NCBI RefSeq assembly: GCF_900142975.1 | Contig: NZ_LT670848.1 | Location: 3,100,001-3,164,000, forward strand | Source of the DNA: Salegentibacter salegens | GTDB taxonomy: Bacteria; Bacteroidota; Bacteroidia; Flavobacteriales; Flavobacteriaceae | DNA: 64,000 nucleotides | Direction: 5' to 3' | In this document: one piece after another, positions 1 through 64,000 of the stretch | Position numbering within the stretch: the stretch's first letter is position 1 | Layout of the letters: every line of letters begins with the position of its first letter | Translations under genes and position numbers: made by a program | The notes under the pieces: generated by a model | What the model was told of the DNA's origin: nothing | Database searches by the model: none | Seen by the model: only the letters and a program-made list of their open reading frames with translations

Positions 1-588
1 ACTGGAAGAATCATTATTGATTTATTAAAAAAATCTGATAAATATCAGCCTATTGCCATGGTTAGAAAACAGGAGCAAAAAGAGCATTTTGAAAAAGAGA
101 ATGTAACTGCTGTGCTGGCCGATTTGGAAGAAGATTTGAGCAATGCTTTTAAAAATGTGGATAAAGTGATTTTTGCTGCAGGTTCTGGTGGAAAAAATGT
201 TGAAGGAGTTGATCAGGAAGGAGCAAAAAAATTCACCGACGCTGCGAAGAATGCAGCGGTTAAGAAATTTGTTATGCTTAGCTCTATGGGCGTAGACAAT
301 CCCAGTATTGGTGGAGAGCTTGAAGATTATCTTAAAGCAAAAGGGAATGCTGATGATTACCTGAAAAATAGCGGTTTAGCTTATACGATTGTTAGACCTG
401 GAGCCCTTACAGATGAAGAAGGTTCGGGTAAAATACAACTAAAGGAAAAGTTAGAAAAACAAGAAAGTATTTCGAGAGCAAATGTGGCTCACACGCTTAT
501 TGAGGTTCTTGACGATGATATAAAGCAAAATCAGGTTTTTGAAATTCTTGATGGTGAGACTCCAATTGAAAAAGCTGTGCGTTCATAG
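1..588 (+). CDS. NAD(P)-binding atypical SDR oxidoreductase, 5' end outside the window
   Basis: This is the 3' part of an atypical short-chain dehydrogenase (NAD(P)H-binding, NmrA/YhfK-like). The frame is open from base 1, upstream of the first ATG at 58, and encodes TGRIIIDLLKKSDKYQP, which looks like the helix after a GxxGxxG dinucleotide loop. The start codon therefore lies outside the window. Supporting segments are the AVLADLEED strand, VIFAAGSGG, VMLSSMGVDNP and YTIVRPGALTDEEG, which are the usual Rossmann strands and the post-catalytic TIVRPG turn of this family. The substrate cannot be read from sequence; relatives are small cytoplasmic NAD(P)H-dependent reductases or redox sensors. 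A good terminator follows at 658-702. Family assignment is firm, function is not. Confidence 0.85.
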   Translation, partial: TGRIIIDLLKKSDKYQPIAMVRKQEQKEHFEKENVTAVLADLEEDLSNAFKNVDKVIFAAGSGGKNVEGVDQEGAKKFTDAAKNAAVKKFVMLSSMGVDNPSIGGELEDYLKAKGNADDYLKNSGLAYTIVRPGALTDEEGSGKIQLKEKLEKQESISRANVAHTLIEVLDDDIKQNQVFEILDGETPIEKAVRS

Positions 589-657
589 AAAGAACAAATA
601 CTAATGGGAAGTTTGTGAAAAAATATCTCCTAATACTTAATCTATTATTTCAGTATA

Positions 658-702
658 AATACCGATTAATTTCTAAAAATTTTAATCGGTATTTTTTTAT
701 TT
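658..702 (+). terminator. Rho-independent terminator of the SDR gene
   Basis: A 12-bp perfect stem (658-669 with 682-693, core ACCGATTAA/TTAATCGGT) is followed by a T-rich run. It lies 70 bp after the SDR stop codon. Confidence 0.85.
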
Positions 703-800
703 ACTCGATAATCGAGATTTAAATACTCCAAGGCTTGCTTCGAAATTAAAATATTGTTTCCTATTTATGCCTCGTGGGCTTGCCCGAGGTAGTTTACTAA
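703..800. repeat. Dispersed intergenic repeat, copy 1
   Basis: The stretch begins with the palindrome CTCGATAATCGAG and continues with a segment containing AGGCTTGCTTC and AAAATAT. It ends in a hairpin (770-789, CCTCG...CGAGG) and GGTAGTTT. The same order of motifs recurs at 26337-26437 with substitutions, so this is a family of intergenic repeats and not unique spacer. With the terminator before it, this accounts for most of the gene-free stretch 589-908; I see nothing else there. Confidence 0.6.
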
Positions 801-908
801 CTGATTTTAGATAAGGTATAATAGGTTTGCAGAAAGAAAGCAAAATCCTGCCCCAAATTCTGGGGAAGGGATCCTTTTGATGTTCAATTCATATAAGACG
901 AAAAAAGC

Positions 909-1577
909 TTAAGAAATCTCCTCTAAAATTTCTTTAGCAAAGGTTTTTGAGATTGGAATGCTGCTGTTATTAATGGTAATTTCTTTGGAATTAAAGGCGG
1001 TAACACAATTTTTATTGATTACATAAGAACGGTGCACTTGTAAAAATGAAGAAGAATTCATCTGCTCTAAAAACTCTTTAATACTGGAACGAATTAATTT
1101 TTCAGAATCTTTCAAATAAAGTATTAGATATTGATCTTCTTTTTTTGCAAATAAAATCTGCTCTTCAAGAAGGATAATTTTTTTGTCTTTATCCTTAACA
1201 ATGATTTGCGCCTTCTTTTTTATTTTACTTACTGCTAATTCTACAGCAATATATAGATCCTTATTATTAAATGGTTTTACTAAATAGCTGGTTGGTTTTG
1301 TAGCAATTGCTTTTTTAATAGTTTCTTCATCATTAAAAGCAGTCAAATAGATGAGCGGGATGTCTAATTGATTCCCTAACCAAACCCCTGTTTTTGAGCC
1401 TTCTACTCTAATGTCTAGAATGGCAATATCTGGTTTTAATAAGGCGATTTCAGCGAGCGCGGTTTCTGCATTTGTTGCCATCCCGCAAATTGTAAAATCC
1501 AAATCCTCCAACGTTTGTTTTAGAAGCTCCTGGGTGATTATTTCGTCTTCTAAAATGTAGATTTTTATGCTATTCAT
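909..1577 (-). CDS. LytTR-family response regulator
   Basis: This 222-residue regulator has an N-terminal receiver domain (about 4-115) and a C-terminal LytTR DNA-binding domain (about 120-220). The receiver keeps the acidic pair near the start (LEDE), the phospho-acceptor Asp55 (AILDIRVEG), the switch Thr79 (YLTAFND) and Lys101 (YLVKPF). The C-terminal part has the LytTR pattern, including FLQVHRSYVINK. The gene overlaps the upstream kinase gene by 8 bp, so the two are co-transcribed and probably translationally coupled. LytTR regulators bind direct repeats about two helical turns apart; a fitting pair lies at 4978-5008. Family call is firm; the regulon is inferred. Confidence 0.93.
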   Translation of the reverse strand: MNSIKIYILEDEIITQELLKQTLEDLDFTICGMATNAETALAEIALLKPDIAILDIRVEGSKTGVWLGNQLDIPLIYLTAFNDEETIKKAIATKPTSYLVKPFNNKDLYIAVELAVSKIKKKAQIIVKDKDKKIILLEEQILFAKKEDQYLILYLKDSEKLIRSSIKEFLEQMNSSSFLQVHRSYVINKNCVTAFNSKEITINNSSIPISKTFAKEILEEIS

Positions 1578-4500
1578 TTGTTGAAAAAAGTAAAGTTAAT
1601 TTAAAATTCGTAGTGTTTTCAATCCTTAAATCGCCTTTTAATTGCTTGTTCATCATTTCTATAATTTTCATACCCATAGCTTGTTTTTGGCTCTCCTGGT
1701 TTTTAAAATTACCATTGTCAAAATATTCAAATACATACTTTTTATCCCGCTTTTCAAAATGTATATAAATTGCTGGCTTCTCGGTTTCCGCGAAAGCGTG
1801 TTTGTTTGAATTATTTATTAATTCATTTAGTAAAAGTGAAAAGGGGGTAGCTTGATTGATGCTTAAAATGGACGTGTCTATGTCTAAATGATACGTTGCA
1901 TTTATGGGAAAAAGCTTTTTGTAATAGGTTACACAATTTTCTATATTTTCTTTCACAGAAATAAAATCCTGATTATTTGAATTATACAGCAGGTTGTGAA
2001 TACCTGCGATAGACTCTATCCTGCTTTGGCTATCCTGTAATTTTACTTTTAATTCCGCGTTAGAGCTTTTTGCCATTTGCAAGCCTAATAACCCGGAAAC
2101 AATTTGAAGATTATTTTTAATCCTATGATGAATTTCCAACATCATAGTATTTTTAATCTTAGCTTCATTTAAAGCAATTTCATTTTTTGCAAATAAGTTC
2201 TGTTTTACTTTGTACTGATAAAACAGATATAGAACAGAAATGGAAACAAAAAGCAGAAGTAGTAAAATAAACCACCAGGTTTTATAAAAGACTTCTTTAG
2301 AAATTATTTTGAGAGCAATTGTTTCTCCTATTTTTTGTCTGGAGGCGCTGTACGTTTCAACCTGCAAGGTATAAGTTCCTGCTGCCAGATTTGCAAATAA
2401 AATTTCTTTACCAGAATAGGTCGTAAACCAGTCAGCGTTATTATCGCTATTTAATAAACGATACCGGTATTTAATATCCTGAGTGTTCATTTGTCCAAAT
2501 ACAGATAGTGTTGCAGAAAACCTTCTGTATTCTGAAGGCAATACAATTTCGCTGGTGTTGTTTAAAAAGCTAGGCGAAGTATTAATTTCCCAACGATCGT
2601 TTTCTGAATTAAAAAATGAGATTGAAGTAAATTGAGGTTGAACATCTATATTATTTTCAACCAATTCATCAGGCTTAAAATAGCGAAGACCTTTATAGCT
2701 TCCCATAAAGATACTGCCATCCTGCTCATCTTTATAGGTGCTGAACATATTGCCTTTAAGCTCGTAAACACCGTCTTTTTTAGTATATCTAATTATTTGT
2801 TTTGAAGATAGTTCTAAAGAAACAATTCCCGCATAGGTATTTAACCACAAAGTCCCGGTCCCGTCTGCAACCATACCTACTATTGAAGCATTTAACTCAT
2901 CTTCGTAAAAAAGCTTTAATTTTTTAGTCCTTGTATCAAACGTATAAATTTTGCCAAATTTTGTAGAAACCAGGATTCCATAATCTTCCAGGTGGTTTAT
3001 AGACAGTAAATTATCTGTTTCTACATTTTCAAATTCGTAGGTATTAAAAGTGCCATTCTCATATTCAAAAATTCCCTTAGAGGAGGTTCCATAGAGTCGT
3101 GTGCCATCTGTAGTAAATTCCTTTACCTGTATAGCATTTGTATTTGCAATTTTCGTATATCTCTTTTCGTTTATGCTGTATTTGGAAATGCCACCTCGTG
3201 GATTTGCAGTGAAAAGTGTGTCATTTATTTTAATGATTTCCTCACCACGTATTTTTACCGTTTCATCCTGAATTACCTCATAATTTGAATCCAGGGTGTA
3301 TAAATTTTCAGAATCACCAATTATAAAAGTGTTGTCTTTTTTAATAAAAATATCCCGGGAGTAATTAATTGCCAACTCGGCAGTATGTGCTAGAATTTTA
3401 ATTCGTTCTTCTGTATTTTCTTTTACGTCGATCTTGTAAAACCCCTCAGCATCCGTTGCTACGATATACTTGTTTTCCTTCAGCTTTTTAATCGTTCGTA
3501 TGCTTTTACCTTTTAAAAAAGTTTTAATTTTACTTTCAATGAAAGAATAGGGTTCTAAGGTATTTCCGTTAAGAACGACCAGGTCTTTTCCAAATTCCCT
3601 GTAAGCGGTTTCTGAAAAACTCTTTATTTCAATTTTAGTGAGTAACTCCTTTTGAAAATCTTTAAACCGATACAACTCAATTGCCGTATAATCACTAAAA
3701 ATCTCAGTTGAAAAAGCATGTTTGAAATCTGGTGTAAACTCCAGTGCTTTATTTTTGCTAAGGAGGTTACTGCTATTGGGTATTTCTATGAATTTTTTAA
3801 GTGTTTTATTGAATTTAAAGACATTCTCATAGTTATCCAGATAGGCATAAAAAGCATTATTGACTTTAAATGAGGTATGGATAGTCTTAGGAAAGAAATG
3901 AGTTCCATCAATAGCTTCAAAATCAGTTTCGACTATTTTTTTTATGAATTTTCCTTCTTTATTCAAAAAATACCCCTCGTTTTGAAATAGTAACTTTATC
4001 AGGGTATAGTTATCTGTTGTGATTGGATCAGCCAGAATCGGTTGAGCAACTGGTTTGTCAAAGGGTATAGAATCAATAAATCTTAAACTTAATTTATCAA
4101 GTGTAGCACTATAAAATTTATCGTTAGACGTAAGAACGATACGGTTAAAATCCCCGGCTGGGTATGCTTTAGAAATTAAATAGTTTTCGTTTAAGTTATT
4201 ATAATCTTCGACAGCACTAATTTCCAGGGTTTCTGTGTTGATATAAAATAGTTCTTCCCGTGCGGCCTGGTAATATAATTTCAGGTACAGGCCGTGGGGC
4301 TTATGTTTAAAGAAATGGCCTCCTTTTATTTTTTTATCATAGGTGTTCGGTAATTTTAGGGTAAAGAAATTAGCCCCATCAAAACGTTGGATAATAATTT
4401 CCTGCTCTCCTAAAATATATTCGTTTGAAAGTTTGTTCTCACCCAAAATCCACAACCAGCCGTTTCTATCGTACATGGAATGGTAAGGACTGGAGATCAA

Positions 4501-4611
4501 ATAACCATCTCTAAATGAAAAGGTATTTTTACTAATTAATAGAGAACTTTCTTCCTGACACCAAAGTGCACCTGAAAAAAGTAAAAAGAATAAAAAAACT
4601 AATTTTTTCAA
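1570..4611 (-). CDS. Reg_prop/Y_Y_Y sensor histidine kinase (HisKA_2 type)
   Basis: A 1013-residue membrane sensor kinase. It has an N-terminal signal sequence (about 1-19), a long beta-propeller-like periplasmic sensor of Reg_prop type, a Y_Y_Y domain ending around residue 770, and one transmembrane segment (about 778-800). A cytoplasmic HisKA_2 domain with IHHRIKNNLQ (phospho-acceptor His828 or His829) and a HATPase domain (N box LNELINNSNKHAF) follow. Unlike the HTCS at 58.8-62.9 kb it has no receiver or AraC domain and signals instead to the LytTR regulator encoded just downstream. The ligand is unknown; unlike SusC/D-linked sensors it has no polysaccharide genes beside it. A TAnnTTTG promoter lies 28 bp upstream. 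Confidence 0.92.
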   Translation of the reverse strand: MKKLVFLFFLLFSGALWCQEESSLLISKNTFSFRDGYLISSPYHSMYDRNGWLWILGENKLSNEYILGEQEIIIQRFDGANFFTLKLPNTYDKKIKGGHFFKHKPHGLYLKLYYQAAREELFYINTETLEISAVEDYNNLNENYLISKAYPAGDFNRIVLTSNDKFYSATLDKLSLRFIDSIPFDKPVAQPILADPITTDNYTLIKLLFQNEGYFLNKEGKFIKKIVETDFEAIDGTHFFPKTIHTSFKVNNAFYAYLDNYENVFKFNKTLKKFIEIPNSSNLLSKNKALEFTPDFKHAFSTEIFSDYTAIELYRFKDFQKELLTKIEIKSFSETAYREFGKDLVVLNGNTLEPYSFIESKIKTFLKGKSIRTIKKLKENKYIVATDAEGFYKIDVKENTEERIKILAHTAELAINYSRDIFIKKDNTFIIGDSENLYTLDSNYEVIQDETVKIRGEEIIKINDTLFTANPRGGISKYSINEKRYTKIANTNAIQVKEFTTDGTRLYGTSSKGIFEYENGTFNTYEFENVETDNLLSINHLEDYGILVSTKFGKIYTFDTRTKKLKLFYEDELNASIVGMVADGTGTLWLNTYAGIVSLELSSKQIIRYTKKDGVYELKGNMFSTYKDEQDGSIFMGSYKGLRYFKPDELVENNIDVQPQFTSISFFNSENDRWEINTSPSFLNNTSEIVLPSEYRRFSATLSVFGQMNTQDIKYRYRLLNSDNNADWFTTYSGKEILFANLAAGTYTLQVETYSASRQKIGETIALKIISKEVFYKTWWFILLLLLFVSISVLYLFYQYKVKQNLFAKNEIALNEAKIKNTMMLEIHHRIKNNLQIVSGLLGLQMAKSSNAELKVKLQDSQSRIESIAGIHNLLYNSNNQDFISVKENIENCVTYYKKLFPINATYHLDIDTSILSINQATPFSLLLNELINNSNKHAFAETEKPAIYIHFEKRDKKYVFEYFDNGNFKNQESQKQAMGMKIIEMMNKQLKGDLRIENTTNFKLTLLFSTNE

Positions 4612-4638
4612 ATTTTGGTTTAGAACATATTAGATGAT

Positions 4639-4646
4639 CAAATGTA
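4639..4646 (-). promoter_or_regulatory. Predicted -7 element of the kinase/regulator operon
   Basis: On the minus strand this reads TACATTTG, an exact match to the Bacteroidota -7 consensus TAnnTTTG, 28 bp before the kinase start codon. No good TTTG -33 element is seen, so the call is moderate. Confidence 0.45.
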
Positions 4647-4977
4647 AAAAAGCAGTATAGTTTTTCACGTAAAATAAATAATTATTTAAAAATATATATA
4701 AGTCAATTTAAAAAGCCGTCTTTTTTCAAAGCATTTATAATAAGTAGTGCCCGTTCACTTAAACTGAATAATGTTTTATTATATGGGGAGATCCCTAATT
4801 AAAAAATACATAGTTGCACCTATAAAATACTGGACATAATTCTTCTTATTCTAATCGAAAATACCCAGGGATTTAATAGGATAGAACACCTGGTTATTAA
4901 TTCTGTTGAAATTAGTTTCTTGCATGTTTTATGTCTAAAAAAGGTAAGAAACCCCTTCTTTTTCATTAAAAATATCC

Positions 4978-5008
4978 GTTCACGACAAAAAAGCGGCAGT
5001 TCACGACA
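4978..5008 (+). promoter_or_regulatory. Putative LytTR binding site: two direct repeats 21 bp apart
   Basis: GTTCACGACA occurs at 4978-4987 and again at 4999-5008, a 21-bp period. The cores CCGTTCAC and GCAGTTCAC resemble the GTT-containing half-sites of LytTR regulators, which bind imperfect direct repeats about two turns apart. A third single CCGTTCACTT lies at 4751-4760. A possible -33 TTTG (5032-5035) and weak -7 TACGAATTG (5053-5061) follow on the plus strand, so the site would activate rightward transcription into the small-ORF unit. The LytTR regulator encoded next door is the obvious candidate protein. The rest of the gene-free stretch 4612-5238 is AT-rich and shows nothing else I can name. 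Confidence 0.55.
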
Positions 5009-5123
5009 TTTTCTTTTAACCCACCTTCTTCTTTGCTATTTTTAACGGTAAATACGAATTGATAAGAGAAGTATCACGCTAAAAATTAAATTTAAAAAGC
5101 TAAAGTATAAGAGTAAGACAAAG

Positions 5124-5233
5124 CGTAGATGTAAAAGAAACAACTCTACGAGGAGCAGGCATAAAAAATTAAAATAGAGTATAGTCGATTAAACTATACA
5201 ACAGTTAGATGTTGGGAATAGGACTGTACATCT
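5124..5233 (+). other. Leader with three successive potential hairpins
   Basis: Three short perfect stems follow one another: CGTAGA/TCTACG (5124-5129 with 5145-5150), GTATAGT/ACTATAC (5179-5185 with 5193-5199) and AGATGT/ACATCT (5207-5212 with 5228-5233). The last ends just before the small ORF at 5239. This suggests a structured 5' untranslated region or part of a small RNA. Stems of 6-7 bp in AT-rich DNA are weak evidence on their own. Confidence 0.3.
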
Positions 5234-5238
5234 GATGA

Positions 5239-5427
5239 ATGTGTAGAGAAGATATTGACAGACTAAGAACGAATATTGATAGAATGAATCAAATTAACCA
5301 ACTACCAAATTCTCTCTCATGGAGGGAGAGGGCTCTTTTAGAGGAGCAAGTAAATTTAATTAATTACAATAACCACGAAAAATCGCTAAAAACTGAGTTA
5401 GTAGTAGAGTTAATAAAAGAGAGGTAG
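5239..5427 (+). CDS. Small hypothetical protein (62 aa) in a putative LytTR-controlled unit
   Basis: I do not recognise this product. It begins MCREDIDRLRTNID and is rich in Arg, Glu, Asn and Leu, with no signal peptide and helix-like heptad spacing of Leu and Ile, so a small soluble helical protein is plausible. It sits about 230 bp downstream of the putative LytTR site. Before the IS256 insertion at 5510 its transcript would have run to the terminator now at 6917-6952, so the ancestral unit was roughly 550 nucleotides. No ribosome binding site is visible, which is normal in this phylum. It may instead be a chance ORF inside a regulatory RNA. Confidence 0.35.
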   Translation: MCREDIDRLRTNIDRMNQINQLPNSLSWRERALLEEQVNLINYNNHEKSLKTELVVELIKER

Positions 5428-5571
5428 AGCCTTCTTGAAGAAATAGTTTGGGGATTAATTCGATAATGGATAATGATTAATTTATTTTTATTTGGGGATA
5501 GAAATACTTGAGGGTGTAATCTCAAGTCTGTCTAGACTTTGAAAATTAAATTAAAATTTTTAGACTAGATT

Positions 5572-6810
5572 ATGACACAAGAAGAGATTAAGGAATTAAA
5601 GGAAAAAGCATTAAAACAATTTTTATCAGGAGAATCCCTAACCGGCAAAAACGGCGCTTTTGCTCCAATGCTTAGGGAGTTTATGGAAGAGGCCCTGGAA
5701 GCAGAAATGTCTTCGCACCTTTCCGATGAAGAAAAAGGCTCAAAAGCAGGTAATAAGCGTAATGGCAAAGGCAAAAAGACCCTAAAGAGCAGCCAAGGGG
5801 ACGTCACCATTAACACGCCCCAGGATCGTAACAGTACCTTTGAGCCGGAGATCGTAGCGAAACGCCAGCGTATCCTGGCCGATAATTTAGAAAAGCAGAT
5901 TATAGGCATGTACGGGATGGGCAATAGCCTGCGGGATATCTCAGCTCATATAGAGGAAATGTATGATTCCAAGATATCCACACACGTTCTAAGTGATATT
6001 ACGGACCGGGTGATTCCCAAGGTTAAGGAATGGCAGGATCGCCCCTTGGAGCCGGTATATTGCATCCTATGGCTCGACGCGATGCACTTCAAGGTACGCG
6101 AAGAAGGCAAAGTAAAGCACAAGGCCTTGTATAATATTTTAGGAATAAATAAAGCTGGAAGAAAGGAAGTGCTGGGTATGTATATCTCGGAAAGTGAAGG
6201 GGCCAATTTTTGGCTTCAGGTGCTGACCCAATTAAACAACCGTGGCTTAAAAGATATTCTGATTGCCTGTACGGATAATCTTACGGGCTTTAGTGAAGCC
6301 ATTCATTCTGTTTATCCCAAGACTGATATTCAGCTATGTATTGTCCACCAGATCCGCAATAGTATGAAGTATGTGGCCAGTAAGGATCAAAAAGATTTTA
6401 TGAAAGACCTTAAACTGGTGTACAAGGCTGACACCAAAGACCAGGCTGAATCGGCTTTACTGGATCTGGAAGAAAAATGGGGCAAAAGATATCCCATAGT
6501 GATCCGTTCCTGGAATGATAACTGGGACCGATTGAGTGCTTATTTTGAATATACCGCACCCATTAGAAAACTCATATACACCACAAATGCCGTAGAGGCT
6601 TTTCACCGGCAGGTAAGAAAAGTAACCAAGACCAAAGGCGCTTTTACCAATGATATGGCACTATTGAAGCTGGTTTACCTAGCTACCAGAAGAATTGAAA
6701 AGAAATGGAACGCCCCACTGCAGAACTGGGGTTTGGTAGTTCAACAATTAGCTATTAAATTTGAAGGTCGGCTAGAGTTGGACTTAGCCACCAATGAAAC
6801 GAAAAACTAA
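5572..6810 (+). CDS. IS256 family (Mutator-type) transposase, copy A
   Basis: A 412-residue DDE transposase of the Transposase_mut family, normal length. The catalytic triad is visible as Asp169 (ILWLDAMHFKV), Asp235 (IACTDNLTGF) and Glu342 (TTNAVEAFHRQVRK); the C/D-2-H signature is at 256-259 (CIVH). A basic N-terminal region (about 60-75) fits terminal-repeat binding. The reading frame is intact, so the copy is probably active. It is identical at protein level to the transposase of copy B. Large open frames on its opposite strand are shadows. Confidence 0.97.
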   Translation: MTQEEIKELKEKALKQFLSGESLTGKNGAFAPMLREFMEEALEAEMSSHLSDEEKGSKAGNKRNGKGKKTLKSSQGDVTINTPQDRNSTFEPEIVAKRQRILADNLEKQIIGMYGMGNSLRDISAHIEEMYDSKISTHVLSDITDRVIPKVKEWQDRPLEPVYCILWLDAMHFKVREEGKVKHKALYNILGINKAGRKEVLGMYISESEGANFWLQVLTQLNNRGLKDILIACTDNLTGFSEAIHSVYPKTDIQLCIVHQIRNSMKYVASKDQKDFMKDLKLVYKADTKDQAESALLDLEEKWGKRYPIVIRSWNDNWDRLSAYFEYTAPIRKLIYTTNAVEAFHRQVRKVTKTKGAFTNDMALLKLVYLATRRIEKKWNAPLQNWGLVVQQLAIKFEGRLELDLATNETKN

Positions 6811-6814
6811 AATT

Positions 6815-6846
6815 TTCTTCTCCCGGGGGTACCCCCGGGAGAAGAA
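6815..6846. terminator. 32-bp perfect palindrome at the IS right end (copy A)
   Basis: The palindrome is perfect over 16 bp per arm and centred on GGGGGT/ACCCCC between 6830 and 6831. It starts 4 bp after the transposase stop codon. A GC-rich hairpin here would end transposase transcription and limit read-through across the IS boundary. It lacks a classic T-run, so its exact role is inferred. Confidence 0.6.
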
Positions 6847-6916
6847 GCAGACAGAGTTGAGCTAACACTCCCAAATACTTAGGTCTTATCCAGAAAAATA
6901 TTATCGGATTAATTTT

Positions 6917-6952
6917 AAAACCTTTCAGTTCGCTGAAAGGTTTTTATTTTTT
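6917..6952 (+). terminator. Rho-independent terminator with TTCG tetraloop
   Basis: A 12-bp perfect stem (6917-6928 with 6933-6944, core CCTTTCAG/CTGAAAGG) closes on a TTCG loop and is followed by a T-rich run. Before IS copy A inserted, it would have ended the small-ORF unit about 110 bp after its stop codon. Confidence 0.85.
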
Positions 6953-7232
6953 ATATGCTCCGTAAATTTAATTTCATAAGCAGATTATGGATCAAAACAC
7001 AATTGTTTTGAACTTCGCGATTTTGATCAACTTCTCAACCTGATCCTATTTTCCAAAGGAAAGTTTTAAGCCTTCTATCTTCTGAACTCCATTCCTTTTT
7101 TAGTAAAAAAGAATTGTGTTGTTTCACTTTAAAGGAAATAAGCACGATTTTCTTTCATCCCAATTATCGTTTAATCTTAATAGAGCTTCAGCTAAGTGTA
7201 AAATTTAGGTTTTATAAGCGTTTGACGTCACT
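6953..7232. other. Intergenic spacer between terminator and NIPSNAP remnant
   Basis: Together with the terminator this is the gene-free stretch after IS copy A (6873-7232). It contains an inverted repeat TCAAAACA-CAAT-TGTTTTGA (6992-7011), with a second GATCAAAA/TTTTGATC pairing around it. No ORF or promoter could be supported. Confidence 0.4.
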
Positions 7233-7949
7233 CTATATTTGAGAATAGGAGAGGGATTTTAAAAATACCCTGGTGATGTCTGATACTGTGTTTTCATATT
7301 CTTTGAGGATAGAAATGCGCTGCCAGTCGGGGTTATTCCCGAACTTTGACCAGGCCTCCTGATGTTTTTCTTTATCCTCAAAAGCCAGCATATAGGTTAA
7401 GGAAGGCATCTGGCCTCCAGAGATATTTTTTCCGAAGAAAACCATTTCCAGCCCTACATTGTCAAAAATTTCAAATTCATCTTCATTAAACATTTTTATT
7501 TTTCGGCGCAATGCATCTTCATTATAACTTTCATAAATCCTCAATTCAAACTGATCCAAATCGTCACCCGGTTTTACGAGATTTGCAAAACCCCAGGAAG
7601 ATCTTATAAACCGACTTTCATATCGCTCAAATGGAATTTTATCGGGTGGAGTGTTTTGGTAAGTTTCCGAGCCTGATTGAAACTGAGTGTCGTCTTCAAG
7701 GTCATCTGTTACGTCCTGATATTCCTGCATGTTTTTATAAGGAATTAATAGATAAATCTTTTTAGGTAAGGTTTCCCCAGTTTCTTCAAAGGCTCCCACA
7801 TTTTCTATACCCTGGCGGTTTAATGCCGGGATAAGTGCATCTTTAAAATAATCGTGAAGAATGTCTTCTGATTGCCCGAATTGCATATTATAAACCCTTA
7901 ATTCATAAATTTCGGACTGGGAATACGAGGAAGTAAAAAAGAAAAAGCT
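7233..7949 (-). pseudogene. NIPSNAP-family protein, main part, cut in its signal peptide by IS256
   Basis: The frame encodes a NIPSNAP-family protein, with two ferredoxin-like repeats visible as EIYELRVYN near the start and FELRIYES in the middle. An internal ATG at 7886 gives 217 residues. The frame stays open upstream to the IS junction at 7949 and encodes SFFFFTSSYSQSEIYELRVY, the end of a secretion signal plus the first strand. The missing nine codons (MTLRLLLIA) lie beyond IS copy B at 9313-9347 and join in frame through one copy of the 8-bp target duplication, giving an ancestral protein of 247 residues. The present ORF lacks an export signal. NIPSNAP function is poorly defined. Confidence 0.88.
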
Positions 7950-7975
7950 GGGAGTGTTAGCTCAACTCTGTCTGC

Positions 7976-8007
7976 TTCTTCTCCCGGGGGTACCCCCGGG
8001 AGAAGAA
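7976..8007. terminator. 32-bp perfect palindrome in IS copy B
   Basis: Exact mirror of the palindrome in copy A, just past the transposase stop codon. It lies between the transposase gene and the broken NIPSNAP gene. Confidence 0.6.
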
Positions 8008-8011
8008 AATT

Positions 8012-9250
8012 TTAGTTTTTCGTTTCATTGGTGGCTAAGTCCAACTCTAGCCGACCTTCAAATTTAATAGCTAATTGTTGAACTACCAAACCCCAGTTCT
8101 GCAGTGGGGCGTTCCATTTCTTTTCAATTCTTCTGGTAGCTAGGTAAACCAGCTTCAATAGTGCCATATCATTGGTAAAAGCGCCTTTGGTCTTGGTTAC
8201 TTTTCTTACCTGCCGGTGAAAAGCCTCTACGGCATTTGTGGTGTATATGAGTTTTCTAATGGGTGCGGTATATTCAAAATAAGCACTCAATCGGTCCCAG
8301 TTATCATTCCAGGAACGGATCACTATGGGATATCTTTTGCCCCATTTTTCTTCCAGATCCAGTAAAGCCGATTCAGCCTGGTCTTTGGTGTCAGCCTTGT
8401 ACACCAGTTTAAGGTCTTTCATAAAATCTTTTTGATCCTTACTGGCCACATACTTCATACTATTGCGGATCTGGTGGACAATACATAGCTGAATATCAGT
8501 CTTGGGATAAACAGAATGAATGGCTTCACTAAAGCCCGTAAGATTATCCGTACAGGCAATCAGAATATCTTTTAAGCCACGGTTGTTTAATTGGGTCAGC
8601 ACCTGAAGCCAAAAATTGGCCCCTTCACTTTCCGAGATATACATACCCAGCACTTCCTTTCTTCCAGCTTTATTTATTCCTAAAATATTATACAAGGCCT
8701 TGTGCTTTACTTTGCCTTCTTCGCGTACCTTGAAGTGCATCGCGTCGAGCCATAGGATGCAATATACCGGCTCCAAGGGGCGATCCTGCCATTCCTTAAC
8801 CTTGGGAATCACCCGGTCCGTAATATCACTTAGAACGTGTGTGGATATCTTGGAATCATACATTTCCTCTATATGAGCTGAGATATCCCGCAGGCTATTG
8901 CCCATCCCGTACATGCCTATAATCTGCTTTTCTAAATTATCGGCCAGGATACGCTGGCGTTTCGCTACGATCTCCGGCTCAAAGGTACTGTTACGATCCT
9001 GGGGCGTGTTAATGGTGACGTCCCCTTGGCTGCTCTTTAGGGTCTTTTTGCCTTTGCCATTACGCTTATTACCTGCTTTTGAGCCTTTTTCTTCATCGGA
9101 AAGGTGCGAAGACATTTCTGCTTCCAGGGCCTCTTCCATAAACTCCCTAAGCATTGGAGCAAAAGCGCCGTTTTTGCCGGTTAGGGATTCTCCTGATAAA
9201 AATTGTTTTAATGCTTTTTCCTTTAATTCCTTAATCTCTTCTTGTGTCAT
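8012..9250 (-). CDS. IS256 family transposase, copy B
   Basis: Identical in protein sequence to the transposase of copy A (412 residues; Asp169, Asp235, Glu342 triad). The frame is intact, so it should be functional. Identity between the copies points to recent transposition within this genome. Confidence 0.97.
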   Translation of the reverse strand: MTQEEIKELKEKALKQFLSGESLTGKNGAFAPMLREFMEEALEAEMSSHLSDEEKGSKAGNKRNGKGKKTLKSSQGDVTINTPQDRNSTFEPEIVAKRQRILADNLEKQIIGMYGMGNSLRDISAHIEEMYDSKISTHVLSDITDRVIPKVKEWQDRPLEPVYCILWLDAMHFKVREEGKVKHKALYNILGINKAGRKEVLGMYISESEGANFWLQVLTQLNNRGLKDILIACTDNLTGFSEAIHSVYPKTDIQLCIVHQIRNSMKYVASKDQKDFMKDLKLVYKADTKDQAESALLDLEEKWGKRYPIVIRSWNDNWDRLSAYFEYTAPIRKLIYTTNAVEAFHRQVRKVTKTKGAFTNDMALLKLVYLATRRIEKKWNAPLQNWGLVVQQLAIKFEGRLELDLATNETKN

Positions 9251-9312
9251 AATCTAGTCTAAAAATTTTAATTTAATTTTCAAAGTCTAGACAGACTTGA
9301 GATTACACCCTC

Positions 9313-9347
9313 AAAAAGCTTGCAATAAGTAGAAGTCGTAAGGTCAT
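9313..9347 (-). pseudogene. Severed 5' end of the NIPSNAP gene
   Basis: On the minus strand, ATG at 9347 opens a frame MTLRLLLIASFF that runs into IS copy B. When the IS and one target duplication are removed, it joins exactly in frame with 7233-7949 and completes a textbook Sec signal peptide (hydrophobic core, then SSYSQ, then SEIYELR). This fixes the original start codon and proves that the IS interrupts the gene. Confidence 0.85.
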
Positions 9348-9474
9348 AATTTATTTAATTAAAAGCTTAAAGATACTATATAAATCCTGTTTTACCTTTT
9401 AGTGGTTATAGGAAATGAGTGGTTTAATAATCTATAAAGCCACATTTATTAAACAACATTGAACTATAAAAAAC

Positions 9475-9618
9475 CTAAGGCAGTTTTGGAAGCTCTGGTT
9501 CTCGGGATCTTGTGGCCTCTTCGATCTCTTCCTGGCTTAAGTCGAAACTAAAATTTTCTCCATCTGCCAGTTTGCAACAGCCCTTTGTGATCACAGAATG
9601 AGAGATGCCCCGGCACAT
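9475..9618 (-). CDS. Small hypothetical protein (47 aa), Cys-containing
   Basis: I do not recognise the family with certainty. The product starts MCRGISHSVITKGCCK and has an acidic helix (SQEEIEEATRSRE) and the tail ELPKLP; three Cys lie in the first 15 residues. A longer frame opens at 9669, but that ATG overlaps a perfect TAnnTTTG promoter element (9667-9674), so transcription would begin inside it. I therefore chose the ATG at 9618. It lies upstream of, and on the same strand as, the broken NIPSNAP gene. Confidence 0.5.
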   Translation of the reverse strand: MCRGISHSVITKGCCKLADGENFSFDLSQEEIEEATRSREPELPKLP

Positions 9619-9666
9619 AGGAGACTCATTTTTATAAAATGTATTAAAATGATTATTAATTGACTG

Positions 9667-9674
9667 CAAAATTA
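9667..9674 (-). promoter_or_regulatory. Predicted -7 element for the 47-aa gene
   Basis: On the minus strand it reads TAATTTTG, an exact TAnnTTTG match. A weak TTTC -33 candidate lies about 20 bp upstream. The initiation point would be near 9660, about 40 bp before the chosen start codon. Confidence 0.5.
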
Positions 9675-10018
9675 GGGTATTATACAGAAAGTCTAATTTT
9701 CGCTACTAAGATAAAAACCACCTAATTGGAGTGGTGTTTTGTTTTACATTCTGATTTTTATATCTAATTTTTAGAGTGCCTCTCAGTTTCTTCCTAAGAA
9801 ACCAAAACATCTCCATATTTAGTAAAAGTTAACATATAGATTATAAAAGTTTTAGGCTAAATAAGCTTATCTTTAAGATTCTTCCCCAACTTGAAAAGCC
9901 CTTATAAAGGTGCCCCAAAATATTTATTAAGAGACCTGGCAGACTTATATATTGCGCTAGGTGGATTTTACCCTGGCATAGTATGTTGCCAGGCTTAAAG
10001 CAACATAAATAGCTTAAA
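9675..10018. other. Intergenic region upstream of the GT4 operon
   Basis: It contains a short inverted repeat ACCAC/GTGGT near 9728-9746 with T-runs on both sides, a weak two-way terminator candidate. Three copies of a CCTGGCA word follow: one at 9935-9941 and an inverted pair at 9972-9978 and 9987-9993. The pair forms a 7-bp hairpin 25 bp before the start codon at 10019. No ORF is supported. Confidence 0.4.
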
Positions 10019-12298
10019 ATGAAGATCGCTTATATAGGTACATATCCGCCCAGGGAATGTGGAATTGGGACTTTTACCCAAAACCTTGCCTGTGCAATGA
10101 CGGCAAAAAATCAGCAAGGCGAAAAAATACATAAACGCCTAATCATTGCTATGAACGATTTTGATGAAACCTACGTCTATCCGCCCGAAGTAAAACTTAC
10201 TATTCGCCAGGAACAACAAACTGACTACCTGAAAGCTGCAAATTTTATAAACTCGAATGGTGCAGATATTTGTATACTTGAACACGAATTTGGAATTTTT
10301 GGAGGAAATGGTGGGGTTTACGTTTTGCCCTTATTACATCACGTAAAAATCCCAATTATAGTTACTTTACATACGATCTTAGAAAATCCTTCTTATACAG
10401 AAAAAGCTATTTTAAAGGAAATATGTAAAATGGCAGATAAGGTGGTGGTGATGAGCCAAATGGCAATTTCATTTCTAACCTCTGTTTATGATGTTCCTGA
10501 TAAAAAAATTGCATTTATAGAACACGGCGTTCCCGATATTGAATTTGACAGAAAACAGTCTAAGTCTGAATTCAAACTGAAAAAGAAGAAAGTTCTCATG
10601 ACCTTTGGTTTTATTGGTAGAAACAAAGGAATTGAAACCGTTATTAAAGCTTTACCACAAATCATTAAAAATCACCCGGAGATTCTTTATATGGTTTTAG
10701 GGAAAACGCATCCCAATGTTTTGCGTAGTGCAGGTGAAGAATACCGCAATTATCTGCAATTGCTCATAAAAAATCTGAAGCTTCAGAATCACGTTTTATT
10801 ATTGAACGAGTTTATTGATGAAACGGAGTTATTTAGATATTTATCTGCGTGTGATATTTATATAACACCTTATCTCCATGAAGCTCAAATCACCAGTGGT
10901 ACGCTCACCTATGCTATGGGTTCTGGTTGTGCTGTGGTTTCCACTCCTTATTGGCACGCCGCAGAGTTACTGCAAGATGGTAAAGGCAGACTTTTTAATT
11001 TTAACGATTCAAATGATCTGGCCGTTACGCTAAATACCTTATTAGATAATCCTGCTACACTTAAAGCTATTCAAAGAAAAGCCTACAAATATGGCAAAGA
11101 GATAAAGTGGCCCAGGATTGGGGAAAAATATTTAGAACTCGCCAAAAGTATTCTAAAAACTCCCAAAAAAGAAAGTATAAAAGAAGAAATAACAATCATA
11201 GATCCTTTACTTCTTCCGCCATTTTCATTGGCTCATATCAAAAGATTAACTGATGATACCGGAATAATTCAACATGCGAAATTTGGAATTCCCAATCTTA
11301 AAGAAGGCTATTGTCTTGACGATAATGCCCGGGCTTTATTAATGTCTTTAATGGCTTATAACCAGAAAAAAAATCCTTTAGCCCTGGAGTTAATGCCCAT
11401 TTACCTAAGCTATATTCATTATATGCAGAATGAAGATGGCACCTTCAGGAACTTTCTAAGCTTTAATAGAAATTTTTTAGACATTAAAGGTTCCGAAGAT
11501 TCCTTTGGAAGAACCATTTGGGCGCTTGGGTATTTAATGGGAAATGCTCCCAACGATGCTTATTATCAAAATGGAAAATTGGTGTTCTTTAATGCGGTTC
11601 CAATCTTTGAAAGATTAAACTCAATTAGAAGTATAGCCAATACGATCATCGGGATTTGTTACTACCTGCAAGCTAATCCCGGAGATGAAGAAATGATTAC
11701 GCACCTAAAAAACCTAAGCTCAAAGTTAGTAAATCAGTATGAAAACAATAGATCTAAAGACTGGCATTGGTTTGAAAATTTACTGGCGTATGATAATGGT
11801 ATTTTACCATTATCACTGCTTCATGCAACTCAAATTTTAAATGATGAAAAGATAAAATCTATAGCCCTGGAATCTATGGATTTCCTTACTGAGAATACTT
11901 TAAAAAACGGATACCTTTCAATAATAGGAAATAATAATTGGTATGTAAAAGGTGAAGAAAGATCAATGTTTGCGCAGCAACCCGTTGATGCTTTGGCTAT
12001 GGTTCTTATGTACAATCAGGCGTTTCTGTTAACCAAGGATAAAGAATTTTTAAATAAATTATTTCTGTCGTTTATGTGGTTTTTAGGTGAAAACGATTTG
12101 CGAATGAGTCTGTATGATTTCGATACCAAAGGCTGCTGCGACGGAATTGAAAAATACGGAGTAAACAGGAATCAGGGGGCAGAGAGTTCGCTCGCTTATT
12201 TAATCTCTCACCTTACGGTGCTGCAGGCTTACGAAGAACTTTACCAAACCACAGACTTTAGATCTGCCAACCTTTCAAAAGAAATGGTTAATAACTGA
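10019..12298 (+). CDS. GT4 glycosyltransferase fused to a C-terminal alpha/alpha-barrel-like domain
   Basis: 759 residues, about twice a normal GT4. Residues 1 to about 375 form a GT-B glycosyltransferase: IGTYPPRECGIGTFT glycine-rich start, EHGVPDIEF, GFIGRNKGIETV, and the EAQITSGTLTYAMGSG nucleotide-sugar region. Residues about 385-745 are a helical domain with repeated aromatic segments and the motif YCLDDNARALL, resembling six-hairpin glycosidase folds. There is no signal peptide, so it acts in the cytoplasm. The stop codon overlaps the next GT4 start (TGATG), so the two are coupled. A GH130 gene converges from the other side. Donor and product are unknown; synthesis of a mannose-containing glycan is a reasonable inference. 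Confidence 0.87.
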   Translation: MKIAYIGTYPPRECGIGTFTQNLACAMTAKNQQGEKIHKRLIIAMNDFDETYVYPPEVKLTIRQEQQTDYLKAANFINSNGADICILEHEFGIFGGNGGVYVLPLLHHVKIPIIVTLHTILENPSYTEKAILKEICKMADKVVVMSQMAISFLTSVYDVPDKKIAFIEHGVPDIEFDRKQSKSEFKLKKKKVLMTFGFIGRNKGIETVIKALPQIIKNHPEILYMVLGKTHPNVLRSAGEEYRNYLQLLIKNLKLQNHVLLLNEFIDETELFRYLSACDIYITPYLHEAQITSGTLTYAMGSGCAVVSTPYWHAAELLQDGKGRLFNFNDSNDLAVTLNTLLDNPATLKAIQRKAYKYGKEIKWPRIGEKYLELAKSILKTPKKESIKEEITIIDPLLLPPFSLAHIKRLTDDTGIIQHAKFGIPNLKEGYCLDDNARALLMSLMAYNQKKNPLALELMPIYLSYIHYMQNEDGTFRNFLSFNRNFLDIKGSEDSFGRTIWALGYLMGNAPNDAYYQNGKLVFFNAVPIFERLNSIRSIANTIIGICYYLQANPGDEEMITHLKNLSSKLVNQYENNRSKDWHWFENLLAYDNGILPLSLLHATQILNDEKIKSIALESMDFLTENTLKNGYLSIIGNNNWYVKGEERSMFAQQPVDALAMVLMYNQAFLLTKDKEFLNKLFLSFMWFLGENDLRMSLYDFDTKGCCDGIEKYGVNRNQGAESSLAYLISHLTVLQAYEELYQTTDFRSANLSKEMVNN

Positions 12299-13320
12299 TG
12301 AAAATTGCAGTTTTGTCACCAATAGCCTGGCGCACGCCACCTGAAAAATACGGCCCCTGGGAACAGGTGGCTTCAAATATTACTGAAGGTTTGGTAGCAA
12401 AAGGTTATGATGTTACGCTTTTTGCATCTGGTGATTCTATTACTAAAGCAAAACTGGAATGGATTTGTAAATTACCTTACGAAGTAGATAAAGAAAACGA
12501 TCCAAAAGTAGTGGAGTGCTTGCACATTAGTCATTTAATGGAACAAGCGCACCAATTTGATATTATTCATAACCATTTCGATTTTCTTCCTCTAAGTTAT
12601 TCGCGCCTGATTAAAACTCCTATGTTAACTACAATTCACGGGTTTTCTTCTTCAAAAATTCTTCCGGTTTATAAAAAATATAATGCTTCAACTTCATATG
12701 TTTCCATTTCTAATTCCAATCGAAACAAGGAGCTGGATTATCTCGCTACTATTTATCATGGCCTGGATCCTAAAAAATTCACCTTCAGAAAAAATAAAGA
12801 AAATTACCTGCTTTACTTCGGAAGAATTCACCCCGATAAAGGTGCTCACGCCGCTATTGAAATTGCCCGCAAGGCAGGCTTTCCGCTAAAAATTGCCGGA
12901 CTTATTCAGAATGAGTCATATTTTAATTCAGAAATAAAACCTTACATAGATAATGAAAATGTTTATTACCTGGGAAATGTTGGCCCTGAAGCACGGGATA
13001 AACTACTTGGAAGCGCAAAAGCATTGCTTCATCCCATATTTTTTGAAGAACCTTTTGGATTAAGTGTTCTGGAAGCTATGATGTGTGGCACGCCGGTAAT
13101 CGCCTTTAATCGAGGAAGTATGCCAGAACTTATTGTAGAAGGAGAAACCGGATTTTTGCCAAAAGATATTTCAGAAGCGGTGTTGGCGATCAAAGCATTA
13201 AATAAAATAAAACCTGAAACCTGCAGGAATTATGCGCTGAAAAAATTTAGTCTTGAAACTATGGTCAATGCTTATATTGAAGCTTACACAACTGTGATCA
13301 AAAATAAATTGGTTAGATGA
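12298..13320 (+). CDS. GT4 family glycosyltransferase
   Basis: A 340-residue GT-B enzyme. The N-terminal domain begins MKIAVLSPIAWRTPPEKYGP and has IIHNHFDFLP. The C-terminal nucleotide-sugar-binding domain has YFGRIHPDKGAH and the EX7E motif of retaining GT4 enzymes (FFEEPFGLSVLEAM). It is cytoplasmic. Its ATG shares a base with the stop codon of the preceding gene, indicating translational coupling, and both enzymes probably act on the same product. The gene ends 6 bp from the convergent GH130 stop codon. Specificity cannot be read from sequence. Confidence 0.92.
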   Translation: MKIAVLSPIAWRTPPEKYGPWEQVASNITEGLVAKGYDVTLFASGDSITKAKLEWICKLPYEVDKENDPKVVECLHISHLMEQAHQFDIIHNHFDFLPLSYSRLIKTPMLTTIHGFSSSKILPVYKKYNASTSYVSISNSNRNKELDYLATIYHGLDPKKFTFRKNKENYLLYFGRIHPDKGAHAAIEIARKAGFPLKIAGLIQNESYFNSEIKPYIDNENVYYLGNVGPEARDKLLGSAKALLHPIFFEEPFGLSVLEAMMCGTPVIAFNRGSMPELIVEGETGFLPKDISEAVLAIKALNKIKPETCRNYALKKFSLETMVNAYIEAYTTVIKNKLVR

Positions 13321-13326
13321 AGAGAT

Positions 13327-14790
13327 TTATCTGCGTTTTAAAGCACTAAATAAGTCGGCCAATTTCACCACCGCGTATGTAGAAGAATAATCTGAAACCG
13401 CATACGGCAGAATAAGGCTTTGGTTGTGAATTAGCGCCCCGCAGGAGTAAACAACATTGGGAACGTAACCTTCTCTTTCATTTTCCAGAGGCGTAACCAA
13501 AGGTTCTTCCAGGCGGCCTATTTCTTTGGTAGGATCGTCAAGATCAAAAAGTGAAGCTCCAATACAATAGCGGCGCATAGGGCCTACGCCGTGGGTGATA
13601 ATTAACCAGCCTTCGGTGGTATACAATGGCGAACCACAATTGCCAATTTGAGTAAATTCCCAGGGATATTTTGGTTTCTGAAGAAGAATAGGATTTTTCC
13701 ATAAAGTGCTCCTTTCAGAAAACATAATATAATTGTTTACTCCGTCAATTCTTGCCAGCATCGCATATTTACCTTTTATTTTGGTAGGAAAAAGGGCTAA
13801 ATTTTTATTTTGAGCCCCGTCGCCATGTAAAGGCATAATCCTAAAGGTATAAAAATCATCGGTAGAGAGAAGCTTTGGCAAAATGGTATGGCCATTATAC
13901 GCGGTATACGTTGCATATACTTTTATTTGCCCGTCGTCATCAATAAATCTTACAAAACGTGCGTCTTCAATACCACTGCTTTCCGATTCTGAAATTGGAA
14001 AAATTACGCGCGCCGAAAGATCGGCATCGTGTTTAAATTCAATATCGTAAAAAGAATCTACAAGCCAGGTTATTTCTTTCAGGGCCCTTCTTCTTTCAGC
14101 AATCATATTAGTGTCTTCTAAAATTTTGCTTACTTCCTGTTTTAAGGCATAATACTCAAACCTATCGGGTAATCTATTCATAATAGCTTTTGAAAATTTC
14201 TTGGGAATATCCATCTCCCCAAGCCTTTCTATAAAGCGTTTTTTATCATATAGTTTTTTATGCGAAATCTCTGCTTTATCAATATGATTCCCGATTTTCA
14301 TTAAATGTAAATCATTGTTCTTGTCAAGAATACCCCTTCTAAATACCAATGATGAAATATGGCCTTCTCCAGTTACTCTAAAGGAGATAATCACTCTTTT
14401 TTCGCCCTCTTCTAAATAAGTTTGGTCAAAATCTTCAATCATAGAAGGATTGAAAAATGCAGCTGATTCCAGGGCAAATTCCATCGTGCAATAAGAACCT
14501 ATTAGCAATTTTCTTTCTTCAGAAAGTTCAGCGTAGTTAACCTGCATTGCTTCAATAATATGCCGAATATTAGAACAATGTTTTATAAATATTTTCGAAA
14601 TATTGCGGTGCCGTCTGGAAAACTCCCTTAGGGTTTGTTCTAAAGTTTGAGTAACCTGAAAATCGCTCATCGCCAAAATCCTTGTAACCAGGTTTTGAGT
14701 TCTTTGATCCCCATTCATAAAAAACCTAACCACAACCCGACTGGAATCGGGCATGAACTTGATACCTTTACGTTCTACAGAAACTCTCAT
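13327..14790 (-). CDS. GH130 family glycosidase/mannoside phosphorylase
   Basis: A 487-residue GH130-type five-bladed beta-propeller enzyme. GIEDARFVRFIDDDGQ, ATYTAYNG, ARIDGVNNYIMFSE and ITHGVGPMRRYCIGA mark the active-site blades. An N-terminal helical extension of about 170 residues matches the longer GH130 forms. There is no signal peptide, so it works in the cytoplasm. Known GH130 members phosphorolyse or hydrolyse beta-mannosides. The convergent pair of GT4 genes suggests a synthesis/turnover set for an intracellular mannoside, but phosphorylase and hydrolase activity cannot be told apart here. Confidence 0.87.
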   Translation of the reverse strand: MRVSVERKGIKFMPDSSRVVVRFFMNGDQRTQNLVTRILAMSDFQVTQTLEQTLREFSRRHRNISKIFIKHCSNIRHIIEAMQVNYAELSEERKLLIGSYCTMEFALESAAFFNPSMIEDFDQTYLEEGEKRVIISFRVTGEGHISSLVFRRGILDKNNDLHLMKIGNHIDKAEISHKKLYDKKRFIERLGEMDIPKKFSKAIMNRLPDRFEYYALKQEVSKILEDTNMIAERRRALKEITWLVDSFYDIEFKHDADLSARVIFPISESESSGIEDARFVRFIDDDGQIKVYATYTAYNGHTILPKLLSTDDFYTFRIMPLHGDGAQNKNLALFPTKIKGKYAMLARIDGVNNYIMFSERSTLWKNPILLQKPKYPWEFTQIGNCGSPLYTTEGWLIITHGVGPMRRYCIGASLFDLDDPTKEIGRLEEPLVTPLENEREGYVPNVVYSCGALIHNQSLILPYAVSDYSSTYAVVKLADLFSALKRR

Positions 14791-15047
14791 AATTGAACTT
14801 TTTAGCGGAAGACCTTTTAAAGATATTGGTTAATTGAATACGAATGCCAGTTTAAATCCTAATTTTTAGGCAGGCCATTTCCATTCGTTTCTTTTTAGAA
14901 AATTAAGAGGGCGCGTTTTGTTCAAAATGAGTTACAGTTTTTTACGAAGTATTTATATAAGAGAAACTGATTAGAGGTCGAGCTTTAATTTAGTAGAGCT
15001 ATTGTCAAACGATTTTTTTTTGAACTGGGAAAATTATTATTCCCATT

Positions 15048-15446
15048 TTAACGATAATTTACACCTGCTTTAAAAAATATCTCTTGCAGTTCTTTTTCTA
15101 TGGGAAATGGTTTTAAAGGAGGAACATTTGCTCCGCCTGGATTTCCTACAGGGATTTTTCCCACAAAAGATTTTACTCCCCCAAATATTAAACGTGGAAT
15201 TTGTCCTAAAATCTCTTTTCCATTCTTAATTCGAAATCCAAATTGAAGCATTTTCCAGTGTACATAGGTATGGGCATAAGGATATTTTTGCCCAATTATG
15301 TGAGCTCGTTCCAAATGACTCCAGGCACTTTTTAAATTTCCATTTGAGTATTCAAAGCTATAATTTGCAAGCTCAATATTGTAATATGGTTTCAATGTTT
15401 CAGGAAGCGAAGTATAAAATTTCATGAAAGTGATTTTTAGATTCAT
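15048..15446 (-). CDS. DUF3703 family protein
   Basis: 132 residues with the signature of DUF3703: SHLERAHIIGQKYPYAH, then VHWKMLQFGFR, then KIPVGNPGGANV near the C-terminus. It has no signal peptide; the helical first half looks TPR-like. Members are small soluble proteins of unknown function, sometimes near metal-resistance genes; no such genes are present here. The start is uncertain by seven codons, because a second ATG (MKFYTSLPE) would also fit. It is a monocistronic gene with about 250 bp of unassigned DNA on its downstream side (14791-15047). Confidence 0.8.
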   Translation of the reverse strand: MNLKITFMKFYTSLPETLKPYYNIELANYSFEYSNGNLKSAWSHLERAHIIGQKYPYAHTYVHWKMLQFGFRIKNGKEILGQIPRLIFGGVKSFVGKIPVGNPGGANVPPLKPFPIEKELQEIFFKAGVNYR

Positions 15447-15678
15447 CTTACTACAAGATAATAATTTAGATCCTGAATTATAGATTTGTTGTTGCGTTAA
15501 TAGTGTTCTAAATTAATTCATTTAGTATTAAAAGAAAAATTCTAATAATTCTACTCAGATATTTTATAAGACCTGATTTTTTATAAAAGAATGGGTGATA
15601 AAAATTACTCGTTTGGTAGAAGGTGCTCCCGAATTGTCCTTGATTTTCTTTGAAATTATTCAGTAAAAATATCTGAAA

Positions 15679-15712
15679 ATTGAGTTCTCCGGGGAATATT
15701 CTGCTATTTTAG
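15679..15712 (+). promoter_or_regulatory. Putative promoter of the histone-like gene
   Basis: ATTG (15679-15682) and TATTTTAG (15705-15712) resemble the Bacteroidota -33 and -7 elements with 22 bp between them. They lie 25 bp before the start codon. One mismatch in the -7 element. Confidence 0.35.
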
Positions 15713-15737
15713 CGTTTTAAACTTTAAAACAACTATC

Positions 15738-15914
15738 ATGAAAGAACTTGTTGAAAACATTCAATCTACTTTTGAAAATTTCCAAACAGAAGCTAATGCG
15801 CAGCTGGAATCTGGCAATAAAAGTGCCGGTACAAGAGCTAGAAAATCTTCTTTGGAACTGGAAAAACTCCTAAAAGAGTTTCGTAAAGTTTCAGTAGCCG
15901 AATCAAAAAAGTAA
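15738..15914 (+). CDS. Histone H1-like DNA-binding protein (58 aa)
   Basis: A short gene encoding MKELVENIQSTFENF..., with KSAGTRARKSSLELEKLL and LLKEFRKVSV. It matches the very small histone-H1/Hc1-like proteins common in Bacteroidota, which are Lys/Arg-rich, helical and carry a conserved GTRARK-type turn. It is thought to bind DNA and help organise the nucleoid. It stands alone, with its own promoter-like sequence and a strong terminator 7 bp downstream, consistent with a highly expressed monocistronic transcript. Confidence 0.85.
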   Translation: MKELVENIQSTFENFQTEANAQLESGNKSAGTRARKSSLELEKLLKEFRKVSVAESKK

Positions 15915-15921
15915 AGTTTAC

Positions 15922-15950
15922 AAAAACCTCCTGAAAAGGAGGTTTTTTTT
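15922..15950 (+). terminator. Strong terminator of the histone-like gene
   Basis: Stem CCTCC/GGAGG extended by A-T pairs (15922-15931 with 15938-15947), loop TGAAAA, and eight T residues. It starts 7 bp after the stop codon. Confidence 0.93.
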
Positions 15951-16003
15951 ATGTTTTGTATGAGGTTTTGCTATTCTACATTTTTGACGGCCCTTCTTAT
16001 TAA

Positions 16004-16041
16004 AACCAAAAATTCCCCTGAAAACCAGTTTCAGAGGAATT
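16004..16041 (-). terminator. Terminator of the xylEBA operon
   Basis: Read on the minus strand, a 13-14 bp stem (AATTCCTCTGAAA with TTTTCAGGGGAATT, one wobble pair) is followed by TTTTTGGTTTT. It lies 35 bp after the xylA stop codon. Confidence 0.88.
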
Positions 16042-16075
16042 AATAAAAATAAAGAAAGTTAGTTTGGGCTAATTT

Positions 16076-17392
16076 TTAAAAAGCATTTGCAATAATTTGC
16101 TCATATAATTCTTGTTTACCGCTTAGTTGTTTTGGTTCTCCGAACTCTTTGGCTATTTTGCTAATTTCTTCCAGAGAAAGATCTCCATTTTCAAATTTGC
16201 TCCCGTTACCACTATCAAAAGAAGCGTAACGATCTTTTCTAAGCTTCTTATAGTTGGTGTTTTGCAGTACGTTGTCTGCAGCAATAAGTCCGCGTGCAAA
16301 AGCATCCATACCGGCAATATGAGCTATAAATTTATCTTCAAGATCAGTAGAATTTCTTCGAACTTTAGCATCAAAATTGATTCCTCCACCCTGAATTCCT
16401 CCTCCTTCAAGGATTACTAACATAGCTTCGGTTATTTCATAAACATCTATTGGAAATTGATCGGTATCCCATCCATTTTGATAATCACCACGGTTAGCAT
16501 CAATACTACCAAGCATATTTGCATCTACAGCGGTTTGTAATTCGTGCTGAAAAGTATGCCCTGCCAATGTAGCATGGTTCACTTCAATATTGATTTTAAA
16601 ATCTTTTTCCAATCCGTAATTCTTTAAGAATCCTATGGAAGTAGCAGTATCATAATCGTACTGGTGTTTTGTAGGCTCCATAGGTTTTGGTTCAATAAGG
16701 AAATTTCCTTTAAAACCTTGTTTTCTGGCGTAATCACGACAGGTAGTAAGGAATTGTGCCAAGTGATCCTGCTCACGCTTCATATCGGTATTTAAAAGGC
16801 TCATATAACCTTCCCGGCCTCCCCAGAATACATAATTCTCACCATTTAAAGCAATGGTCGCATCTATAGCGATTTTTGCCTGTGCACTGGCACGTGCAAC
16901 AACATTAAAATCGGGGTTAGTAGAAGCTCCGTTCATATAACGGGGATCGCTAAATAGGTTGGAAGTTCCCCACAATAATTTAATCCCGGTTTCTTGTTGT
17001 TTTTGTTTAGCATAGTCAACCATAGTTTCCATACGCTTTTCAAATTCAGAAAGCGAAGAACAGTCATCTACAACATCTATATCGTGGAAACAGTAGTAAG
17101 GAATTCCAAGTTTTTCAATAAATTCAAATGCAGCATCCATTTTATCTTTGGCGCGATCTATTACATTTTCCTTTTTGTCCCATTCAAAAGTTTCTGTCTC
17201 GGCACCAAAAGGATCGCCACCTTTGTTATTAAATGTATGCCAGTAAGCTACCGCAAATCTTAAATGCTCTTTAAGCGTTTTACCGGCTACCATTTTATTT
17301 TCATCGTACCATTTGTAGGCTAAAGGGTTTGAACTTTCCCTGCCTTCAAATTTAATTTTATCTATTCCTTTAAAAAATGTGTTGTTACTCAT
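16076..17392 (-). CDS. xylA: Xylose isomerase
   Basis: Interconverts D-xylose and D-xylulose in the cytoplasm, the first step of the isomerase pathway. 438 residues is normal for class II enzymes. Catalytic His103 and Asp106 lie in [11 protein letters not shown]. Metal-binding segments include [27 protein letters not shown] and [20 protein letters not shown]. The gene is last in xylE-xylB-xylA, 5 bp after xylB, and is followed by a clear terminator. Operon control is likely through the palindromic operator at 20520-20544. Confidence 0.98.
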
Positions 17393-17397
17393 AATTA

Positions 17398-18891
17398 TTA
17401 TTCTTTAATTTTAATATTCTGTTTCCATTCCTGGTAAATCTCCTGGTACTGCTTACTTAATTTAGCATCAGGCTCCATTCTTTCCAGGCACTTTAAGCTG
17501 GTAAAAGCTTCATCAAATTCCTTATAAAAGCCATAGCCTACAGCCGCACCACGGGCAGCACCTTCTGCGCCAGATGTGTTGTAAAGTTCTAAAGTGGTTT
17601 GGGTAGTGTTTACGAAAATTTCCCGAAAAACCGGACTTAAGAATAAATTGTCTTTTCCCGCTCTTACCACTTTTCCTTCCACACCAATAGATTGCATTAC
17701 CTCAAAACCATAATTCATGGCAAAAACAATCCCTTCGCAGGCAGATCTTATAAGATGCGCTGGCTGGTGAATGTTGTAGTTAAGGTTTTCTATGCCTGAA
17801 TTCACTTCTTTATTACTGAAAATACGCTCTACACCATTTCCAAAAGGATAAAAGCGAAGGCCTTTACTTCCCGGCTCGACTTTAGCAGCTTCTTCATTTA
17901 ACTTTTCATACGGAATAAGTTCTTCCCTGCCTACCGAAATTATTTTCCGTAACCATTGGTAAAGAATCCCTGAACCGTTGATGCATAAAAGAACTCCGTT
18001 GTGTTTAGCCTTTTCGGTATTATTCACGTGAAGAAACGTATTCACCCTGCTTTCAGGGTCAAATGTATTTTCTGCACTCACTGCATACATTACCGCTGAG
18101 GTTCCCGCAGTGGTTGCGATGTCTCCCGGTTTTAACGCATTAAGCGAAAATGCATTGTTAGGTTGATCTCCGGCCCTGTAGTTTATTTTAGTTCCAGGGT
18201 CAAGTCCTAATTCAGAGGCTATTGCAGCGCTTACTGTAGCCTGGTCTCCAAAACTCGGAACGATTTCCGGGATAAAATCTTCGGAAAGTCCCATTTTGTC
18301 TAAAACTTCGGTTGCTAATTTTCCTTTAGAAAAATCCCATAAGGCGGCTTCAGATAAACCTGAAGTACTTATTTGAGGAGTTTCTGAAAGTTTCGCCGCG
18401 ATATAATCTCCCGGCAACATCATAATAGAAGCCTTTTTGAAGTTTTCGGGTTCGTTTTCTTTAACCCACTTTAACTTAGAAGCGGTGAAATTTCCCGGGC
18501 TACCCAGAATCTGATTCTTGCTAATTTCTTCACCAATTGCTTTATAGGCTTCGTGTCCTATTTCTACAGCGCGGCTGTCACACCAAATAATAGAAGGCCT
18601 TACCGGGTTTAGCTTGTCGTCGGTTAGAACAAGTCCGTGCATTTGGTATGCAATACCAATTCCTTTAATTTTTTTAAGGTCTACGCCTTTTTTATCTCTA
18701 AGAATGCTAAATCCTTTCTTTACATTTTCCCACCAATCTTCTGGATTTTGTTCGGCCCAGCCAAATTGTGGGGCGGCGATCTCCATTTCAAATTCGGGAA
18801 CTTTAGCTGAAGCTATAGTCGTTCCTTTTTCGGCATCCAGTACCGATAATTTGATGGAAGAACTTCCTAAATCTATTCCTAAAAAATACAT
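17398..18891 (-). CDS. xylB: Xylulokinase
   Basis: Phosphorylates D-xylulose to D-xylulose 5-phosphate using ATP. 497 residues, FGGY kinase family: N-terminal phosphate loop [17 protein letters not shown], substrate region QMHGLVL and IIWCDSRA, catalytic Asp within [11 protein letters not shown], and C-terminal ATP site [16 protein letters not shown]. It is cytoplasmic. The gene lies 20 bp after xylE and 5 bp before xylA, so all three share one transcript. The product feeds the transketolase/transaldolase genes transcribed from the opposite side of the regulator. Confidence 0.97.
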
Positions 18892-18911
18892 ACGTTAATT
18901 CTTGATTTATT

Positions 18912-20510
18912 TTATTTTGAAATCCAAATATTTTCCATTTCCTCGAGCGTTTTCTCTTTGGTTTCGGGTACAAATTTCCAAATAAATAAGCCGGAAAGGA
19001 TCGCCATTATTCCGTAGATCCAGTATGGAAAACCATTGTTAAACATGGCTATCAAATCAGAATTATTATTCATCATTGGGAAGGTCCACGATACCAATAG
19101 GTTTGCAAGCCATTGTATGGCTACAGCTACAGCCATAACCCCTTTTATAGAATTTGGGAAAATTTCAGATAATAATACCCAAACTACAGGGCCCCAGGAC
19201 ATAGCGAAGGCAGCGATGTAGAAAAGCATAAACATTAAAGCAGTGACTCCTGTTGTTTCCAGGTAAAGTGCGAAACCAAGGCCAATCATACTTAGCGCCA
19301 TAACAGCACTCCCAATCATCATTAATTTTTTACGGCCAAATTTGTCTACGGTAGAAATTGCTACTACGGTAAAAATCATATTAATGGCACCTACTATAAT
19401 GGTTTGTAGCATAGAAGCATCGGTTTCCATACCCATTCCTCTAAAGATTTCGGGGGCGTAATAAAGTACTACGTTTATACCCACAAACTGTTGAAAGATA
19501 GATAGGAGTAAACCTATTATAACCACGGTTCCTCCAAAATAAAGCCAGTGGGCCTTTTTCTTGCCAAAAGACTTTTTTATTTCTGCTAACACACCCGGGG
19601 CTCTTTCGGGGCCATTTAAATTGGTAAGTACTTTAAGTGCATCTTTTTCATTGCCTTTCATCACCTGGAACCTTGGGGTTTTAGGTACTAACAGTAAAGC
19701 AAGAAAGAAAATAGTAGCGGGGATTCCTTCAGATAGGAACATATATCTCCATCCTGTGGTGTTGATCCACATTTCTGCCTGACCCTGAACGATAAAATAA
19801 TTCACAAAATAAACCACCATCATCCCACTTACAATGGCCAGCTGGTAAAAACTAACCAATTTCCCCCGTATCTTTGGAGGTGCCATTTCAGCTATATATA
19901 AAGGAGCAAGCATGCTCGCCAACCCAACTCCCATTCCTCCAATGATTCTATACACAATAAATGCTGAAAGTGAATCTCCAAAGAAGATATTCATAGAATC
20001 AGGATAAGCTGAGCCTATCGCTGAAAGTAGAAATAGGGAGGCTGCTACTAATAAGCCATTTCGCCTACCAATTGAATTGGCTACATTGTCTCCCAGGGAA
20101 GCTCCAATAATACACCCTACAAGTGCACTACTAACCATAAAACCGAGGATAGAATTCTTTAAATTTTCAGTTAAAACGCCAGGTAGGCTTAAAAACTGAA
20201 AGTAATATACAGCACCGCCTATAAGTACAAAAAGCCCAATTATTAGATAGGCTTTTGATTTACTGAAAAATTTGAGAAGAAATGAGCTGAATAAAATTAC
20301 TAGCGCCAGCACGCAAATACTAATAATTACTTTAAACTGAAAAATAGCAGCTACTGCCAGGTCTTTATCGGTTTCTAATGCTCCAATAAAATAGTTTTCA
20401 AGAGCACCCACGGCTCCCGAAATTACTGCAGTATCATACCCAAACAATAAGCCTCCAAGACTTGCTACGATGGTTATTAAAACAATACCATTCTTATTTA
20501 ATTTTGCCAT
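18912..20510 (-). CDS. xylE: D-xylose:H+ symporter-like MFS sugar porter
   Basis: Inner-membrane sugar porter of the major facilitator superfamily. Family signatures include GGLLFGYDTAVISG (TM1), SIGRRNGLLVAA (loop 2-3), RIIGGMGVGLASMLAPLYIAE, QQFVGINVVLYYAPEI, and PETKEKTLEEME at the C-terminus. At 532 residues it is about 40 longer than E. coli XylE. The excess is an insertion between TM1 and TM2 (about 50-110) carrying two further hydrophobic segments (about 58-80 and 86-106). It is first in the operon with xylB and xylA, so xylose is the likely substrate. The start codon lies 9 bp from the predicted operator. Confidence 0.93.
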   Translation of the reverse strand: MAKLNKNGIVLITIVASLGGLLFGYDTAVISGAVGALENYFIGALETDKDLAVAAIFQFKVIISICVLALVILFSSFLLKFFSKSKAYLIIGLFVLIGGAVYYFQFLSLPGVLTENLKNSILGFMVSSALVGCIIGASLGDNVANSIGRRNGLLVAASLFLLSAIGSAYPDSMNIFFGDSLSAFIVYRIIGGMGVGLASMLAPLYIAEMAPPKIRGKLVSFYQLAIVSGMMVVYFVNYFIVQGQAEMWINTTGWRYMFLSEGIPATIFFLALLLVPKTPRFQVMKGNEKDALKVLTNLNGPERAPGVLAEIKKSFGKKKAHWLYFGGTVVIIGLLLSIFQQFVGINVVLYYAPEIFRGMGMETDASMLQTIIVGAINMIFTVVAISTVDKFGRKKLMMIGSAVMALSMIGLGFALYLETTGVTALMFMLFYIAAFAMSWGPVVWVLLSEIFPNSIKGVMAVAVAIQWLANLLVSWTFPMMNNNSDLIAMFNNGFPYWIYGIMAILSGLFIWKFVPETKEKTLEEMENIWISK

Positions 20511-20519
20511 TTATAGATA

Positions 20520-20544
20520 TCTTATGGTTTATTTGACTACAAGT
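20520..20544 (-). promoter_or_regulatory. Predicted operator of the xylEBA operon (9-N7-9 palindrome)
   Basis: Arms TCTTATGGT and ACTACAAGT are separated by 7 bp; on one strand both halves approximate ACTTRTGGT. The same palindrome, with arms matching 8 of 9, occurs at 62947-62971 upstream of the HTCS gene, and similarity between the two places extends over about 50 bp. The site overlaps the -7 element and the likely transcription start of xylE, as expected for a repressor site. The adjacent NUDIX-type regulator is the natural candidate. Confidence 0.6.
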
Positions 20545-20570
20545 ATAGTTATTTTTTTTTATATTAGCAA
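20540..20570 (-). promoter_or_regulatory. Predicted xylE promoter
   Basis: On the minus strand, TTG (with the A before it giving ATTG) and TATACTTG are separated by 20 bp, close to the Bacteroidota TTTG and TAnnTTTG elements. The sequence is conserved at the HTCS promoter (62967-62996). Confidence 0.55.
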
Positions 20571-20612
20571 TTTACAAGCCTTAATTAAAGTAGGATACTA
20601 AGAAACAAGGCA

Positions 20613-20620
20613 TAAATTTG
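20613..20620 (+). promoter_or_regulatory. Predicted -7 element for the NUDIX regulator/transketolase operon
   Basis: TAAATTTG matches TAnnTTTG exactly, 36 bp before the start codon at 20657. The -33 region is poor. Confidence 0.4.
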
Positions 20621-20656
20621 TCTATATCTCTATAAAGTTACACATTATATATACTT

Positions 20657-21376
20657 ATGAAAAACCCGTTGCCATTTCTACCCACAAATGATCTTTCTGC
20701 AGCAGAAGTTATGAGTTCTATAACTATTGACTGTTGTGTATTTAGTTTTGAAAAGGGATATCTGGAAGTTTTACTGGTTCAACACGGCGAAGGTATTAGT
20801 AAAGGTAAATGGGGACTTCCAGGGGGCTGGATTAAAAAAGAAGAGGATATAGATGTGGCAGCCGATAGATTACTTTCGGAATTAACAGGAGTAAAAGATA
20901 TTTACCTGGAGCAGGTTAGAACCTTTGGAAAGCCAGAACGATTTCCTCTTGGTAGGGTAATTACGATTGGATATTACGCTTTAATTAACAGGGAAGATTT
21001 TAATGTAAAAGCCGGTTTTACCGCTTCAGAAGCAAAATGGTACAGGATAAAAGATATTCCTGAGCTTATTTACGATCATAATGAAATTTTGCAGTCAAGT
21101 TTAAACCGTTTGCGCGGAAAAGTAAAACGTGCGCCCATAGGCTTTAACCTGCTTCCTGAAAAATTTACCCTGCTCCAGCTGATGCAGTTATATACTGAAA
21201 TTTTGGATGTTGAAATGGACAAAAGTAATTTCAGAAGAAAATTTTTAAAAATGAAACTTTTGCAAGAAGCTGGAGGTAAGCAAACCGGGGTTTCTCATAG
21301 AGCAGCCAAGCTGTATAGGTTTGATGAGGAAATTTACCAAAACCTAACCCGCAAAGGATTTAATTTTGAATTCTAA
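20657..21376 (+). CDS. NUDIX-domain winged-helix transcriptional regulator (NrtR/AraR-like)
   Basis: 239 residues: a NUDIX-fold ligand domain (about 20-150) and a C-terminal winged helix (about 160-239, with LLPEKFTLLQLMQLYTEIL). The NUDIX box begins correctly (GGWIKKEEDIDVAA) but the catalytic REUxEE part reads RLLSEL, so hydrolase activity is probably lost and the domain serves as a sensor. Related proteins of the NrtR group control pentose genes in Bacteroidota (AraR for arabinose in Bacteroides). The gene is divergent from xylEBA and first in an operon with an esterase, transaldolase and transketolase. Regulation of xylose genes, with a sugar or sugar phosphate as effector, is inferred. 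Confidence 0.88.
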   Translation: MKNPLPFLPTNDLSAAEVMSSITIDCCVFSFEKGYLEVLLVQHGEGISKGKWGLPGGWIKKEEDIDVAADRLLSELTGVKDIYLEQVRTFGKPERFPLGRVITIGYYALINREDFNVKAGFTASEAKWYRIKDIPELIYDHNEILQSSLNRLRGKVKRAPIGFNLLPEKFTLLQLMQLYTEILDVEMDKSNFRRKFLKMKLLQEAGGKQTGVSHRAAKLYRFDEEIYQNLTRKGFNFEF

Positions 21377-21409
21377 CTAATTATTATCGCTATAATCTAA
21401 AAAATTAAT

Positions 21410-23356
21410 ATGAGCCTGGATTTAAAAAAGAAATTATTTGTAGTTTTATTCTTTATAAGTGTAGGATTCACATTTGCACAAATTAAGCTACCCCAATTAA
21501 TAAGTGATAATGTTATCCTTCAAAGAGATACAGAACTTAAACTATGGGGTTGGGTCTCTAATGGAGAGGTGGTGACGCTTCAATTTCAGGGAAAAAATTT
21601 CACAGCAAAGGCAAACGGCGATGGCAAATGGGAAATTAAACTTCCCGCGCAAAAAGCAGGAGGCCCATATACTATGACATTTAATGCCTCGAATAAAGTT
21701 GAGGTTAAAAATATTTTGTTTGGCGATGTGTATTTATGTTCAGGACAGTCTAATATGGAGTTGCCAATGAGTCGTTTATCTGATACCTATAGCGAGGAAA
21801 TAAAAAATGCCAATAATTCTAAAATCAGGCAATTTGAAGTGCCCGATGAATACGAATTTACCGGTGAAAGAGATGATTTTTCTTCCGGTTCCTGGAAAGA
21901 GGTTAACGGGACAAATATTCTGGAATTTTCTGGAGTAGCTTATTTTTTTGCAAAAGCGATCTTTGAAAAAGAAGCAGTACCTATTGGACTTATTAATTCT
22001 GCCCTGGGAGGTTCTCCTGTTTCGGCCTGGATGGATAAGGAATCCTTAAAGGAATTTCCGCAATTTTACGAAGAGCATTTGCAATGGGGAAATCAAACTT
22101 TTTTAGATTCAGTAGTCAATTCTGAACAAAAAGCAATTAATAATTGGTATGGAGATTTAGATAAAAAAGATACTGGTTTACAAGAAGAATGGTTTAAGCC
22201 TGATGTTGATAAAACTTCGTGGAAAGAAGTTGAAATTCCGGGATGTATTTCAGCAGAAGATAGAAATAATAGCGCGGGAGTGGCCTGGTTTTCAAAAACG
22301 GTAAATATTTCTCATTTACCGGAATCTGATACGGTGAAATTACATTTAGGAAGATTGGTAGATATGGATTATGCCTATGTAAACGGAAAACAGGTTGGAC
22401 ATACTGGTTATCAATATCCGCCTAGAAAATATAAGTTCGATGCAAAGCTATTAAAGAAAGAGGAGAATGAAATTGTAGTTCGCCTGGTAAACAATGGCGG
22501 GCCTACGGGTTTTATAAAAGATAAACCTTATCATTTAATTGTAGATAAAGATACACTTAATATTTCCGGAACCTGGCAATTTAAGCAGGCAGCAACAATG
22601 CCAAATACGCCGGGTCAAACTTTTATCAGGTGGAAATCGGGCGGACTTTATAACGCAATGATTGCTCCTATTACTAATTTTGAACTGAAAGGTGTGTTAT
22701 GGTATCAGGGGGAATCTGATACCGATGATCCAGATCTTTATGCGGAAACATTTCCGAAGATGATAAAAAGCTGGCGTGAGCATTTTAATGATCCCGACTT
22801 ACCATTTCTTTTTGTGCAGCTACCAAATTTTATGGAAGAAACCACAGAGCCCCAAGAAAGTAGCTGGGCTAAAATGAGAGAGGTACAACGAAATACGAAC
22901 CTTAATGTTCCTCATACCGGGATGGCCGTAACTATAGACCTTGGGGAATGGAACGATATTCACCCGTTAAATAAAAGAGACGTGGGGAATAGATTAGCGC
23001 TGGAAGCCAGGAAGCTAATTTATAAAGAAGATATTGTTAGTTCTGGTCCTGCTCCTTTAGATTGGAAAATCAAAGATGGAGCTGTTTTGATCAATTTTGA
23101 TAACCTGAAATCTGGCTGGAAATTTAAAAACGGAAAGAAACCTACCGGTTTTACCATTTCAGAAGATGGCAAAACTTTCTATAAAGCGAAAGCTGAAATA
23201 CTGGACGATAAAACTTTGAAGATTTATAATAACAAAATTAAAAATCCGGGTGTGGTAAGATACGCCTGGGCTAATAATCCCGGGAATGCCAATCTTTATA
23301 ACCAGAAAGATTTACCGGCAGTCCCATTTGAAATAGAATTAACTAAAGAAAAATAA
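21410..23356 (+). CDS. Secreted SASA/SGNH-family carbohydrate O-acetylesterase
   Basis: 648 residues with a Sec signal peptide (about 1-23, ending TFAQ). The esterase fold of the sialate-O-acetylesterase family is split by a beta-sandwich insert (about 260-395). The nucleophile is Ser114 in [10 protein letters not shown], the oxyanion region is [12 protein letters not shown] and the probable catalytic His518 is in WNDIHPLNK. Enzymes of this architecture (CE20 and relatives) remove acetyl groups from plant polysaccharides or sialic acid. Position in the xylose operon points to acetylated xylo-oligosaccharides. It is probably periplasmic. The exact CE family needs a profile search. Confidence 0.85.
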
Positions 23357-23373
23357 CTAAAACTAAACTTGAG

Positions 23374-24030
23374 ATGAAATTTTTTATTGATACAGCAAAT
23401 TTAGATCAGATTAAAGAAGCACAGGATCTGGGCGTTTTAGATGGAGTAACAACCAATCCATCTTTAATGGCAAAAGAAGGTATTACCGGAAAAGATAATA
23501 TTCTTCAGCATTACCTGGATATTTGTGAAATAGTAGATGGAGATGTTTCTGCAGAAGTTGTAGCCACAGATTTTGATGGAATTGTAAGTGAAGGGGAAGA
23601 ACTTGCCAAATTACACAAGCAAATTATTGTAAAAGTTCCTATGATTAAGGAAGGCGTAAAAGCCATAAAATACTTTTCAGACAAGGGAATAAAAACCAAT
23701 TGTACATTGGTATTTTCAGCCGGGCAGGCCTTGCTTGCGGCTAAGGCGGGTGCAACATATGTTTCACCATTCCTGGGTAGACTGGATGATATTTCTACCG
23801 ATGGATTAAATCTTATAGCAGACATCCGACTTATCTATGATAACTACGGTTTTGAAACTGAAATTCTTGCAGCGTCTATTCGCCATTCTATGCATGTGAT
23901 TAATTGCGCGAAAATTGGTGCCGATGTAATGACAGGCCCACTATCTTCTATAGATGGATTGTTGAAACACCCGCTTACAGATAGTGGACTTGCGAAATTT
24001 TTAGAAGATGCTAAATCATTTAATGTATAA
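23374..24030 (+). CDS. fsa: Transaldolase / fructose-6-phosphate aldolase-like protein
   Basis: 218 residues, the short transaldolase (TalB/FSA-like subfamily) form. [34 protein letters not shown] and [12 protein letters not shown] (with the Schiff-base Lys), and FLGRLDDI are characteristic. It would transfer dihydroxyacetone units in the non-oxidative pentose phosphate pathway; short members can be true transaldolases or fructose-6-phosphate aldolases, and sequence alone does not settle this. It lies 17 bp after the esterase and 3 bp before the transketolase N subunit, so it serves xylulose-5-phosphate breakdown. Confidence 0.93.
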
Positions 24031-24033
24031 ATT

Positions 24034-24879
24034 ATGGATATTAAAAAATTAGAAGATTTTGCTACCCAGGTTCGCCGGGATATTTTAAGGCAGGTTCATA
24101 AAGTGAATTCGGGTCACCCCGGAGGTTCACTGGGCTGTACAGAGTTTTTTACCGCTTTGTACCAGGGCGGAATTATGGAACATAAACCCGAGTTTAATAT
24201 GGACGGAAAAGAAGAAGACCTTTTCTTCCTTTCTAACGGTCATATTTCACCGGTTTTTTACAGTGTTTTAGCCCGTAGCGGTTATTTTCCTGTAGATGAA
24301 TTAAATACTTTTCGCCTTATAGATTCCAGGTTACAGGGGCACCCAACAACGCACGAAGGCCTGCCGGGAATTCGTGTCGCTTCAGGTTCACTGGGACAGG
24401 GAATGTCGGTCGCTCTTGGTGCCGCACAAGCAAAAAAGTTAAATAAAGATAATCACCTGGTATTTTCACTTCACGGAGATGGAGAATTACAGGAAGGTCA
24501 AAACTGGGAAGCCATTATGTATGCTGCCGGAAATAAAGTTGATAATATTATTTCAACGGTAGACGTAAACGGCCAGCAGATAGACGGAAGTACAGAAAAC
24601 GTTTTGCCAATGGGTAATCTAAAAGCCAAATTTGAAGCTTTTGGCTGGGATGTTATGGAGATTGAAGATGGAAATAATATGCAACAAGTCATTGATGGTT
24701 TAAATGAAGCTAAAACCCGAACCGGAAAAGGAAAACCGGTTTGTGTACTAATGACTACCATGATGGGGAACGGTGTAGATTTTATGATGCATACCCACGC
24801 CTGGCATGGTAAAGCGCCTAACGACGAACAGTTGGAAAACGCACTTTCTCAAAACCCGGAAACTTTAGGAGATTATTAA
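24034..24879 (+). CDS. tktA: Transketolase, N-terminal (thiamine-diphosphate) subunit
   Basis: 281 residues, forming the ThDP-pyrophosphate-binding half of a two-subunit transketolase. GHPGGSLGCTEFFTALY, RVASGSLGQGMSVALGAA and the GDGELQEGQNWEA motif (GDGX-NN type) are clear. With the next gene it makes the enzyme that moves two-carbon units between xylulose 5-phosphate and aldose phosphates. The split into two genes is standard in many bacteria and archaea and is not a frameshift: both products have complete domain ends, and 46 bp or more separates them. It is cytoplasmic. Confidence 0.96.
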   Translation: MDIKKLEDFATQVRRDILRQVHKVNSGHPGGSLGCTEFFTALYQGGIMEHKPEFNMDGKEEDLFFLSNGHISPVFYSVLARSGYFPVDELNTFRLIDSRLQGHPTTHEGLPGIRVASGSLGQGMSVALGAAQAKKLNKDNHLVFSLHGDGELQEGQNWEAIMYAAGNKVDNIISTVDVNGQQIDGSTENVLPMGNLKAKFEAFGWDVMEIEDGNNMQQVIDGLNEAKTRTGKGKPVCVLMTTMMGNGVDFMMHTHAWHGKAPNDEQLENALSQNPETLGDY

Positions 24880-24886
24880 AAAATAA

Positions 24887-24927
24887 ATTTCCGCCGCAGT
24901 TTATCCCGCTTTTTTCGGGACGGAAAT
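24887..24927 (+). promoter_or_regulatory. Intercistronic hairpin in front of the transketolase C subunit
   Basis: Outer stem ATTTCCG (24887-24893) pairs with CGGAAAT (24921-24927). Inner stem TCCCG (24904-24908) pairs with CGGGA (24916-24920) around a T-rich loop. The outer stem covers the ATG at 24926, which argues for the ATG at 24944 as the true start. It could tune expression of the second subunit or be a small repeat. Confidence 0.45.
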
Positions 24928-24943
24928 GACAAAGAAAATTAGA

Positions 24944-25897
24944 ATGAAAACATATACAGATACAGGAAAAAAAGATACCCGCTCGGGATTTGGAGCGGGA
25001 CTGACCGAACTTGGCCGAACTAATCCTAATGTAGTAGCACTTTGTGCCGACCTAGTGGGATCGCTTAAAATGCAGGATTTTATAGATGAAAATCCAGAGC
25101 GTTTCTTCCAGGTGGGAATTGCTGAAGCCAATATGATGGGAATGTCCGCCGGTCTTACCATTGGCGGAAAAATACCATTTGCCGGGACTTTTGCCAATTT
25201 TGCAACCGGAAGGGTTTACGACCAGATTCGTCAGTCTATCGCCTATTCAGGAAAAAACGTTAAGATTTGTGCTTCGCACTCTGGAGTGACTTTGGGAGAA
25301 GACGGAGCAACCCACCAGATCCTGGAAGATATAGGTCTTATGAAAATGTTACCGGGAATGACGGTAATTAATACCTGCGATTTTAACCAGACCAAAGCTG
25401 CTACTTTAGCGATCGCCGAATACGACGGCCCGGTTTACCTTCGATTTGGAAGGCCAAAAGTGGCCAATTTCACCCCAGAAGATCAGAATTTTGAGATTGG
25501 GAAAGCCGTTCAACTTTATGAAGGGGAAGATGTAACCATAATCGCTACAGGACATTTGGTTTGGGAAGCGATACAGGCGGCACAAAAACTTTCAGAAAAA
25601 GGGATTAGCGCCGATGTGATTAATATCCACACCATAAAACCTTTAGATGCAGAAGCCATAATCAAATCGGTTAAGAAAACTGGGTGTGTGGTTACTGCAG
25701 AAGAACACAACTTTCTTGGCGGACTTGGAGAAAGTGTAGCCCGTACTTTAGCTGAAAACAATCCTGCACCACAAGAATTTGTGGCTACCCAAGATACTTT
25801 TGGAGAAAGCGGTACACCAGAACAGCTCTTTGAAAAATACGGTTTAAATTCTGAGTCTATTTTAAAAGCTGCTGAAAAAGTAATTAAAAGGAAATAA
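24944..25897 (+). CDS. tktB: Transketolase, C-terminal subunit
   Basis: The pyrimidine-binding and C-terminal half of transketolase: TRSGFGAGLTELG, QVGIAEANMMGMSAGL (with the conserved Glu that activates ThDP), SHSGVTLGEDGATHQ, and the C-terminal domain with VTAEEHNFLGGLGES. I place the start at 24944 (MKTYTDTGKKDTRSG), giving 317 residues as in relatives. A start at 24926 would add six residues but its ATG lies in a hairpin stem. It is last in the five-gene pentose operon; a long-loop terminator follows at 25916. Confidence 0.95.
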   Translation: MKTYTDTGKKDTRSGFGAGLTELGRTNPNVVALCADLVGSLKMQDFIDENPERFFQVGIAEANMMGMSAGLTIGGKIPFAGTFANFATGRVYDQIRQSIAYSGKNVKICASHSGVTLGEDGATHQILEDIGLMKMLPGMTVINTCDFNQTKAATLAIAEYDGPVYLRFGRPKVANFTPEDQNFEIGKAVQLYEGEDVTIIATGHLVWEAIQAAQKLSEKGISADVINIHTIKPLDAEAIIKSVKKTGCVVTAEEHNFLGGLGESVARTLAENNPAPQEFVATQDTFGESGTPEQLFEKYGLNSESILKAAEKVIKRK

Positions 25898-25915
25898 TTA
25901 AGGCCACGAATTAAA

Positions 25916-25995
25916 AAAGGCTATCTGGAAAATCTAATTTCGTAAAGCTGAACCTGTTTCAGAATAACGGATTAAAAATTTTTCAGATAGCCTTT
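25916..25995 (+). terminator. Long-loop terminator after the transketolase operon
   Basis: A perfect 12-bp stem (AAAGGCTATCTG at 25916-25927 with CAGATAGCCTTT at 25984-25995) encloses 56 nucleotides and is followed by CTTATTTTTA. The loop holds an inner CTGAA/TTCAG hairpin that looks like a common Flavobacteria intergenic word. It lies 18 bp after the stop codon. Confidence 0.75.
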
Positions 25996-26033
25996 CTTAT
26001 TTTTAAATTTGAACCGGAACTAATTGGGCTGAA

Positions 26034-26177
26034 CTATTTATTTCCTGAGAAATCTAAGGTTTTATTCTTCTGCACTAAAAGCTCAATCTCGAGTTCTTTT
26101 TGAAAGTTTATCTTTTCATTAATTAAGATCAAATTATTTACAAGGTATTTTTCAAAAGGAATAAATACTTCAATTCT
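26034..26177 (-). pseudogene. Possible decayed gene fragment (47 codons)
   Basis: On the minus strand an open stretch reads RIEVFIPFEKYLVNNLILIN... to LDFSGNK and a stop. It has protein-like composition but no start codon and a stop just upstream. I do not recognise it. It may be a relic of a gene lost at the boundary of the xylan locus, or chance. Confidence 0.2.
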
Positions 26178-26336
26178 TCATTTTTACTTTAGACCCGAAC
26201 ATTCTTTAGGGCTATTCTTATGACAAGACTTTATGCATAGTTCCTTCTCTTATTATAATTTAAGCTAGGTAATTGAAATCGTGGTTTTCACTAACCTATA
26301 ACGATTTTCAAATAAAAACCTGGTGAATCTAATTTC

Positions 26337-26437
26337 ACTCGATATCGAGAGGTAAATGTTCCGAGGCTTGCTTCCAAAATCAAAATATATTTCTCAATAA
26401 TACTTCTGCTTCTTAAAGCTTTCCCGGGTAGTTTGCC
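26337..26437. repeat. Dispersed intergenic repeat, copy 2
   Basis: Starts with the palindrome CTCGATATCGAG, then TAAAT, a CCGAGGCTTGCTTC segment and AAAATAT, and ends with CCCGGGTAGTTT. Order and spacing follow copy 1 (703-800) with many substitutions, so the two are related members of one repeat family. Nothing else was recognised between 26180 and 26770. Confidence 0.55.
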
Positions 26438-26778
26438 TTTTGGAATCTTCTAAAATTTATTGATTCATTTAGTATAATTCACCTTGATTTTCTCAGAAAA
26501 ATAAATAATGATAGCTCAAGTTGAGAATGACCGGTTTTTTGTCTCAAAATTATTTGAAAAACGGGGATTTTTAAACTAATTATTACCGGCTGAACACATA
26601 TTTATGCCTTAAATCGCTATTTAAATGTAAAATTAACATTTCACAAAGCAGAGCCTAATAAGTGACTTCTAAATTGCTTGGATTTGTAGGTTTTATAGGG
26701 TTTAAGACCATTAAGGTGTCCTGAAATATGTCCTATTTTAACCGTATTTACATTGATTTTACCATTTTTTTATCCGCA

Positions 26779-26806
26779 TGTAACATACCGTAAAGTATTT
26801 GTAACA
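26779..26806 (+). promoter_or_regulatory. Putative HTCS binding site: TGTAACA direct repeat
   Basis: TGTAACA occurs at 26779-26785 and 26800-26806, a 21-bp period, ending 8 bp before the -33 element of the predicted promoter. AraC-type HTCS regulators bind direct repeats on one DNA face next to susC promoters, and the HTCS encoded at 58795-62856 is the obvious candidate. No second copy was noticed at other promoters in the window. Confidence 0.5.
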
Positions 26807-26814
26807 CCACAATT

Positions 26815-26844
26815 ATTGATAAGCTGAATTAACAGATATATTTG
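26815..26844 (+). promoter_or_regulatory. Predicted promoter of the xylan utilization operon
   Basis: ATTG (26815-26818) and an exact TAnnTTTG match TATATTTG (26837-26844) with 18 bp between. Transcription would start near 26851, about 365 nucleotides before the first SusC start codon. Confidence 0.5.
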
Positions 26845-26851
26845 ATTCAGA

Positions 26852-27216
26852 TTTTTAAGGAATAATTCACAATTAAGTCTATCTGAAATTATCAAAACCT
26901 TAAAATAGGCTGATTTTTAATTCTACGTTAACAAAATGCGATAATACTTCTTAAAACTATATTAAACATTAAAAAGGTGTATATCTGTTCATTTACAAAC
27001 TATTTAATAACCCTTTAAACAAGAATATGACAAATTATTATCTAGCGGAAACGATGCTTCAAAGTAACCATTTTCAAACGGAGGTTTTATGCTCCAGGAA
27101 AGATCCCGGAAGTGTCACTTTTTTTATTCCTAAATACTAAAACGTTATCGAATATGAATAGCAAGCCAATTGAAATGATTTCGAGTCATTTTAATAGAGT
27201 TTAAAACATTTTTAAT
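26852..27216 (+). other. Long 5' leader of the xylan operon, with a 37-codon ORF
   Basis: If the promoter at 26815-26844 is right, the leader is about 365 nucleotides. It contains an ATG-started frame at 27027-27140 (begins MTNYYLAETML, ends FFIPKY). I do not recognise this peptide and cannot tell whether it is translated. Confidence 0.3.
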
Positions 27217-30200
27217 ATGAAAATAAATTTACTAAATCTTCCTTACCTAACTAGAGCAATGGTTTTTGGGCTATTGATTCAACTTCTGTTTTCTTCTTCG
27301 GTTTATGCTAATGATAATAAGCCAAAAAGTGGGAGTGAGCAACAAACTATTAGGGGAACGGTTACTTCATCAGAAGATAATCTTGGAATACCTGGGGTGA
27401 ATATTCTTGTAAAGGAAATTCCTAATCGTGGTGCTGTTACCGATATGGAAGGAAATTATACCATTGAGGCCCCGGCTGATGCTACTTTGGTTTTCAGCTT
27501 TATAGGCTATAAAACCATTGAAAGAAAAGTTAATGATCAATCGGAAATTGATGTGATCATGGATCCAGATCAGGATGCATTAGATGAAGTTGTAATTGTT
27601 GGTTATGGAGAACAAAAAAGAGAGACTGTTGTTGCTTCTATCGCCGAAGTTAGTGGTGAGGTATTAGAAAGAGCAGGTGGGGTAACAAATATTGGTGCAG
27701 CCTTAACAGGAAATGTACCCGGGGTTATTACCAGTGCCAGTACAGGCATGCCTGGTGAAGAGGATCCCAGAATTTTAATTCGTGGGCAGAGTACATGGAA
27801 CGATTCTTCTCCACTTATTCTGGTAGACGGAGTAGAGAGGCCTATGTCTAGTGTGGCAATAAGCTCGGTAGAATCAATTTCAGTCTTAAAAGATGCTTCT
27901 GCAACAGCTGTTTATGGAGTTAGAGGGGCTAACGGGGTTATTCTTGTGACTACAAAAAGAGGTGAAAAAGGTGAAGCAATAATAAGAGCAAGAGTAAATA
28001 CTACCATGAAAAGGCCATCTAAATTACCGGGTAAGTATGATGCTTTAAGGGTTCGGAACGAGGCAATTGAGAATGAACTGGGTTTAAACCCAAGTGCCTG
28101 GAACGATTATATGCCATTAGATATCATTGATAAATACAGAAATCCGGCAGACCTGGCAGAAAGGGAGCGATATCCAAATGTAGACTGGGCAAATACGCTT
28201 TTTCGTGATTACACAATGTCTTATAACGCAAACGTAAATGTAAGTGGAGGAACCGATTTTGTAAAGTATTTCACCACTGCAGATTTCCTTAGAGAAGGGG
28301 ATTTAATGAAGCAGTACGATAATAACAGAGGCTATGAGCCGGGGTATGGATTTAATAGGTTAAATGTAAGAGGTAATCTAGATTTTCAAATTACTCCTTC
28401 AACCTTATTCCAGGTAAACCTAGCCGGTTCGCACGGTGTGAAGAAAAGTCCGTGGGGAGCTACCGGAGATGAGTACAGCATGTGGGTGGCAGCTTATAGT
28501 ACTGCGCCAGATGTTTTTCTTCCAAGATATTCAGATGGAGCCTGGGGCTATTATGCGCCAAATGAAGGTGCGGCTACCAACTCGGTGAGAGTTTTGGGAA
28601 TAAGCGGAATTCAGTATATGACTACTACCCGTTTAACTACAAATTTCACTTTAGACCAGGATCTTGATATGATTTTAGATGGGCTTAATTTTAACGGTAC
28701 CATTGCATTAGACAATACTTTTGTTGAAGCAGATCGTGGAATTAATGATTTGTATAATGATACACAGGAAAAATGGATAGACCCAGAGACAGGTACTGTT
28801 CTATACCAGCAGGCGTATGATCCCAATAGCCGTTTTGATTTTCAGGAAGGTGTAAAATGGTCTACAAGTCCCGGTGCTGTACAGGATTGGTCTTCACATA
28901 GAAAATTATTCTACCAGTTACAACTTCGCTATGCCAAGAATTTTGACGGCCGTCACGATGTTTCTGTAATGGGACTTATGAATAGAAATGAAAATGCAAC
29001 CGGAAGTCAGATACCACGATATAGGGAAGATTGGGTTTTTAGAACTACTTATACCTTAGATAATAAGTACACTTTTGAATATAATGGTGCCTATAACGGT
29101 TCTGAAAAATTTAGTCCTGAAAACCGATTTGCTTTCTTTTCTTCTGGAGGTGTAGGCTGGATTTTATCCCGGGAAAGTTTCCTTGATTCTGCTTCATTCT
29201 TAGATATGCTGAAGCTTAGAGGTAATTACGGTGAAATTGGAGATGATAATGTAGCAGGAAGATTTCTATACATGACACAGTGGGGCTATAATGGCCAGTC
29301 CAGGATGGGGGTAACCGGCGAAGCGGCCGAGCAAAGTCCGTATACCTGGTATTCAGAAGAATCTGTAGGAAACCCAGATGTTTCCTGGGAGAAGGTTAAG
29401 AAAACCAATATAGGAGTTGATTTTGGATTCTTTGATGGATTTATTGAAGGTAGCTTCGACTATTTTATAGATGAAAGAACCGATATTTTAATTAATGGAG
29501 GGGATAGAGCCATACCGTCATATTTTGGTACCGAAGCACCAGTTGCAAACCTGGGACATGTGAGAAATGAAGGTTACGAATTTGATATTGATTTAAGCTA
29601 CAGGTTTGAAAATGGCTTGAGATTATGGTCAAATTTCAATATGACTCATTCTCAAAATGAAGTTATAGATGCAGATGACCCTTCATTGTTACCAGCCTAT
29701 CAACAAAACGCAGGTTTGCAAATTGGGCAGGCATATTCACACGTTACTCCGGGTTATTACAATACCTGGGATGATCTTTATGCAAGTACCATTCACAATG
29801 CTAACGATAACCAAAAATTACCGGGTAACTATCATATTACAGATTTTAACGGAGATGGAGTAATAGATGCTTACGATAATATTCCATTTGGTTTTACCGG
29901 TAATCCTCAAAATACCTATAACGCTACTTTTGGATTTGACTGGAAAGGTTTTAGCAGTTACGTACAGTTTTACGGTGTAAATAATGTAACCCGCCAGGTG
30001 GTTTTAGGAAGTTTAAGTAGTCAAAATCACGTGGTTTATGAAGAAGGAAGTTACTGGTCTAAAGATAACTTTAATGCAGATTCACCCGTGCCAAGATGGC
30101 TTACTACGCCAAGTGGATATAATGATGCCAATAGGTATATGTTTGATGGTTCTTACTTAAGACTTAAAAATGCAGAAATAGCCTATACTTTCGATGCTGG

Positions 30201-30384
30201 CTCTAGTTTGGTAGATAAGTTAGGAGTAAAAAACCTAAGGGTTTTCCTAAATGGAAATAACCTCTTCTTATGGTCTGATATGCCAGATGACAGGGAATCG
30301 AATTTTGCTGGAACGGGTTGGGCTTCCCAGGGAGCTTATCCAACCGTAAGTAGATACAACTTAGGGGTAAATATTACTTTTTAA
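27217..30384 (+). CDS. xusA: SusC-like TonB-dependent outer-membrane transporter 1 (xylan locus)
   Basis: 1055 residues. Signal peptide to about residue 31, then a CarboxypepD_reg-like domain (about 43-120, TIRGTVTSSEDNLGIPGVN), a TonB-box-like DEVVIVGYGEQKRE, a plug domain (PRILIRGQSTWNDSSP, VLKDASATAVYGVRGANGVI), and a 22-strand barrel ending in YNLGVNITF. It forms the outer-membrane channel that imports oligosaccharides captured by the SusD lipoprotein encoded 11 bp downstream. It is first in the operon, behind the putative HTCS site. Gene order SusC-SusD-SusC-SusD-lipoprotein-GH10 equals the xusA-E/xyn10A core known in Prevotella and Bacteroides; symbols are given on that basis. Confidence 0.95.
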   Translation: MKINLLNLPYLTRAMVFGLLIQLLFSSSVYANDNKPKSGSEQQTIRGTVTSSEDNLGIPGVNILVKEIPNRGAVTDMEGNYTIEAPADATLVFSFIGYKTIERKVNDQSEIDVIMDPDQDALDEVVIVGYGEQKRETVVASIAEVSGEVLERAGGVTNIGAALTGNVPGVITSASTGMPGEEDPRILIRGQSTWNDSSPLILVDGVERPMSSVAISSVESISVLKDASATAVYGVRGANGVILVTTKRGEKGEAIIRARVNTTMKRPSKLPGKYDALRVRNEAIENELGLNPSAWNDYMPLDIIDKYRNPADLAERERYPNVDWANTLFRDYTMSYNANVNVSGGTDFVKYFTTADFLREGDLMKQYDNNRGYEPGYGFNRLNVRGNLDFQITPSTLFQVNLAGSHGVKKSPWGATGDEYSMWVAAYSTAPDVFLPRYSDGAWGYYAPNEGAATNSVRVLGISGIQYMTTTRLTTNFTLDQDLDMILDGLNFNGTIALDNTFVEADRGINDLYNDTQEKWIDPETGTVLYQQAYDPNSRFDFQEGVKWSTSPGAVQDWSSHRKLFYQLQLRYAKNFDGRHDVSVMGLMNRNENATGSQIPRYREDWVFRTTYTLDNKYTFEYNGAYNGSEKFSPENRFAFFSSGGVGWILSRESFLDSASFLDMLKLRGNYGEIGDDNVAGRFLYMTQWGYNGQSRMGVTGEAAEQSPYTWYSEESVGNPDVSWEKVKKTNIGVDFGFFDGFIEGSFDYFIDERTDILINGGDRAIPSYFGTEAPVANLGHVRNEGYEFDIDLSYRFENGLRLWSNFNMTHSQNEVIDADDPSLLPAYQQNAGLQIGQAYSHVTPGYYNTWDDLYASTIHNANDNQKLPGNYHITDFNGDGVIDAYDNIPFGFTGNPQNTYNATFGFDWKGFSSYVQFYGVNNVTRQVVLGSLSSQNHVVYEEGSYWSKDNFNADSPVPRWLTTPSGYNDANRYMFDGSYLRLKNAEIAYTFDAGSSLVDKLGVKNLRVFLNGNNLFLWSDMPDDRESNFAGTGWASQGAYPTVSRYNLGVNITF

Positions 30385-30395
30385 AATAGCTTGTT

Positions 30396-32294
30396 ATGAA
30401 AAATTATATAAAAAACATTATAAAGTTTAGTCTGGCAATCATTGCTTTAGTTTTCATATCATCTTGTGAAGATTACTTAGACAGGGAAGATGAATCTATA
30501 GTTTCTGAAGAAGAAGCTTTTAAGAATTTCACCAATTTTCAGGGTTATACTGAAGAATTATATCACTGTATTCCAAATTTCACCAATGCATACTGGACCA
30601 ACTCCTGGAATTGGGGTGATGATGAGATTGAATCTACCGCCAGAGATTTTCACTTTATCAATAAAATTGAAAATGGAAACTTTTGGGGCTGGCAACACGA
30701 GTTTGACGGTTGGGATGCGGGTTGGATGAACAGGAACGATGCATCTACGAATGACCCTAATGATGAGCGTATGAGTAAAGATTTATGGACATTAGGCTGG
30801 TATGGAATTAGAAAAGCCAATTTAGGCCTTGCAAATATGGACCGGCTTACAGATGCTACCCAGGAAGAAAAAGACTTAATTAGAGGGCAGTTATTGTTCT
30901 TTCGAGGATGGTTTCATTTCCAATTTATCCAATATTTTGGAGGATTGCCGTATATAAATGAAGTATTACCAAGTGATGAACAACTTCAATTACCTCGCTT
31001 AAGTTACCACGAGGCTGCTGAACTTGCTGCCCAGGATTTTCGAGCTGCCGCAGATTTGCTTCCTGTAGATTGGGACGAAACAGATGCCGGAAGTGCAACA
31101 TTGGGAAAAAATCAATTGCGTATCAATAAAATAATGGCGCTTGGTTATTTAGGGAAGAATTATCTTTGGGCTGCAAGTCCACTAATGAACCAAGAATCTA
31201 CCGGAAGTGCAACATATAATACCTCTTACGCACAGAAATCAGCTGAGGCTTTTGCTGAATTACTTAATCTAACCGAATCTGTCGAAGCAGATTATTCTTT
31301 AGTACCATTTTCAGATTATCATCTAAACTTTTATACTTCAGGCCAAAACTGGCAGATTCCGGGTAGTACCGAGGCTATTTTTAGAGGCCCTTATTTTGGA
31401 GCGCATGGGTCTACTTATGGTACTGCAAAACAATATCAACCTTCCCCAATTTTAACCGATGGAGATGTGAAATTCCTTCCTACGGCTAATTATGTAGATT
31501 TCTACGGGATGGCCAACGGATTGCCAATTGACGATATCACCCAACCCGATCCGGAGTCTGGTTATGATCCTGAATATCCCTGGAAAGACCGTGATCCAAG
31601 ATTTTATAATGACATTGTTTATGATGGGGTTCGTACCGTGCAGGGTTCTATGCCAGCTGATGAAGAGTTTAACCGTTACGCCAATCTATTTACCGACGGG
31701 AGTTATAGAAATATAAGAACTGGTAGTAGAACAGGATATATGCTTTACAAGTTTATCCCAATGACTGCCAATAAATATGATGAGGGTTACGGTTATGGAA
31801 ACAGCTTAAATATCCATTTACCTTGGATGCGACTTTCAGATGTATATCTAATGTATGCTGAAGCTGCTGCCCAGGCTTATGGATCGCCTACAGGCCAGGT
31901 TTCTGGCTATAGTAAAACAGCTGTAGATGCTATTAATTTTGTAAGAGACAGAGCCGGTGTTGGTCACGTTGCAGATGAATATTTAGGATCTCTAGACGCT
32001 TTTATGACCGAAATGCGCAGGGAGCGTGCAGTAGAGCTGGCTTTTGAAAGACACAGGTTTAATGATTTAAGACGTTGGTTATTACTAACCGAGAGTCCAT
32101 ATACTTTAAAGAAATCTGTAGAATTTGATCGTGCTGGAGAACTTAATACCGATGATCCTTCACAAAACCGGGTTCTTAATTTAAGGGAAGAAATTATTCT
32201 GGAAAGAAACTTTAGTAGCAAGCATTACTGGCTACCCTTAAAAAATGTGGACGTAAATATGTATTTGGAATTTAGTCAAAATCCTGGCTGGTAA
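30396..32294 (+). CDS. xusB: SusD-like surface glycan-binding lipoprotein 1
   Basis: 632 residues with a lipoprotein signal (lipobox ending at Cys24, VFISSCEDYL). The helical SusD fold includes GQLLFFRGWFHFQFIQYFGGLPYINEVL, the N-terminal SusD-like part, and the RagB/SusD C-terminal segment with ERAVELAFERHRFNDLRRW. It is anchored in the outer membrane and caps the partner transporter, binding xylo-oligosaccharides. It lies 11 bp after xusA and 31 bp before the second SusC gene. Confidence 0.95.
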   Translation: MKNYIKNIIKFSLAIIALVFISSCEDYLDREDESIVSEEEAFKNFTNFQGYTEELYHCIPNFTNAYWTNSWNWGDDEIESTARDFHFINKIENGNFWGWQHEFDGWDAGWMNRNDASTNDPNDERMSKDLWTLGWYGIRKANLGLANMDRLTDATQEEKDLIRGQLLFFRGWFHFQFIQYFGGLPYINEVLPSDEQLQLPRLSYHEAAELAAQDFRAAADLLPVDWDETDAGSATLGKNQLRINKIMALGYLGKNYLWAASPLMNQESTGSATYNTSYAQKSAEAFAELLNLTESVEADYSLVPFSDYHLNFYTSGQNWQIPGSTEAIFRGPYFGAHGSTYGTAKQYQPSPILTDGDVKFLPTANYVDFYGMANGLPIDDITQPDPESGYDPEYPWKDRDPRFYNDIVYDGVRTVQGSMPADEEFNRYANLFTDGSYRNIRTGSRTGYMLYKFIPMTANKYDEGYGYGNSLNIHLPWMRLSDVYLMYAEAAAQAYGSPTGQVSGYSKTAVDAINFVRDRAGVGHVADEYLGSLDAFMTEMRRERAVELAFERHRFNDLRRWLLLTESPYTLKKSVEFDRAGELNTDDPSQNRVLNLREEIILERNFSSKHYWLPLKNVDVNMYLEFSQNPGW

Positions 32295-32325
32295 CCACAT
32301 TGTGTTCAATTTAAACATATAGAGA

Positions 32326-35300
32326 ATGAATATTATAAAATTTAAAGTAGTTTTTTGTGCACTAATTGCCTTGATACCTTTTATAGGGATCGCACAAACA
32401 TCTGAAGATATTGATGTTGAAGCCATCGTAAGAGGTAAAGAAGGAAAGCCTTTAGTGGGCGCTACCGTTAGGGCAGAATCCGGTGACGCTGTGGTTACAG
32501 ATTCCATAGGGAGTTTCTCAATCTCGGCCGGCATGTATTCTAGTTTAGCTGTAGAAGCTGGGGAGTATGAACCGAAGACAGTGGTAGTTACCCCGTTTTT
32601 GGATAATATAAGCCTTAATCCTGCTGAAGGTTACGAAGATGTAAATGTTGCATTTCGTAAAGTAGAAAAGAGAAATTTAATAAGTGGTGTCTCTGTGGTA
32701 AATCTGGAGGAATTAATGGAGAAGAATTATAATACAGGTACCCTGGAAAATATGGAAGGTTTTGCCAATGGTTTCCACGGAAATATTTGGGGAATGGACC
32801 AGTATTTAGTGCTTATAGACGGGATTCCTCGAGATGCAAGTAGCATAATGCCTACAGAAATAGATCAAATTAGTTTCTTGAAAGGTGTTTCGGCAGTTGC
32901 TCTTTATGGTAGTAGAGCTGCAAAAGGTGTAGTGCAAATTACCACTAAAAGAGGAAAGATACAGAAGCAGGAAATTGATGTTAGGGTAAATGCAGGAATG
33001 TATGTTCCAAAAAGTTATCCAAAATATCTTGGCTCTGCAGAATATATGAGCCTTTATAATGAAGCAAGGGCAAACGATGGTTTAAGTCAGCGTTATGATG
33101 ATGAAACTATTTACAACTATGCTGTTGGTGATAACCCATACAGGTACCCCGATGTAAACTATTATTCTTCAGATTATTTGCAGGAAACTTACAACAGGTA
33201 TGATGCCACCGCACAAATTGCTGGAGGTAATGAAACCGCCCAATATTATACCAACCTGGGCTTTTATTCCGCAGGTTCACTACTAAATTTTGGAGAAGCT
33301 GAAAATAACAGAACCCAGAGATTTAATATTCGTGGTAATGTAGATATTGATATAACCGAAACCTTATATGCTACGGTAAATGCATCAGCTGTATATTACA
33401 ACGGTTGGGGAGTAAATACAGATTACTGGGGAGGTGCTGCCAGTTTAAGACCAAACCGATTTTCGCCATTAATTCCTACAAGTATGATTGAGGAAAGCGA
33501 TGAGAATTCTATGCAATTTGTAAACAATAGCAATCTTATAGATGGACAATATCTTTTAGGAGGAACTCAGCTAGACCAGACCAATCCTTTTGCCGCAATT
33601 TATTCCGGGGGAAGTAATAATTTTACCAGTAGACAATTTCAATTTAATACCGGGATTGGCGCAGATTTAGGAAATCTGGTCGAGGGATTGAGTTTTCATT
33701 CAAATTTTGGAGTAGATTATTCCACTTCTTACAACCAGTCATATAATAATGAGTACGCTGTATACGAGCCAAGCTGGACAAATTATGATGGGGGAGATTT
33801 AATTGCAGGTTTAACTCAATATGGTCAGGATGCCAGGTCTGGAGTACAAAATATAACCGATAGCTGGTATAGACAAACAATTTCGTTTTCAGGTCAATTT
33901 AATTACGAGACCAAAATAGAGGAAGATCATAATGTTTCAGCGATGCTTATCGCCAACGGATTTCAACAATCTATTTCAGAAGAATATCACCGTACCAGTA
34001 ATGCCAATTTAGGCCTTTACCTGGGTTATGATTATTTAGATAAATATTTTGTGAATTTTAGTGGAGCCCTGGTACATTCAGCAAAATTACCGGAAGGGAA
34101 CCGTCAGGCTTTTTCTCCAACCTTTACTTTAGGATGGCGCTTAAGCGAAGAAAATTTCCTTCAGAATTCAACGGTATTTGATGAGTTGAAACTTACCGCT
34201 TCCGCAGGTATTTTACATACCGATATTGATATACAGGATTACTATTTATATGAAAGTATTTATACCCAAACCGATGGGGCCTGGTTTAACTGGAGGGATG
34301 GTGCTTTAAGCCGCTCTACAGATTCCAGAAGAGGGCAGAACGATGATCTAACTTTTTCCAAAAGAGAAGAAATAAATTTGGGAGTAGAAGCATCTTTATT
34401 TGATAATCTTTTCCAAGTTCAGGGTTCTGTTTTTGCTAATAGAATGACAGGCGGTATTGTACAGGCTTCTGTATTATATCCTAATTATTTTGAAACTGGA
34501 TGGCCAAACTCTTCTTTTATTCCTTATGTGAATTATAATGATGACCAACGGCTTGGGTTTGATTTTAGAGCAGATTGGAATCAGCAATTCGGAGAACTGA
34601 AAACTACACTTGGAGTGGTTGGTACTTATTATGAAACCAAAGCCACGAAGCGGGCCGAAATGTTTGAAGATGAATACCAAAACAGGAAAGACAATCCCTT
34701 AGACGCTATTTGGGGTCTTGAAAGCGATGGACTTTTTACAAGTGCTAACGAAATTGAGAATTCACCTTCCCAAAGTTTTGGGCAGGTAGCCCCGGGAGAT
34801 ATTAAATATATAGACCAAAATGGCGATGGGGTAATAGATAACCAGGACGAAGTCTATCTTGGTAAAGGTGGCTGGTTTGGTTCACCACTAACCTTAGGTG
34901 TGAATTTTACTGCTGAATGGAAAGATTTCACCTTTTTCGCTCTGGGAATTGGACGATTTGGAGCTCACGCTATGAAAAATAGTTCTTATTTCTGGATGGC
35001 TGGAGAAGATAAATATTCAATTGTAGCTCGTGATCGCTGGACGCCAGAGACAAGTGAAACTGCCACTTATCCCAGGTTAACTACCACTAATAGTAATAAT
35101 AACTTTAGAAATTCAGATTTCTGGCTTTATAGTACAGATCGTTTTGACCTGGCAAAAGTTCAAATATCATATAATTTACCTAAAGAATTATTTGCCCAAT
35201 CTTTTGTACAGGAATTAGGGGTATATGTAAATGGGGCTAATTTATTAACCGTCTCCCCAGAACGTGATATTTTAGAGTTGAGTGTAGGAAGCGCGCCTCA

Positions 35301-35340
35301 GAACAGATTTTATAACCTGGGCGTAAAAGCAATATTTTAA
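32326..35340 (+). CDS. xusC: SusC-like TonB-dependent transporter 2
   Basis: 1004 residues. Signal peptide to about residue 23 (GIAQ), a carboxypeptidase-like regulatory domain (about 28-105), a plug (LVLIDGIPRDASSIM, GVSAVALYGSRAAKGVVQITTKRG) and a barrel ending FYNLGVKAIF. The usual DEVVVVGYG TonB box is not obvious: the region reads YEDVNVAFRKVEKRN, so TonB contact may differ from the first transporter. It pairs with the SusD gene 20 bp downstream. Two divergent SusC/D pairs in one xylan locus suggest that different oligomers are imported. Confidence 0.95.
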   Translation: MNIIKFKVVFCALIALIPFIGIAQTSEDIDVEAIVRGKEGKPLVGATVRAESGDAVVTDSIGSFSISAGMYSSLAVEAGEYEPKTVVVTPFLDNISLNPAEGYEDVNVAFRKVEKRNLISGVSVVNLEELMEKNYNTGTLENMEGFANGFHGNIWGMDQYLVLIDGIPRDASSIMPTEIDQISFLKGVSAVALYGSRAAKGVVQITTKRGKIQKQEIDVRVNAGMYVPKSYPKYLGSAEYMSLYNEARANDGLSQRYDDETIYNYAVGDNPYRYPDVNYYSSDYLQETYNRYDATAQIAGGNETAQYYTNLGFYSAGSLLNFGEAENNRTQRFNIRGNVDIDITETLYATVNASAVYYNGWGVNTDYWGGAASLRPNRFSPLIPTSMIEESDENSMQFVNNSNLIDGQYLLGGTQLDQTNPFAAIYSGGSNNFTSRQFQFNTGIGADLGNLVEGLSFHSNFGVDYSTSYNQSYNNEYAVYEPSWTNYDGGDLIAGLTQYGQDARSGVQNITDSWYRQTISFSGQFNYETKIEEDHNVSAMLIANGFQQSISEEYHRTSNANLGLYLGYDYLDKYFVNFSGALVHSAKLPEGNRQAFSPTFTLGWRLSEENFLQNSTVFDELKLTASAGILHTDIDIQDYYLYESIYTQTDGAWFNWRDGALSRSTDSRRGQNDDLTFSKREEINLGVEASLFDNLFQVQGSVFANRMTGGIVQASVLYPNYFETGWPNSSFIPYVNYNDDQRLGFDFRADWNQQFGELKTTLGVVGTYYETKATKRAEMFEDEYQNRKDNPLDAIWGLESDGLFTSANEIENSPSQSFGQVAPGDIKYIDQNGDGVIDNQDEVYLGKGGWFGSPLTLGVNFTAEWKDFTFFALGIGRFGAHAMKNSSYFWMAGEDKYSIVARDRWTPETSETATYPRLTTTNSNNNFRNSDFWLYSTDRFDLAKVQISYNLPKELFAQSFVQELGVYVNGANLLTVSPERDILELSVGSAPQNRFYNLGVKAIF

Positions 35341-35360
35341 AAATTTAAATATAAAAGGAA

Positions 35361-37094
35361 ATGAAAAGTAAATTACTACTTCTTTTATTTATGGTCTTTA
35401 CAATTACAAGTTGTGACGATCTTATAGAACCTGCCATAGAGAATAATAGAGGCCTGGAAGATATGTATGCTGAGGCCGAATATGCTCAGGGTATTTTGCT
35501 TAATGCTTACACCAGGCTACCAAATAATGGTTATTCTTTTAGTGAGGTTGCAACAGATGATGCCGTTAGTAACGTAAACAATAATCCATACCGCGAAATT
35601 GCTACCGGACAGTGGACAGCTCAAAATAATCCTTTTGACCAGTGGCAAAATGCAAGGGCGGCTATTCAGTATATCAATATATTCCTTGCCGAGGCAGATA
35701 AAGTTACCTGGTCTGAAGATGAAGAAGTTAGCTCCTTGTTTAACGATAGGCTCAAAGGTGAAGCTTACGGTCTTAGGGCGTTATATATGTATTATCTCTT
35801 ACGTCAACATTCCGGATGGGCCAATGGTGAACTTTTAGGAGTTCCAATCTTACTGGAACCTGAAGGAACCGGGGCTGATTTTAATCAACCCAGGGCAACT
35901 TTCGAAGCGTGTATGCAACAATTATATGCAGATGTGGAACAGGCCGAAGCATTACTTCCTTTAGATTATGAAACACTTTCCAGTTTACCAGAAGGTTATT
36001 CAGATTTAGGAGATTATAACAGGGTTTTTGGAGAATACGCCAAACAAAGAATGACGGGTAGAATTGCCAAAACCGTAAGAGCACAAGCGGCTTTACTTGC
36101 TGCCAGTCCTGCTTATGCCGATGGAAATACTACTACCTGGGCCGATGTAGCCAACTATTCCGGTGAGGTACTGGCAGAAAATGGTGGCGCAAGTGGTATT
36201 GCAGCAGATGGCCATACCTGGTACAAAAATGATGCTCAAATAAGTGGAATTGGAGGAGGTAATAATCCGCCCGAAATTATATGGAGAACCGATGTGGTAG
36301 AAACCAATGATTTAGAACAGCAACATTTTCCACCAACTTTATTTGGGGACGGGCAGCTAAATCCTACTCAAAACCTGGTGAGTTCATTTCCTATGGCCAA
36401 TGGTTATCCAATTTCCGATCCTGCTAGTGGGTTTGATCCCGCTAATCCTTATGAAAACAGGGATCCAAGGTTAGATCATTACGTTGTTGTAAATCAAAGT
36501 ACCGCGGGACCCGGTAATTCAACTATTGTAACCGCTGCTGATGGAAATACAAATGATGCTTTAAATGCTGTAGAAACTTCTACCAGAACAGGTTATTATT
36601 TAAAGAAATTACTTAGACAGGATGTGAATTTAGATCCTGTTACCAGCAACACTCAACAACATTATACCGCCAGGATGAGGTATACAGAATTATACCTTAT
36701 TTATGCCGAAGCTGCCAACGAGGCCTGGGGCCCACAAGGAACAGGAACTTTTGGATTTTCGGCCTATGATATTATTACAGGATTGCGGGAACGCGCTGGA
36801 ATAACTCAGCCCGATACATATTTAGAGTCAATTGGCTCAGACCAAAATGTAATGCGGGAATTAATAAGAAATGAACGCAGGTTGGAACTAAGTTTTGAAG
36901 GATTCAGGTTTTGGGATATACGCCGCTGGGGCGATGATTTAACAGTTCCGGCAAGAGGAGTAAGTATTCTTGATGGGAATCATCAAACAATAACTGTTGA
37001 AGATAGGGTGTATGATGAATATATGCGATATGGCCCTATCCCTTTTAGCGAGGTTTTAAAGTATGATGCAATTATCCAGAACCAGGGTTGGTAG
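35361..37094 (+). CDS. xusD: SusD-like surface glycan-binding lipoprotein 2
   Basis: 577 residues. Lipobox ends at Cys18 (FTITSCDDL). SusD helices include KGEAYGLRALYMYYLLRQH, and the C-terminal RagB/SusD motif is RNERRLELSFEGFRFWDIRRW. It is bound to the outer membrane with the second SusC. It differs strongly from the first SusD, consistent with a different preferred ligand. It lies 20 bp after xusC and 25 bp before the next lipoprotein gene. Confidence 0.95.
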   Translation: MKSKLLLLLFMVFTITSCDDLIEPAIENNRGLEDMYAEAEYAQGILLNAYTRLPNNGYSFSEVATDDAVSNVNNNPYREIATGQWTAQNNPFDQWQNARAAIQYINIFLAEADKVTWSEDEEVSSLFNDRLKGEAYGLRALYMYYLLRQHSGWANGELLGVPILLEPEGTGADFNQPRATFEACMQQLYADVEQAEALLPLDYETLSSLPEGYSDLGDYNRVFGEYAKQRMTGRIAKTVRAQAALLAASPAYADGNTTTWADVANYSGEVLAENGGASGIAADGHTWYKNDAQISGIGGGNNPPEIIWRTDVVETNDLEQQHFPPTLFGDGQLNPTQNLVSSFPMANGYPISDPASGFDPANPYENRDPRLDHYVVVNQSTAGPGNSTIVTAADGNTNDALNAVETSTRTGYYLKKLLRQDVNLDPVTSNTQQHYTARMRYTELYLIYAEAANEAWGPQGTGTFGFSAYDIITGLRERAGITQPDTYLESIGSDQNVMRELIRNERRLELSFEGFRFWDIRRWGDDLTVPARGVSILDGNHQTITVEDRVYDEYMRYGPIPFSEVLKYDAIIQNQGW

Positions 37095-37119
37095 TTAGTT
37101 TAATTATAAAGAACAGAAA

Positions 37120-38151
37120 ATGAAAAATAAAATATATTTAATCGCTTTAATTATTCTTTCGGGCTTGACGTCTTGTGAGAATGATAAATGGGAATTTGAC
37201 GACTATGAATACCAAACTGTATATTTTGCTTACCAATACCCGGTAAGGACAATTACACTTGGGGAAGATATTTTTGACACTTCACTGGATAATGAAGGTA
37301 AAGCCAAAATAATGGCCACTACGGGGGGGACCTACGATAACGATCAGGACGTTTTTATAGATTTTGAAGTAAATAATTCTTTAACAGAAGGGCTTGTATT
37401 TGATGATAGCGGTCAACCTGTGCAGGCAATGCCAGAGAACTATTATACGCTTGAATCTAATGAAATTATGATTCCGCAAGGTGAACTTACCGGCGGAGTT
37501 GAGTTTCAATTAAGCGATGCGTTTTTTGCTGATAGCCTGGCGATTGGAAGAAACTATGTGATTCCACTTCAAATGACCAACGTTGTTAGCGCAGATTCCA
37601 TTCTTAGGGGAATACCACAGGTTACAAATCCACGTAGACCGGTTGCAGAAGATTGGGATGTTTTGCCTAAAGATTTCATTCTTTATGCAGTGAAATATGT
37701 AAATCCGTGGCACGGTAATTATTTACGTCGTGGGGTAGATGAAATTGAAGGAACTACCGGTAACGAGAATCTTGACGATACTGTAATAAGAGAAGAAGAG
37801 TATGTGGTAGACGATCAGGTAGTAGCACTAACAACACGCTCTTTAGATGAGGTTGAGTTAGATTTAGTTTTTCAAAACAGCGAAGGTTATGCTGTAAACT
37901 GCACCTTAATTTTAAGCTTTGACGAATCGGGAAGCTTTACAGTAAGAGCTGCATCTAATGAATATACTGCCAGCGGTAGCGGGCAGTTTGTAAAAGATGG
38001 GGAACAAAACAGTTGGGGAGGAAAAGATCGTGATGCCCTTTACCTGGATTATGAGGTTAATCTTGATGAAATTAATGTGAGTACAACAGATACGCTTGTA
38101 CTTAGAGATCGTGGGGTACGTATGGAAACATTTTCTCCTGTATTAGAATAA
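37120..38151 (+). CDS. xusE: DUF1735/DUF5627-type surface lipoprotein
   Basis: 343 residues, lipoprotein signal ending at Cys19 (SGLTSCEND). The N-terminal half is a BT_3987-like DUF1735 beta-sandwich (about 25-165, with YQTVYFAYQYPVRTI and NYYTLESNEIMIPQGE); the C-terminal half (about 185-340) resembles DUF5627. No catalytic motif is seen. Position between SusD and the CBM-containing GH10 matches xusE, thought to be a surface glycan-binding protein. Function as a xylan-binding accessory lipoprotein is inferred from location. Confidence 0.82.
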   Translation: MKNKIYLIALIILSGLTSCENDKWEFDDYEYQTVYFAYQYPVRTITLGEDIFDTSLDNEGKAKIMATTGGTYDNDQDVFIDFEVNNSLTEGLVFDDSGQPVQAMPENYYTLESNEIMIPQGELTGGVEFQLSDAFFADSLAIGRNYVIPLQMTNVVSADSILRGIPQVTNPRRPVAEDWDVLPKDFILYAVKYVNPWHGNYLRRGVDEIEGTTGNENLDDTVIREEEYVVDDQVVALTTRSLDEVELDLVFQNSEGYAVNCTLILSFDESGSFTVRAASNEYTASGSGQFVKDGEQNSWGGKDRDALYLDYEVNLDEINVSTTDTLVLRDRGVRMETFSPVLE

Positions 38152-38171
38152 AATTAAAAAATAAATCGATT

Positions 38172-40310
38172 ATGAAATATTTAAATCGTTTTCTTGTATG
38201 TAGTGGCTTATTGGCTTCGGTATTTTCTTGTGCCGATCCAGATCCATTAGCATTTGAAGTAGAAAAACCTGAAGGCCTGGAGGCTCAGGAAGAAATTAAT
38301 TCATATGCACCTCTTAAAAGTTATATAGACAGTACTTCAAATGCAAATTTCACTTTAGGTGGAGCTGTTTCTATTTCAGATTATATCAATAAGGGAGTAA
38401 TGTATAGGCTTATTAATAAAAATTTTGATGAGCTTACTGTAGGATATGGGATGAAACATGGAGCAATTGTTCAGAACAATGGATCTATGAACTTTGCCCA
38501 GGTAAATGAACTTATAGCAGCGGCAGAGCAGGCAGGAACCTCAATATACGGTCACACCCTCACCTGGCACGCTAATCAAAATGCCTCTTACTTAAATGGC
38601 TTACTTGAGCCACTTGTAATTGAATCTCCTTCTTTTCCTAATGATTTGGACAAAACAGGGTTAATTGACAGTACTTTTTCTGGGTTCTCTTCAAATCCTG
38701 AAAACGCTATAACAATTGCTGAAAATGAAGGAATGGGTGAAGGCACCAATGCAATAAAATTAACGGCACCGTCTACTGCTGCCGAACCTGGAGATCTGCA
38801 GTTTTCTACCCCGGAAATCCCGGTAGTAGAAGGTCACGAATACGAAGTTATTTTTTATATAAAGTCAGATGTACCGGGTGAAGGTCGTATTTCATTTGAA
38901 GGTTTAAATGAAAATACCCCGCTTATAGATTACACAGGGGTAGGTGCTTCTGTAGAAACTTTTCAAACCGATTTTTCGTGGAAAGAGGTAAGATTCCGGG
39001 TAAGTGATTTCTCGGGAGATTCGTTCAGTTTAAATTTCGATTTAGGCTACCAACCCGGCGTAACTTATTCTATAGATATTGATAATTTTTATGTGTATGA
39101 TACCCAGGGGGATCCAATAGTAAGTAACCTTGTTGAAAATGGTGATTTTGAAAGTGGTACCGGCTGGGGAGGCTGGGGAAATAATTCTGAAAGAGGAGTT
39201 ACCGAAGATGGACTTGGATTTGGAAACGAAGGCAAAGCATTTTATGTAACCAACCCTTCTGTAACAGGTGGTTTCTGGGAAGTTCAAACTGTTTATGAAT
39301 TTCCGGAACCTTTAGATAATGGCGAAACGTACACCCTTAGTTTTTGGGTAAAAGGTAATGCCGAAGGAATTATTAGACCAGAGTTGCAGAGCCCCGATTA
39401 TAGTTCTGATAGTTATGGGCAGGTAAGTGTAACCCAGGAATGGACGCGTGTTGAGGTTGCAACCACGGCTACTGCCGACGATCGTGGCCGACTTATATTT
39501 AGTTATGGGGAATTTGCAGGCACGGTATATATAGATAATGTTAATCTTTCCAGTGCTTCTGGGGGCGGTGGCTCTACTACCATTCTTGAAAGAGAACCAG
39601 CAGTAAAACAAGCCATTATTGAAGAAGAATTAGAACGTTGGATTTCAGGTATGCTAAATACAGCTTCTTATGTAGATGCCTGGGATGTGGTTAACGAACC
39701 TATGGATGATGGAAATCCATACGAATTAAAAAGCGGTGAGAACGATGCTGATATTACTAATGACGAATTTTACTGGCAGGATTACCTGGGCAAAGATTAC
39801 GCAGTTAAAGCCTTTAAACTGGCCAGGCAGTATGGTGACCCCGAAGATCTCCTCTTTATAAATGACTATAACCTTGAGTATAACCTAGACAAGACCAGGG
39901 GACTCATTGAATATGTAGAATACATAGAAAGCCAGGGTGCTTCTGTAGATGGTATTGGGACTCAAATGCATATAGGTATAGATTCCGATAGAAATAATAT
40001 TGCTGAAATGTTTCAACTTCTTGCTGAAACCGGTAAACTCATAAAAGTTTCAGAACTGGATGTAAGAACAAATGTTTCTGAGCCTACCGATGAAGTTTTA
40101 CAGCAACAGGCCGATATGTACAGTTATGTTGTTGAAGCTTACAAAGAACATGTACCCCGGGCTCAAAGATATGGTATAACCGTATGGGGAATATCTGATA
40201 GTGCTGAGGATGCAACCTGGTTACCGGGAGAATTTCAAGGCTTATGGGATGAAAATTTAAATAGAAAACCGGCTTATAAGAGTTTTGCCGAAGCTTTGGA
40301 AGCATTATAA
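38172..40310 (+). CDS. xyn10A: GH10 endo-beta-1,4-xylanase with CBMs inserted in the catalytic domain
   Basis: 712 residues, lipoprotein (lipobox Cys20, VFSCADPD), so probably on the cell surface. The GH10 barrel starts at about 50 and is interrupted at about 150 by two CBM4_9-like beta-sandwich modules (about 155-310 and 315-465), ending in a Gly-Gly-Gly-Gly-containing linker. It resumes at about 475. The acid/base is Glu509 (WDVVNEPMDD) and the nucleophile Glu628 (KVSELDVRTN). This interrupted architecture is the hallmark of the xus-linked Xyn10A of gut Bacteroidota and is not a frameshift. It makes the first cuts in xylan next to the SusC/D importers. A structured terminator-like element follows at 40395. 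Confidence 0.95.
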   Translation: MKYLNRFLVCSGLLASVFSCADPDPLAFEVEKPEGLEAQEEINSYAPLKSYIDSTSNANFTLGGAVSISDYINKGVMYRLINKNFDELTVGYGMKHGAIVQNNGSMNFAQVNELIAAAEQAGTSIYGHTLTWHANQNASYLNGLLEPLVIESPSFPNDLDKTGLIDSTFSGFSSNPENAITIAENEGMGEGTNAIKLTAPSTAAEPGDLQFSTPEIPVVEGHEYEVIFYIKSDVPGEGRISFEGLNENTPLIDYTGVGASVETFQTDFSWKEVRFRVSDFSGDSFSLNFDLGYQPGVTYSIDIDNFYVYDTQGDPIVSNLVENGDFESGTGWGGWGNNSERGVTEDGLGFGNEGKAFYVTNPSVTGGFWEVQTVYEFPEPLDNGETYTLSFWVKGNAEGIIRPELQSPDYSSDSYGQVSVTQEWTRVEVATTATADDRGRLIFSYGEFAGTVYIDNVNLSSASGGGGSTTILEREPAVKQAIIEEELERWISGMLNTASYVDAWDVVNEPMDDGNPYELKSGENDADITNDEFYWQDYLGKDYAVKAFKLARQYGDPEDLLFINDYNLEYNLDKTRGLIEYVEYIESQGASVDGIGTQMHIGIDSDRNNIAEMFQLLAETGKLIKVSELDVRTNVSEPTDEVLQQQADMYSYVVEAYKEHVPRAQRYGITVWGISDSAEDATWLPGEFQGLWDENLNRKPAYKSFAEALEAL

Positions 40311-40394
40311 ACCCTTTATAATAAATGAATATAACCAGTAAATGATTGCGTTGCTATCCGTTTAAATTTTAATTGTGTGTGATTTTTACTGAAT

Positions 40395-40488
40395 AGTTCT
40401 CCTAACTCAAAAAGTCTGGATACCGGTTGGATTAGCAACGCTTACCCGGTATGAATTAGCCTTTTTTGGATGTTAGGAGAACTTTTTT
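40395..40488 (+). terminator. Long-loop structured terminator or attenuator inside the xylan locus
   Basis: A perfect 12-bp stem (AGTTCTCCTAAC at 40395-40406 with GTTAGGAGAACT at 40472-40483) is followed by TTTTTAT. The 65-nucleotide interior pairs further: CAAAAAG with CTTTTTTG, and ATACCGG with CCGGTAT. It splits the import/Xyn10A part from the other enzyme genes, so the latter may need read-through or their own promoter. Confidence 0.7.
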
Positions 40489-40546
40489 ATAAAAATAATT
40501 GTAAATTATAATCAACCTTTTTCCTGGGTTTTTAATATTAACTGTT

Positions 40547-41701
40547 ATGCTAAACAGAAAAAATATCTCTATTTTTATATTACTTTTAAGTGTGTTTTTT
40601 ACATTTTACAGCTGTAATTCTAATAAAAGTTCAGTTCAAAATAGCGATGTATCTAAAACAAGCTTAAAAGAAGCATTTCAAGATAATTTCTATATAGGTA
40701 CTACGCTTAACGCCTGGCAAATTAGGGGTAGGCAGCCTGAAGAAATAAAGGTTGCAAAAGAAAACTTTAATTCTATCGTTGCCGAAAATATAATGAAGAG
40801 TGCCCGCATTCAGCCCAGGGAGGGAGAATTTGATTTTTCAATAGCCGATGAGTTTGTAAAGTTTGGCGAAGAGAACAATATGCACATTCACGGGCACACA
40901 TTAATTTGGCATTCGCAGGCACCCGACTGGTTTTTTGTGGATAAAGAAGGGAATTCAGTTTCCAAAGAAGTACTTACTCAAAGAATGAAAGATCATATTC
41001 ACAAGGTAGTAGGCCGGTATAAAGGCAGAATTCATTCCTGGGATGTGGTAAATGAGGCTATTGAAGACGATGGTAGTTATAGAAATAGCAAGTTCTATCA
41101 AATTTTAGGTGAAGATTTCATAAAACTGGCTTTTGAATTTGCTCACGAAGTAGATCCTGAAGCCGAGCTATATTATAATGATTATTCTATGTCCAATCCA
41201 GGAAAGCGAGCCGGTGTAGTTAGAATGGTAGAAAAGCTTCAAAAAGATGGTATTACTGTACACGGGATTGGAATGCAGGGACATATTGGCTTAAATCACC
41301 CCGACATTCAAGAATTTGAAAAAAGCCTGGAGGCCTACGGAAAGCTAGGAAAAGTGATGATTACTGAATTAGATTTAAGTGTTTTACCATCTCCCTGGGG
41401 CGATGCCGGCGCAGAAATTTCAGATAATTACGAATATGAAGATAAAATGAATCCTTTTCCCGATGGTTTGCCAGCCGATGTTGAGCAACAATTCACAAAA
41501 AGATATGTAGAATTTTTCGAGCTTTTCCTAAAACATCAGGATAAAATTGAAAGAGTTGCTCTTTGGGGCGTTAACGACGGGAATTCCTGGAAGAACAATT
41601 GGCCTGTTAGAGGCAGAACAGATTATCCGCTGTTATTCGATCGTGATAATAATGCAAAACCTGTAGTGAAGCAACTTATTGAATTGGCTTCAGCAAAATA
41701 A
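40547..41701 (+). CDS. GH10 endo-beta-1,4-xylanase, single domain
   Basis: 384 residues; lipoprotein signal with Cys23 (FTFYSCNSN). An uninterrupted GH10 barrel: NIMKSARIQPREGEFDF, HGHTLIWHSQAPDWF, acid/base Glu170 (WDVVNEAIED), nucleophile Glu274 (MITELDLSV) and LWGVNDGNSW. It cleaves internal beta-1,4 bonds of xylan or shorter xylo-oligosaccharides, at the surface or in the periplasm. First gene after the structured element at 40395, and 23 bp before the GH97 gene. Confidence 0.96.
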   Translation: MLNRKNISIFILLLSVFFTFYSCNSNKSSVQNSDVSKTSLKEAFQDNFYIGTTLNAWQIRGRQPEEIKVAKENFNSIVAENIMKSARIQPREGEFDFSIADEFVKFGEENNMHIHGHTLIWHSQAPDWFFVDKEGNSVSKEVLTQRMKDHIHKVVGRYKGRIHSWDVVNEAIEDDGSYRNSKFYQILGEDFIKLAFEFAHEVDPEAELYYNDYSMSNPGKRAGVVRMVEKLQKDGITVHGIGMQGHIGLNHPDIQEFEKSLEAYGKLGKVMITELDLSVLPSPWGDAGAEISDNYEYEDKMNPFPDGLPADVEQQFTKRYVEFFELFLKHQDKIERVALWGVNDGNSWKNNWPVRGRTDYPLLFDRDNNAKPVVKQLIELASAK

Positions 41702-41724
41702 CTCTGAAAAATTAAAATTTAGAA

Positions 41725-43659
41725 ATGAAATATTTCCTTTTACTCATTTGCCTTATGGGCATTTTTCCCTTTGCTGTTGCACAGGAAGCGACTGTAAACA
41801 GTCCCGATGATGCCCTAAAATTAGAAGTATATCTCGAATCGGGAGAACCAACCTATTCAGTGTTCTATAATAATGAAGTGGTGCTGGAAAAATCCCGATT
41901 GGGATTAAAAACCAATATTTCAAATTATTCAGCAGGTTTAAGCTTTGAGGGAAGTAAGACTAATGCTATAGAAAAGAATTACGAATCGAAAAAACTTAAG
42001 AAATCAGAAAACAATTATAAGGCGCAGGAACTAACCACCACTTTTACCACTCAAAAAGGGCAAAAAATGGATGTAATTTTCCGGGTTAGTAATAATGACA
42101 TCGCTTTTAGATACCACCTTCAAAAGTACAGCGATACCATAGCCCACGTAGTTACAAAAGAATTTACAGGCTTTAATTTTCCAAATACGGCAAAAAGTTT
42201 CTTGACACCTCAGTCTAAATCTATGGTAGGCTTTCAACGCACCAAACCAAGTTATGAAGAGGGCTATTATTTAGACCAGGATATTACCAAAACTTCCGCC
42301 AATAATTTGGGCTATACGTTTCCGGGATTATTTAAAACTGAAGGGCATTGGGTTTTGATTTCTGAAACGGGAGTTGACGGGACTTACTTGGGTGCTCATT
42401 TAAGTGATCCCGATGAAGAGGGGGAATATGCAATCGCTTTCCCAGACAGCACAGAAAATAATAGTTTTGGAAGTTCCGGTGCTGCAATCTCCCTTCCGTT
42501 TAGTACGCCCTGGCGAACAATTACCATTGGAGAAAGTTTAAAACCTATTGTAGAGACCACTATTCCTTTTGATGTGGTGGAGCCGCTTTACGAGGCTTCT
42601 CAGGATTATAAATTCGGGCGCGGTGTATGGAGCTGGATTATGTGGCAGGATGCAAGTATGAATTATGACGACCAGGTAACTTACATAGATTTCGCTGCTG
42701 AAATGGGTTATGAATACATCCTGATTGATGCGCTCTGGGACCAGAATATCGGGTACGACAGGATGGAAGAGCTAATTGATTACGCCAATAGCAAGAATGT
42801 TGATGTTTTCTTGTGGTACAACTCCAACGGAGTTGCTAACGACGCCCCGATGACTCCGCGGAATAAAATGCATAGGGCGATAAACCGCAAACAGGAAATG
42901 CAGTGGCTGCAGGAAGGCGGAGTGAAAGGTTTAAAAGTGGACTTTATGGGCGGCGATAAACAAGAGACCATTCAGCTTTATGAGGATATAATGTCCGATG
43001 CCAATGATTACGGATTAATGATGATCTTTCACGGGGCCACAATTCCAAGAGGTTGGGAGGTAATGTATCCTAATTTTATAAGTACTGAAGCGGTTCTCGC
43101 TTCCGAAAATCTAATGTTTAGTCAGTATGCAAACGACCAGGAAGCCAGAAGTGCTGCGATTCATCCTTTTATAAGGAATACTGTGGGAAGTATGGATTTT
43201 GGGGGTACTGTTCTAAACGAACGCTACAACCGAACCAATGACGGCGGAAACTTTAGAAGAACCTCTGATGCCTTTCAGCTGGCAACTGCAGTTTTATTCC
43301 AGACGCCGGTACAATTCTTTGCGTTAACACCTAATAACCTGGAAGACGCCCCAGATTTTACAATAGATTTTATGAAAAACGTACCCACAACCTGGGATGA
43401 AACAATTTTTATTGATGGATTTCCCGGAGAGTACAGCGTAATAGCAAGAAGGCACGGGGACCAATGGTATATCGCCGGGATCAATGCGTCAAAGGAGGCA
43501 AAAAAGGTGAGCTTTTCTCTTCCTGAACTGAAAGGAAATACATTCAGTATTATTAATAACTCTAAAAAGGGGAAAACTGAAAAGAAAGAAATTAAAAGAA
43601 AAAACGGAAGATTTGAAGTTACAATTCAATCTCAGGGCGGATTTGTGATTACAAATTAG
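41725..43659 (+). CDS. GH97 alpha-glycosidase
   Basis: 644 residues, Sec signal to about 20 (FAVAQ). GH97 order is visible: N-terminal beta-sandwich (about 25-285), a (beta/alpha)8 barrel (about 290-560) with GRGVWSWIMWQDAS, GLKVDFMGGDKQ and FISTEAVLASE, and a C-terminal beta domain. Asp406 in KVDFMGG sits where retaining GH97 alpha-galactosidases have their nucleophile, so removal of alpha-linked galactose (or glucose) from xylan side chains is more likely than the inverting SusB-type action. This is an inference from a short motif. It is periplasmic, inside the xylan operon. Confidence 0.93.
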   Translation: MKYFLLLICLMGIFPFAVAQEATVNSPDDALKLEVYLESGEPTYSVFYNNEVVLEKSRLGLKTNISNYSAGLSFEGSKTNAIEKNYESKKLKKSENNYKAQELTTTFTTQKGQKMDVIFRVSNNDIAFRYHLQKYSDTIAHVVTKEFTGFNFPNTAKSFLTPQSKSMVGFQRTKPSYEEGYYLDQDITKTSANNLGYTFPGLFKTEGHWVLISETGVDGTYLGAHLSDPDEEGEYAIAFPDSTENNSFGSSGAAISLPFSTPWRTITIGESLKPIVETTIPFDVVEPLYEASQDYKFGRGVWSWIMWQDASMNYDDQVTYIDFAAEMGYEYILIDALWDQNIGYDRMEELIDYANSKNVDVFLWYNSNGVANDAPMTPRNKMHRAINRKQEMQWLQEGGVKGLKVDFMGGDKQETIQLYEDIMSDANDYGLMMIFHGATIPRGWEVMYPNFISTEAVLASENLMFSQYANDQEARSAAIHPFIRNTVGSMDFGGTVLNERYNRTNDGGNFRRTSDAFQLATAVLFQTPVQFFALTPNNLEDAPDFTIDFMKNVPTTWDETIFIDGFPGEYSVIARRHGDQWYIAGINASKEAKKVSFSLPELKGNTFSIINNSKKGKTEKKEIKRKNGRFEVTIQSQGGFVITN

Positions 43660-43690
43660 CACAGGTTCCTCCTCCTGTAAAATACTTAAA

Positions 43691-45016
43691 ATGAAACATT
43701 TATTTGTCATTATCGTTTTTTTTAGTTGCGTCAATCAATCGATGGCGCAGTTTTCTCAGCAGGAGCGGGACAGTATTTATCGTTTAAGTGCGCAGGATCA
43801 TCAGTTAATGCTGAAGGAATTAGGTATAGAATCTTTGCGACCCGGACCTTCCGGAAATCCGAACGATCCTAATGCCGCAAATTCAGATGAATCTAAAGTT
43901 GTAGATTACAGCTTACCTGAACTTTTGGTTTTTAAAGATGGATCAACAGTCACTTCAGTTTCTGAATGGGAAAAACGCAGGCAGGAGATCAAAGAAGATT
44001 TTAATGCTGAAGTCTATGGAAGATTCCCCAAAAATATTCCTGCTGTAAACTGGAAAGTTATTTCCAGAAAAGATTCAGTTATTGGCAATTATCCGGTGCA
44101 GGTTGAGGAACTTTTAGGAGTAGTAGATAACTCTGCTTATCCCGAAATTGACGTTGAAATCGAGATGACCTTGACTCTACCAAAAAATACCAATAAAAAA
44201 GTGCCGGTGATCTTGAAATTCAACTGGAATTTTCCGGCGGGGTTTTTCCCTGAGCCCGACCAGGAAAATCCGTGGCAGGAACAATTACTAGCCCAAAATT
44301 GGGGCTATGCGAGTTTGATTCCGACAAGTTATCAAGCCGACAACGGCGCCGGACTCCGGGAAGGGATCATTGGTCTGGTAAATAAAGGCAAACTTCGAAA
44401 ATTAGATGATTGGGGCGCTTTGAAAGCCTGGGCTTGGGGTGCCGGCCGTGCGCTTGATTATTTTGAAAAACATTCAAAGGTTGATTCGAAAAAGGTGGCT
44501 ATAGAAGGGCTTTCCCGCTACGGAAAAGCTGCAATGGTCACTATGGCCTACGATGATAGATTTGCTGTGGGATTCATAGGTTCTGCCGGTGCAGGTGGTA
44601 CTAAAATATTGAGAAGAAATTTCGGAGAACAGGTAGAGAATTTGGTCTCTACTTCCCAATATCACTGGTTTGCTCCGAATTTCATAAAATACGGAGGTCC
44701 TTTAGAAACAAAAGATCTTCCGGTAGATGCACATCATTTGATTGCGCTTGCAGCGCCACGTCCGGTTTTTATCAGCAGTGGAGATCCTAAAGTTGAAGGA
44801 AATTGGATAGACGCCAGGGGAATGTTTTTGGCTGGAGTTCAAGCGAGTCCTGCTTATGAAATCTATGATGAAAAAGCACTGTCACAAACTAAATTTCCTC
44901 AAGTTGGGGAGTTTTTATCTGAAGGTAAACTCGTTTTTAGAATACACGAAGGCGGTCATACCGTAGTCCCTAACTGGCCATATTTTATAGAATTTGCCAA
45001 ACCCTATTTCAAATAA
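43691..45016 (+). CDS. CE15 glucuronoyl esterase
   Basis: 441 residues, signal peptide ending near SMAQ (about 19). Alpha/beta hydrolase of family CE15: nucleophile Ser275 in EGLSRYGKAAM, then GSAGAGG, the YHWFAPNF substrate segment, and catalytic His423 in HEGGHTVVP. Such enzymes hydrolyse esters between 4-O-methyl-glucuronic acid of glucuronoxylan and lignin alcohols. Its presence implies that the target is plant cell-wall glucuronoxylan. It is in the same operon, 31 bp after the GH97 gene and 5 bp before a GH43 gene. Confidence 0.9.
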   Translation: MKHLFVIIVFFSCVNQSMAQFSQQERDSIYRLSAQDHQLMLKELGIESLRPGPSGNPNDPNAANSDESKVVDYSLPELLVFKDGSTVTSVSEWEKRRQEIKEDFNAEVYGRFPKNIPAVNWKVISRKDSVIGNYPVQVEELLGVVDNSAYPEIDVEIEMTLTLPKNTNKKVPVILKFNWNFPAGFFPEPDQENPWQEQLLAQNWGYASLIPTSYQADNGAGLREGIIGLVNKGKLRKLDDWGALKAWAWGAGRALDYFEKHSKVDSKKVAIEGLSRYGKAAMVTMAYDDRFAVGFIGSAGAGGTKILRRNFGEQVENLVSTSQYHWFAPNFIKYGGPLETKDLPVDAHHLIALAAPRPVFISSGDPKVEGNWIDARGMFLAGVQASPAYEIYDEKALSQTKFPQVGEFLSEGKLVFRIHEGGHTVVPNWPYFIEFAKPYFK

Positions 45017-45021
45017 AAAAT

Positions 45022-46581
45022 ATGAAAAAGAGAAATCTCCTCATTATAATTTTAAGCCTGTTTTTAGGAAATTCAGTCGTTGCACAACAGCAGGCTCAAA
45101 ATCCTATCATCCACGCCGATTTTCCCGATGCTTCCATAATTAGGGTCGATGACACCTATTATATGAGTAGCACCACGATGCATATGAATCCCGGAGTGCC
45201 GATTATGAAATCCACCGATTTGGTGAACTGGGAAATAGTAAATTACGCTTACAATATTTTGGGTGATACTGATGCTCTGAATCTGGAAAATGGAGAAAAT
45301 GCCTACGGGAGAGGATCCTGGGCAAGCAGCCTTCGTTACCATAATGATACTTTTTACGTTTCCACTTTTTCGAGCACCACAGGGAAAACTTATATTTTCA
45401 AAACAAAAGATATTGAAAATGGTTCCTTTGAAGAGATTTCTTTTACCCCATCTCTGCACGACAATACTTTATTTTTTGATGACGATGGAAAAACTTATCT
45501 CATTTGGGGTGGAGGTAAACTGAATATAGTAGAGCTTAAAGAGGATCTTTCAGGAGTAAAGGAAGGTACCGAAAGCGTTTTAATTGAAAATGCTACCGAG
45601 CCTATAGGTTCTAATTTTATTCTTCCTGCGGAAGGATCTCAAATATTTAAGACTAACGGAAAGTATTACTTGTTCAACATCGCCTGGCCAAGAGACGGGA
45701 TGAGAACGGTTATTATTCACCGGGCCGATAAAATTACCGGACCTTACGAAGGAAAACTCGCTTTTCAGGATAAAGGCGTGGCACAGGGTGGTTTAATTGA
45801 TACGCCTGAAGGGAATTGGTTTGCTTATTTATTTCGGGATTATGGAGCAGTTGGGCGTATTCCGTATTTGGTGCCTGTAAAATGGGAAAACGGCTGGCCT
45901 GTTTTAGGTGAAAATGGCAAGGTGCCTGAAACTCTGGATCTTCCGGTAAATGAAAGCTTAATTCCGGGAATCGTAGCTTCAGATGATTTTAGTAGAAAGT
46001 CGGGCGACAGAGATTTGCCACTGGTTTGGCAGTGGAACCACAATCCGCAGCCCGATTTTTGGTCTGTCAAAGATCGTGCTGGCTATCTGAGATTGACTAC
46101 AGATAGAGTAGATACTTCATTTTTAAATACCAGAAACACGCTAACTCAAAGAACCATTGGCCCAGAGAGTTCTGCGATTACAAAAATTGATCTTTCAGGA
46201 ATGAAAGATGGAGATTATGCAGGGCTTGGTTTGCTTCAGAAGAATTTCGGATTTGTAGGCGCTAAGATGCTAAATAACAAGAAGCAAATTATAATGGTCA
46301 ATGGGGTTTCAGAAGAACCCATTGAGGTTGAGAGCATCCCTTTGAATCAGGAAGAGCTTTATCTTAAAGCGGTTGGGGATTTTGAAGATAGGAAGGATAC
46401 TGCCAAATTCTACTACAGCCTTGATGGTGAAAACTGGAAAGCAATAGGCAACCAGCTTAAAATGTCATATACGCTTCCGCATTTCATGGGGTACAGGTTT
46501 GCGCTGTTCAATTACGCAACAGAAGAAGCTGGCGGTTATGTGGATTTCGATTACTTCAAAATTTATGATCAAATTAATTAA
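45022..46581 (+). CDS. GH43 beta-xylosidase/arabinofuranosidase with C-terminal beta-sandwich
   Basis: 519 residues, signal peptide to about 22 (VVAQQ). Five-bladed GH43 propeller (about 27-310) with HADFPDASIIR holding the catalytic base (Asp36), YMSSTTMHMNPGVPIMKS, and general-acid candidate Glu204 (LPAEGSQIFK). The C-terminal domain (about 315-515) is a GH43_C2/DUF1349-like beta-sandwich typical of GH43_12-type enzymes. It should remove xylose or arabinose from oligosaccharides in the periplasm. It follows CE15 by 5 bp and almost touches the next GH43. Confidence 0.9.
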   Translation: MKKRNLLIIILSLFLGNSVVAQQQAQNPIIHADFPDASIIRVDDTYYMSSTTMHMNPGVPIMKSTDLVNWEIVNYAYNILGDTDALNLENGENAYGRGSWASSLRYHNDTFYVSTFSSTTGKTYIFKTKDIENGSFEEISFTPSLHDNTLFFDDDGKTYLIWGGGKLNIVELKEDLSGVKEGTESVLIENATEPIGSNFILPAEGSQIFKTNGKYYLFNIAWPRDGMRTVIIHRADKITGPYEGKLAFQDKGVAQGGLIDTPEGNWFAYLFRDYGAVGRIPYLVPVKWENGWPVLGENGKVPETLDLPVNESLIPGIVASDDFSRKSGDRDLPLVWQWNHNPQPDFWSVKDRAGYLRLTTDRVDTSFLNTRNTLTQRTIGPESSAITKIDLSGMKDGDYAGLGLLQKNFGFVGAKMLNNKKQIIMVNGVSEEPIEVESIPLNQEELYLKAVGDFEDRKDTAKFYYSLDGENWKAIGNQLKMSYTLPHFMGYRFALFNYATEEAGGYVDFDYFKIYDQIN

Positions 46582-46582
46582 A

Positions 46583-47953
46583 ATGGAATATCATATTTTT
46601 TATTCAAAAATGCCGAAATTGATCTCTCAATACCTGTTTCTACTTTTCCTTTCGATAAATGCTTTTGGACAGAATCCGTTAATTATGGATCAATTTACTG
46701 CAGATCCTACGGCAAGGGTATTTAACGGAAGGCTATATGTATTTCCTTCCCACGATATCGTGCCGCCGGAAGGTGAAGGCCGTGCCGAATGGTTCAATAT
46801 GGCCGATTACCACGTTTTTTCTTCGGAAAATCTTACTGAATGGACAGACCACGGAAAAATTCTGGATCAAAAAGATGTGCCCTGGGCCGATCCTGAAGCT
46901 TACAGTATGTGGGCGCCTGATGCGGTATCCAAAAATGGCAAATTTCACTTCTATTTTCCCACAAGAATTAAAGGCGCCGGAGACGGGGAAGGTGGTTTTT
47001 CCATCGGGGTGGCGATCGCCGATAAACCTGAAGGGCCTTATAAGCCGCAGCCAAACCACATTGAAGGTGTGGAAGGCATAGATCCCAATGTTTTTATTGA
47101 TAAAGACGGGCAGGCTTATTTGTACTGGTCCCGTGGAAAAATTTATGGTGCAAAACTGAAGGATAATATGCTGGAGCTGGATTCAGAAATAAAGACCTTC
47201 GAGGAGATCCCTCAAAAAGGGCATATTGAAGGGCCTTTTGTTTTTGAAAGAAATGGCACTTATTATATGACTTATCCGCACGTGGCCAATAATACTGAAA
47301 GACTCGAATATGGGACTTCCGATAATCCGATGGGGCCTTTTACCCACCAGGGGGTTATTATGGACGAATCGGCTTCTGGTACCTGGACCAATCATCATTC
47401 CATCGTAAATTACAAAGATCAGTGGTACTTATTTTATCACGATAATGACCTTTCACCCGATTTTGATAAAAACCGTTCCATTCGCGCAGATAGTTTGTTC
47501 TTTGAAGAGAATGGAAACATCAAAAAAGTGATTCCAACTAAACGCGGAGTGGGAATTACCTCCAGTACTTCTAAAATTCAGATAGACCGCTATAGCGCGA
47601 AAAGCAACTATGGAGCTGCTTCGGTGTTTTTAGACCGGCTTGATCCTTTCCAGGGGTGGAAAGTGGTATTAAATAAACCTGATGCCTGGGTGAAATATAA
47701 TCGGGTTGATTTTGGTAATGAAGTACCCAAAAATGTCAAAATCAGGGCAAGATCTTTAACGGGCGCCACTATTGCGCTGAAACTGGCCGGTGAGAACGAT
47801 GAGGAGATTGCTGAAGTTACTATCCAAAAAGGTGGAAACTGGAATGTTTTTTCCGCTCCGGTAAAATCTGAAGCAACCGATGTTCAGGATCTTATAGTGC
47901 AACTGAAAAGTGGTGCCGGGGTTGAGGTAGACTGGGTTCAATTTGAAAAATAA
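46583..47953 (+). CDS. GH43 enzyme with C-terminal CBM6
   Basis: 456 residues from the chosen ATG, one base after the previous stop codon; ATG at 46610 ([15 protein letters not shown]) gives an equally good signal peptide. The frame extends further back but only inside the previous gene. The GH43 propeller has [11 protein letters not shown] (base Asp41 in this numbering) and [10 protein letters not shown] (acid Glu216). The C-terminal about 130 residues form a CBM6-like module ([15 protein letters not shown] to [10 protein letters not shown]). This pairing is common in arabinofuranosidases and xylosidases acting on arabinoxylan. It is secreted to the periplasm and lies 5 bp before the GH95 gene. 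Confidence 0.9.
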
Positions 47954-47958
47954 TAAGA

Positions 47959-50457
47959 ATGAGAATTGGTAAGATTAAAATTTTAAAAAATAGGTTTTCC
48001 GGGTTCGGGTTTTCCGTAATTCTGGGAATATTGTTTTTGATCTCACCTTTTCAATCCTGGAGTCAGGAAGATTCCCAATTAAAACTCTGGTATGATAAGC
48101 CTGCTGAAAAATGGGTAGAGGCACTTCCCGTAGGAAACGGGCGATTGGGTGCAATGGTTTATGGAGATCCTCAAGAAGAGGTTATTCAGCTGAATGAAAA
48201 TACGATCTGGGCAGGACAACCTAACCGGAATGATAATCCTGAAGCCAAAGAATATTTATCTGAAGTACGTGAACTTTTATTTCAAGGTAGGAGTGGAGAA
48301 GCCCAGAAACTGGTCAATGAACATTTTATAAGTAAAAAATCCCACGGAATGCCGTATCAAACCGTCGGGAACCTGAAATTGTCTTTTCCCAATCACGATA
48401 ATTATACCGAATATTATCGGGAACTTAATTTGGAAAATGCGGTTACCACAACTCGCTATAAAGTTGATAAGGTTGGCTATGAAACCAAAGTCTTTGCTTC
48501 CCATCCCGATCAGGTAATTGTAGTACAAATCACGGCCGATAAACCCGGAGCTTTAAATTTCACAGCCACGATGGATCGTCCGGGGGGTGCCGAAGTTTCA
48601 GCTGAAAGTGGAGCATTAAAGCTACACGGAAAGACCAGCGATTTTGAGGGTATAGAAGGCAAGATTGAATTTCAGGCGATCACTAAAATTCAGACTGAAG
48701 CCGGAGAAATAATTTTAGCAAATGAGGCTCTTAAAATTCAGGATGCCAATAGTGCTACACTGTATATTTCCATCGCTTCTAATTTCAAAAATTACAAGGA
48801 TCTAAGTATTGATGAAGAAGCAAAAGCAGAAGAATATCTTTCCGCAATAGAAAAAAAGAAATCAGAAGAGATCTACAAGGAACATCTGGAAGATTACCAA
48901 AATTACTTTAACAGGGTTTCTTTAGATTTAGGTGAAACGGAAGCTGCGAAGCTACCCACCAATGAGAGGATCATAAATTTCAAAACCGGAAATGATCCAG
49001 CCCTTGTTTCTCTTTATTTTCAGTTTGGACGCTATCTTTTAATTACCTCTTCCAGGCCTGGAACGCAACCCGCCAACCTGCAGGGAATCTGGAACGACCA
49101 ATTAACCCCTGCCTGGGATAGTAAATACACGGTAAATATTAATACCGAAATGAATTACTGGCCGGCGGAGATCACGAATCTCACAGAATTTCACGAGCCA
49201 TTGATCCAAATGGTAAAAGAACTTTCAGAAATCGGAAGAAAAACTGCCAAAGATATGTACGGCGCAGAAGGCTGGGTGATGCATCATAATACGGACATTT
49301 GGCGAATGACGGGCGCGATAGACGGTTCCTACTGGGGAATGTGGCCAATGGGCGGGGTTTGGCTATCTCAGCATTTATTTGATAAATACGATTTTTCAGG
49401 AGATAAGGAATTTTTGAGATCTGTGTATCCCATCGTAAAAGATGCTTCAAAATTCTACCTGGATTTTATGATCAGGGAACCTGAGAATAACTGGCTGGTA
49501 GTATCCCCCTCAATTTCCCCTGAACACGCACCAACCGCCCATCCGGAATCTTCTTTGACATACGGAACAACGATGGATAACCAACTGATTTTCGACCTGT
49601 TTTCAAAAACTGCAAAAGCAGGGGAAATACTTGGAGATGATGAAGAGTTTATAGCTGAATTAAATGAAAAACTTCAGCAATTGCCTCCTATGCAAATTGG
49701 AAGTTGGGGACAATTGCAGGAATGGATAAAAGATTGGGATGATCCTAATAGCGATCACAGGCACGTTTCTCATTTATACGGACTTTATCCGTCAAACCAA
49801 ATTTCGCCATACCGGAATCCGGAATTATTTGAAGCTGCAAAAACTTCTTTAGTGGCCCGGGGAGATGAATCTACCGGTTGGTCTATGGGTTGGAAAGTAA
49901 ACCTTTGGGCGAGATTGCTGGATGGCGATCACGCGCTTAAATTAATAAAAGACCAATTAACCCCTTCAATGCAGGAAGGGCATAGTGAAAAAGGAGGGAC
50001 TTATCCCAATCTTTTTGATGCGCACCCTCCATTCCAAATCGATGGAAATTTTGGTTGTACCGCTGGCATTGCCGAAATGCTTTTACAAAGTCACGATGGC
50101 GCCATTCATATTCTGCCTGCATTACCTGAAGCCTGGGAAAAAGGAGAGATTACGGGTTTAAGAGCTCGTGGAGGTTTTGAAGTAGATTTGGAATGGGAGA
50201 ATAATAAGCCGGACAATGTTATTATTAAATCTGAATTAGGTGGTGTTGTTAGGATTCGGTCATATACCCCCTTGGAAGGAGAAGGTTTGGAAGAAGCCAA
50301 AGGTGATAACCCAAATAAGTTTTACAGCCTTCCGGATATTAAACAACCGCTTGTTTCAGAAGAAGCCGAGTTAAAAGAAGTGAAAATTCAGAAAGTATAT
50401 GAATACGATTTGAAAACTTCTGAAGGAGGGCAGTATGAATTGAAAATTAATAAATGA
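47959..50457 (+). CDS. GH95 alpha-L-fucosidase/alpha-L-galactosidase
   Basis: 832 residues with an N-terminal hydrophobic signal (about 12-36). GH95 features: [18 protein letters not shown] and [11 protein letters not shown] in the N-terminal beta domain, [12 protein letters not shown] (about 393-402) and [18 protein letters not shown] in the alpha/alpha barrel. Most GH95 enzymes hydrolyse alpha-L-fucosides, but a Bacteroides ovatus member in a xylan locus removes alpha-L-galactose from complex xylan. Given the location, alpha-L-galactose on glucuronoarabinoxylan is the better guess. Part of the GH43-GH95-GH43 run. Confidence 0.92.
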
Positions 50458-50481
50458 CTATAACTGATAAACTATAAAATT

Positions 50482-51450
50482 ATGAAACTCAGACTTAAAA
50501 TGCTTGCATTATTTGGATTAGGAATAATGCTTTCGCCTCAGCTTTTAAAAGCTCAAAACCCCATTATCACAGATGTTTTTACGGCAGACCCCGCACCGCT
50601 GGTTTATGACGATACGGTTTATTTATATACCAGCCACGATACGGCTTCAGTATCTTCCACCAACTACGAAATGAAGGATTGGCTAGTTTTTTCTTCGACT
50701 GATATGAAAAATTGGAAAAATCACGGACCAAAACTCTCGCCAAAAGATTTCTCCTGGGCAACCGGGGATGCCTATGCGGCTGAGGTTGCAGAAAGAGACG
50801 GTAAATTTTATTTTTATGTATCCACCTTTCATAAAGATGATGACAGGAGCGATGGGGGTGCGGCAATAGGAGTAGCGGTTGCAGATTCACCCTTAGGGCC
50901 ATTTAAGGATGCAAAAGGAGAAGCTTTAATCTATAATGAAATGACCACCGATAATCCTCACGGGTGGGATGATATTGATCCTTCGGTTTTTGTGGATGAT
51001 GATGGCCAGGCCTATATGTACTGGGGTAATGGCAGTATGAAAATGGTCAAATTAAAAGATAATATGATTGAATTAGATGGGAAAATCCAATATTATAATC
51101 CAAAGAATTTTATAGAAGGTCCCTGGGTTTACAAAAGAAAAGGCCTGTATTATTTAGTATATGCGAGCAAGGGGGAAGAACGAGAAAGAGTTGAATACGC
51201 TACCTCTGATAGTCCGGAAGGACCCTGGGAATACCGTGGAATACTCGCAGACAGCGCTCCCAATAGTTTTACCATTCATCCCGGTATTATCGAGTACAAA
51301 GGAAAAGATTATTTCTTTTACCATAATGGTGTATTACCAACCGGGGGAAGTTATCGACGTTCAATTACCGTAGATTATATGTACTACAATGAAGATGGCA
51401 CCATTCAGAAAGTAGAACAAACCGAAGAAGGGGTAGAAGCTGTAGAATAG
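50482..51450 (+). CDS. GH43 beta-xylosidase/arabinofuranosidase, single domain
   Basis: 322 residues, signal peptide to about 25 (LLKAQ). A bare GH43 propeller: DVFTADPAPLVYDD with base Asp36, HGWDDIDPSVFVDDDGQAYMYWGN with the pKa-modulating Asp, and acid Glu212 in NFIEGPWVYK. Without accessory domains it resembles GH43_1-type enzymes that cleave xylosyl or arabinosyl units from short oligosaccharides. It is periplasmic. A gap of 173 bp without a recognisable promoter or terminator separates it from the next GH43. Confidence 0.92.
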   Translation: MKLRLKMLALFGLGIMLSPQLLKAQNPIITDVFTADPAPLVYDDTVYLYTSHDTASVSSTNYEMKDWLVFSSTDMKNWKNHGPKLSPKDFSWATGDAYAAEVAERDGKFYFYVSTFHKDDDRSDGGAAIGVAVADSPLGPFKDAKGEALIYNEMTTDNPHGWDDIDPSVFVDDDGQAYMYWGNGSMKMVKLKDNMIELDGKIQYYNPKNFIEGPWVYKRKGLYYLVYASKGEERERVEYATSDSPEGPWEYRGILADSAPNSFTIHPGIIEYKGKDYFFYHNGVLPTGGSYRRSITVDYMYYNEDGTIQKVEQTEEGVEAVE

Positions 51451-51623
51451 TTTTTATAATCACATTAACGGGTTAGGTTCCCTGGAATTTTTTGACTGGA
51501 TAAATTACTTTTTAGATCTCCGGAAAATAATAACTGAACACAGATTCAAGAGCCTGAAATTATGAAATAGCGATTACTGCTTTTATTAAAGTAGGACGAT
51601 AAGAATTAAATGAAAATCAAGAA

Positions 51624-53330
51624 ATGAAAAAAAATCAAGTTGTTTTAATCACCGCCTTTTTGGCTTTATTTGTTTTTACCGGTTGTAATGCCCAAAAAAA
51701 TATTCCGGTATTTTCCAGCGTGGTATATGAAGGTGATGACGATATCTATAATGAAAATCCTTTGGATCCTAATGAGTTCTACAATCCAATTTTACAGGGA
51801 ATGTATCCAGATCCGGCCATTGCCCGAAAAGGTGATGATTATTATTTAGTAGCTTCATCTTTCGCAATGTTTCCAGGAGTGCCAATTTTCCATTCTAACG
51901 ATTTGGTAAACTGGAAGCAAATTGGTCACGTGCTGGATCGCAAATCTCAGCTTAAAGTGCACGATACAGGAATTAGTATGGGGATTTATGCACCAGATAT
52001 CCGCTATAATCCGCATAATGATACTTTTTATATGATCACCACGCAATTTGCGGGCGGTTTCGGCAATATAGTAGTTAAAACCCAGGATCCTAAAGAGGGA
52101 TGGAGTGATCCTATTAAATTGGATTTTGCAGGAATAGATCCTGCAATCTTTTTTGATGACGACGGTAAAGCTTATGTAGTTCATAATGATGCTCCAAATG
52201 AGGGAGAAGAATTGTACCAGGGGCATCGTGTGATTAAAATATGGGAATATGATGTTGAAAACGATCAGGTAATAAAAGGTACCGATAAAATTATTGTGAA
52301 TGGCGGGGTAGATCTTTCCAAAAAACCAATTTGGATTGAAGCACCGCATATTTATAAAAAAGATGGCCGTTATTACTTAATGTGTGCTGAAGGTGGTACC
52401 GGAGGCTGGCATAGTGAAGTGATTTTTGTAAGCGACAACCCTATGGGGCCTTACGAACCTGCACCCAACAATCCTATTTTAACACAGCGTCATTTTCCAA
52501 AAGACAGGAAAAACAAAGTAGATTGGGCGGGCCACGCCGATTTGGTTGTTGGACCAGACGATAAATATTACGGGGTGTTTTTAGGAATACGGCCTAATGA
52601 AAAAGACAGGGTAAATACCGGTAGAGAAACTTTTATTCTGCCTGTAGATTGGTCTGGTGAATTCCCCGTTTTTGTTAACGGGCTGGTTCCAATGGAGCCG
52701 AAACTTGAAATGCCTGAAGGTGTTGAAAATAAGACAGGGGAAGGGGACTTTTTTCCAAATGGTAATTTCACCTATACCGAAGATTTTTCTTCCAAAAACC
52801 TAGATTATCGTTGGATTGGCTTAAGAGGTCCGCGTGAAGATTTTATCGAATTCACAAAGAAAGGTCTTAAAATTAATCCTTTTGAAGTGAACATAAAAGA
52901 AGTAAAACCAACTTCTACGCTTTTTCACAGGCAGCAGCATAAAGATTTTTCTTTTACAACTACTATAGATTACAAACCTAAGTCTGAAAATGATTTGGCC
53001 GGAATCACCGCTTTACAAAATGAAGGTTTCAATTATGTTTTTGGTATTACTAAAAAAGACAAAGAACATTATTTAGTGCTGGAAAGAACAGAAAAAGGTT
53101 CTTCTGAAATATTGGCCAGTAAAAAAATAGAACTTAAAGGAAGTATTCAGCTTAGAGTAGAAGCAGATGGAGATGATTACAGGTTTAGCTATACCCTTAA
53201 CGGAGAGGGTTTTGAGAATTTAGGAGGGACTGTCTCAGGTGATATATTATCTACCAATGTTGCAGGTGGTTTTACCGGCACCCTTATAGGTTTATATGCA
53301 ACATCTGCAAACGATGCTGTTCCCGAATAA
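51624..53330 (+). CDS. GH43 beta-xylosidase with GH43_C2 domain, lipoprotein
   Basis: 568 residues, lipobox ending at Cys21 (FVFTGCNAQ), so membrane-anchored. The propeller starts with GMYPDPAIARKG (base Asp63) and SSFAMFPGVPIFHSND; the acid is Glu239 in WIEAPHIYK. The C-terminal beta-sandwich (about 370-565) is GH43_C2-like, with DFSFTTTIDYKP. This is the layout of GH43_12 beta-xylosidases and arabinofuranosidases from xylan loci. Same strand as the preceding enzymes and 41 bp upstream of the GH8 gene. Confidence 0.92.
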   Translation: MKKNQVVLITAFLALFVFTGCNAQKNIPVFSSVVYEGDDDIYNENPLDPNEFYNPILQGMYPDPAIARKGDDYYLVASSFAMFPGVPIFHSNDLVNWKQIGHVLDRKSQLKVHDTGISMGIYAPDIRYNPHNDTFYMITTQFAGGFGNIVVKTQDPKEGWSDPIKLDFAGIDPAIFFDDDGKAYVVHNDAPNEGEELYQGHRVIKIWEYDVENDQVIKGTDKIIVNGGVDLSKKPIWIEAPHIYKKDGRYYLMCAEGGTGGWHSEVIFVSDNPMGPYEPAPNNPILTQRHFPKDRKNKVDWAGHADLVVGPDDKYYGVFLGIRPNEKDRVNTGRETFILPVDWSGEFPVFVNGLVPMEPKLEMPEGVENKTGEGDFFPNGNFTYTEDFSSKNLDYRWIGLRGPREDFIEFTKKGLKINPFEVNIKEVKPTSTLFHRQQHKDFSFTTTIDYKPKSENDLAGITALQNEGFNYVFGITKKDKEHYLVLERTEKGSSEILASKKIELKGSIQLRVEADGDDYRFSYTLNGEGFENLGGTVSGDILSTNVAGGFTGTLIGLYATSANDAVPE

Positions 53331-53371
53331 CATTCAGAAAAAAGCAATATGCATTAAAAGAATACAGGATT

Positions 53372-54679
53372 ATGAAGCAAAGAATTTATTTATCAGGGCT
53401 ATTTTTCATCGGCTTGATCTTATTATCAGGAGCTATAAAAGCACAAAATTGTGATGAAGAAGTAGAAGATCCTCGTGGAAAAATGCAGACCTGGGAAAAG
53501 GGAGCCTGGGAAACCGGGGAATATAGAAATCTCTTTTTAGAGGCTGGTTATTCGCAAGCTGAAATCGATGCTAAACTTAAAAAAGCCTATTATGATGTAT
53601 TTGAAGGGCCAAACAGGGTATACTTTGAAGTTGAGGATTCTCTAGCCTATGTTTCTGATTTAAAAAATGAAGATGCGCGTACCGAAGGTCTATCCTACGG
53701 ACTTATGGTTGCGGTGCAGTTTGATAAAAAAGAAGTTTTTGACAAATTATGGCGCTGGACTGAAAAATATATGCAGCACCAGGAAGGACCCAGTGAAGCT
53801 TATTTTGCCTGGAGTGTAGATCCAAAAACGGGTAAAAAGAATGCCGAAGGATCCGCTTCAGATGGGGAATTGTTCTTTGTAACTGCATTACTTTTCGCTT
53901 CCAACCTTTGGGGAAATGACACCGGGATAAATTATTACGCCGAAGCCAGGAGAATTCTGGATGCTATGTGGAGCAAAGATGGTACTAATGGCGTTAGGAA
54001 TGTACTTAATGAAGAGCATAAACAAATAACCTTTGTACCGCACGATGGCGGATATGACTGGACAGACCCTTCTTATCATGTGCCGGCATTCTTTGAGATT
54101 TGGGCAGAATATGCCAATGATGGTCGTGAGGAATTTTACAGAGCAACGGCTGATACAGCCCGGGTTTTTCTACACCGTGCAACCCATCCGGAAACCGGCC
54201 TTACTCCAGATTATGCCGAGTTTAGCGGAGAACCTCATAGCCGCGGTAAGATGGGAGATGCGTTTAGATATGATTCCTGGCGCGTTCCTTTTAATATTGC
54301 TATGGATTATAGCTGGTATGCTAAAGACAGGGAATGGCAGCAACAATATGCACAGCGATTCCAAAATTTCCTGTACTGTGAGGGACTGGAAACTTATGTA
54401 GATCAATATAATATAGATGGCTCAACTCCAGATTGGATACTTCCTGCGGGAGGCTTTCAAAAGTTAAGGCATTCCCTTGGCCTGATTTCTACTGCCGGCA
54501 CAGCTTCTTTAATGGCTACCCATCCTAAAGGCTGGAAGTTTGTTGATGAAATTTGGGATGCCAAATTAGAACCCTACGAAGATGGTTATTTCGATCCGTA
54601 TTTTGATGGACTGCTTTACCTGTTTAGCCTTATGCAATTAAGTGGTAATTACCAGATTATTACCCCACAAACAAACTAA
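53372..54679 (+). CDS. GH8 reducing-end-xylose-releasing exo-oligoxylanase
   Basis: 435 residues, signal peptide to about 24 (AIKAQ). Alpha/alpha-barrel GH8 enzyme: general acid Glu105 in RTEGLSYGLMVAV, SASDGELFFVTALLFA, and the base candidate Asp301 in RYDSWRVPFN. The similarity is to Rex-type GH8, which trims single xyloses from the reducing end of xylo-oligosaccharides, and not to cellulases. It complements the two endo-xylanases. It lies 19 bp before an esterase gene. Confidence 0.93.
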   Translation: MKQRIYLSGLFFIGLILLSGAIKAQNCDEEVEDPRGKMQTWEKGAWETGEYRNLFLEAGYSQAEIDAKLKKAYYDVFEGPNRVYFEVEDSLAYVSDLKNEDARTEGLSYGLMVAVQFDKKEVFDKLWRWTEKYMQHQEGPSEAYFAWSVDPKTGKKNAEGSASDGELFFVTALLFASNLWGNDTGINYYAEARRILDAMWSKDGTNGVRNVLNEEHKQITFVPHDGGYDWTDPSYHVPAFFEIWAEYANDGREEFYRATADTARVFLHRATHPETGLTPDYAEFSGEPHSRGKMGDAFRYDSWRVPFNIAMDYSWYAKDREWQQQYAQRFQNFLYCEGLETYVDQYNIDGSTPDWILPAGGFQKLRHSLGLISTAGTASLMATHPKGWKFVDEIWDAKLEPYEDGYFDPYFDGLLYLFSLMQLSGNYQIITPQTN

Positions 54680-54698
54680 ATGAGACTGATAAACTAAT

Positions 54699-55520
54699 AT
54701 GAAAACAATATATTTTCTAATAGCAATTTTACTAATGGGGCCTGTTGGTTTTGCACAGGATTCCAATTTCCATATCTATTTAAGCTTTGGTCAATCCAAT
54801 ATGGAAGGGCACGCCAAATTTGAACCTCAGGATACCCTTAAAAATGAAAGATTCCAGGTTTTACAAAGTGTAGATTGTCCTGAACTTGGGCGTGAAGCAG
54901 GAAAATGGTATACCGCGGTTCCGCCTTTGTCAAGGTGCGATACCGGGTTAACTCCAACCGATTATTTTGGAAGAACTATGATTCAAAATCTCCCTGAAGA
55001 TGTGAAGATTGGGGTGATTAATGTTGCCGTGGGAGGATGCAAAATTGAATTATTCGATAAAGAAAATTATAAGGAATATGTTGCCAACGCTCCCGGCTGG
55101 ATGCTGCCCGCAATTAATAAATACAACGGGAATCCTTATGGACATTTAGTAGATATGGCGAGAAAGGCCCAGGAAAAGGGAGTAATAAAAGGAATCCTTT
55201 TACACCAGGGAGAATCAAATACGGGAGATGAGCAGTGGCCCGAAAAGGTGAAAGCTGTTTATGATAATTTAATAAAGGATCTAAATTTAAATGCTGAAGA
55301 AGTTCCGCTTATTGCGGGAGAAATGGTTTCAGAAGAACAAGGCGGTAAATGTGCCAGTATGAATAAAATACTTGCAAAGCTTCCACAGAAAATTCCAAAT
55401 GCACACATAGTTTCTTCAGAAGGATGTGAAGCCGTGGAGGACGGATTACATTTTTCAGCAGCTGGATATAGAAAATTGGGGAGACGTTACGCCGAAAAAA
55501 TGCTTCCGCTTCTAAAGTAA
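54699..55520 (+). CDS. SGNH-type acetylxylan esterase (CE6-like)
   Basis: 273 residues, signal peptide to about 19 (GFAQ). SGNH/SASA fold: Ser33 in SFGQSNMEGHA, INVAVGGCKI (block II Gly), LLHQGESNTG (block III), and Asp248/His251 in DGLHFSAAGY. It resembles CE6 acetylxylan esterases, which remove O-acetyl groups from xylan. It is unrelated in architecture to the larger esterase at 21410. Periplasmic; followed 27 bp later by feruloyl-type esterases. Confidence 0.88.
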   Translation: MKTIYFLIAILLMGPVGFAQDSNFHIYLSFGQSNMEGHAKFEPQDTLKNERFQVLQSVDCPELGREAGKWYTAVPPLSRCDTGLTPTDYFGRTMIQNLPEDVKIGVINVAVGGCKIELFDKENYKEYVANAPGWMLPAINKYNGNPYGHLVDMARKAQEKGVIKGILLHQGESNTGDEQWPEKVKAVYDNLIKDLNLNAEEVPLIAGEMVSEEQGGKCASMNKILAKLPQKIPNAHIVSSEGCEAVEDGLHFSAAGYRKLGRRYAEKMLPLLK

Positions 55521-55535
55521 TTGATAATAATTTAA

Positions 55536-57464
<1,929 letters not shown>

Positions 57465-57516
57465 CGCGGGATTTCCCTGGATTGGCTAATCTAATTACTA
57501 ACACTTAAAATCATAA

Positions 57517-58635
<1,119 letters not shown>

Positions 58636-58666
58636 ATTATTTTTCTGTTTTCTTCTTAAATCAAAT

Positions 58667-58791
58667 AAAAGCTGTCTAAAAGAATTTCTTTTGCTTAAGT
58701 GATTTCAGTTTCTAAATGTTTTGATTTTTAACATCCTAGACTCTAAATCAAGTTCAAAGATGATTTAAAAACCTTTTTAGACAGCCTTTTT
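58667..58791. terminator. Bidirectional long-loop terminator between the xylan locus and the HTCS gene
   Basis: A perfect 11-bp stem (GCTGTCTAAAA at 58671-58681 with TTTTAGACAGC at 58775-58785) encloses 93 nucleotides. A-runs on the left and T-runs on the right let it work on both strands. It lies between the convergent stop codons at 58635 and 58795. Confidence 0.72.
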
Positions 58792-58794
58792 CAG

Positions 58795-61700
58795 TTAAGT
58801 TTGAGTTTGTTTTTGGCGATAGTTTGTGGGAGGCATTCCATACAAGTCTTTAAACTTGGTAGAAAATTTAGAAGTACTTGAAAAACCTACTGCGTAGGCA
58901 ACTTCAGCTATATTAATCTTTTTGGAAGTTAATAAATTGGCAGCTTCTTTTAATCTAATATTGGTGATTAATTCTCCCGCCGATTGGTTTGTGAGCTGTT
59001 TTAGTTTGCGATAAAGATGAACCCGACTTATTCCTAATTCTGAAGCAACCATTTCTACATTTAAGTTTGGATTGCTAATATTATTATTTACAACCTCCAT
59101 AAATTTTTCTACTAAGGTTTCATCTCCAGATTTTAGATCTATATGTTTGATTTTTTCTTCGTGTAATTGGTTTCCGGAATAAGTATTCTTTAAAACATTT
59201 CGATTTTTAATTAGGTTTTTTACGGTCTTTTTTAAAATATCTATATTGAAGGGTTTGTTGATATAAGCATCTGCGCCTATTTCCAGCCCTTCCAGGTTGG
59301 TTTCTTTATCGGTTTTACCAGTTAAAAGAATTACAGGGATATGATTGGTATGAATATTTTTTTTGATTTTACGAGTTAATGTTATCCCGTCCATTTCCGG
59401 CATTACCACATCGCTAATTATTAAGTCGGGTGCTTTTTTAATCACTTCGGGAAGCGCTAATTTGCCGTTTGCTTTTTTAATAATGTTGTAATGGCTTTGT
59501 AATTCTATGGCAATATAATTCCTAATTTCACTATCATCGTCTACGATTAGCACCGTAGGTTTATTTTTTTCTGAAGTGCTTTCCTGTTCTTCCCCATTAT
59601 AAATAGTATTTAGTGCCTGAGTTCCATTGTTATTGTAAGTAGCTAAAGGAACTTCTGAAATAATCTCTTTTTCTTTAAGATGAACTTTCCCTAAAGGAGC
59701 ACTAATTATAAATTTACAACCTTCCTGATTTTTATTGTTTTCAGCTTTAACTGTGCCGTGGTGTAATTCGGCTATAGATTTGGTTAAATGCAGACCAATA
59801 CCTGTGCCTTCAAACTGCCGACTTTCATTATTTGGGCCCTGGTAGAAACGATTAAAAACGTTATTTAATTCACTTTCCTTGATACCTACCCCATTATCTT
59901 TAACAATGATATAGAATTCCTTCTTTTTTTCGTGTATGTCTATATTCACTTCAAGAGTTCCATTTTGGGGAGTAAATTTTATGGCGTTTGAAATTAAATT
60001 CTGAATTATCTTATCAAAATGATTTGGATCTATAAAAGCTATTATTTCTGAATCTGGATGATTAATACTGAATTTGATACCCCTGCTTTCCATTTGATCA
60101 TCAAAAAGGGAGGTTATAGACTTTACAAAGCTTATGATTTCTGTCTTTTGAAACTTTAATTCAATTTTTCCCTGGTCAAATTTTCGGGCATTAATTAATT
60201 GGTTTAAAAGATGCAAAATCCGTTCAGAATTTCGCTCCATAATCTTATAGAGTTTCTGGCGATCTTCTTCCGGATCTGTTTTTATAAGCTTTTTTAACGG
60301 ATTTATAATAAGGGATATTGGGGTTTTTATATCGTGGGAAATATTGGTTAAAAACTGGAGCTTAGCCTCGTTAATTTGCTCTGCGCGCAAATGTTCCTGC
60401 AGCTCATTTTTTGTTTTGCGTCGTTGCAACACTTCCTGCACTATAATGTAAGAAATGACACCAAGCAGCAATAAGTAGGTTAATTTGGCCCAGTTGGAAA
60501 AATACCATGGCGGATGAATAATTATGGTAAGTTCCTGCTGGTTTGAGTATTCTCCATAATCTTTGGCCTTCACTTCAAAATTATAAGTTCCCGGTTCAAG
60601 GTTATTAAAGGTCACCGTATTCATTCCGGGTCTTAATTTTATCCAGCTTTCTGAATTAAGGGAATAGGAGTACGTAATCCATTGCTGGTTTTTGAAAGCG
60701 AATGAGGAAAATTCAATACTGAAATCGTTATCATTATGTGCCAGTTCAAGAGTATCTGCATCAATAATCGCTTTTTCTATAATGGAATATGAACCAGATT
60801 TCATTCCTTTTTTCACCGGTTCGTCCTGAAGATAAAATCCGGTAATTCTCAGGTCTACGTTACTGCCTGTTGAAGTTATTTCTGAAGGGTCAAAAAAAGT
60901 AACTCCATTGGTACTTCCAAAGTATAAACGACCATTATTTTCAGAATAGGAGGCATTTTTATTGAATTCATTTCCCTGAAGCCCATCGCGGAAATAATAA
61001 TTTTTAAACTCTTTAGATTCAAGTTCGAATTTAGAAATACCATTATTGGTGCTTATCCAAAGATTGTTGTCGCTATCTGCTTCTATAGCACTTATTACAT
61101 CACTTGGTAGGCCCTGTTTTGTAGCGTAGATTTGGGTGATTGTATCATTTTTAGGTTTGTAAAATAAACCTTCTGAAGTGCCAATCCATAAATTGTTTTC
61201 TTCATCTTCATAAAGGCTGTAAACAATTTTATTGGTTAAAATGTGATTTTGCCCTTTATGATTTAAATAGCTGCTTTTCTCCAAATCAAGGGTGGCAAGA
61301 CCATCATAAGTTCCTATATAAAGCTTGTTTGTATTGGATAGGAGTAAACAATTTATCCATTTATTGTGCAATTGGTCATAAGGGGCGCCATCCTCAATAG
61401 TATTATGATTTGTTCTTTCGTTGGTTTCAAGATTATAGGAATAAAGTCCGAATCCCAGGGTGCCAATCCAGAGGTTTTTTTGCCTGTCTTCAGTAATACT
61501 ATAAATGCGTTCAACAGTATTATTCTGTTCGTCTTTTAGGGGTTCAATATATTTTAAATCCTTGCTTTTTCGGTCCACTTTTGCCAAACCATTAAGATAA
61601 GTACCAACCCATAATTCGTTATCTGAATCCTGGTAAATACTCATAATGCTGGCCGAGCCTTGTATGCCATTATTACCCAAATGAAAACGCTGTTTCTTTT

Positions 61701-62856
61701 CTTCGGTTATACCATATAGCCCATCTCCATCTGTGCCTACCCATAGAATATCCTGCCTGTCTTTAAATATAGACACTACACTGTTAGAACCTATTATGTT
61801 GTTTTTTACAGATTGGTATCCTATATAATTAAAATTATTGGCCTTATCGGGTATTAATAAAACTCCCTTTTGATAAATACCAAGCCAAAGATTATCGGCT
61901 TTATCCCGCATTATCGAGTGGACTTTAGTTTTCTCAAAATCGAAATTAGCAATGCTAAAATCGTTTACACTCATTTTTTCTTTTACAGGATCATAGATTT
62001 TTAAACCCATCCCATCGGTACCCACCAAAACTTCATTCTCTTTGTTTACATAAAGCGTTTTTACCGGTAGGTTTTTAGAATCTTCTATAAAATTAAAATT
62101 ATCTTTTTCCCGGTTATAGTTAAACAGCCCTTTGCTTAAACTTCCAACATACAGCTTACCTTTTTGATCTTCAGCAATACTGGAAATTTGTGTTTCATAG
62201 TCATTTTCATTAAAATATTCTGTAATTTCTCCTGAAGGGGCAATTTTAAATAGGCCTTTATCCTGGCTAAGAGCCCATAAATTTTCATTTTGATCCTCAA
62301 AAATCTTTTCCAGAAAGGAACTGGGAACCATTTCAGGAAATTTACGGGCCACGGGTTTACCATTCTCCTGCGTTAACTTTAAAATTCCCTGGCCAGATGT
62401 GCCTATTAAAATTTCTCCATTTTCCCTTTCGAGCATTGAGGTGACGTGGGCGGGATAATGAGTGTTGTCTTCTGTTAGTAATAGAATTTCATGGAATTTC
62501 TCGGTAGCGTGATCAAAATATTGTAGGCCATTAAAAAAACCGAAATATAAAGTCCCGTGGCTATCCTGAAATATAGATTTTACATAATTATTTAAGATCG
62601 AAGTAGAATCCTCTTTGTCTTGTTTATATATAGAAAATTTTGCGCCATCATACCTGTCTAATCCATCTTCGGTAGCCATCCAGATATATCCTTTGTTATC
62701 CTGAAAGATTTGATTTATTAAACTACTGGAAAGTTCTGCATCGGTAGAAAATAAATTGCCTACCTGGGCAGAGGTAAAGATTGGGAATAATAGAATAAAC
62801 GTTAAAAATAGATAGCATCTTTTTAAAAGAGCTATTTTAAATTTTGGTTCTTTCAT
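58795..62856 (-). CDS. Hybrid two-component system regulator (HTCS) of the xylan locus
   Basis: 1353 residues in one chain. Signal sequence (about 1-30), Reg_prop beta-propeller sensor (about 40-680), Y_Y_Y domain (about 700-775), one transmembrane segment (about 786-807), HisKA with His841 (NISHDIKTPISL), HATPase (about 945-1055, NLISNAIKFTP, DNGVGIKE), receiver with Asp1149 (ISDVVMPEMDG), and a C-terminal AraC HTH (about 1255-1345). The sensor is periplasmic and the output cytoplasmic. HTCS proteins bind oligosaccharides and activate neighbouring susC/D operons, so this one should control 27217-58635, perhaps through the TGTAACA repeat at 26779. Its own promoter carries the xylE-type operator. 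Confidence 0.96.
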   Translation of the reverse strand: MKEPKFKIALLKRCYLFLTFILLFPIFTSAQVGNLFSTDAELSSSLINQIFQDNKGYIWMATEDGLDRYDGAKFSIYKQDKEDSTSILNNYVKSIFQDSHGTLYFGFFNGLQYFDHATEKFHEILLLTEDNTHYPAHVTSMLERENGEILIGTSGQGILKLTQENGKPVARKFPEMVPSSFLEKIFEDQNENLWALSQDKGLFKIAPSGEITEYFNENDYETQISSIAEDQKGKLYVGSLSKGLFNYNREKDNFNFIEDSKNLPVKTLYVNKENEVLVGTDGMGLKIYDPVKEKMSVNDFSIANFDFEKTKVHSIMRDKADNLWLGIYQKGVLLIPDKANNFNYIGYQSVKNNIIGSNSVVSIFKDRQDILWVGTDGDGLYGITEEKKQRFHLGNNGIQGSASIMSIYQDSDNELWVGTYLNGLAKVDRKSKDLKYIEPLKDEQNNTVERIYSITEDRQKNLWIGTLGFGLYSYNLETNERTNHNTIEDGAPYDQLHNKWINCLLLSNTNKLYIGTYDGLATLDLEKSSYLNHKGQNHILTNKIVYSLYEDEENNLWIGTSEGLFYKPKNDTITQIYATKQGLPSDVISAIEADSDNNLWISTNNGISKFELESKEFKNYYFRDGLQGNEFNKNASYSENNGRLYFGSTNGVTFFDPSEITSTGSNVDLRITGFYLQDEPVKKGMKSGSYSIIEKAIIDADTLELAHNDNDFSIEFSSFAFKNQQWITYSYSLNSESWIKLRPGMNTVTFNNLEPGTYNFEVKAKDYGEYSNQQELTIIIHPPWYFSNWAKLTYLLLLGVISYIIVQEVLQRRKTKNELQEHLRAEQINEAKLQFLTNISHDIKTPISLIINPLKKLIKTDPEEDRQKLYKIMERNSERILHLLNQLINARKFDQGKIELKFQKTEIISFVKSITSLFDDQMESRGIKFSINHPDSEIIAFIDPNHFDKIIQNLISNAIKFTPQNGTLEVNIDIHEKKKEFYIIVKDNGVGIKESELNNVFNRFYQGPNNESRQFEGTGIGLHLTKSIAELHHGTVKAENNKNQEGCKFIISAPLGKVHLKEKEIISEVPLATYNNNGTQALNTIYNGEEQESTSEKNKPTVLIVDDDSEIRNYIAIELQSHYNIIKKANGKLALPEVIKKAPDLIISDVVMPEMDGITLTRKIKKNIHTNHIPVILLTGKTDKETNLEGLEIGADAYINKPFNIDILKKTVKNLIKNRNVLKNTYSGNQLHEEKIKHIDLKSGDETLVEKFMEVVNNNISNPNLNVEMVASELGISRVHLYRKLKQLTNQSAGELITNIRLKEAANLLTSKKINIAEVAYAVGFSSTSKFSTKFKDLYGMPPTNYRQKQTQT

Positions 62857-62946
62857 ATAGACCTCCTGGTAACTTTTTTAGGTATAAGATTTTTTCAGAA
62901 TTATTAAAATTAGAATTTTAATAATTAAAACTAGTGCAGAATAAAA

Positions 62947-62971
62947 ACTTATGGTTTCTGTGACCACAAGT
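62947..62971 (-). promoter_or_regulatory. Predicted operator upstream of the HTCS gene (9-N7-9 palindrome)
   Basis: Arms ACTTATGGT (62947-62955) and ACCACAAGT (62963-62971) match as an inverted repeat in 8 of 9 positions around TTCTGTG. The equivalent site at 20520-20544 precedes xylE, and the surrounding sequence is also shared, including TAGCAA at the far end. The shared context argues for a common regulator, probably one of the two NUDIX-type proteins. Confidence 0.6.
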
Positions 62972-62996
62972 TATAATTTTTTTCTTAATTTAGCAA
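62967..62996 (-). promoter_or_regulatory. Predicted HTCS promoter
   Basis: On the minus strand TTGCTAA starts a 30-bp stretch ending in TATAACTTG, aligned with the xylE promoter (TTGCTAA ... TATACTTG) with one base less. The leader to the HTCS start codon would be about 100 nucleotides. Confidence 0.45.
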
Positions 62997-63171
62997 TCTA
63001 TTACAGATTAATAAAAATATTGTACCAATAACTACTAATTCTATCCTTTTGGGAGAAAAGTTTTAATTTCAATTTTACGGTTGATTATTCATTAAGTTCG
63101 ATAAAACTACTCTCAAAAGGATTTTTTATTGTAGAAATTTAAAGGAAGAGTATTTAGTAATTCTTGCTGAA

Positions 63172-63861
63172 TTATAATTTAAAAGAAAAGCCTTCTTCCA
63201 CTTTTTGCTGATACTTCTCTGCATCAAACTTGTATAGAAAAGAACCCTTCCGGGAAGAATTCATATCCTTTTCTTCCAATTTTATCAAAATATCCAGGGC
63301 ATTTATTTTATTGATAAAATTGCGTTTGTCCAGTTTTTCTCCAAGAATAGATTCGTAAAGTTTTTGAAGCTGGCGCATCGTAAATTTTTCGGGTAGAAGT
63401 TCAAAACCAATCGGCTTTTTAGAAGTTTTATAGCGTAATCTTCTTATTGCTTTTGAGATCATTTCAGAATGGTCAAAAATAAGTTCGGGAAGTTCTGTGA
63501 CACTAAACCATTGGGCCGAATGCTTATCAATTAAAGCTTTGTCATGCTCTTTAATATTTATGAGGGCAAAATAGGCTACCGATATGGTTCGCTCTGCAGG
63601 ATCCCGGTCTACTTCACTAAAAGCATATAGCTGCTCCATATAAATTTGTTCAAACCCCGTAAGTTGGTAGAGGATGCGGTTCGCAGCCACGTTTAGGTTT
63701 TCTTTTCTTTTAAGAAAACCTCCCATCAACGACCATTTTCCTTTTTCGGGTTCAAAATTTCTTTTAATCAGTAAGATTTTTAAATCTTCCTCATCAAAAC
63801 CAAATATTATACAATCTACTGCCAGAAGAACCTTGTCTTCGGTTTGATAATTAGGGCCCAT
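63172..63861 (-). CDS. Second NUDIX-domain winged-helix regulator
   Basis: 229 residues, same two-domain build as the regulator at 20657: NUDIX-like domain (about 10-140) and winged helix (about 150-229; LLPEKFTMRQLQKLYESIL). In the NUDIX box, GGFLKRKENLNVAA is followed by RILYQL where active enzymes have REUxEE, so no catalytic Glu remains and it should be a pure sensor. It lies upstream of the HTCS gene on the same strand. It may respond to a pentose or pentose phosphate and bind the palindromes at 62947 and 20520; which of the two paralogues does so is open. The 139 bp up to the window end show no further gene. Confidence 0.88.
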   Translation of the reverse strand: MGPNYQTEDKVLLAVDCIIFGFDEEDLKILLIKRNFEPEKGKWSLMGGFLKRKENLNVAANRILYQLTGFEQIYMEQLYAFSEVDRDPAERTISVAYFALINIKEHDKALIDKHSAQWFSVTELPELIFDHSEMISKAIRRLRYKTSKKPIGFELLPEKFTMRQLQKLYESILGEKLDKRNFINKINALDILIKLEEKDMNSSRKGSFLYKFDAEKYQQKVEEGFSFKL

Positions 63862-64000
63862 AAAATTAATCGATTAGCTATTCAGCTAAATTATAAAAGT
63901 ATTTAAAAAGACTATCATGTAGCTCGAGCTTTCTTGTTAAAATTTTAACGCCGTAAAAATTCCTAATTGTAGTCTACATCACATCTCAGTGCTTATTTTG

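Follow-up and report, generated by a model that had tools for sequence, protein, structure and literature searches.

The question raised by this locus is why the gene of a xylan sensor should carry the same element in front of it as a xylose operon elsewhere in the window (the whole 64,000-nucleotide stretch of DNA analysed here, from the marine flavobacterium Salegentibacter salegens). Hybrid two-component sensors (HTCS) determine the choice of polysaccharides that Bacteroidota attack, and the literature covered here seldom deals with how the sensors are themselves expressed. The initial annotation had described a block of about 50 bp common to 20520-20570 and 62947-62996, and had proposed a regulon in which an intracellular pentose signal also sets the level of the sensor. 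The boldest reading compatible with the data is that the xylan HTCS belongs, in several flavobacterial genera, to the regulon of the Nudix-type regulator XylR, forming a xylose-gated nested feed-forward AND gate rather than a constitutive sensor, and that this arrangement was acquired at two distant HTCS genes; we give this reading a probability of roughly 0.6. That the element itself is the operator of a repressor XylR, placed at xylE-xylB-xylA and at the xylan HTCS gene, is a proposal in which we have good confidence. The features are collected in the table.

Table. Features of the window discussed in the text (positions are those of the window)
Feature	Position	Strand	Basis
Putative XylR operator, xylE promoter; ACTTGTAGTCAAATAAACCATAAGA in xylE direction	20520..20544	-	Sequence, pattern scan, conservation
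-7 element TATACTTG; CTTG common to it and the upstream half of the operator	20540..20547	-	Sequence; TTG-N20-TA pattern in relatives
xylE promoter, -33 TTG, within TTGCTAA 20564-20570	20568..20570	-	Sequence; pattern in relatives
Putative XylR-type operator, HTCS promoter; ACTTGTGGTCACAGAAACCATAAGT in HTCS direction	62947..62971	-	Sequence, pattern scan, conservation
HTCS promoter, -33 TTG, within TTGCTAA 62990-62996	62994..62996	-	Sequence; alignment; pattern in relatives
xylA, xylose isomerase	16076..17392	-	NCBIfam TIGR02630 above cut-off
xylB, FGGY kinase; best NCBIfam match xylulokinase TIGR01312, 286 bits (cut-off of 380 not reached)	17398..18891	-	
xylE, D-xylose MFS transporter, first in xylE-xylB-xylA	18912..20510	-	NCBIfam NF007484 above cut-off
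xylR, NrtR/AraR-family regulator, Nudix and winged helix; likely operator binder	20657..21376	+	
Genes after xylR: SASA-type esterase, transaldolase/fructose-6-phosphate aldolase, transketolase halves	21410..25897	+	
Xylan utilisation locus by content: two SusC/SusD pairs, two GH10, several GH43, GH8, GH95, GH97	27217..58635	+	
HTCS: periplasmic propeller sensor, histidine kinase, receiver, AraC-type HTH	58795..62856	-	Pfam; matches to hybrid two-component structures
araR, arabinose-type NrtR-family regulator, neighbour of HTCS, other operator class	63172..63861	-	257 bits to BtAraR

The xylR gene is divergent from xylE, and its product, whose closest named relatives are from Salegentibacter, contains the domains PF00293, PF21906 and PF19368, all above cut-off; it thus has the Nudix-like domain joined to a winged helix that is expected in the NrtR/AraR family of Nudix-related regulators. 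The xylan locus additionally encodes glucuronoyl-esterase-like and other esterases, and by this gene content the HTCS is assigned to xylan. Propeller sensor, kinase, receiver and AraC-type HTH were found in one chain in the window's HTCS and in the HTCS proteins of L178, L135, L181 and L183. On the other side of the HTCS gene, araR is divergent from a locus of arabinan type past the window edge; this locus encodes SusC/D, arabinofuranosidase, GH43 and GH127 and extends to araB, whose match to ribulokinase is above cut-off. The AraR protein matches the Bacteroides arabinose regulator BtAraR with 257 bits versus 162 bits for XylR; a third member of the family is encoded elsewhere in the genome. 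The earlier description of both nearby regulators as paralogous NUDIX-type proteins was thus correct. A long inverted repeat at 63043-63122 (ATCCTTTTGGGAG ... CTCTCAAAAGGAT, with a T-run on the + side) lies between araR and HTCS and is kept in five of six aligned Salegentibacter copies. Elsewhere in the window, two identical 1366-bp stretches (5508-6873 and 7949-9314) carry Mutator-family transposase genes in inverted orientation and flank a NIPSNAP-domain gene (7233-7886).

The block is present at both places, and the gene-oriented xylE and HTCS copies can be aligned along some 60 bp if three 1-bp gaps are allowed, a score reached by 0 of 2000 shuffles. Within it lies a 25-bp operator, the 9-N7-9 palindrome that had been noted from the sequence: ACTTRTGGT-N7-ACCAYAAGT fits the HTCS copy exactly and the xylE copy with two mismatches. 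With up to three mismatches a third, weak match appears in the window at 35387-35411 (0.09 matches expected per window; three matches in 0 of 100 shuffles). Across the 4.01-Mb genome (G000), the xylE and HTCS copies are the only sites with at most two mismatches (reversed control 0). At up to three mismatches the real pattern gave 4 sites and the reversed control 11, and sites weaker than two mismatches are therefore noise on their own. The candidate at 35387, with its three mismatches and its position inside a SusD coding start, was rejected, as was one at genome position 3758798, since the reversed control beats the pattern at that stringency. A looser palindrome, ACTTRTRGT-N7-ACYAYAAGT with at most two mismatches, performed hardly better than its reversed control (70 versus 62 sites in 21 genomes). 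It was therefore replaced by a gene-oriented consensus, CTTGTRGTCA-N4-AACYATWAG, built from sites of about a dozen genomes, and a lone two-mismatch site, as at two of the HTCS genes, is accepted on the strength of its position.

The initial annotation had named conservation at orthologous promoters as its own check, and the operator passed it, standing at xylE, xylB or xylA starts in ten genera (in G030 with two mismatches) and upstream of 9 of the 10 HTCS orthologs described below. A search of 397 Flavobacteriaceae genomes with the gene-oriented consensus at one mismatch or fewer returned 28 sites (19 exact) in 21 genomes, versus 7 for the reversed control, while XylR (E up to 1e-70) was found in 23 genomes. 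Both were present in 18 genomes of 12 genera, XylR only in 5, a site only in 3 and neither in 371 (Fisher p 7e-24, uncorrected for kinship; some of the association follows from the way the pattern was built). Two of the five XylR-only genomes (G094, G117, G238, G292, G332) have weaker sites in place, with three mismatches at xylE in G117 and two at HTCS in G332, and in the three site-only genomes (G013, G018, G334) each site lies inside an ORF. Among 148 genomes added after the pattern had been made, a site was found in 8 of 10 with XylR and in 1 of 138 without; six of the eight positives come from genera used for the pattern, and G291 and G301 do not. Within Salegentibacter, XylR (at least 72% identical) occurs in 6 of 15 genomes, and sites with at most two mismatches in all six of these versus one of the nine others.

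As expected of a xylose regulator of the NrtR family, xylR adjoins xylE, xylB and xylA in the window and in G257, G241, G111, G301, G291, G428 and G030, and adjoins xylB and/or xylA in G040, G297, G144, G364 and G399; G143 has only a XylE-like gene of 34% identity near xylR, and no xyl genes were found near xylR in the examined stretches of G100, G117, G196, G094, G127 and G352. Other contexts of the operator are SusC genes in G127 and G352 (one genus) and a gene row of GH88, GH43 and pectin type in G336. The G143 site is about 1 kb from a SusC gene, with an AraR-type match of one mismatch in the same upstream region. A match near the transaldolase operon of G241 (L140) was rejected as regulatory, having two mismatches and the opposite orientation.

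Both Nudix proteins had been put forward as candidate binders, and of the two XylR appears to be the best-fitting owner of the operator. AraR is encoded directly upstream of the HTCS gene, is paralogous to XylR and has an operator of the same N7 geometry, so that it might itself bind the HTCS site, the likeness to the xylE site being then a family-wide similarity. We consider this improbable. The published BtAraR motif (PMC4666351) provided the AraR-type site AAGTGT-N7-ACACTT, which is found exactly upstream of araB (L037:19749-19767, genome position 3177749) and with one mismatch in the divergent region of araR and the arabinan SusC gene (L037:6054-6072, genome position 3164054), a placement repeated in relatives; between araR and HTCS, no match has fewer than 3 mismatches of 12. 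The xylE and HTCS operators share a core TRGT-N7-ACYA, unlike the GTGT-N7-ACAC of AraR-type sites, and operators of this type also stand at HTCS genes that lack a labelled AraR within the examined stretch (L181, L183, L178). The part of the proposal that named XylR therefore stands, whereas AraR has another operator class. Nineteen bases at 40588-40606 are identical to the arabinan-SusC AraR-type site and lie about 40 bp inside a predicted GH10 ORF (40547-41701), reflecting either a coding coincidence or a misplaced start.

The two regulators also differ in the recognition helix, where the residue at BtAraR position 180 is arginine in AraR and serine in XylR; in the BtAraR-DNA complex, Arg180 intercalates next to the operator core (PMC4666351). 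We compared this residue with the operator class found within 400 bp upstream of 65 family members, many of them close relatives and thus not independent. Of the 40 proteins with Ser, Pro or Ala180, 30 have an XylR-type site (at most one mismatch of 16 in 29 of them; one of the 30, G143, also has the AraR-type match mentioned above), none is classed as AraR-type and 10 have neither. The 25 proteins with Arg180 had AraR-type sites in 16 cases (13 with at most one mismatch of 12), weak XylR-type sites with three mismatches in 2 and neither in 7. Of the ten site-less Ser/Pro180 cases, seven represent the second gene of a tandem xylR pair, and the others (G094, G117, G100) lie away from xyl genes. 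GTGT-N7-ACAC together with Arg180 characterises AraR, whose own upstream site has one mismatch, and neither feature is found in XylR and its operators. By sequence, the XylR-type sites have the N7 core of NrtR/AraR family operators, as in the semi-palindromic half-sites of the BtAraR-DNA complex (PMC4666351, Table 2). The operator class appears to follow residue 180, which would make this a naturally occurring switch of specificity within the NrtR family. The tandem xylR duplications occur in G127, G352, G589, G593, G619, G623 and G639, with copies 70-73% and 63-66% identical to the window's XylR. In G274, from another family, a related regulator with Arg34 and Ala180 coexists with four sites of the XylR operator class (L121:4953, L122:4217 and 5919, L123:4603). 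Three of them are near sodium:solute symporter, GH16, CBM48 and SusC-like genes and the fourth, with two mismatches, is near a sigma-54 regulator and MazG; the DNA code is the same and the sugar perhaps another. Autoregulation by the HTCS was rejected, since the operator occurs at xyl genes also where no HTCS-ortholog match was obtained, as in G040 and G241 (with two candidates scored per genome, a match may have been missed). A Crp-type site was likewise rejected, the published motif wwwTATGTTnTAnAACATAwww being different (PMC3878776).

The palindrome overlaps a promoter. Bacteroidota promoters consist of a -33 TTG and a -7 TAnnTTTG, and the TTG-N20-TA sites match this pattern. The TTGCTAA -33 region and the overlap of the palindrome with the -7 element are real at both places. 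The idea of one shared promoter module needs modification: TTG starts 27 bp before CTTG at xylE and 26 bp before it at HTCS, and the two promoters are therefore offset by 1 bp. The pattern was examined in 32 sites, comprising 24 of the 28 consensus sites (the three located in ORFs were omitted, as was G364, which nearly duplicates G144) and 8 placed by position (xylE of G257, G030 and G117; transaldolase of G241; HTCS of G251, G254, G332 and G399), with near-identical Salegentibacter copies excluded (xylE of G250, G251, G254 and G256; HTCS of G250 and G256). TTG starts 26-29 bp before CTTG in 28 of the 32 sites, versus a mean of 1.3 in mononucleotide shuffles, and TA is at -4 in 23, versus 5.8. 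One might then suppose that the shared block is merely a strong -33/-7 promoter with an incidental palindrome, given that half of the operator is the -7 end and that TTG-N20-TA is conserved; this seems to us very improbable, as conservation extends to the downstream half AACYATWAG, which lies beyond the promoter elements, and 25 of the 28 sites with at most one mismatch are in XylR genomes. For a XylR operator, the double role of the upstream half-site as -7 end accounts for the unequal halves, and the likely mechanism is then repression through occlusion of the -7 element of a TTG-N20-TA promoter.

An ortholog of the window's HTCS (E up to 1e-250) is present in 5 of the 15 Salegentibacter genomes, and all five have a perfect 25-mer upstream; six aligned upstream regions, two of them from a single genome, show variation in the spacer and flanks and none in the arms. 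In G256, araR and HTCS are on different contigs, each with a copy of the 25-bp operator (L126:5610, L127:6141), probably after a rearrangement within the intergenic region. With E up to 1e-270, the search of the 397 genomes yielded five further HTCS orthologs, 47-68% identical and all in XylR genomes; it scored no more than two candidates for each genome and may have missed some orthologs. The nine orthologs with an upstream operator belong to five genera and have it in the gene's orientation, starting 82-206 bp before the inferred start: six sites are exact, G336 has one mismatch and G332 and G399 have two. The G144 ortholog has no site upstream, though XylR is encoded in this genome and its xylB carries the operator. 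Markov resampling, 3000 times for each 300-bp upstream region of the five orthologs outside Salegentibacter, never produced a site with at most two mismatches. An exact site with xylE-like promoter spacing was also found at two full-length HTCS genes of one genus (G100, G336) that are 28% identical to the window's and have GH43, SusC-like, SASA esterase and GH3 genes as neighbours.

The HTCS promoters have a peculiarity of their own. TA is at -3 in all seven xylan-HTCS orthologs of the promoter set (in Salegentibacter also at -5) and at -4 in none, and TTG is at -26 in five of the seven (-25 in G336, -27 in G030); among the remaining sites only G196 xylB has TA at -3. This common trait suggests descent rather than repeated copying. 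The shift of the -7 TA relative to the operator would also suit a situation in which XylR binds a real operator with no effect on HTCS level, the promoter having been copied ready-made from a xyl promoter and being in effect constitutive, as is described for the low-level promoter of the B. thetaiotaomicron HTCS gene BT1754 (PMC3404733). We regard this as unlikely: the arms are kept at HTCS in five genera and at the 28%-identical HTCS genes, which suggests selection.

As for the signal, Arg86 and His131 are unchanged in the XylR clade, in which position 34 is His and position 49 mostly Trp. Since it is C4 that distinguishes D-xylose from L-arabinose, the change at residue 34 is suggestive. In BtAraR, Arg34, Arg86 and His131 hold arabinose, with Arg34 at O4 (PMC4666351). 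XylR-like proteins beside xylA/xylB in other families (L202, L208), which fall in other branches, keep Arg34 and Arg180, so that His34 alone is no proof of xylose as the effector, and we dropped it as such. Free intracellular D-xylose is our best guess for the inducer.

Taken together, conservation and co-occurrence with XylR support the proposed regulon. In the mechanism that we infer, a XylR dimer on CTTGTRGTCA-N4-AACYATWAG would cover the -7 element of the TTG-N20-TA promoter and block transcription, and free intracellular D-xylose would release it from the operator. As the same operator precedes xylE-xylB-xylA and the xylan HTCS, the monosaccharide would set the amount of the oligosaccharide sensor, and the HTCS, so adjusted, would in turn activate the xylan locus. 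The arrangement suggests that the amount of an outward-looking sensor is governed by sugar that has already entered the cell. If the repressor acts on the sensor gene, hysteresis and priority would be expected, with xylose-experienced cells more sensitive to xylan. The operator pattern is usable for predicting xylose regulons in flavobacteria.

The operator had been taken to be of an undescribed kind, which does not hold for the regulator type: NrtR-type AraR and XylR of Bacteroides have been predicted, with XylR (BT0791) as xylose regulator (PMC3878776), and AraR has been characterised (PMC4666351). Nothing in the text passages covered, including those of PMC12125979, PMC11253607, PMC6989115, PMC10766802, PMC4855328 and PMC3243724, describes control of an HTCS gene by a monosaccharide repressor. 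The regulator type and the joint control of structural genes by AraR and an HTCS are accordingly known, and what we did not find described in these sources is a polysaccharide sensor gene as the target. Among the closest counterparts, BtXylR with its xylRBAE regulon is likewise a NrtR-family Nudix regulator beside xylose genes and their predicted controller (PMC3878776, PMC4666351), but the passages covered name no HTCS gene in that regulon, whereas the Salegentibacter operator stands at one. BtAraR (BT0354; 5BS6, 5DD4, 5DDG, 5DEQ) resembles XylR in sequence family, domain make-up, half-sites around N7, Arg86 and His131, and differs in its operator GTGT-N7-ACAC and in Arg34 and Arg180, which are His34 and Ser/Pro180 in XylR. 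AraR and the HTCS BT0366, which jointly control arabinan genes, combine a monosaccharide repressor and an oligosaccharide-sensing HTCS in one pathway, as here; they converge on the structural genes (PMC5061871), whereas in Salegentibacter the putative repressor site is on the sensor gene itself.
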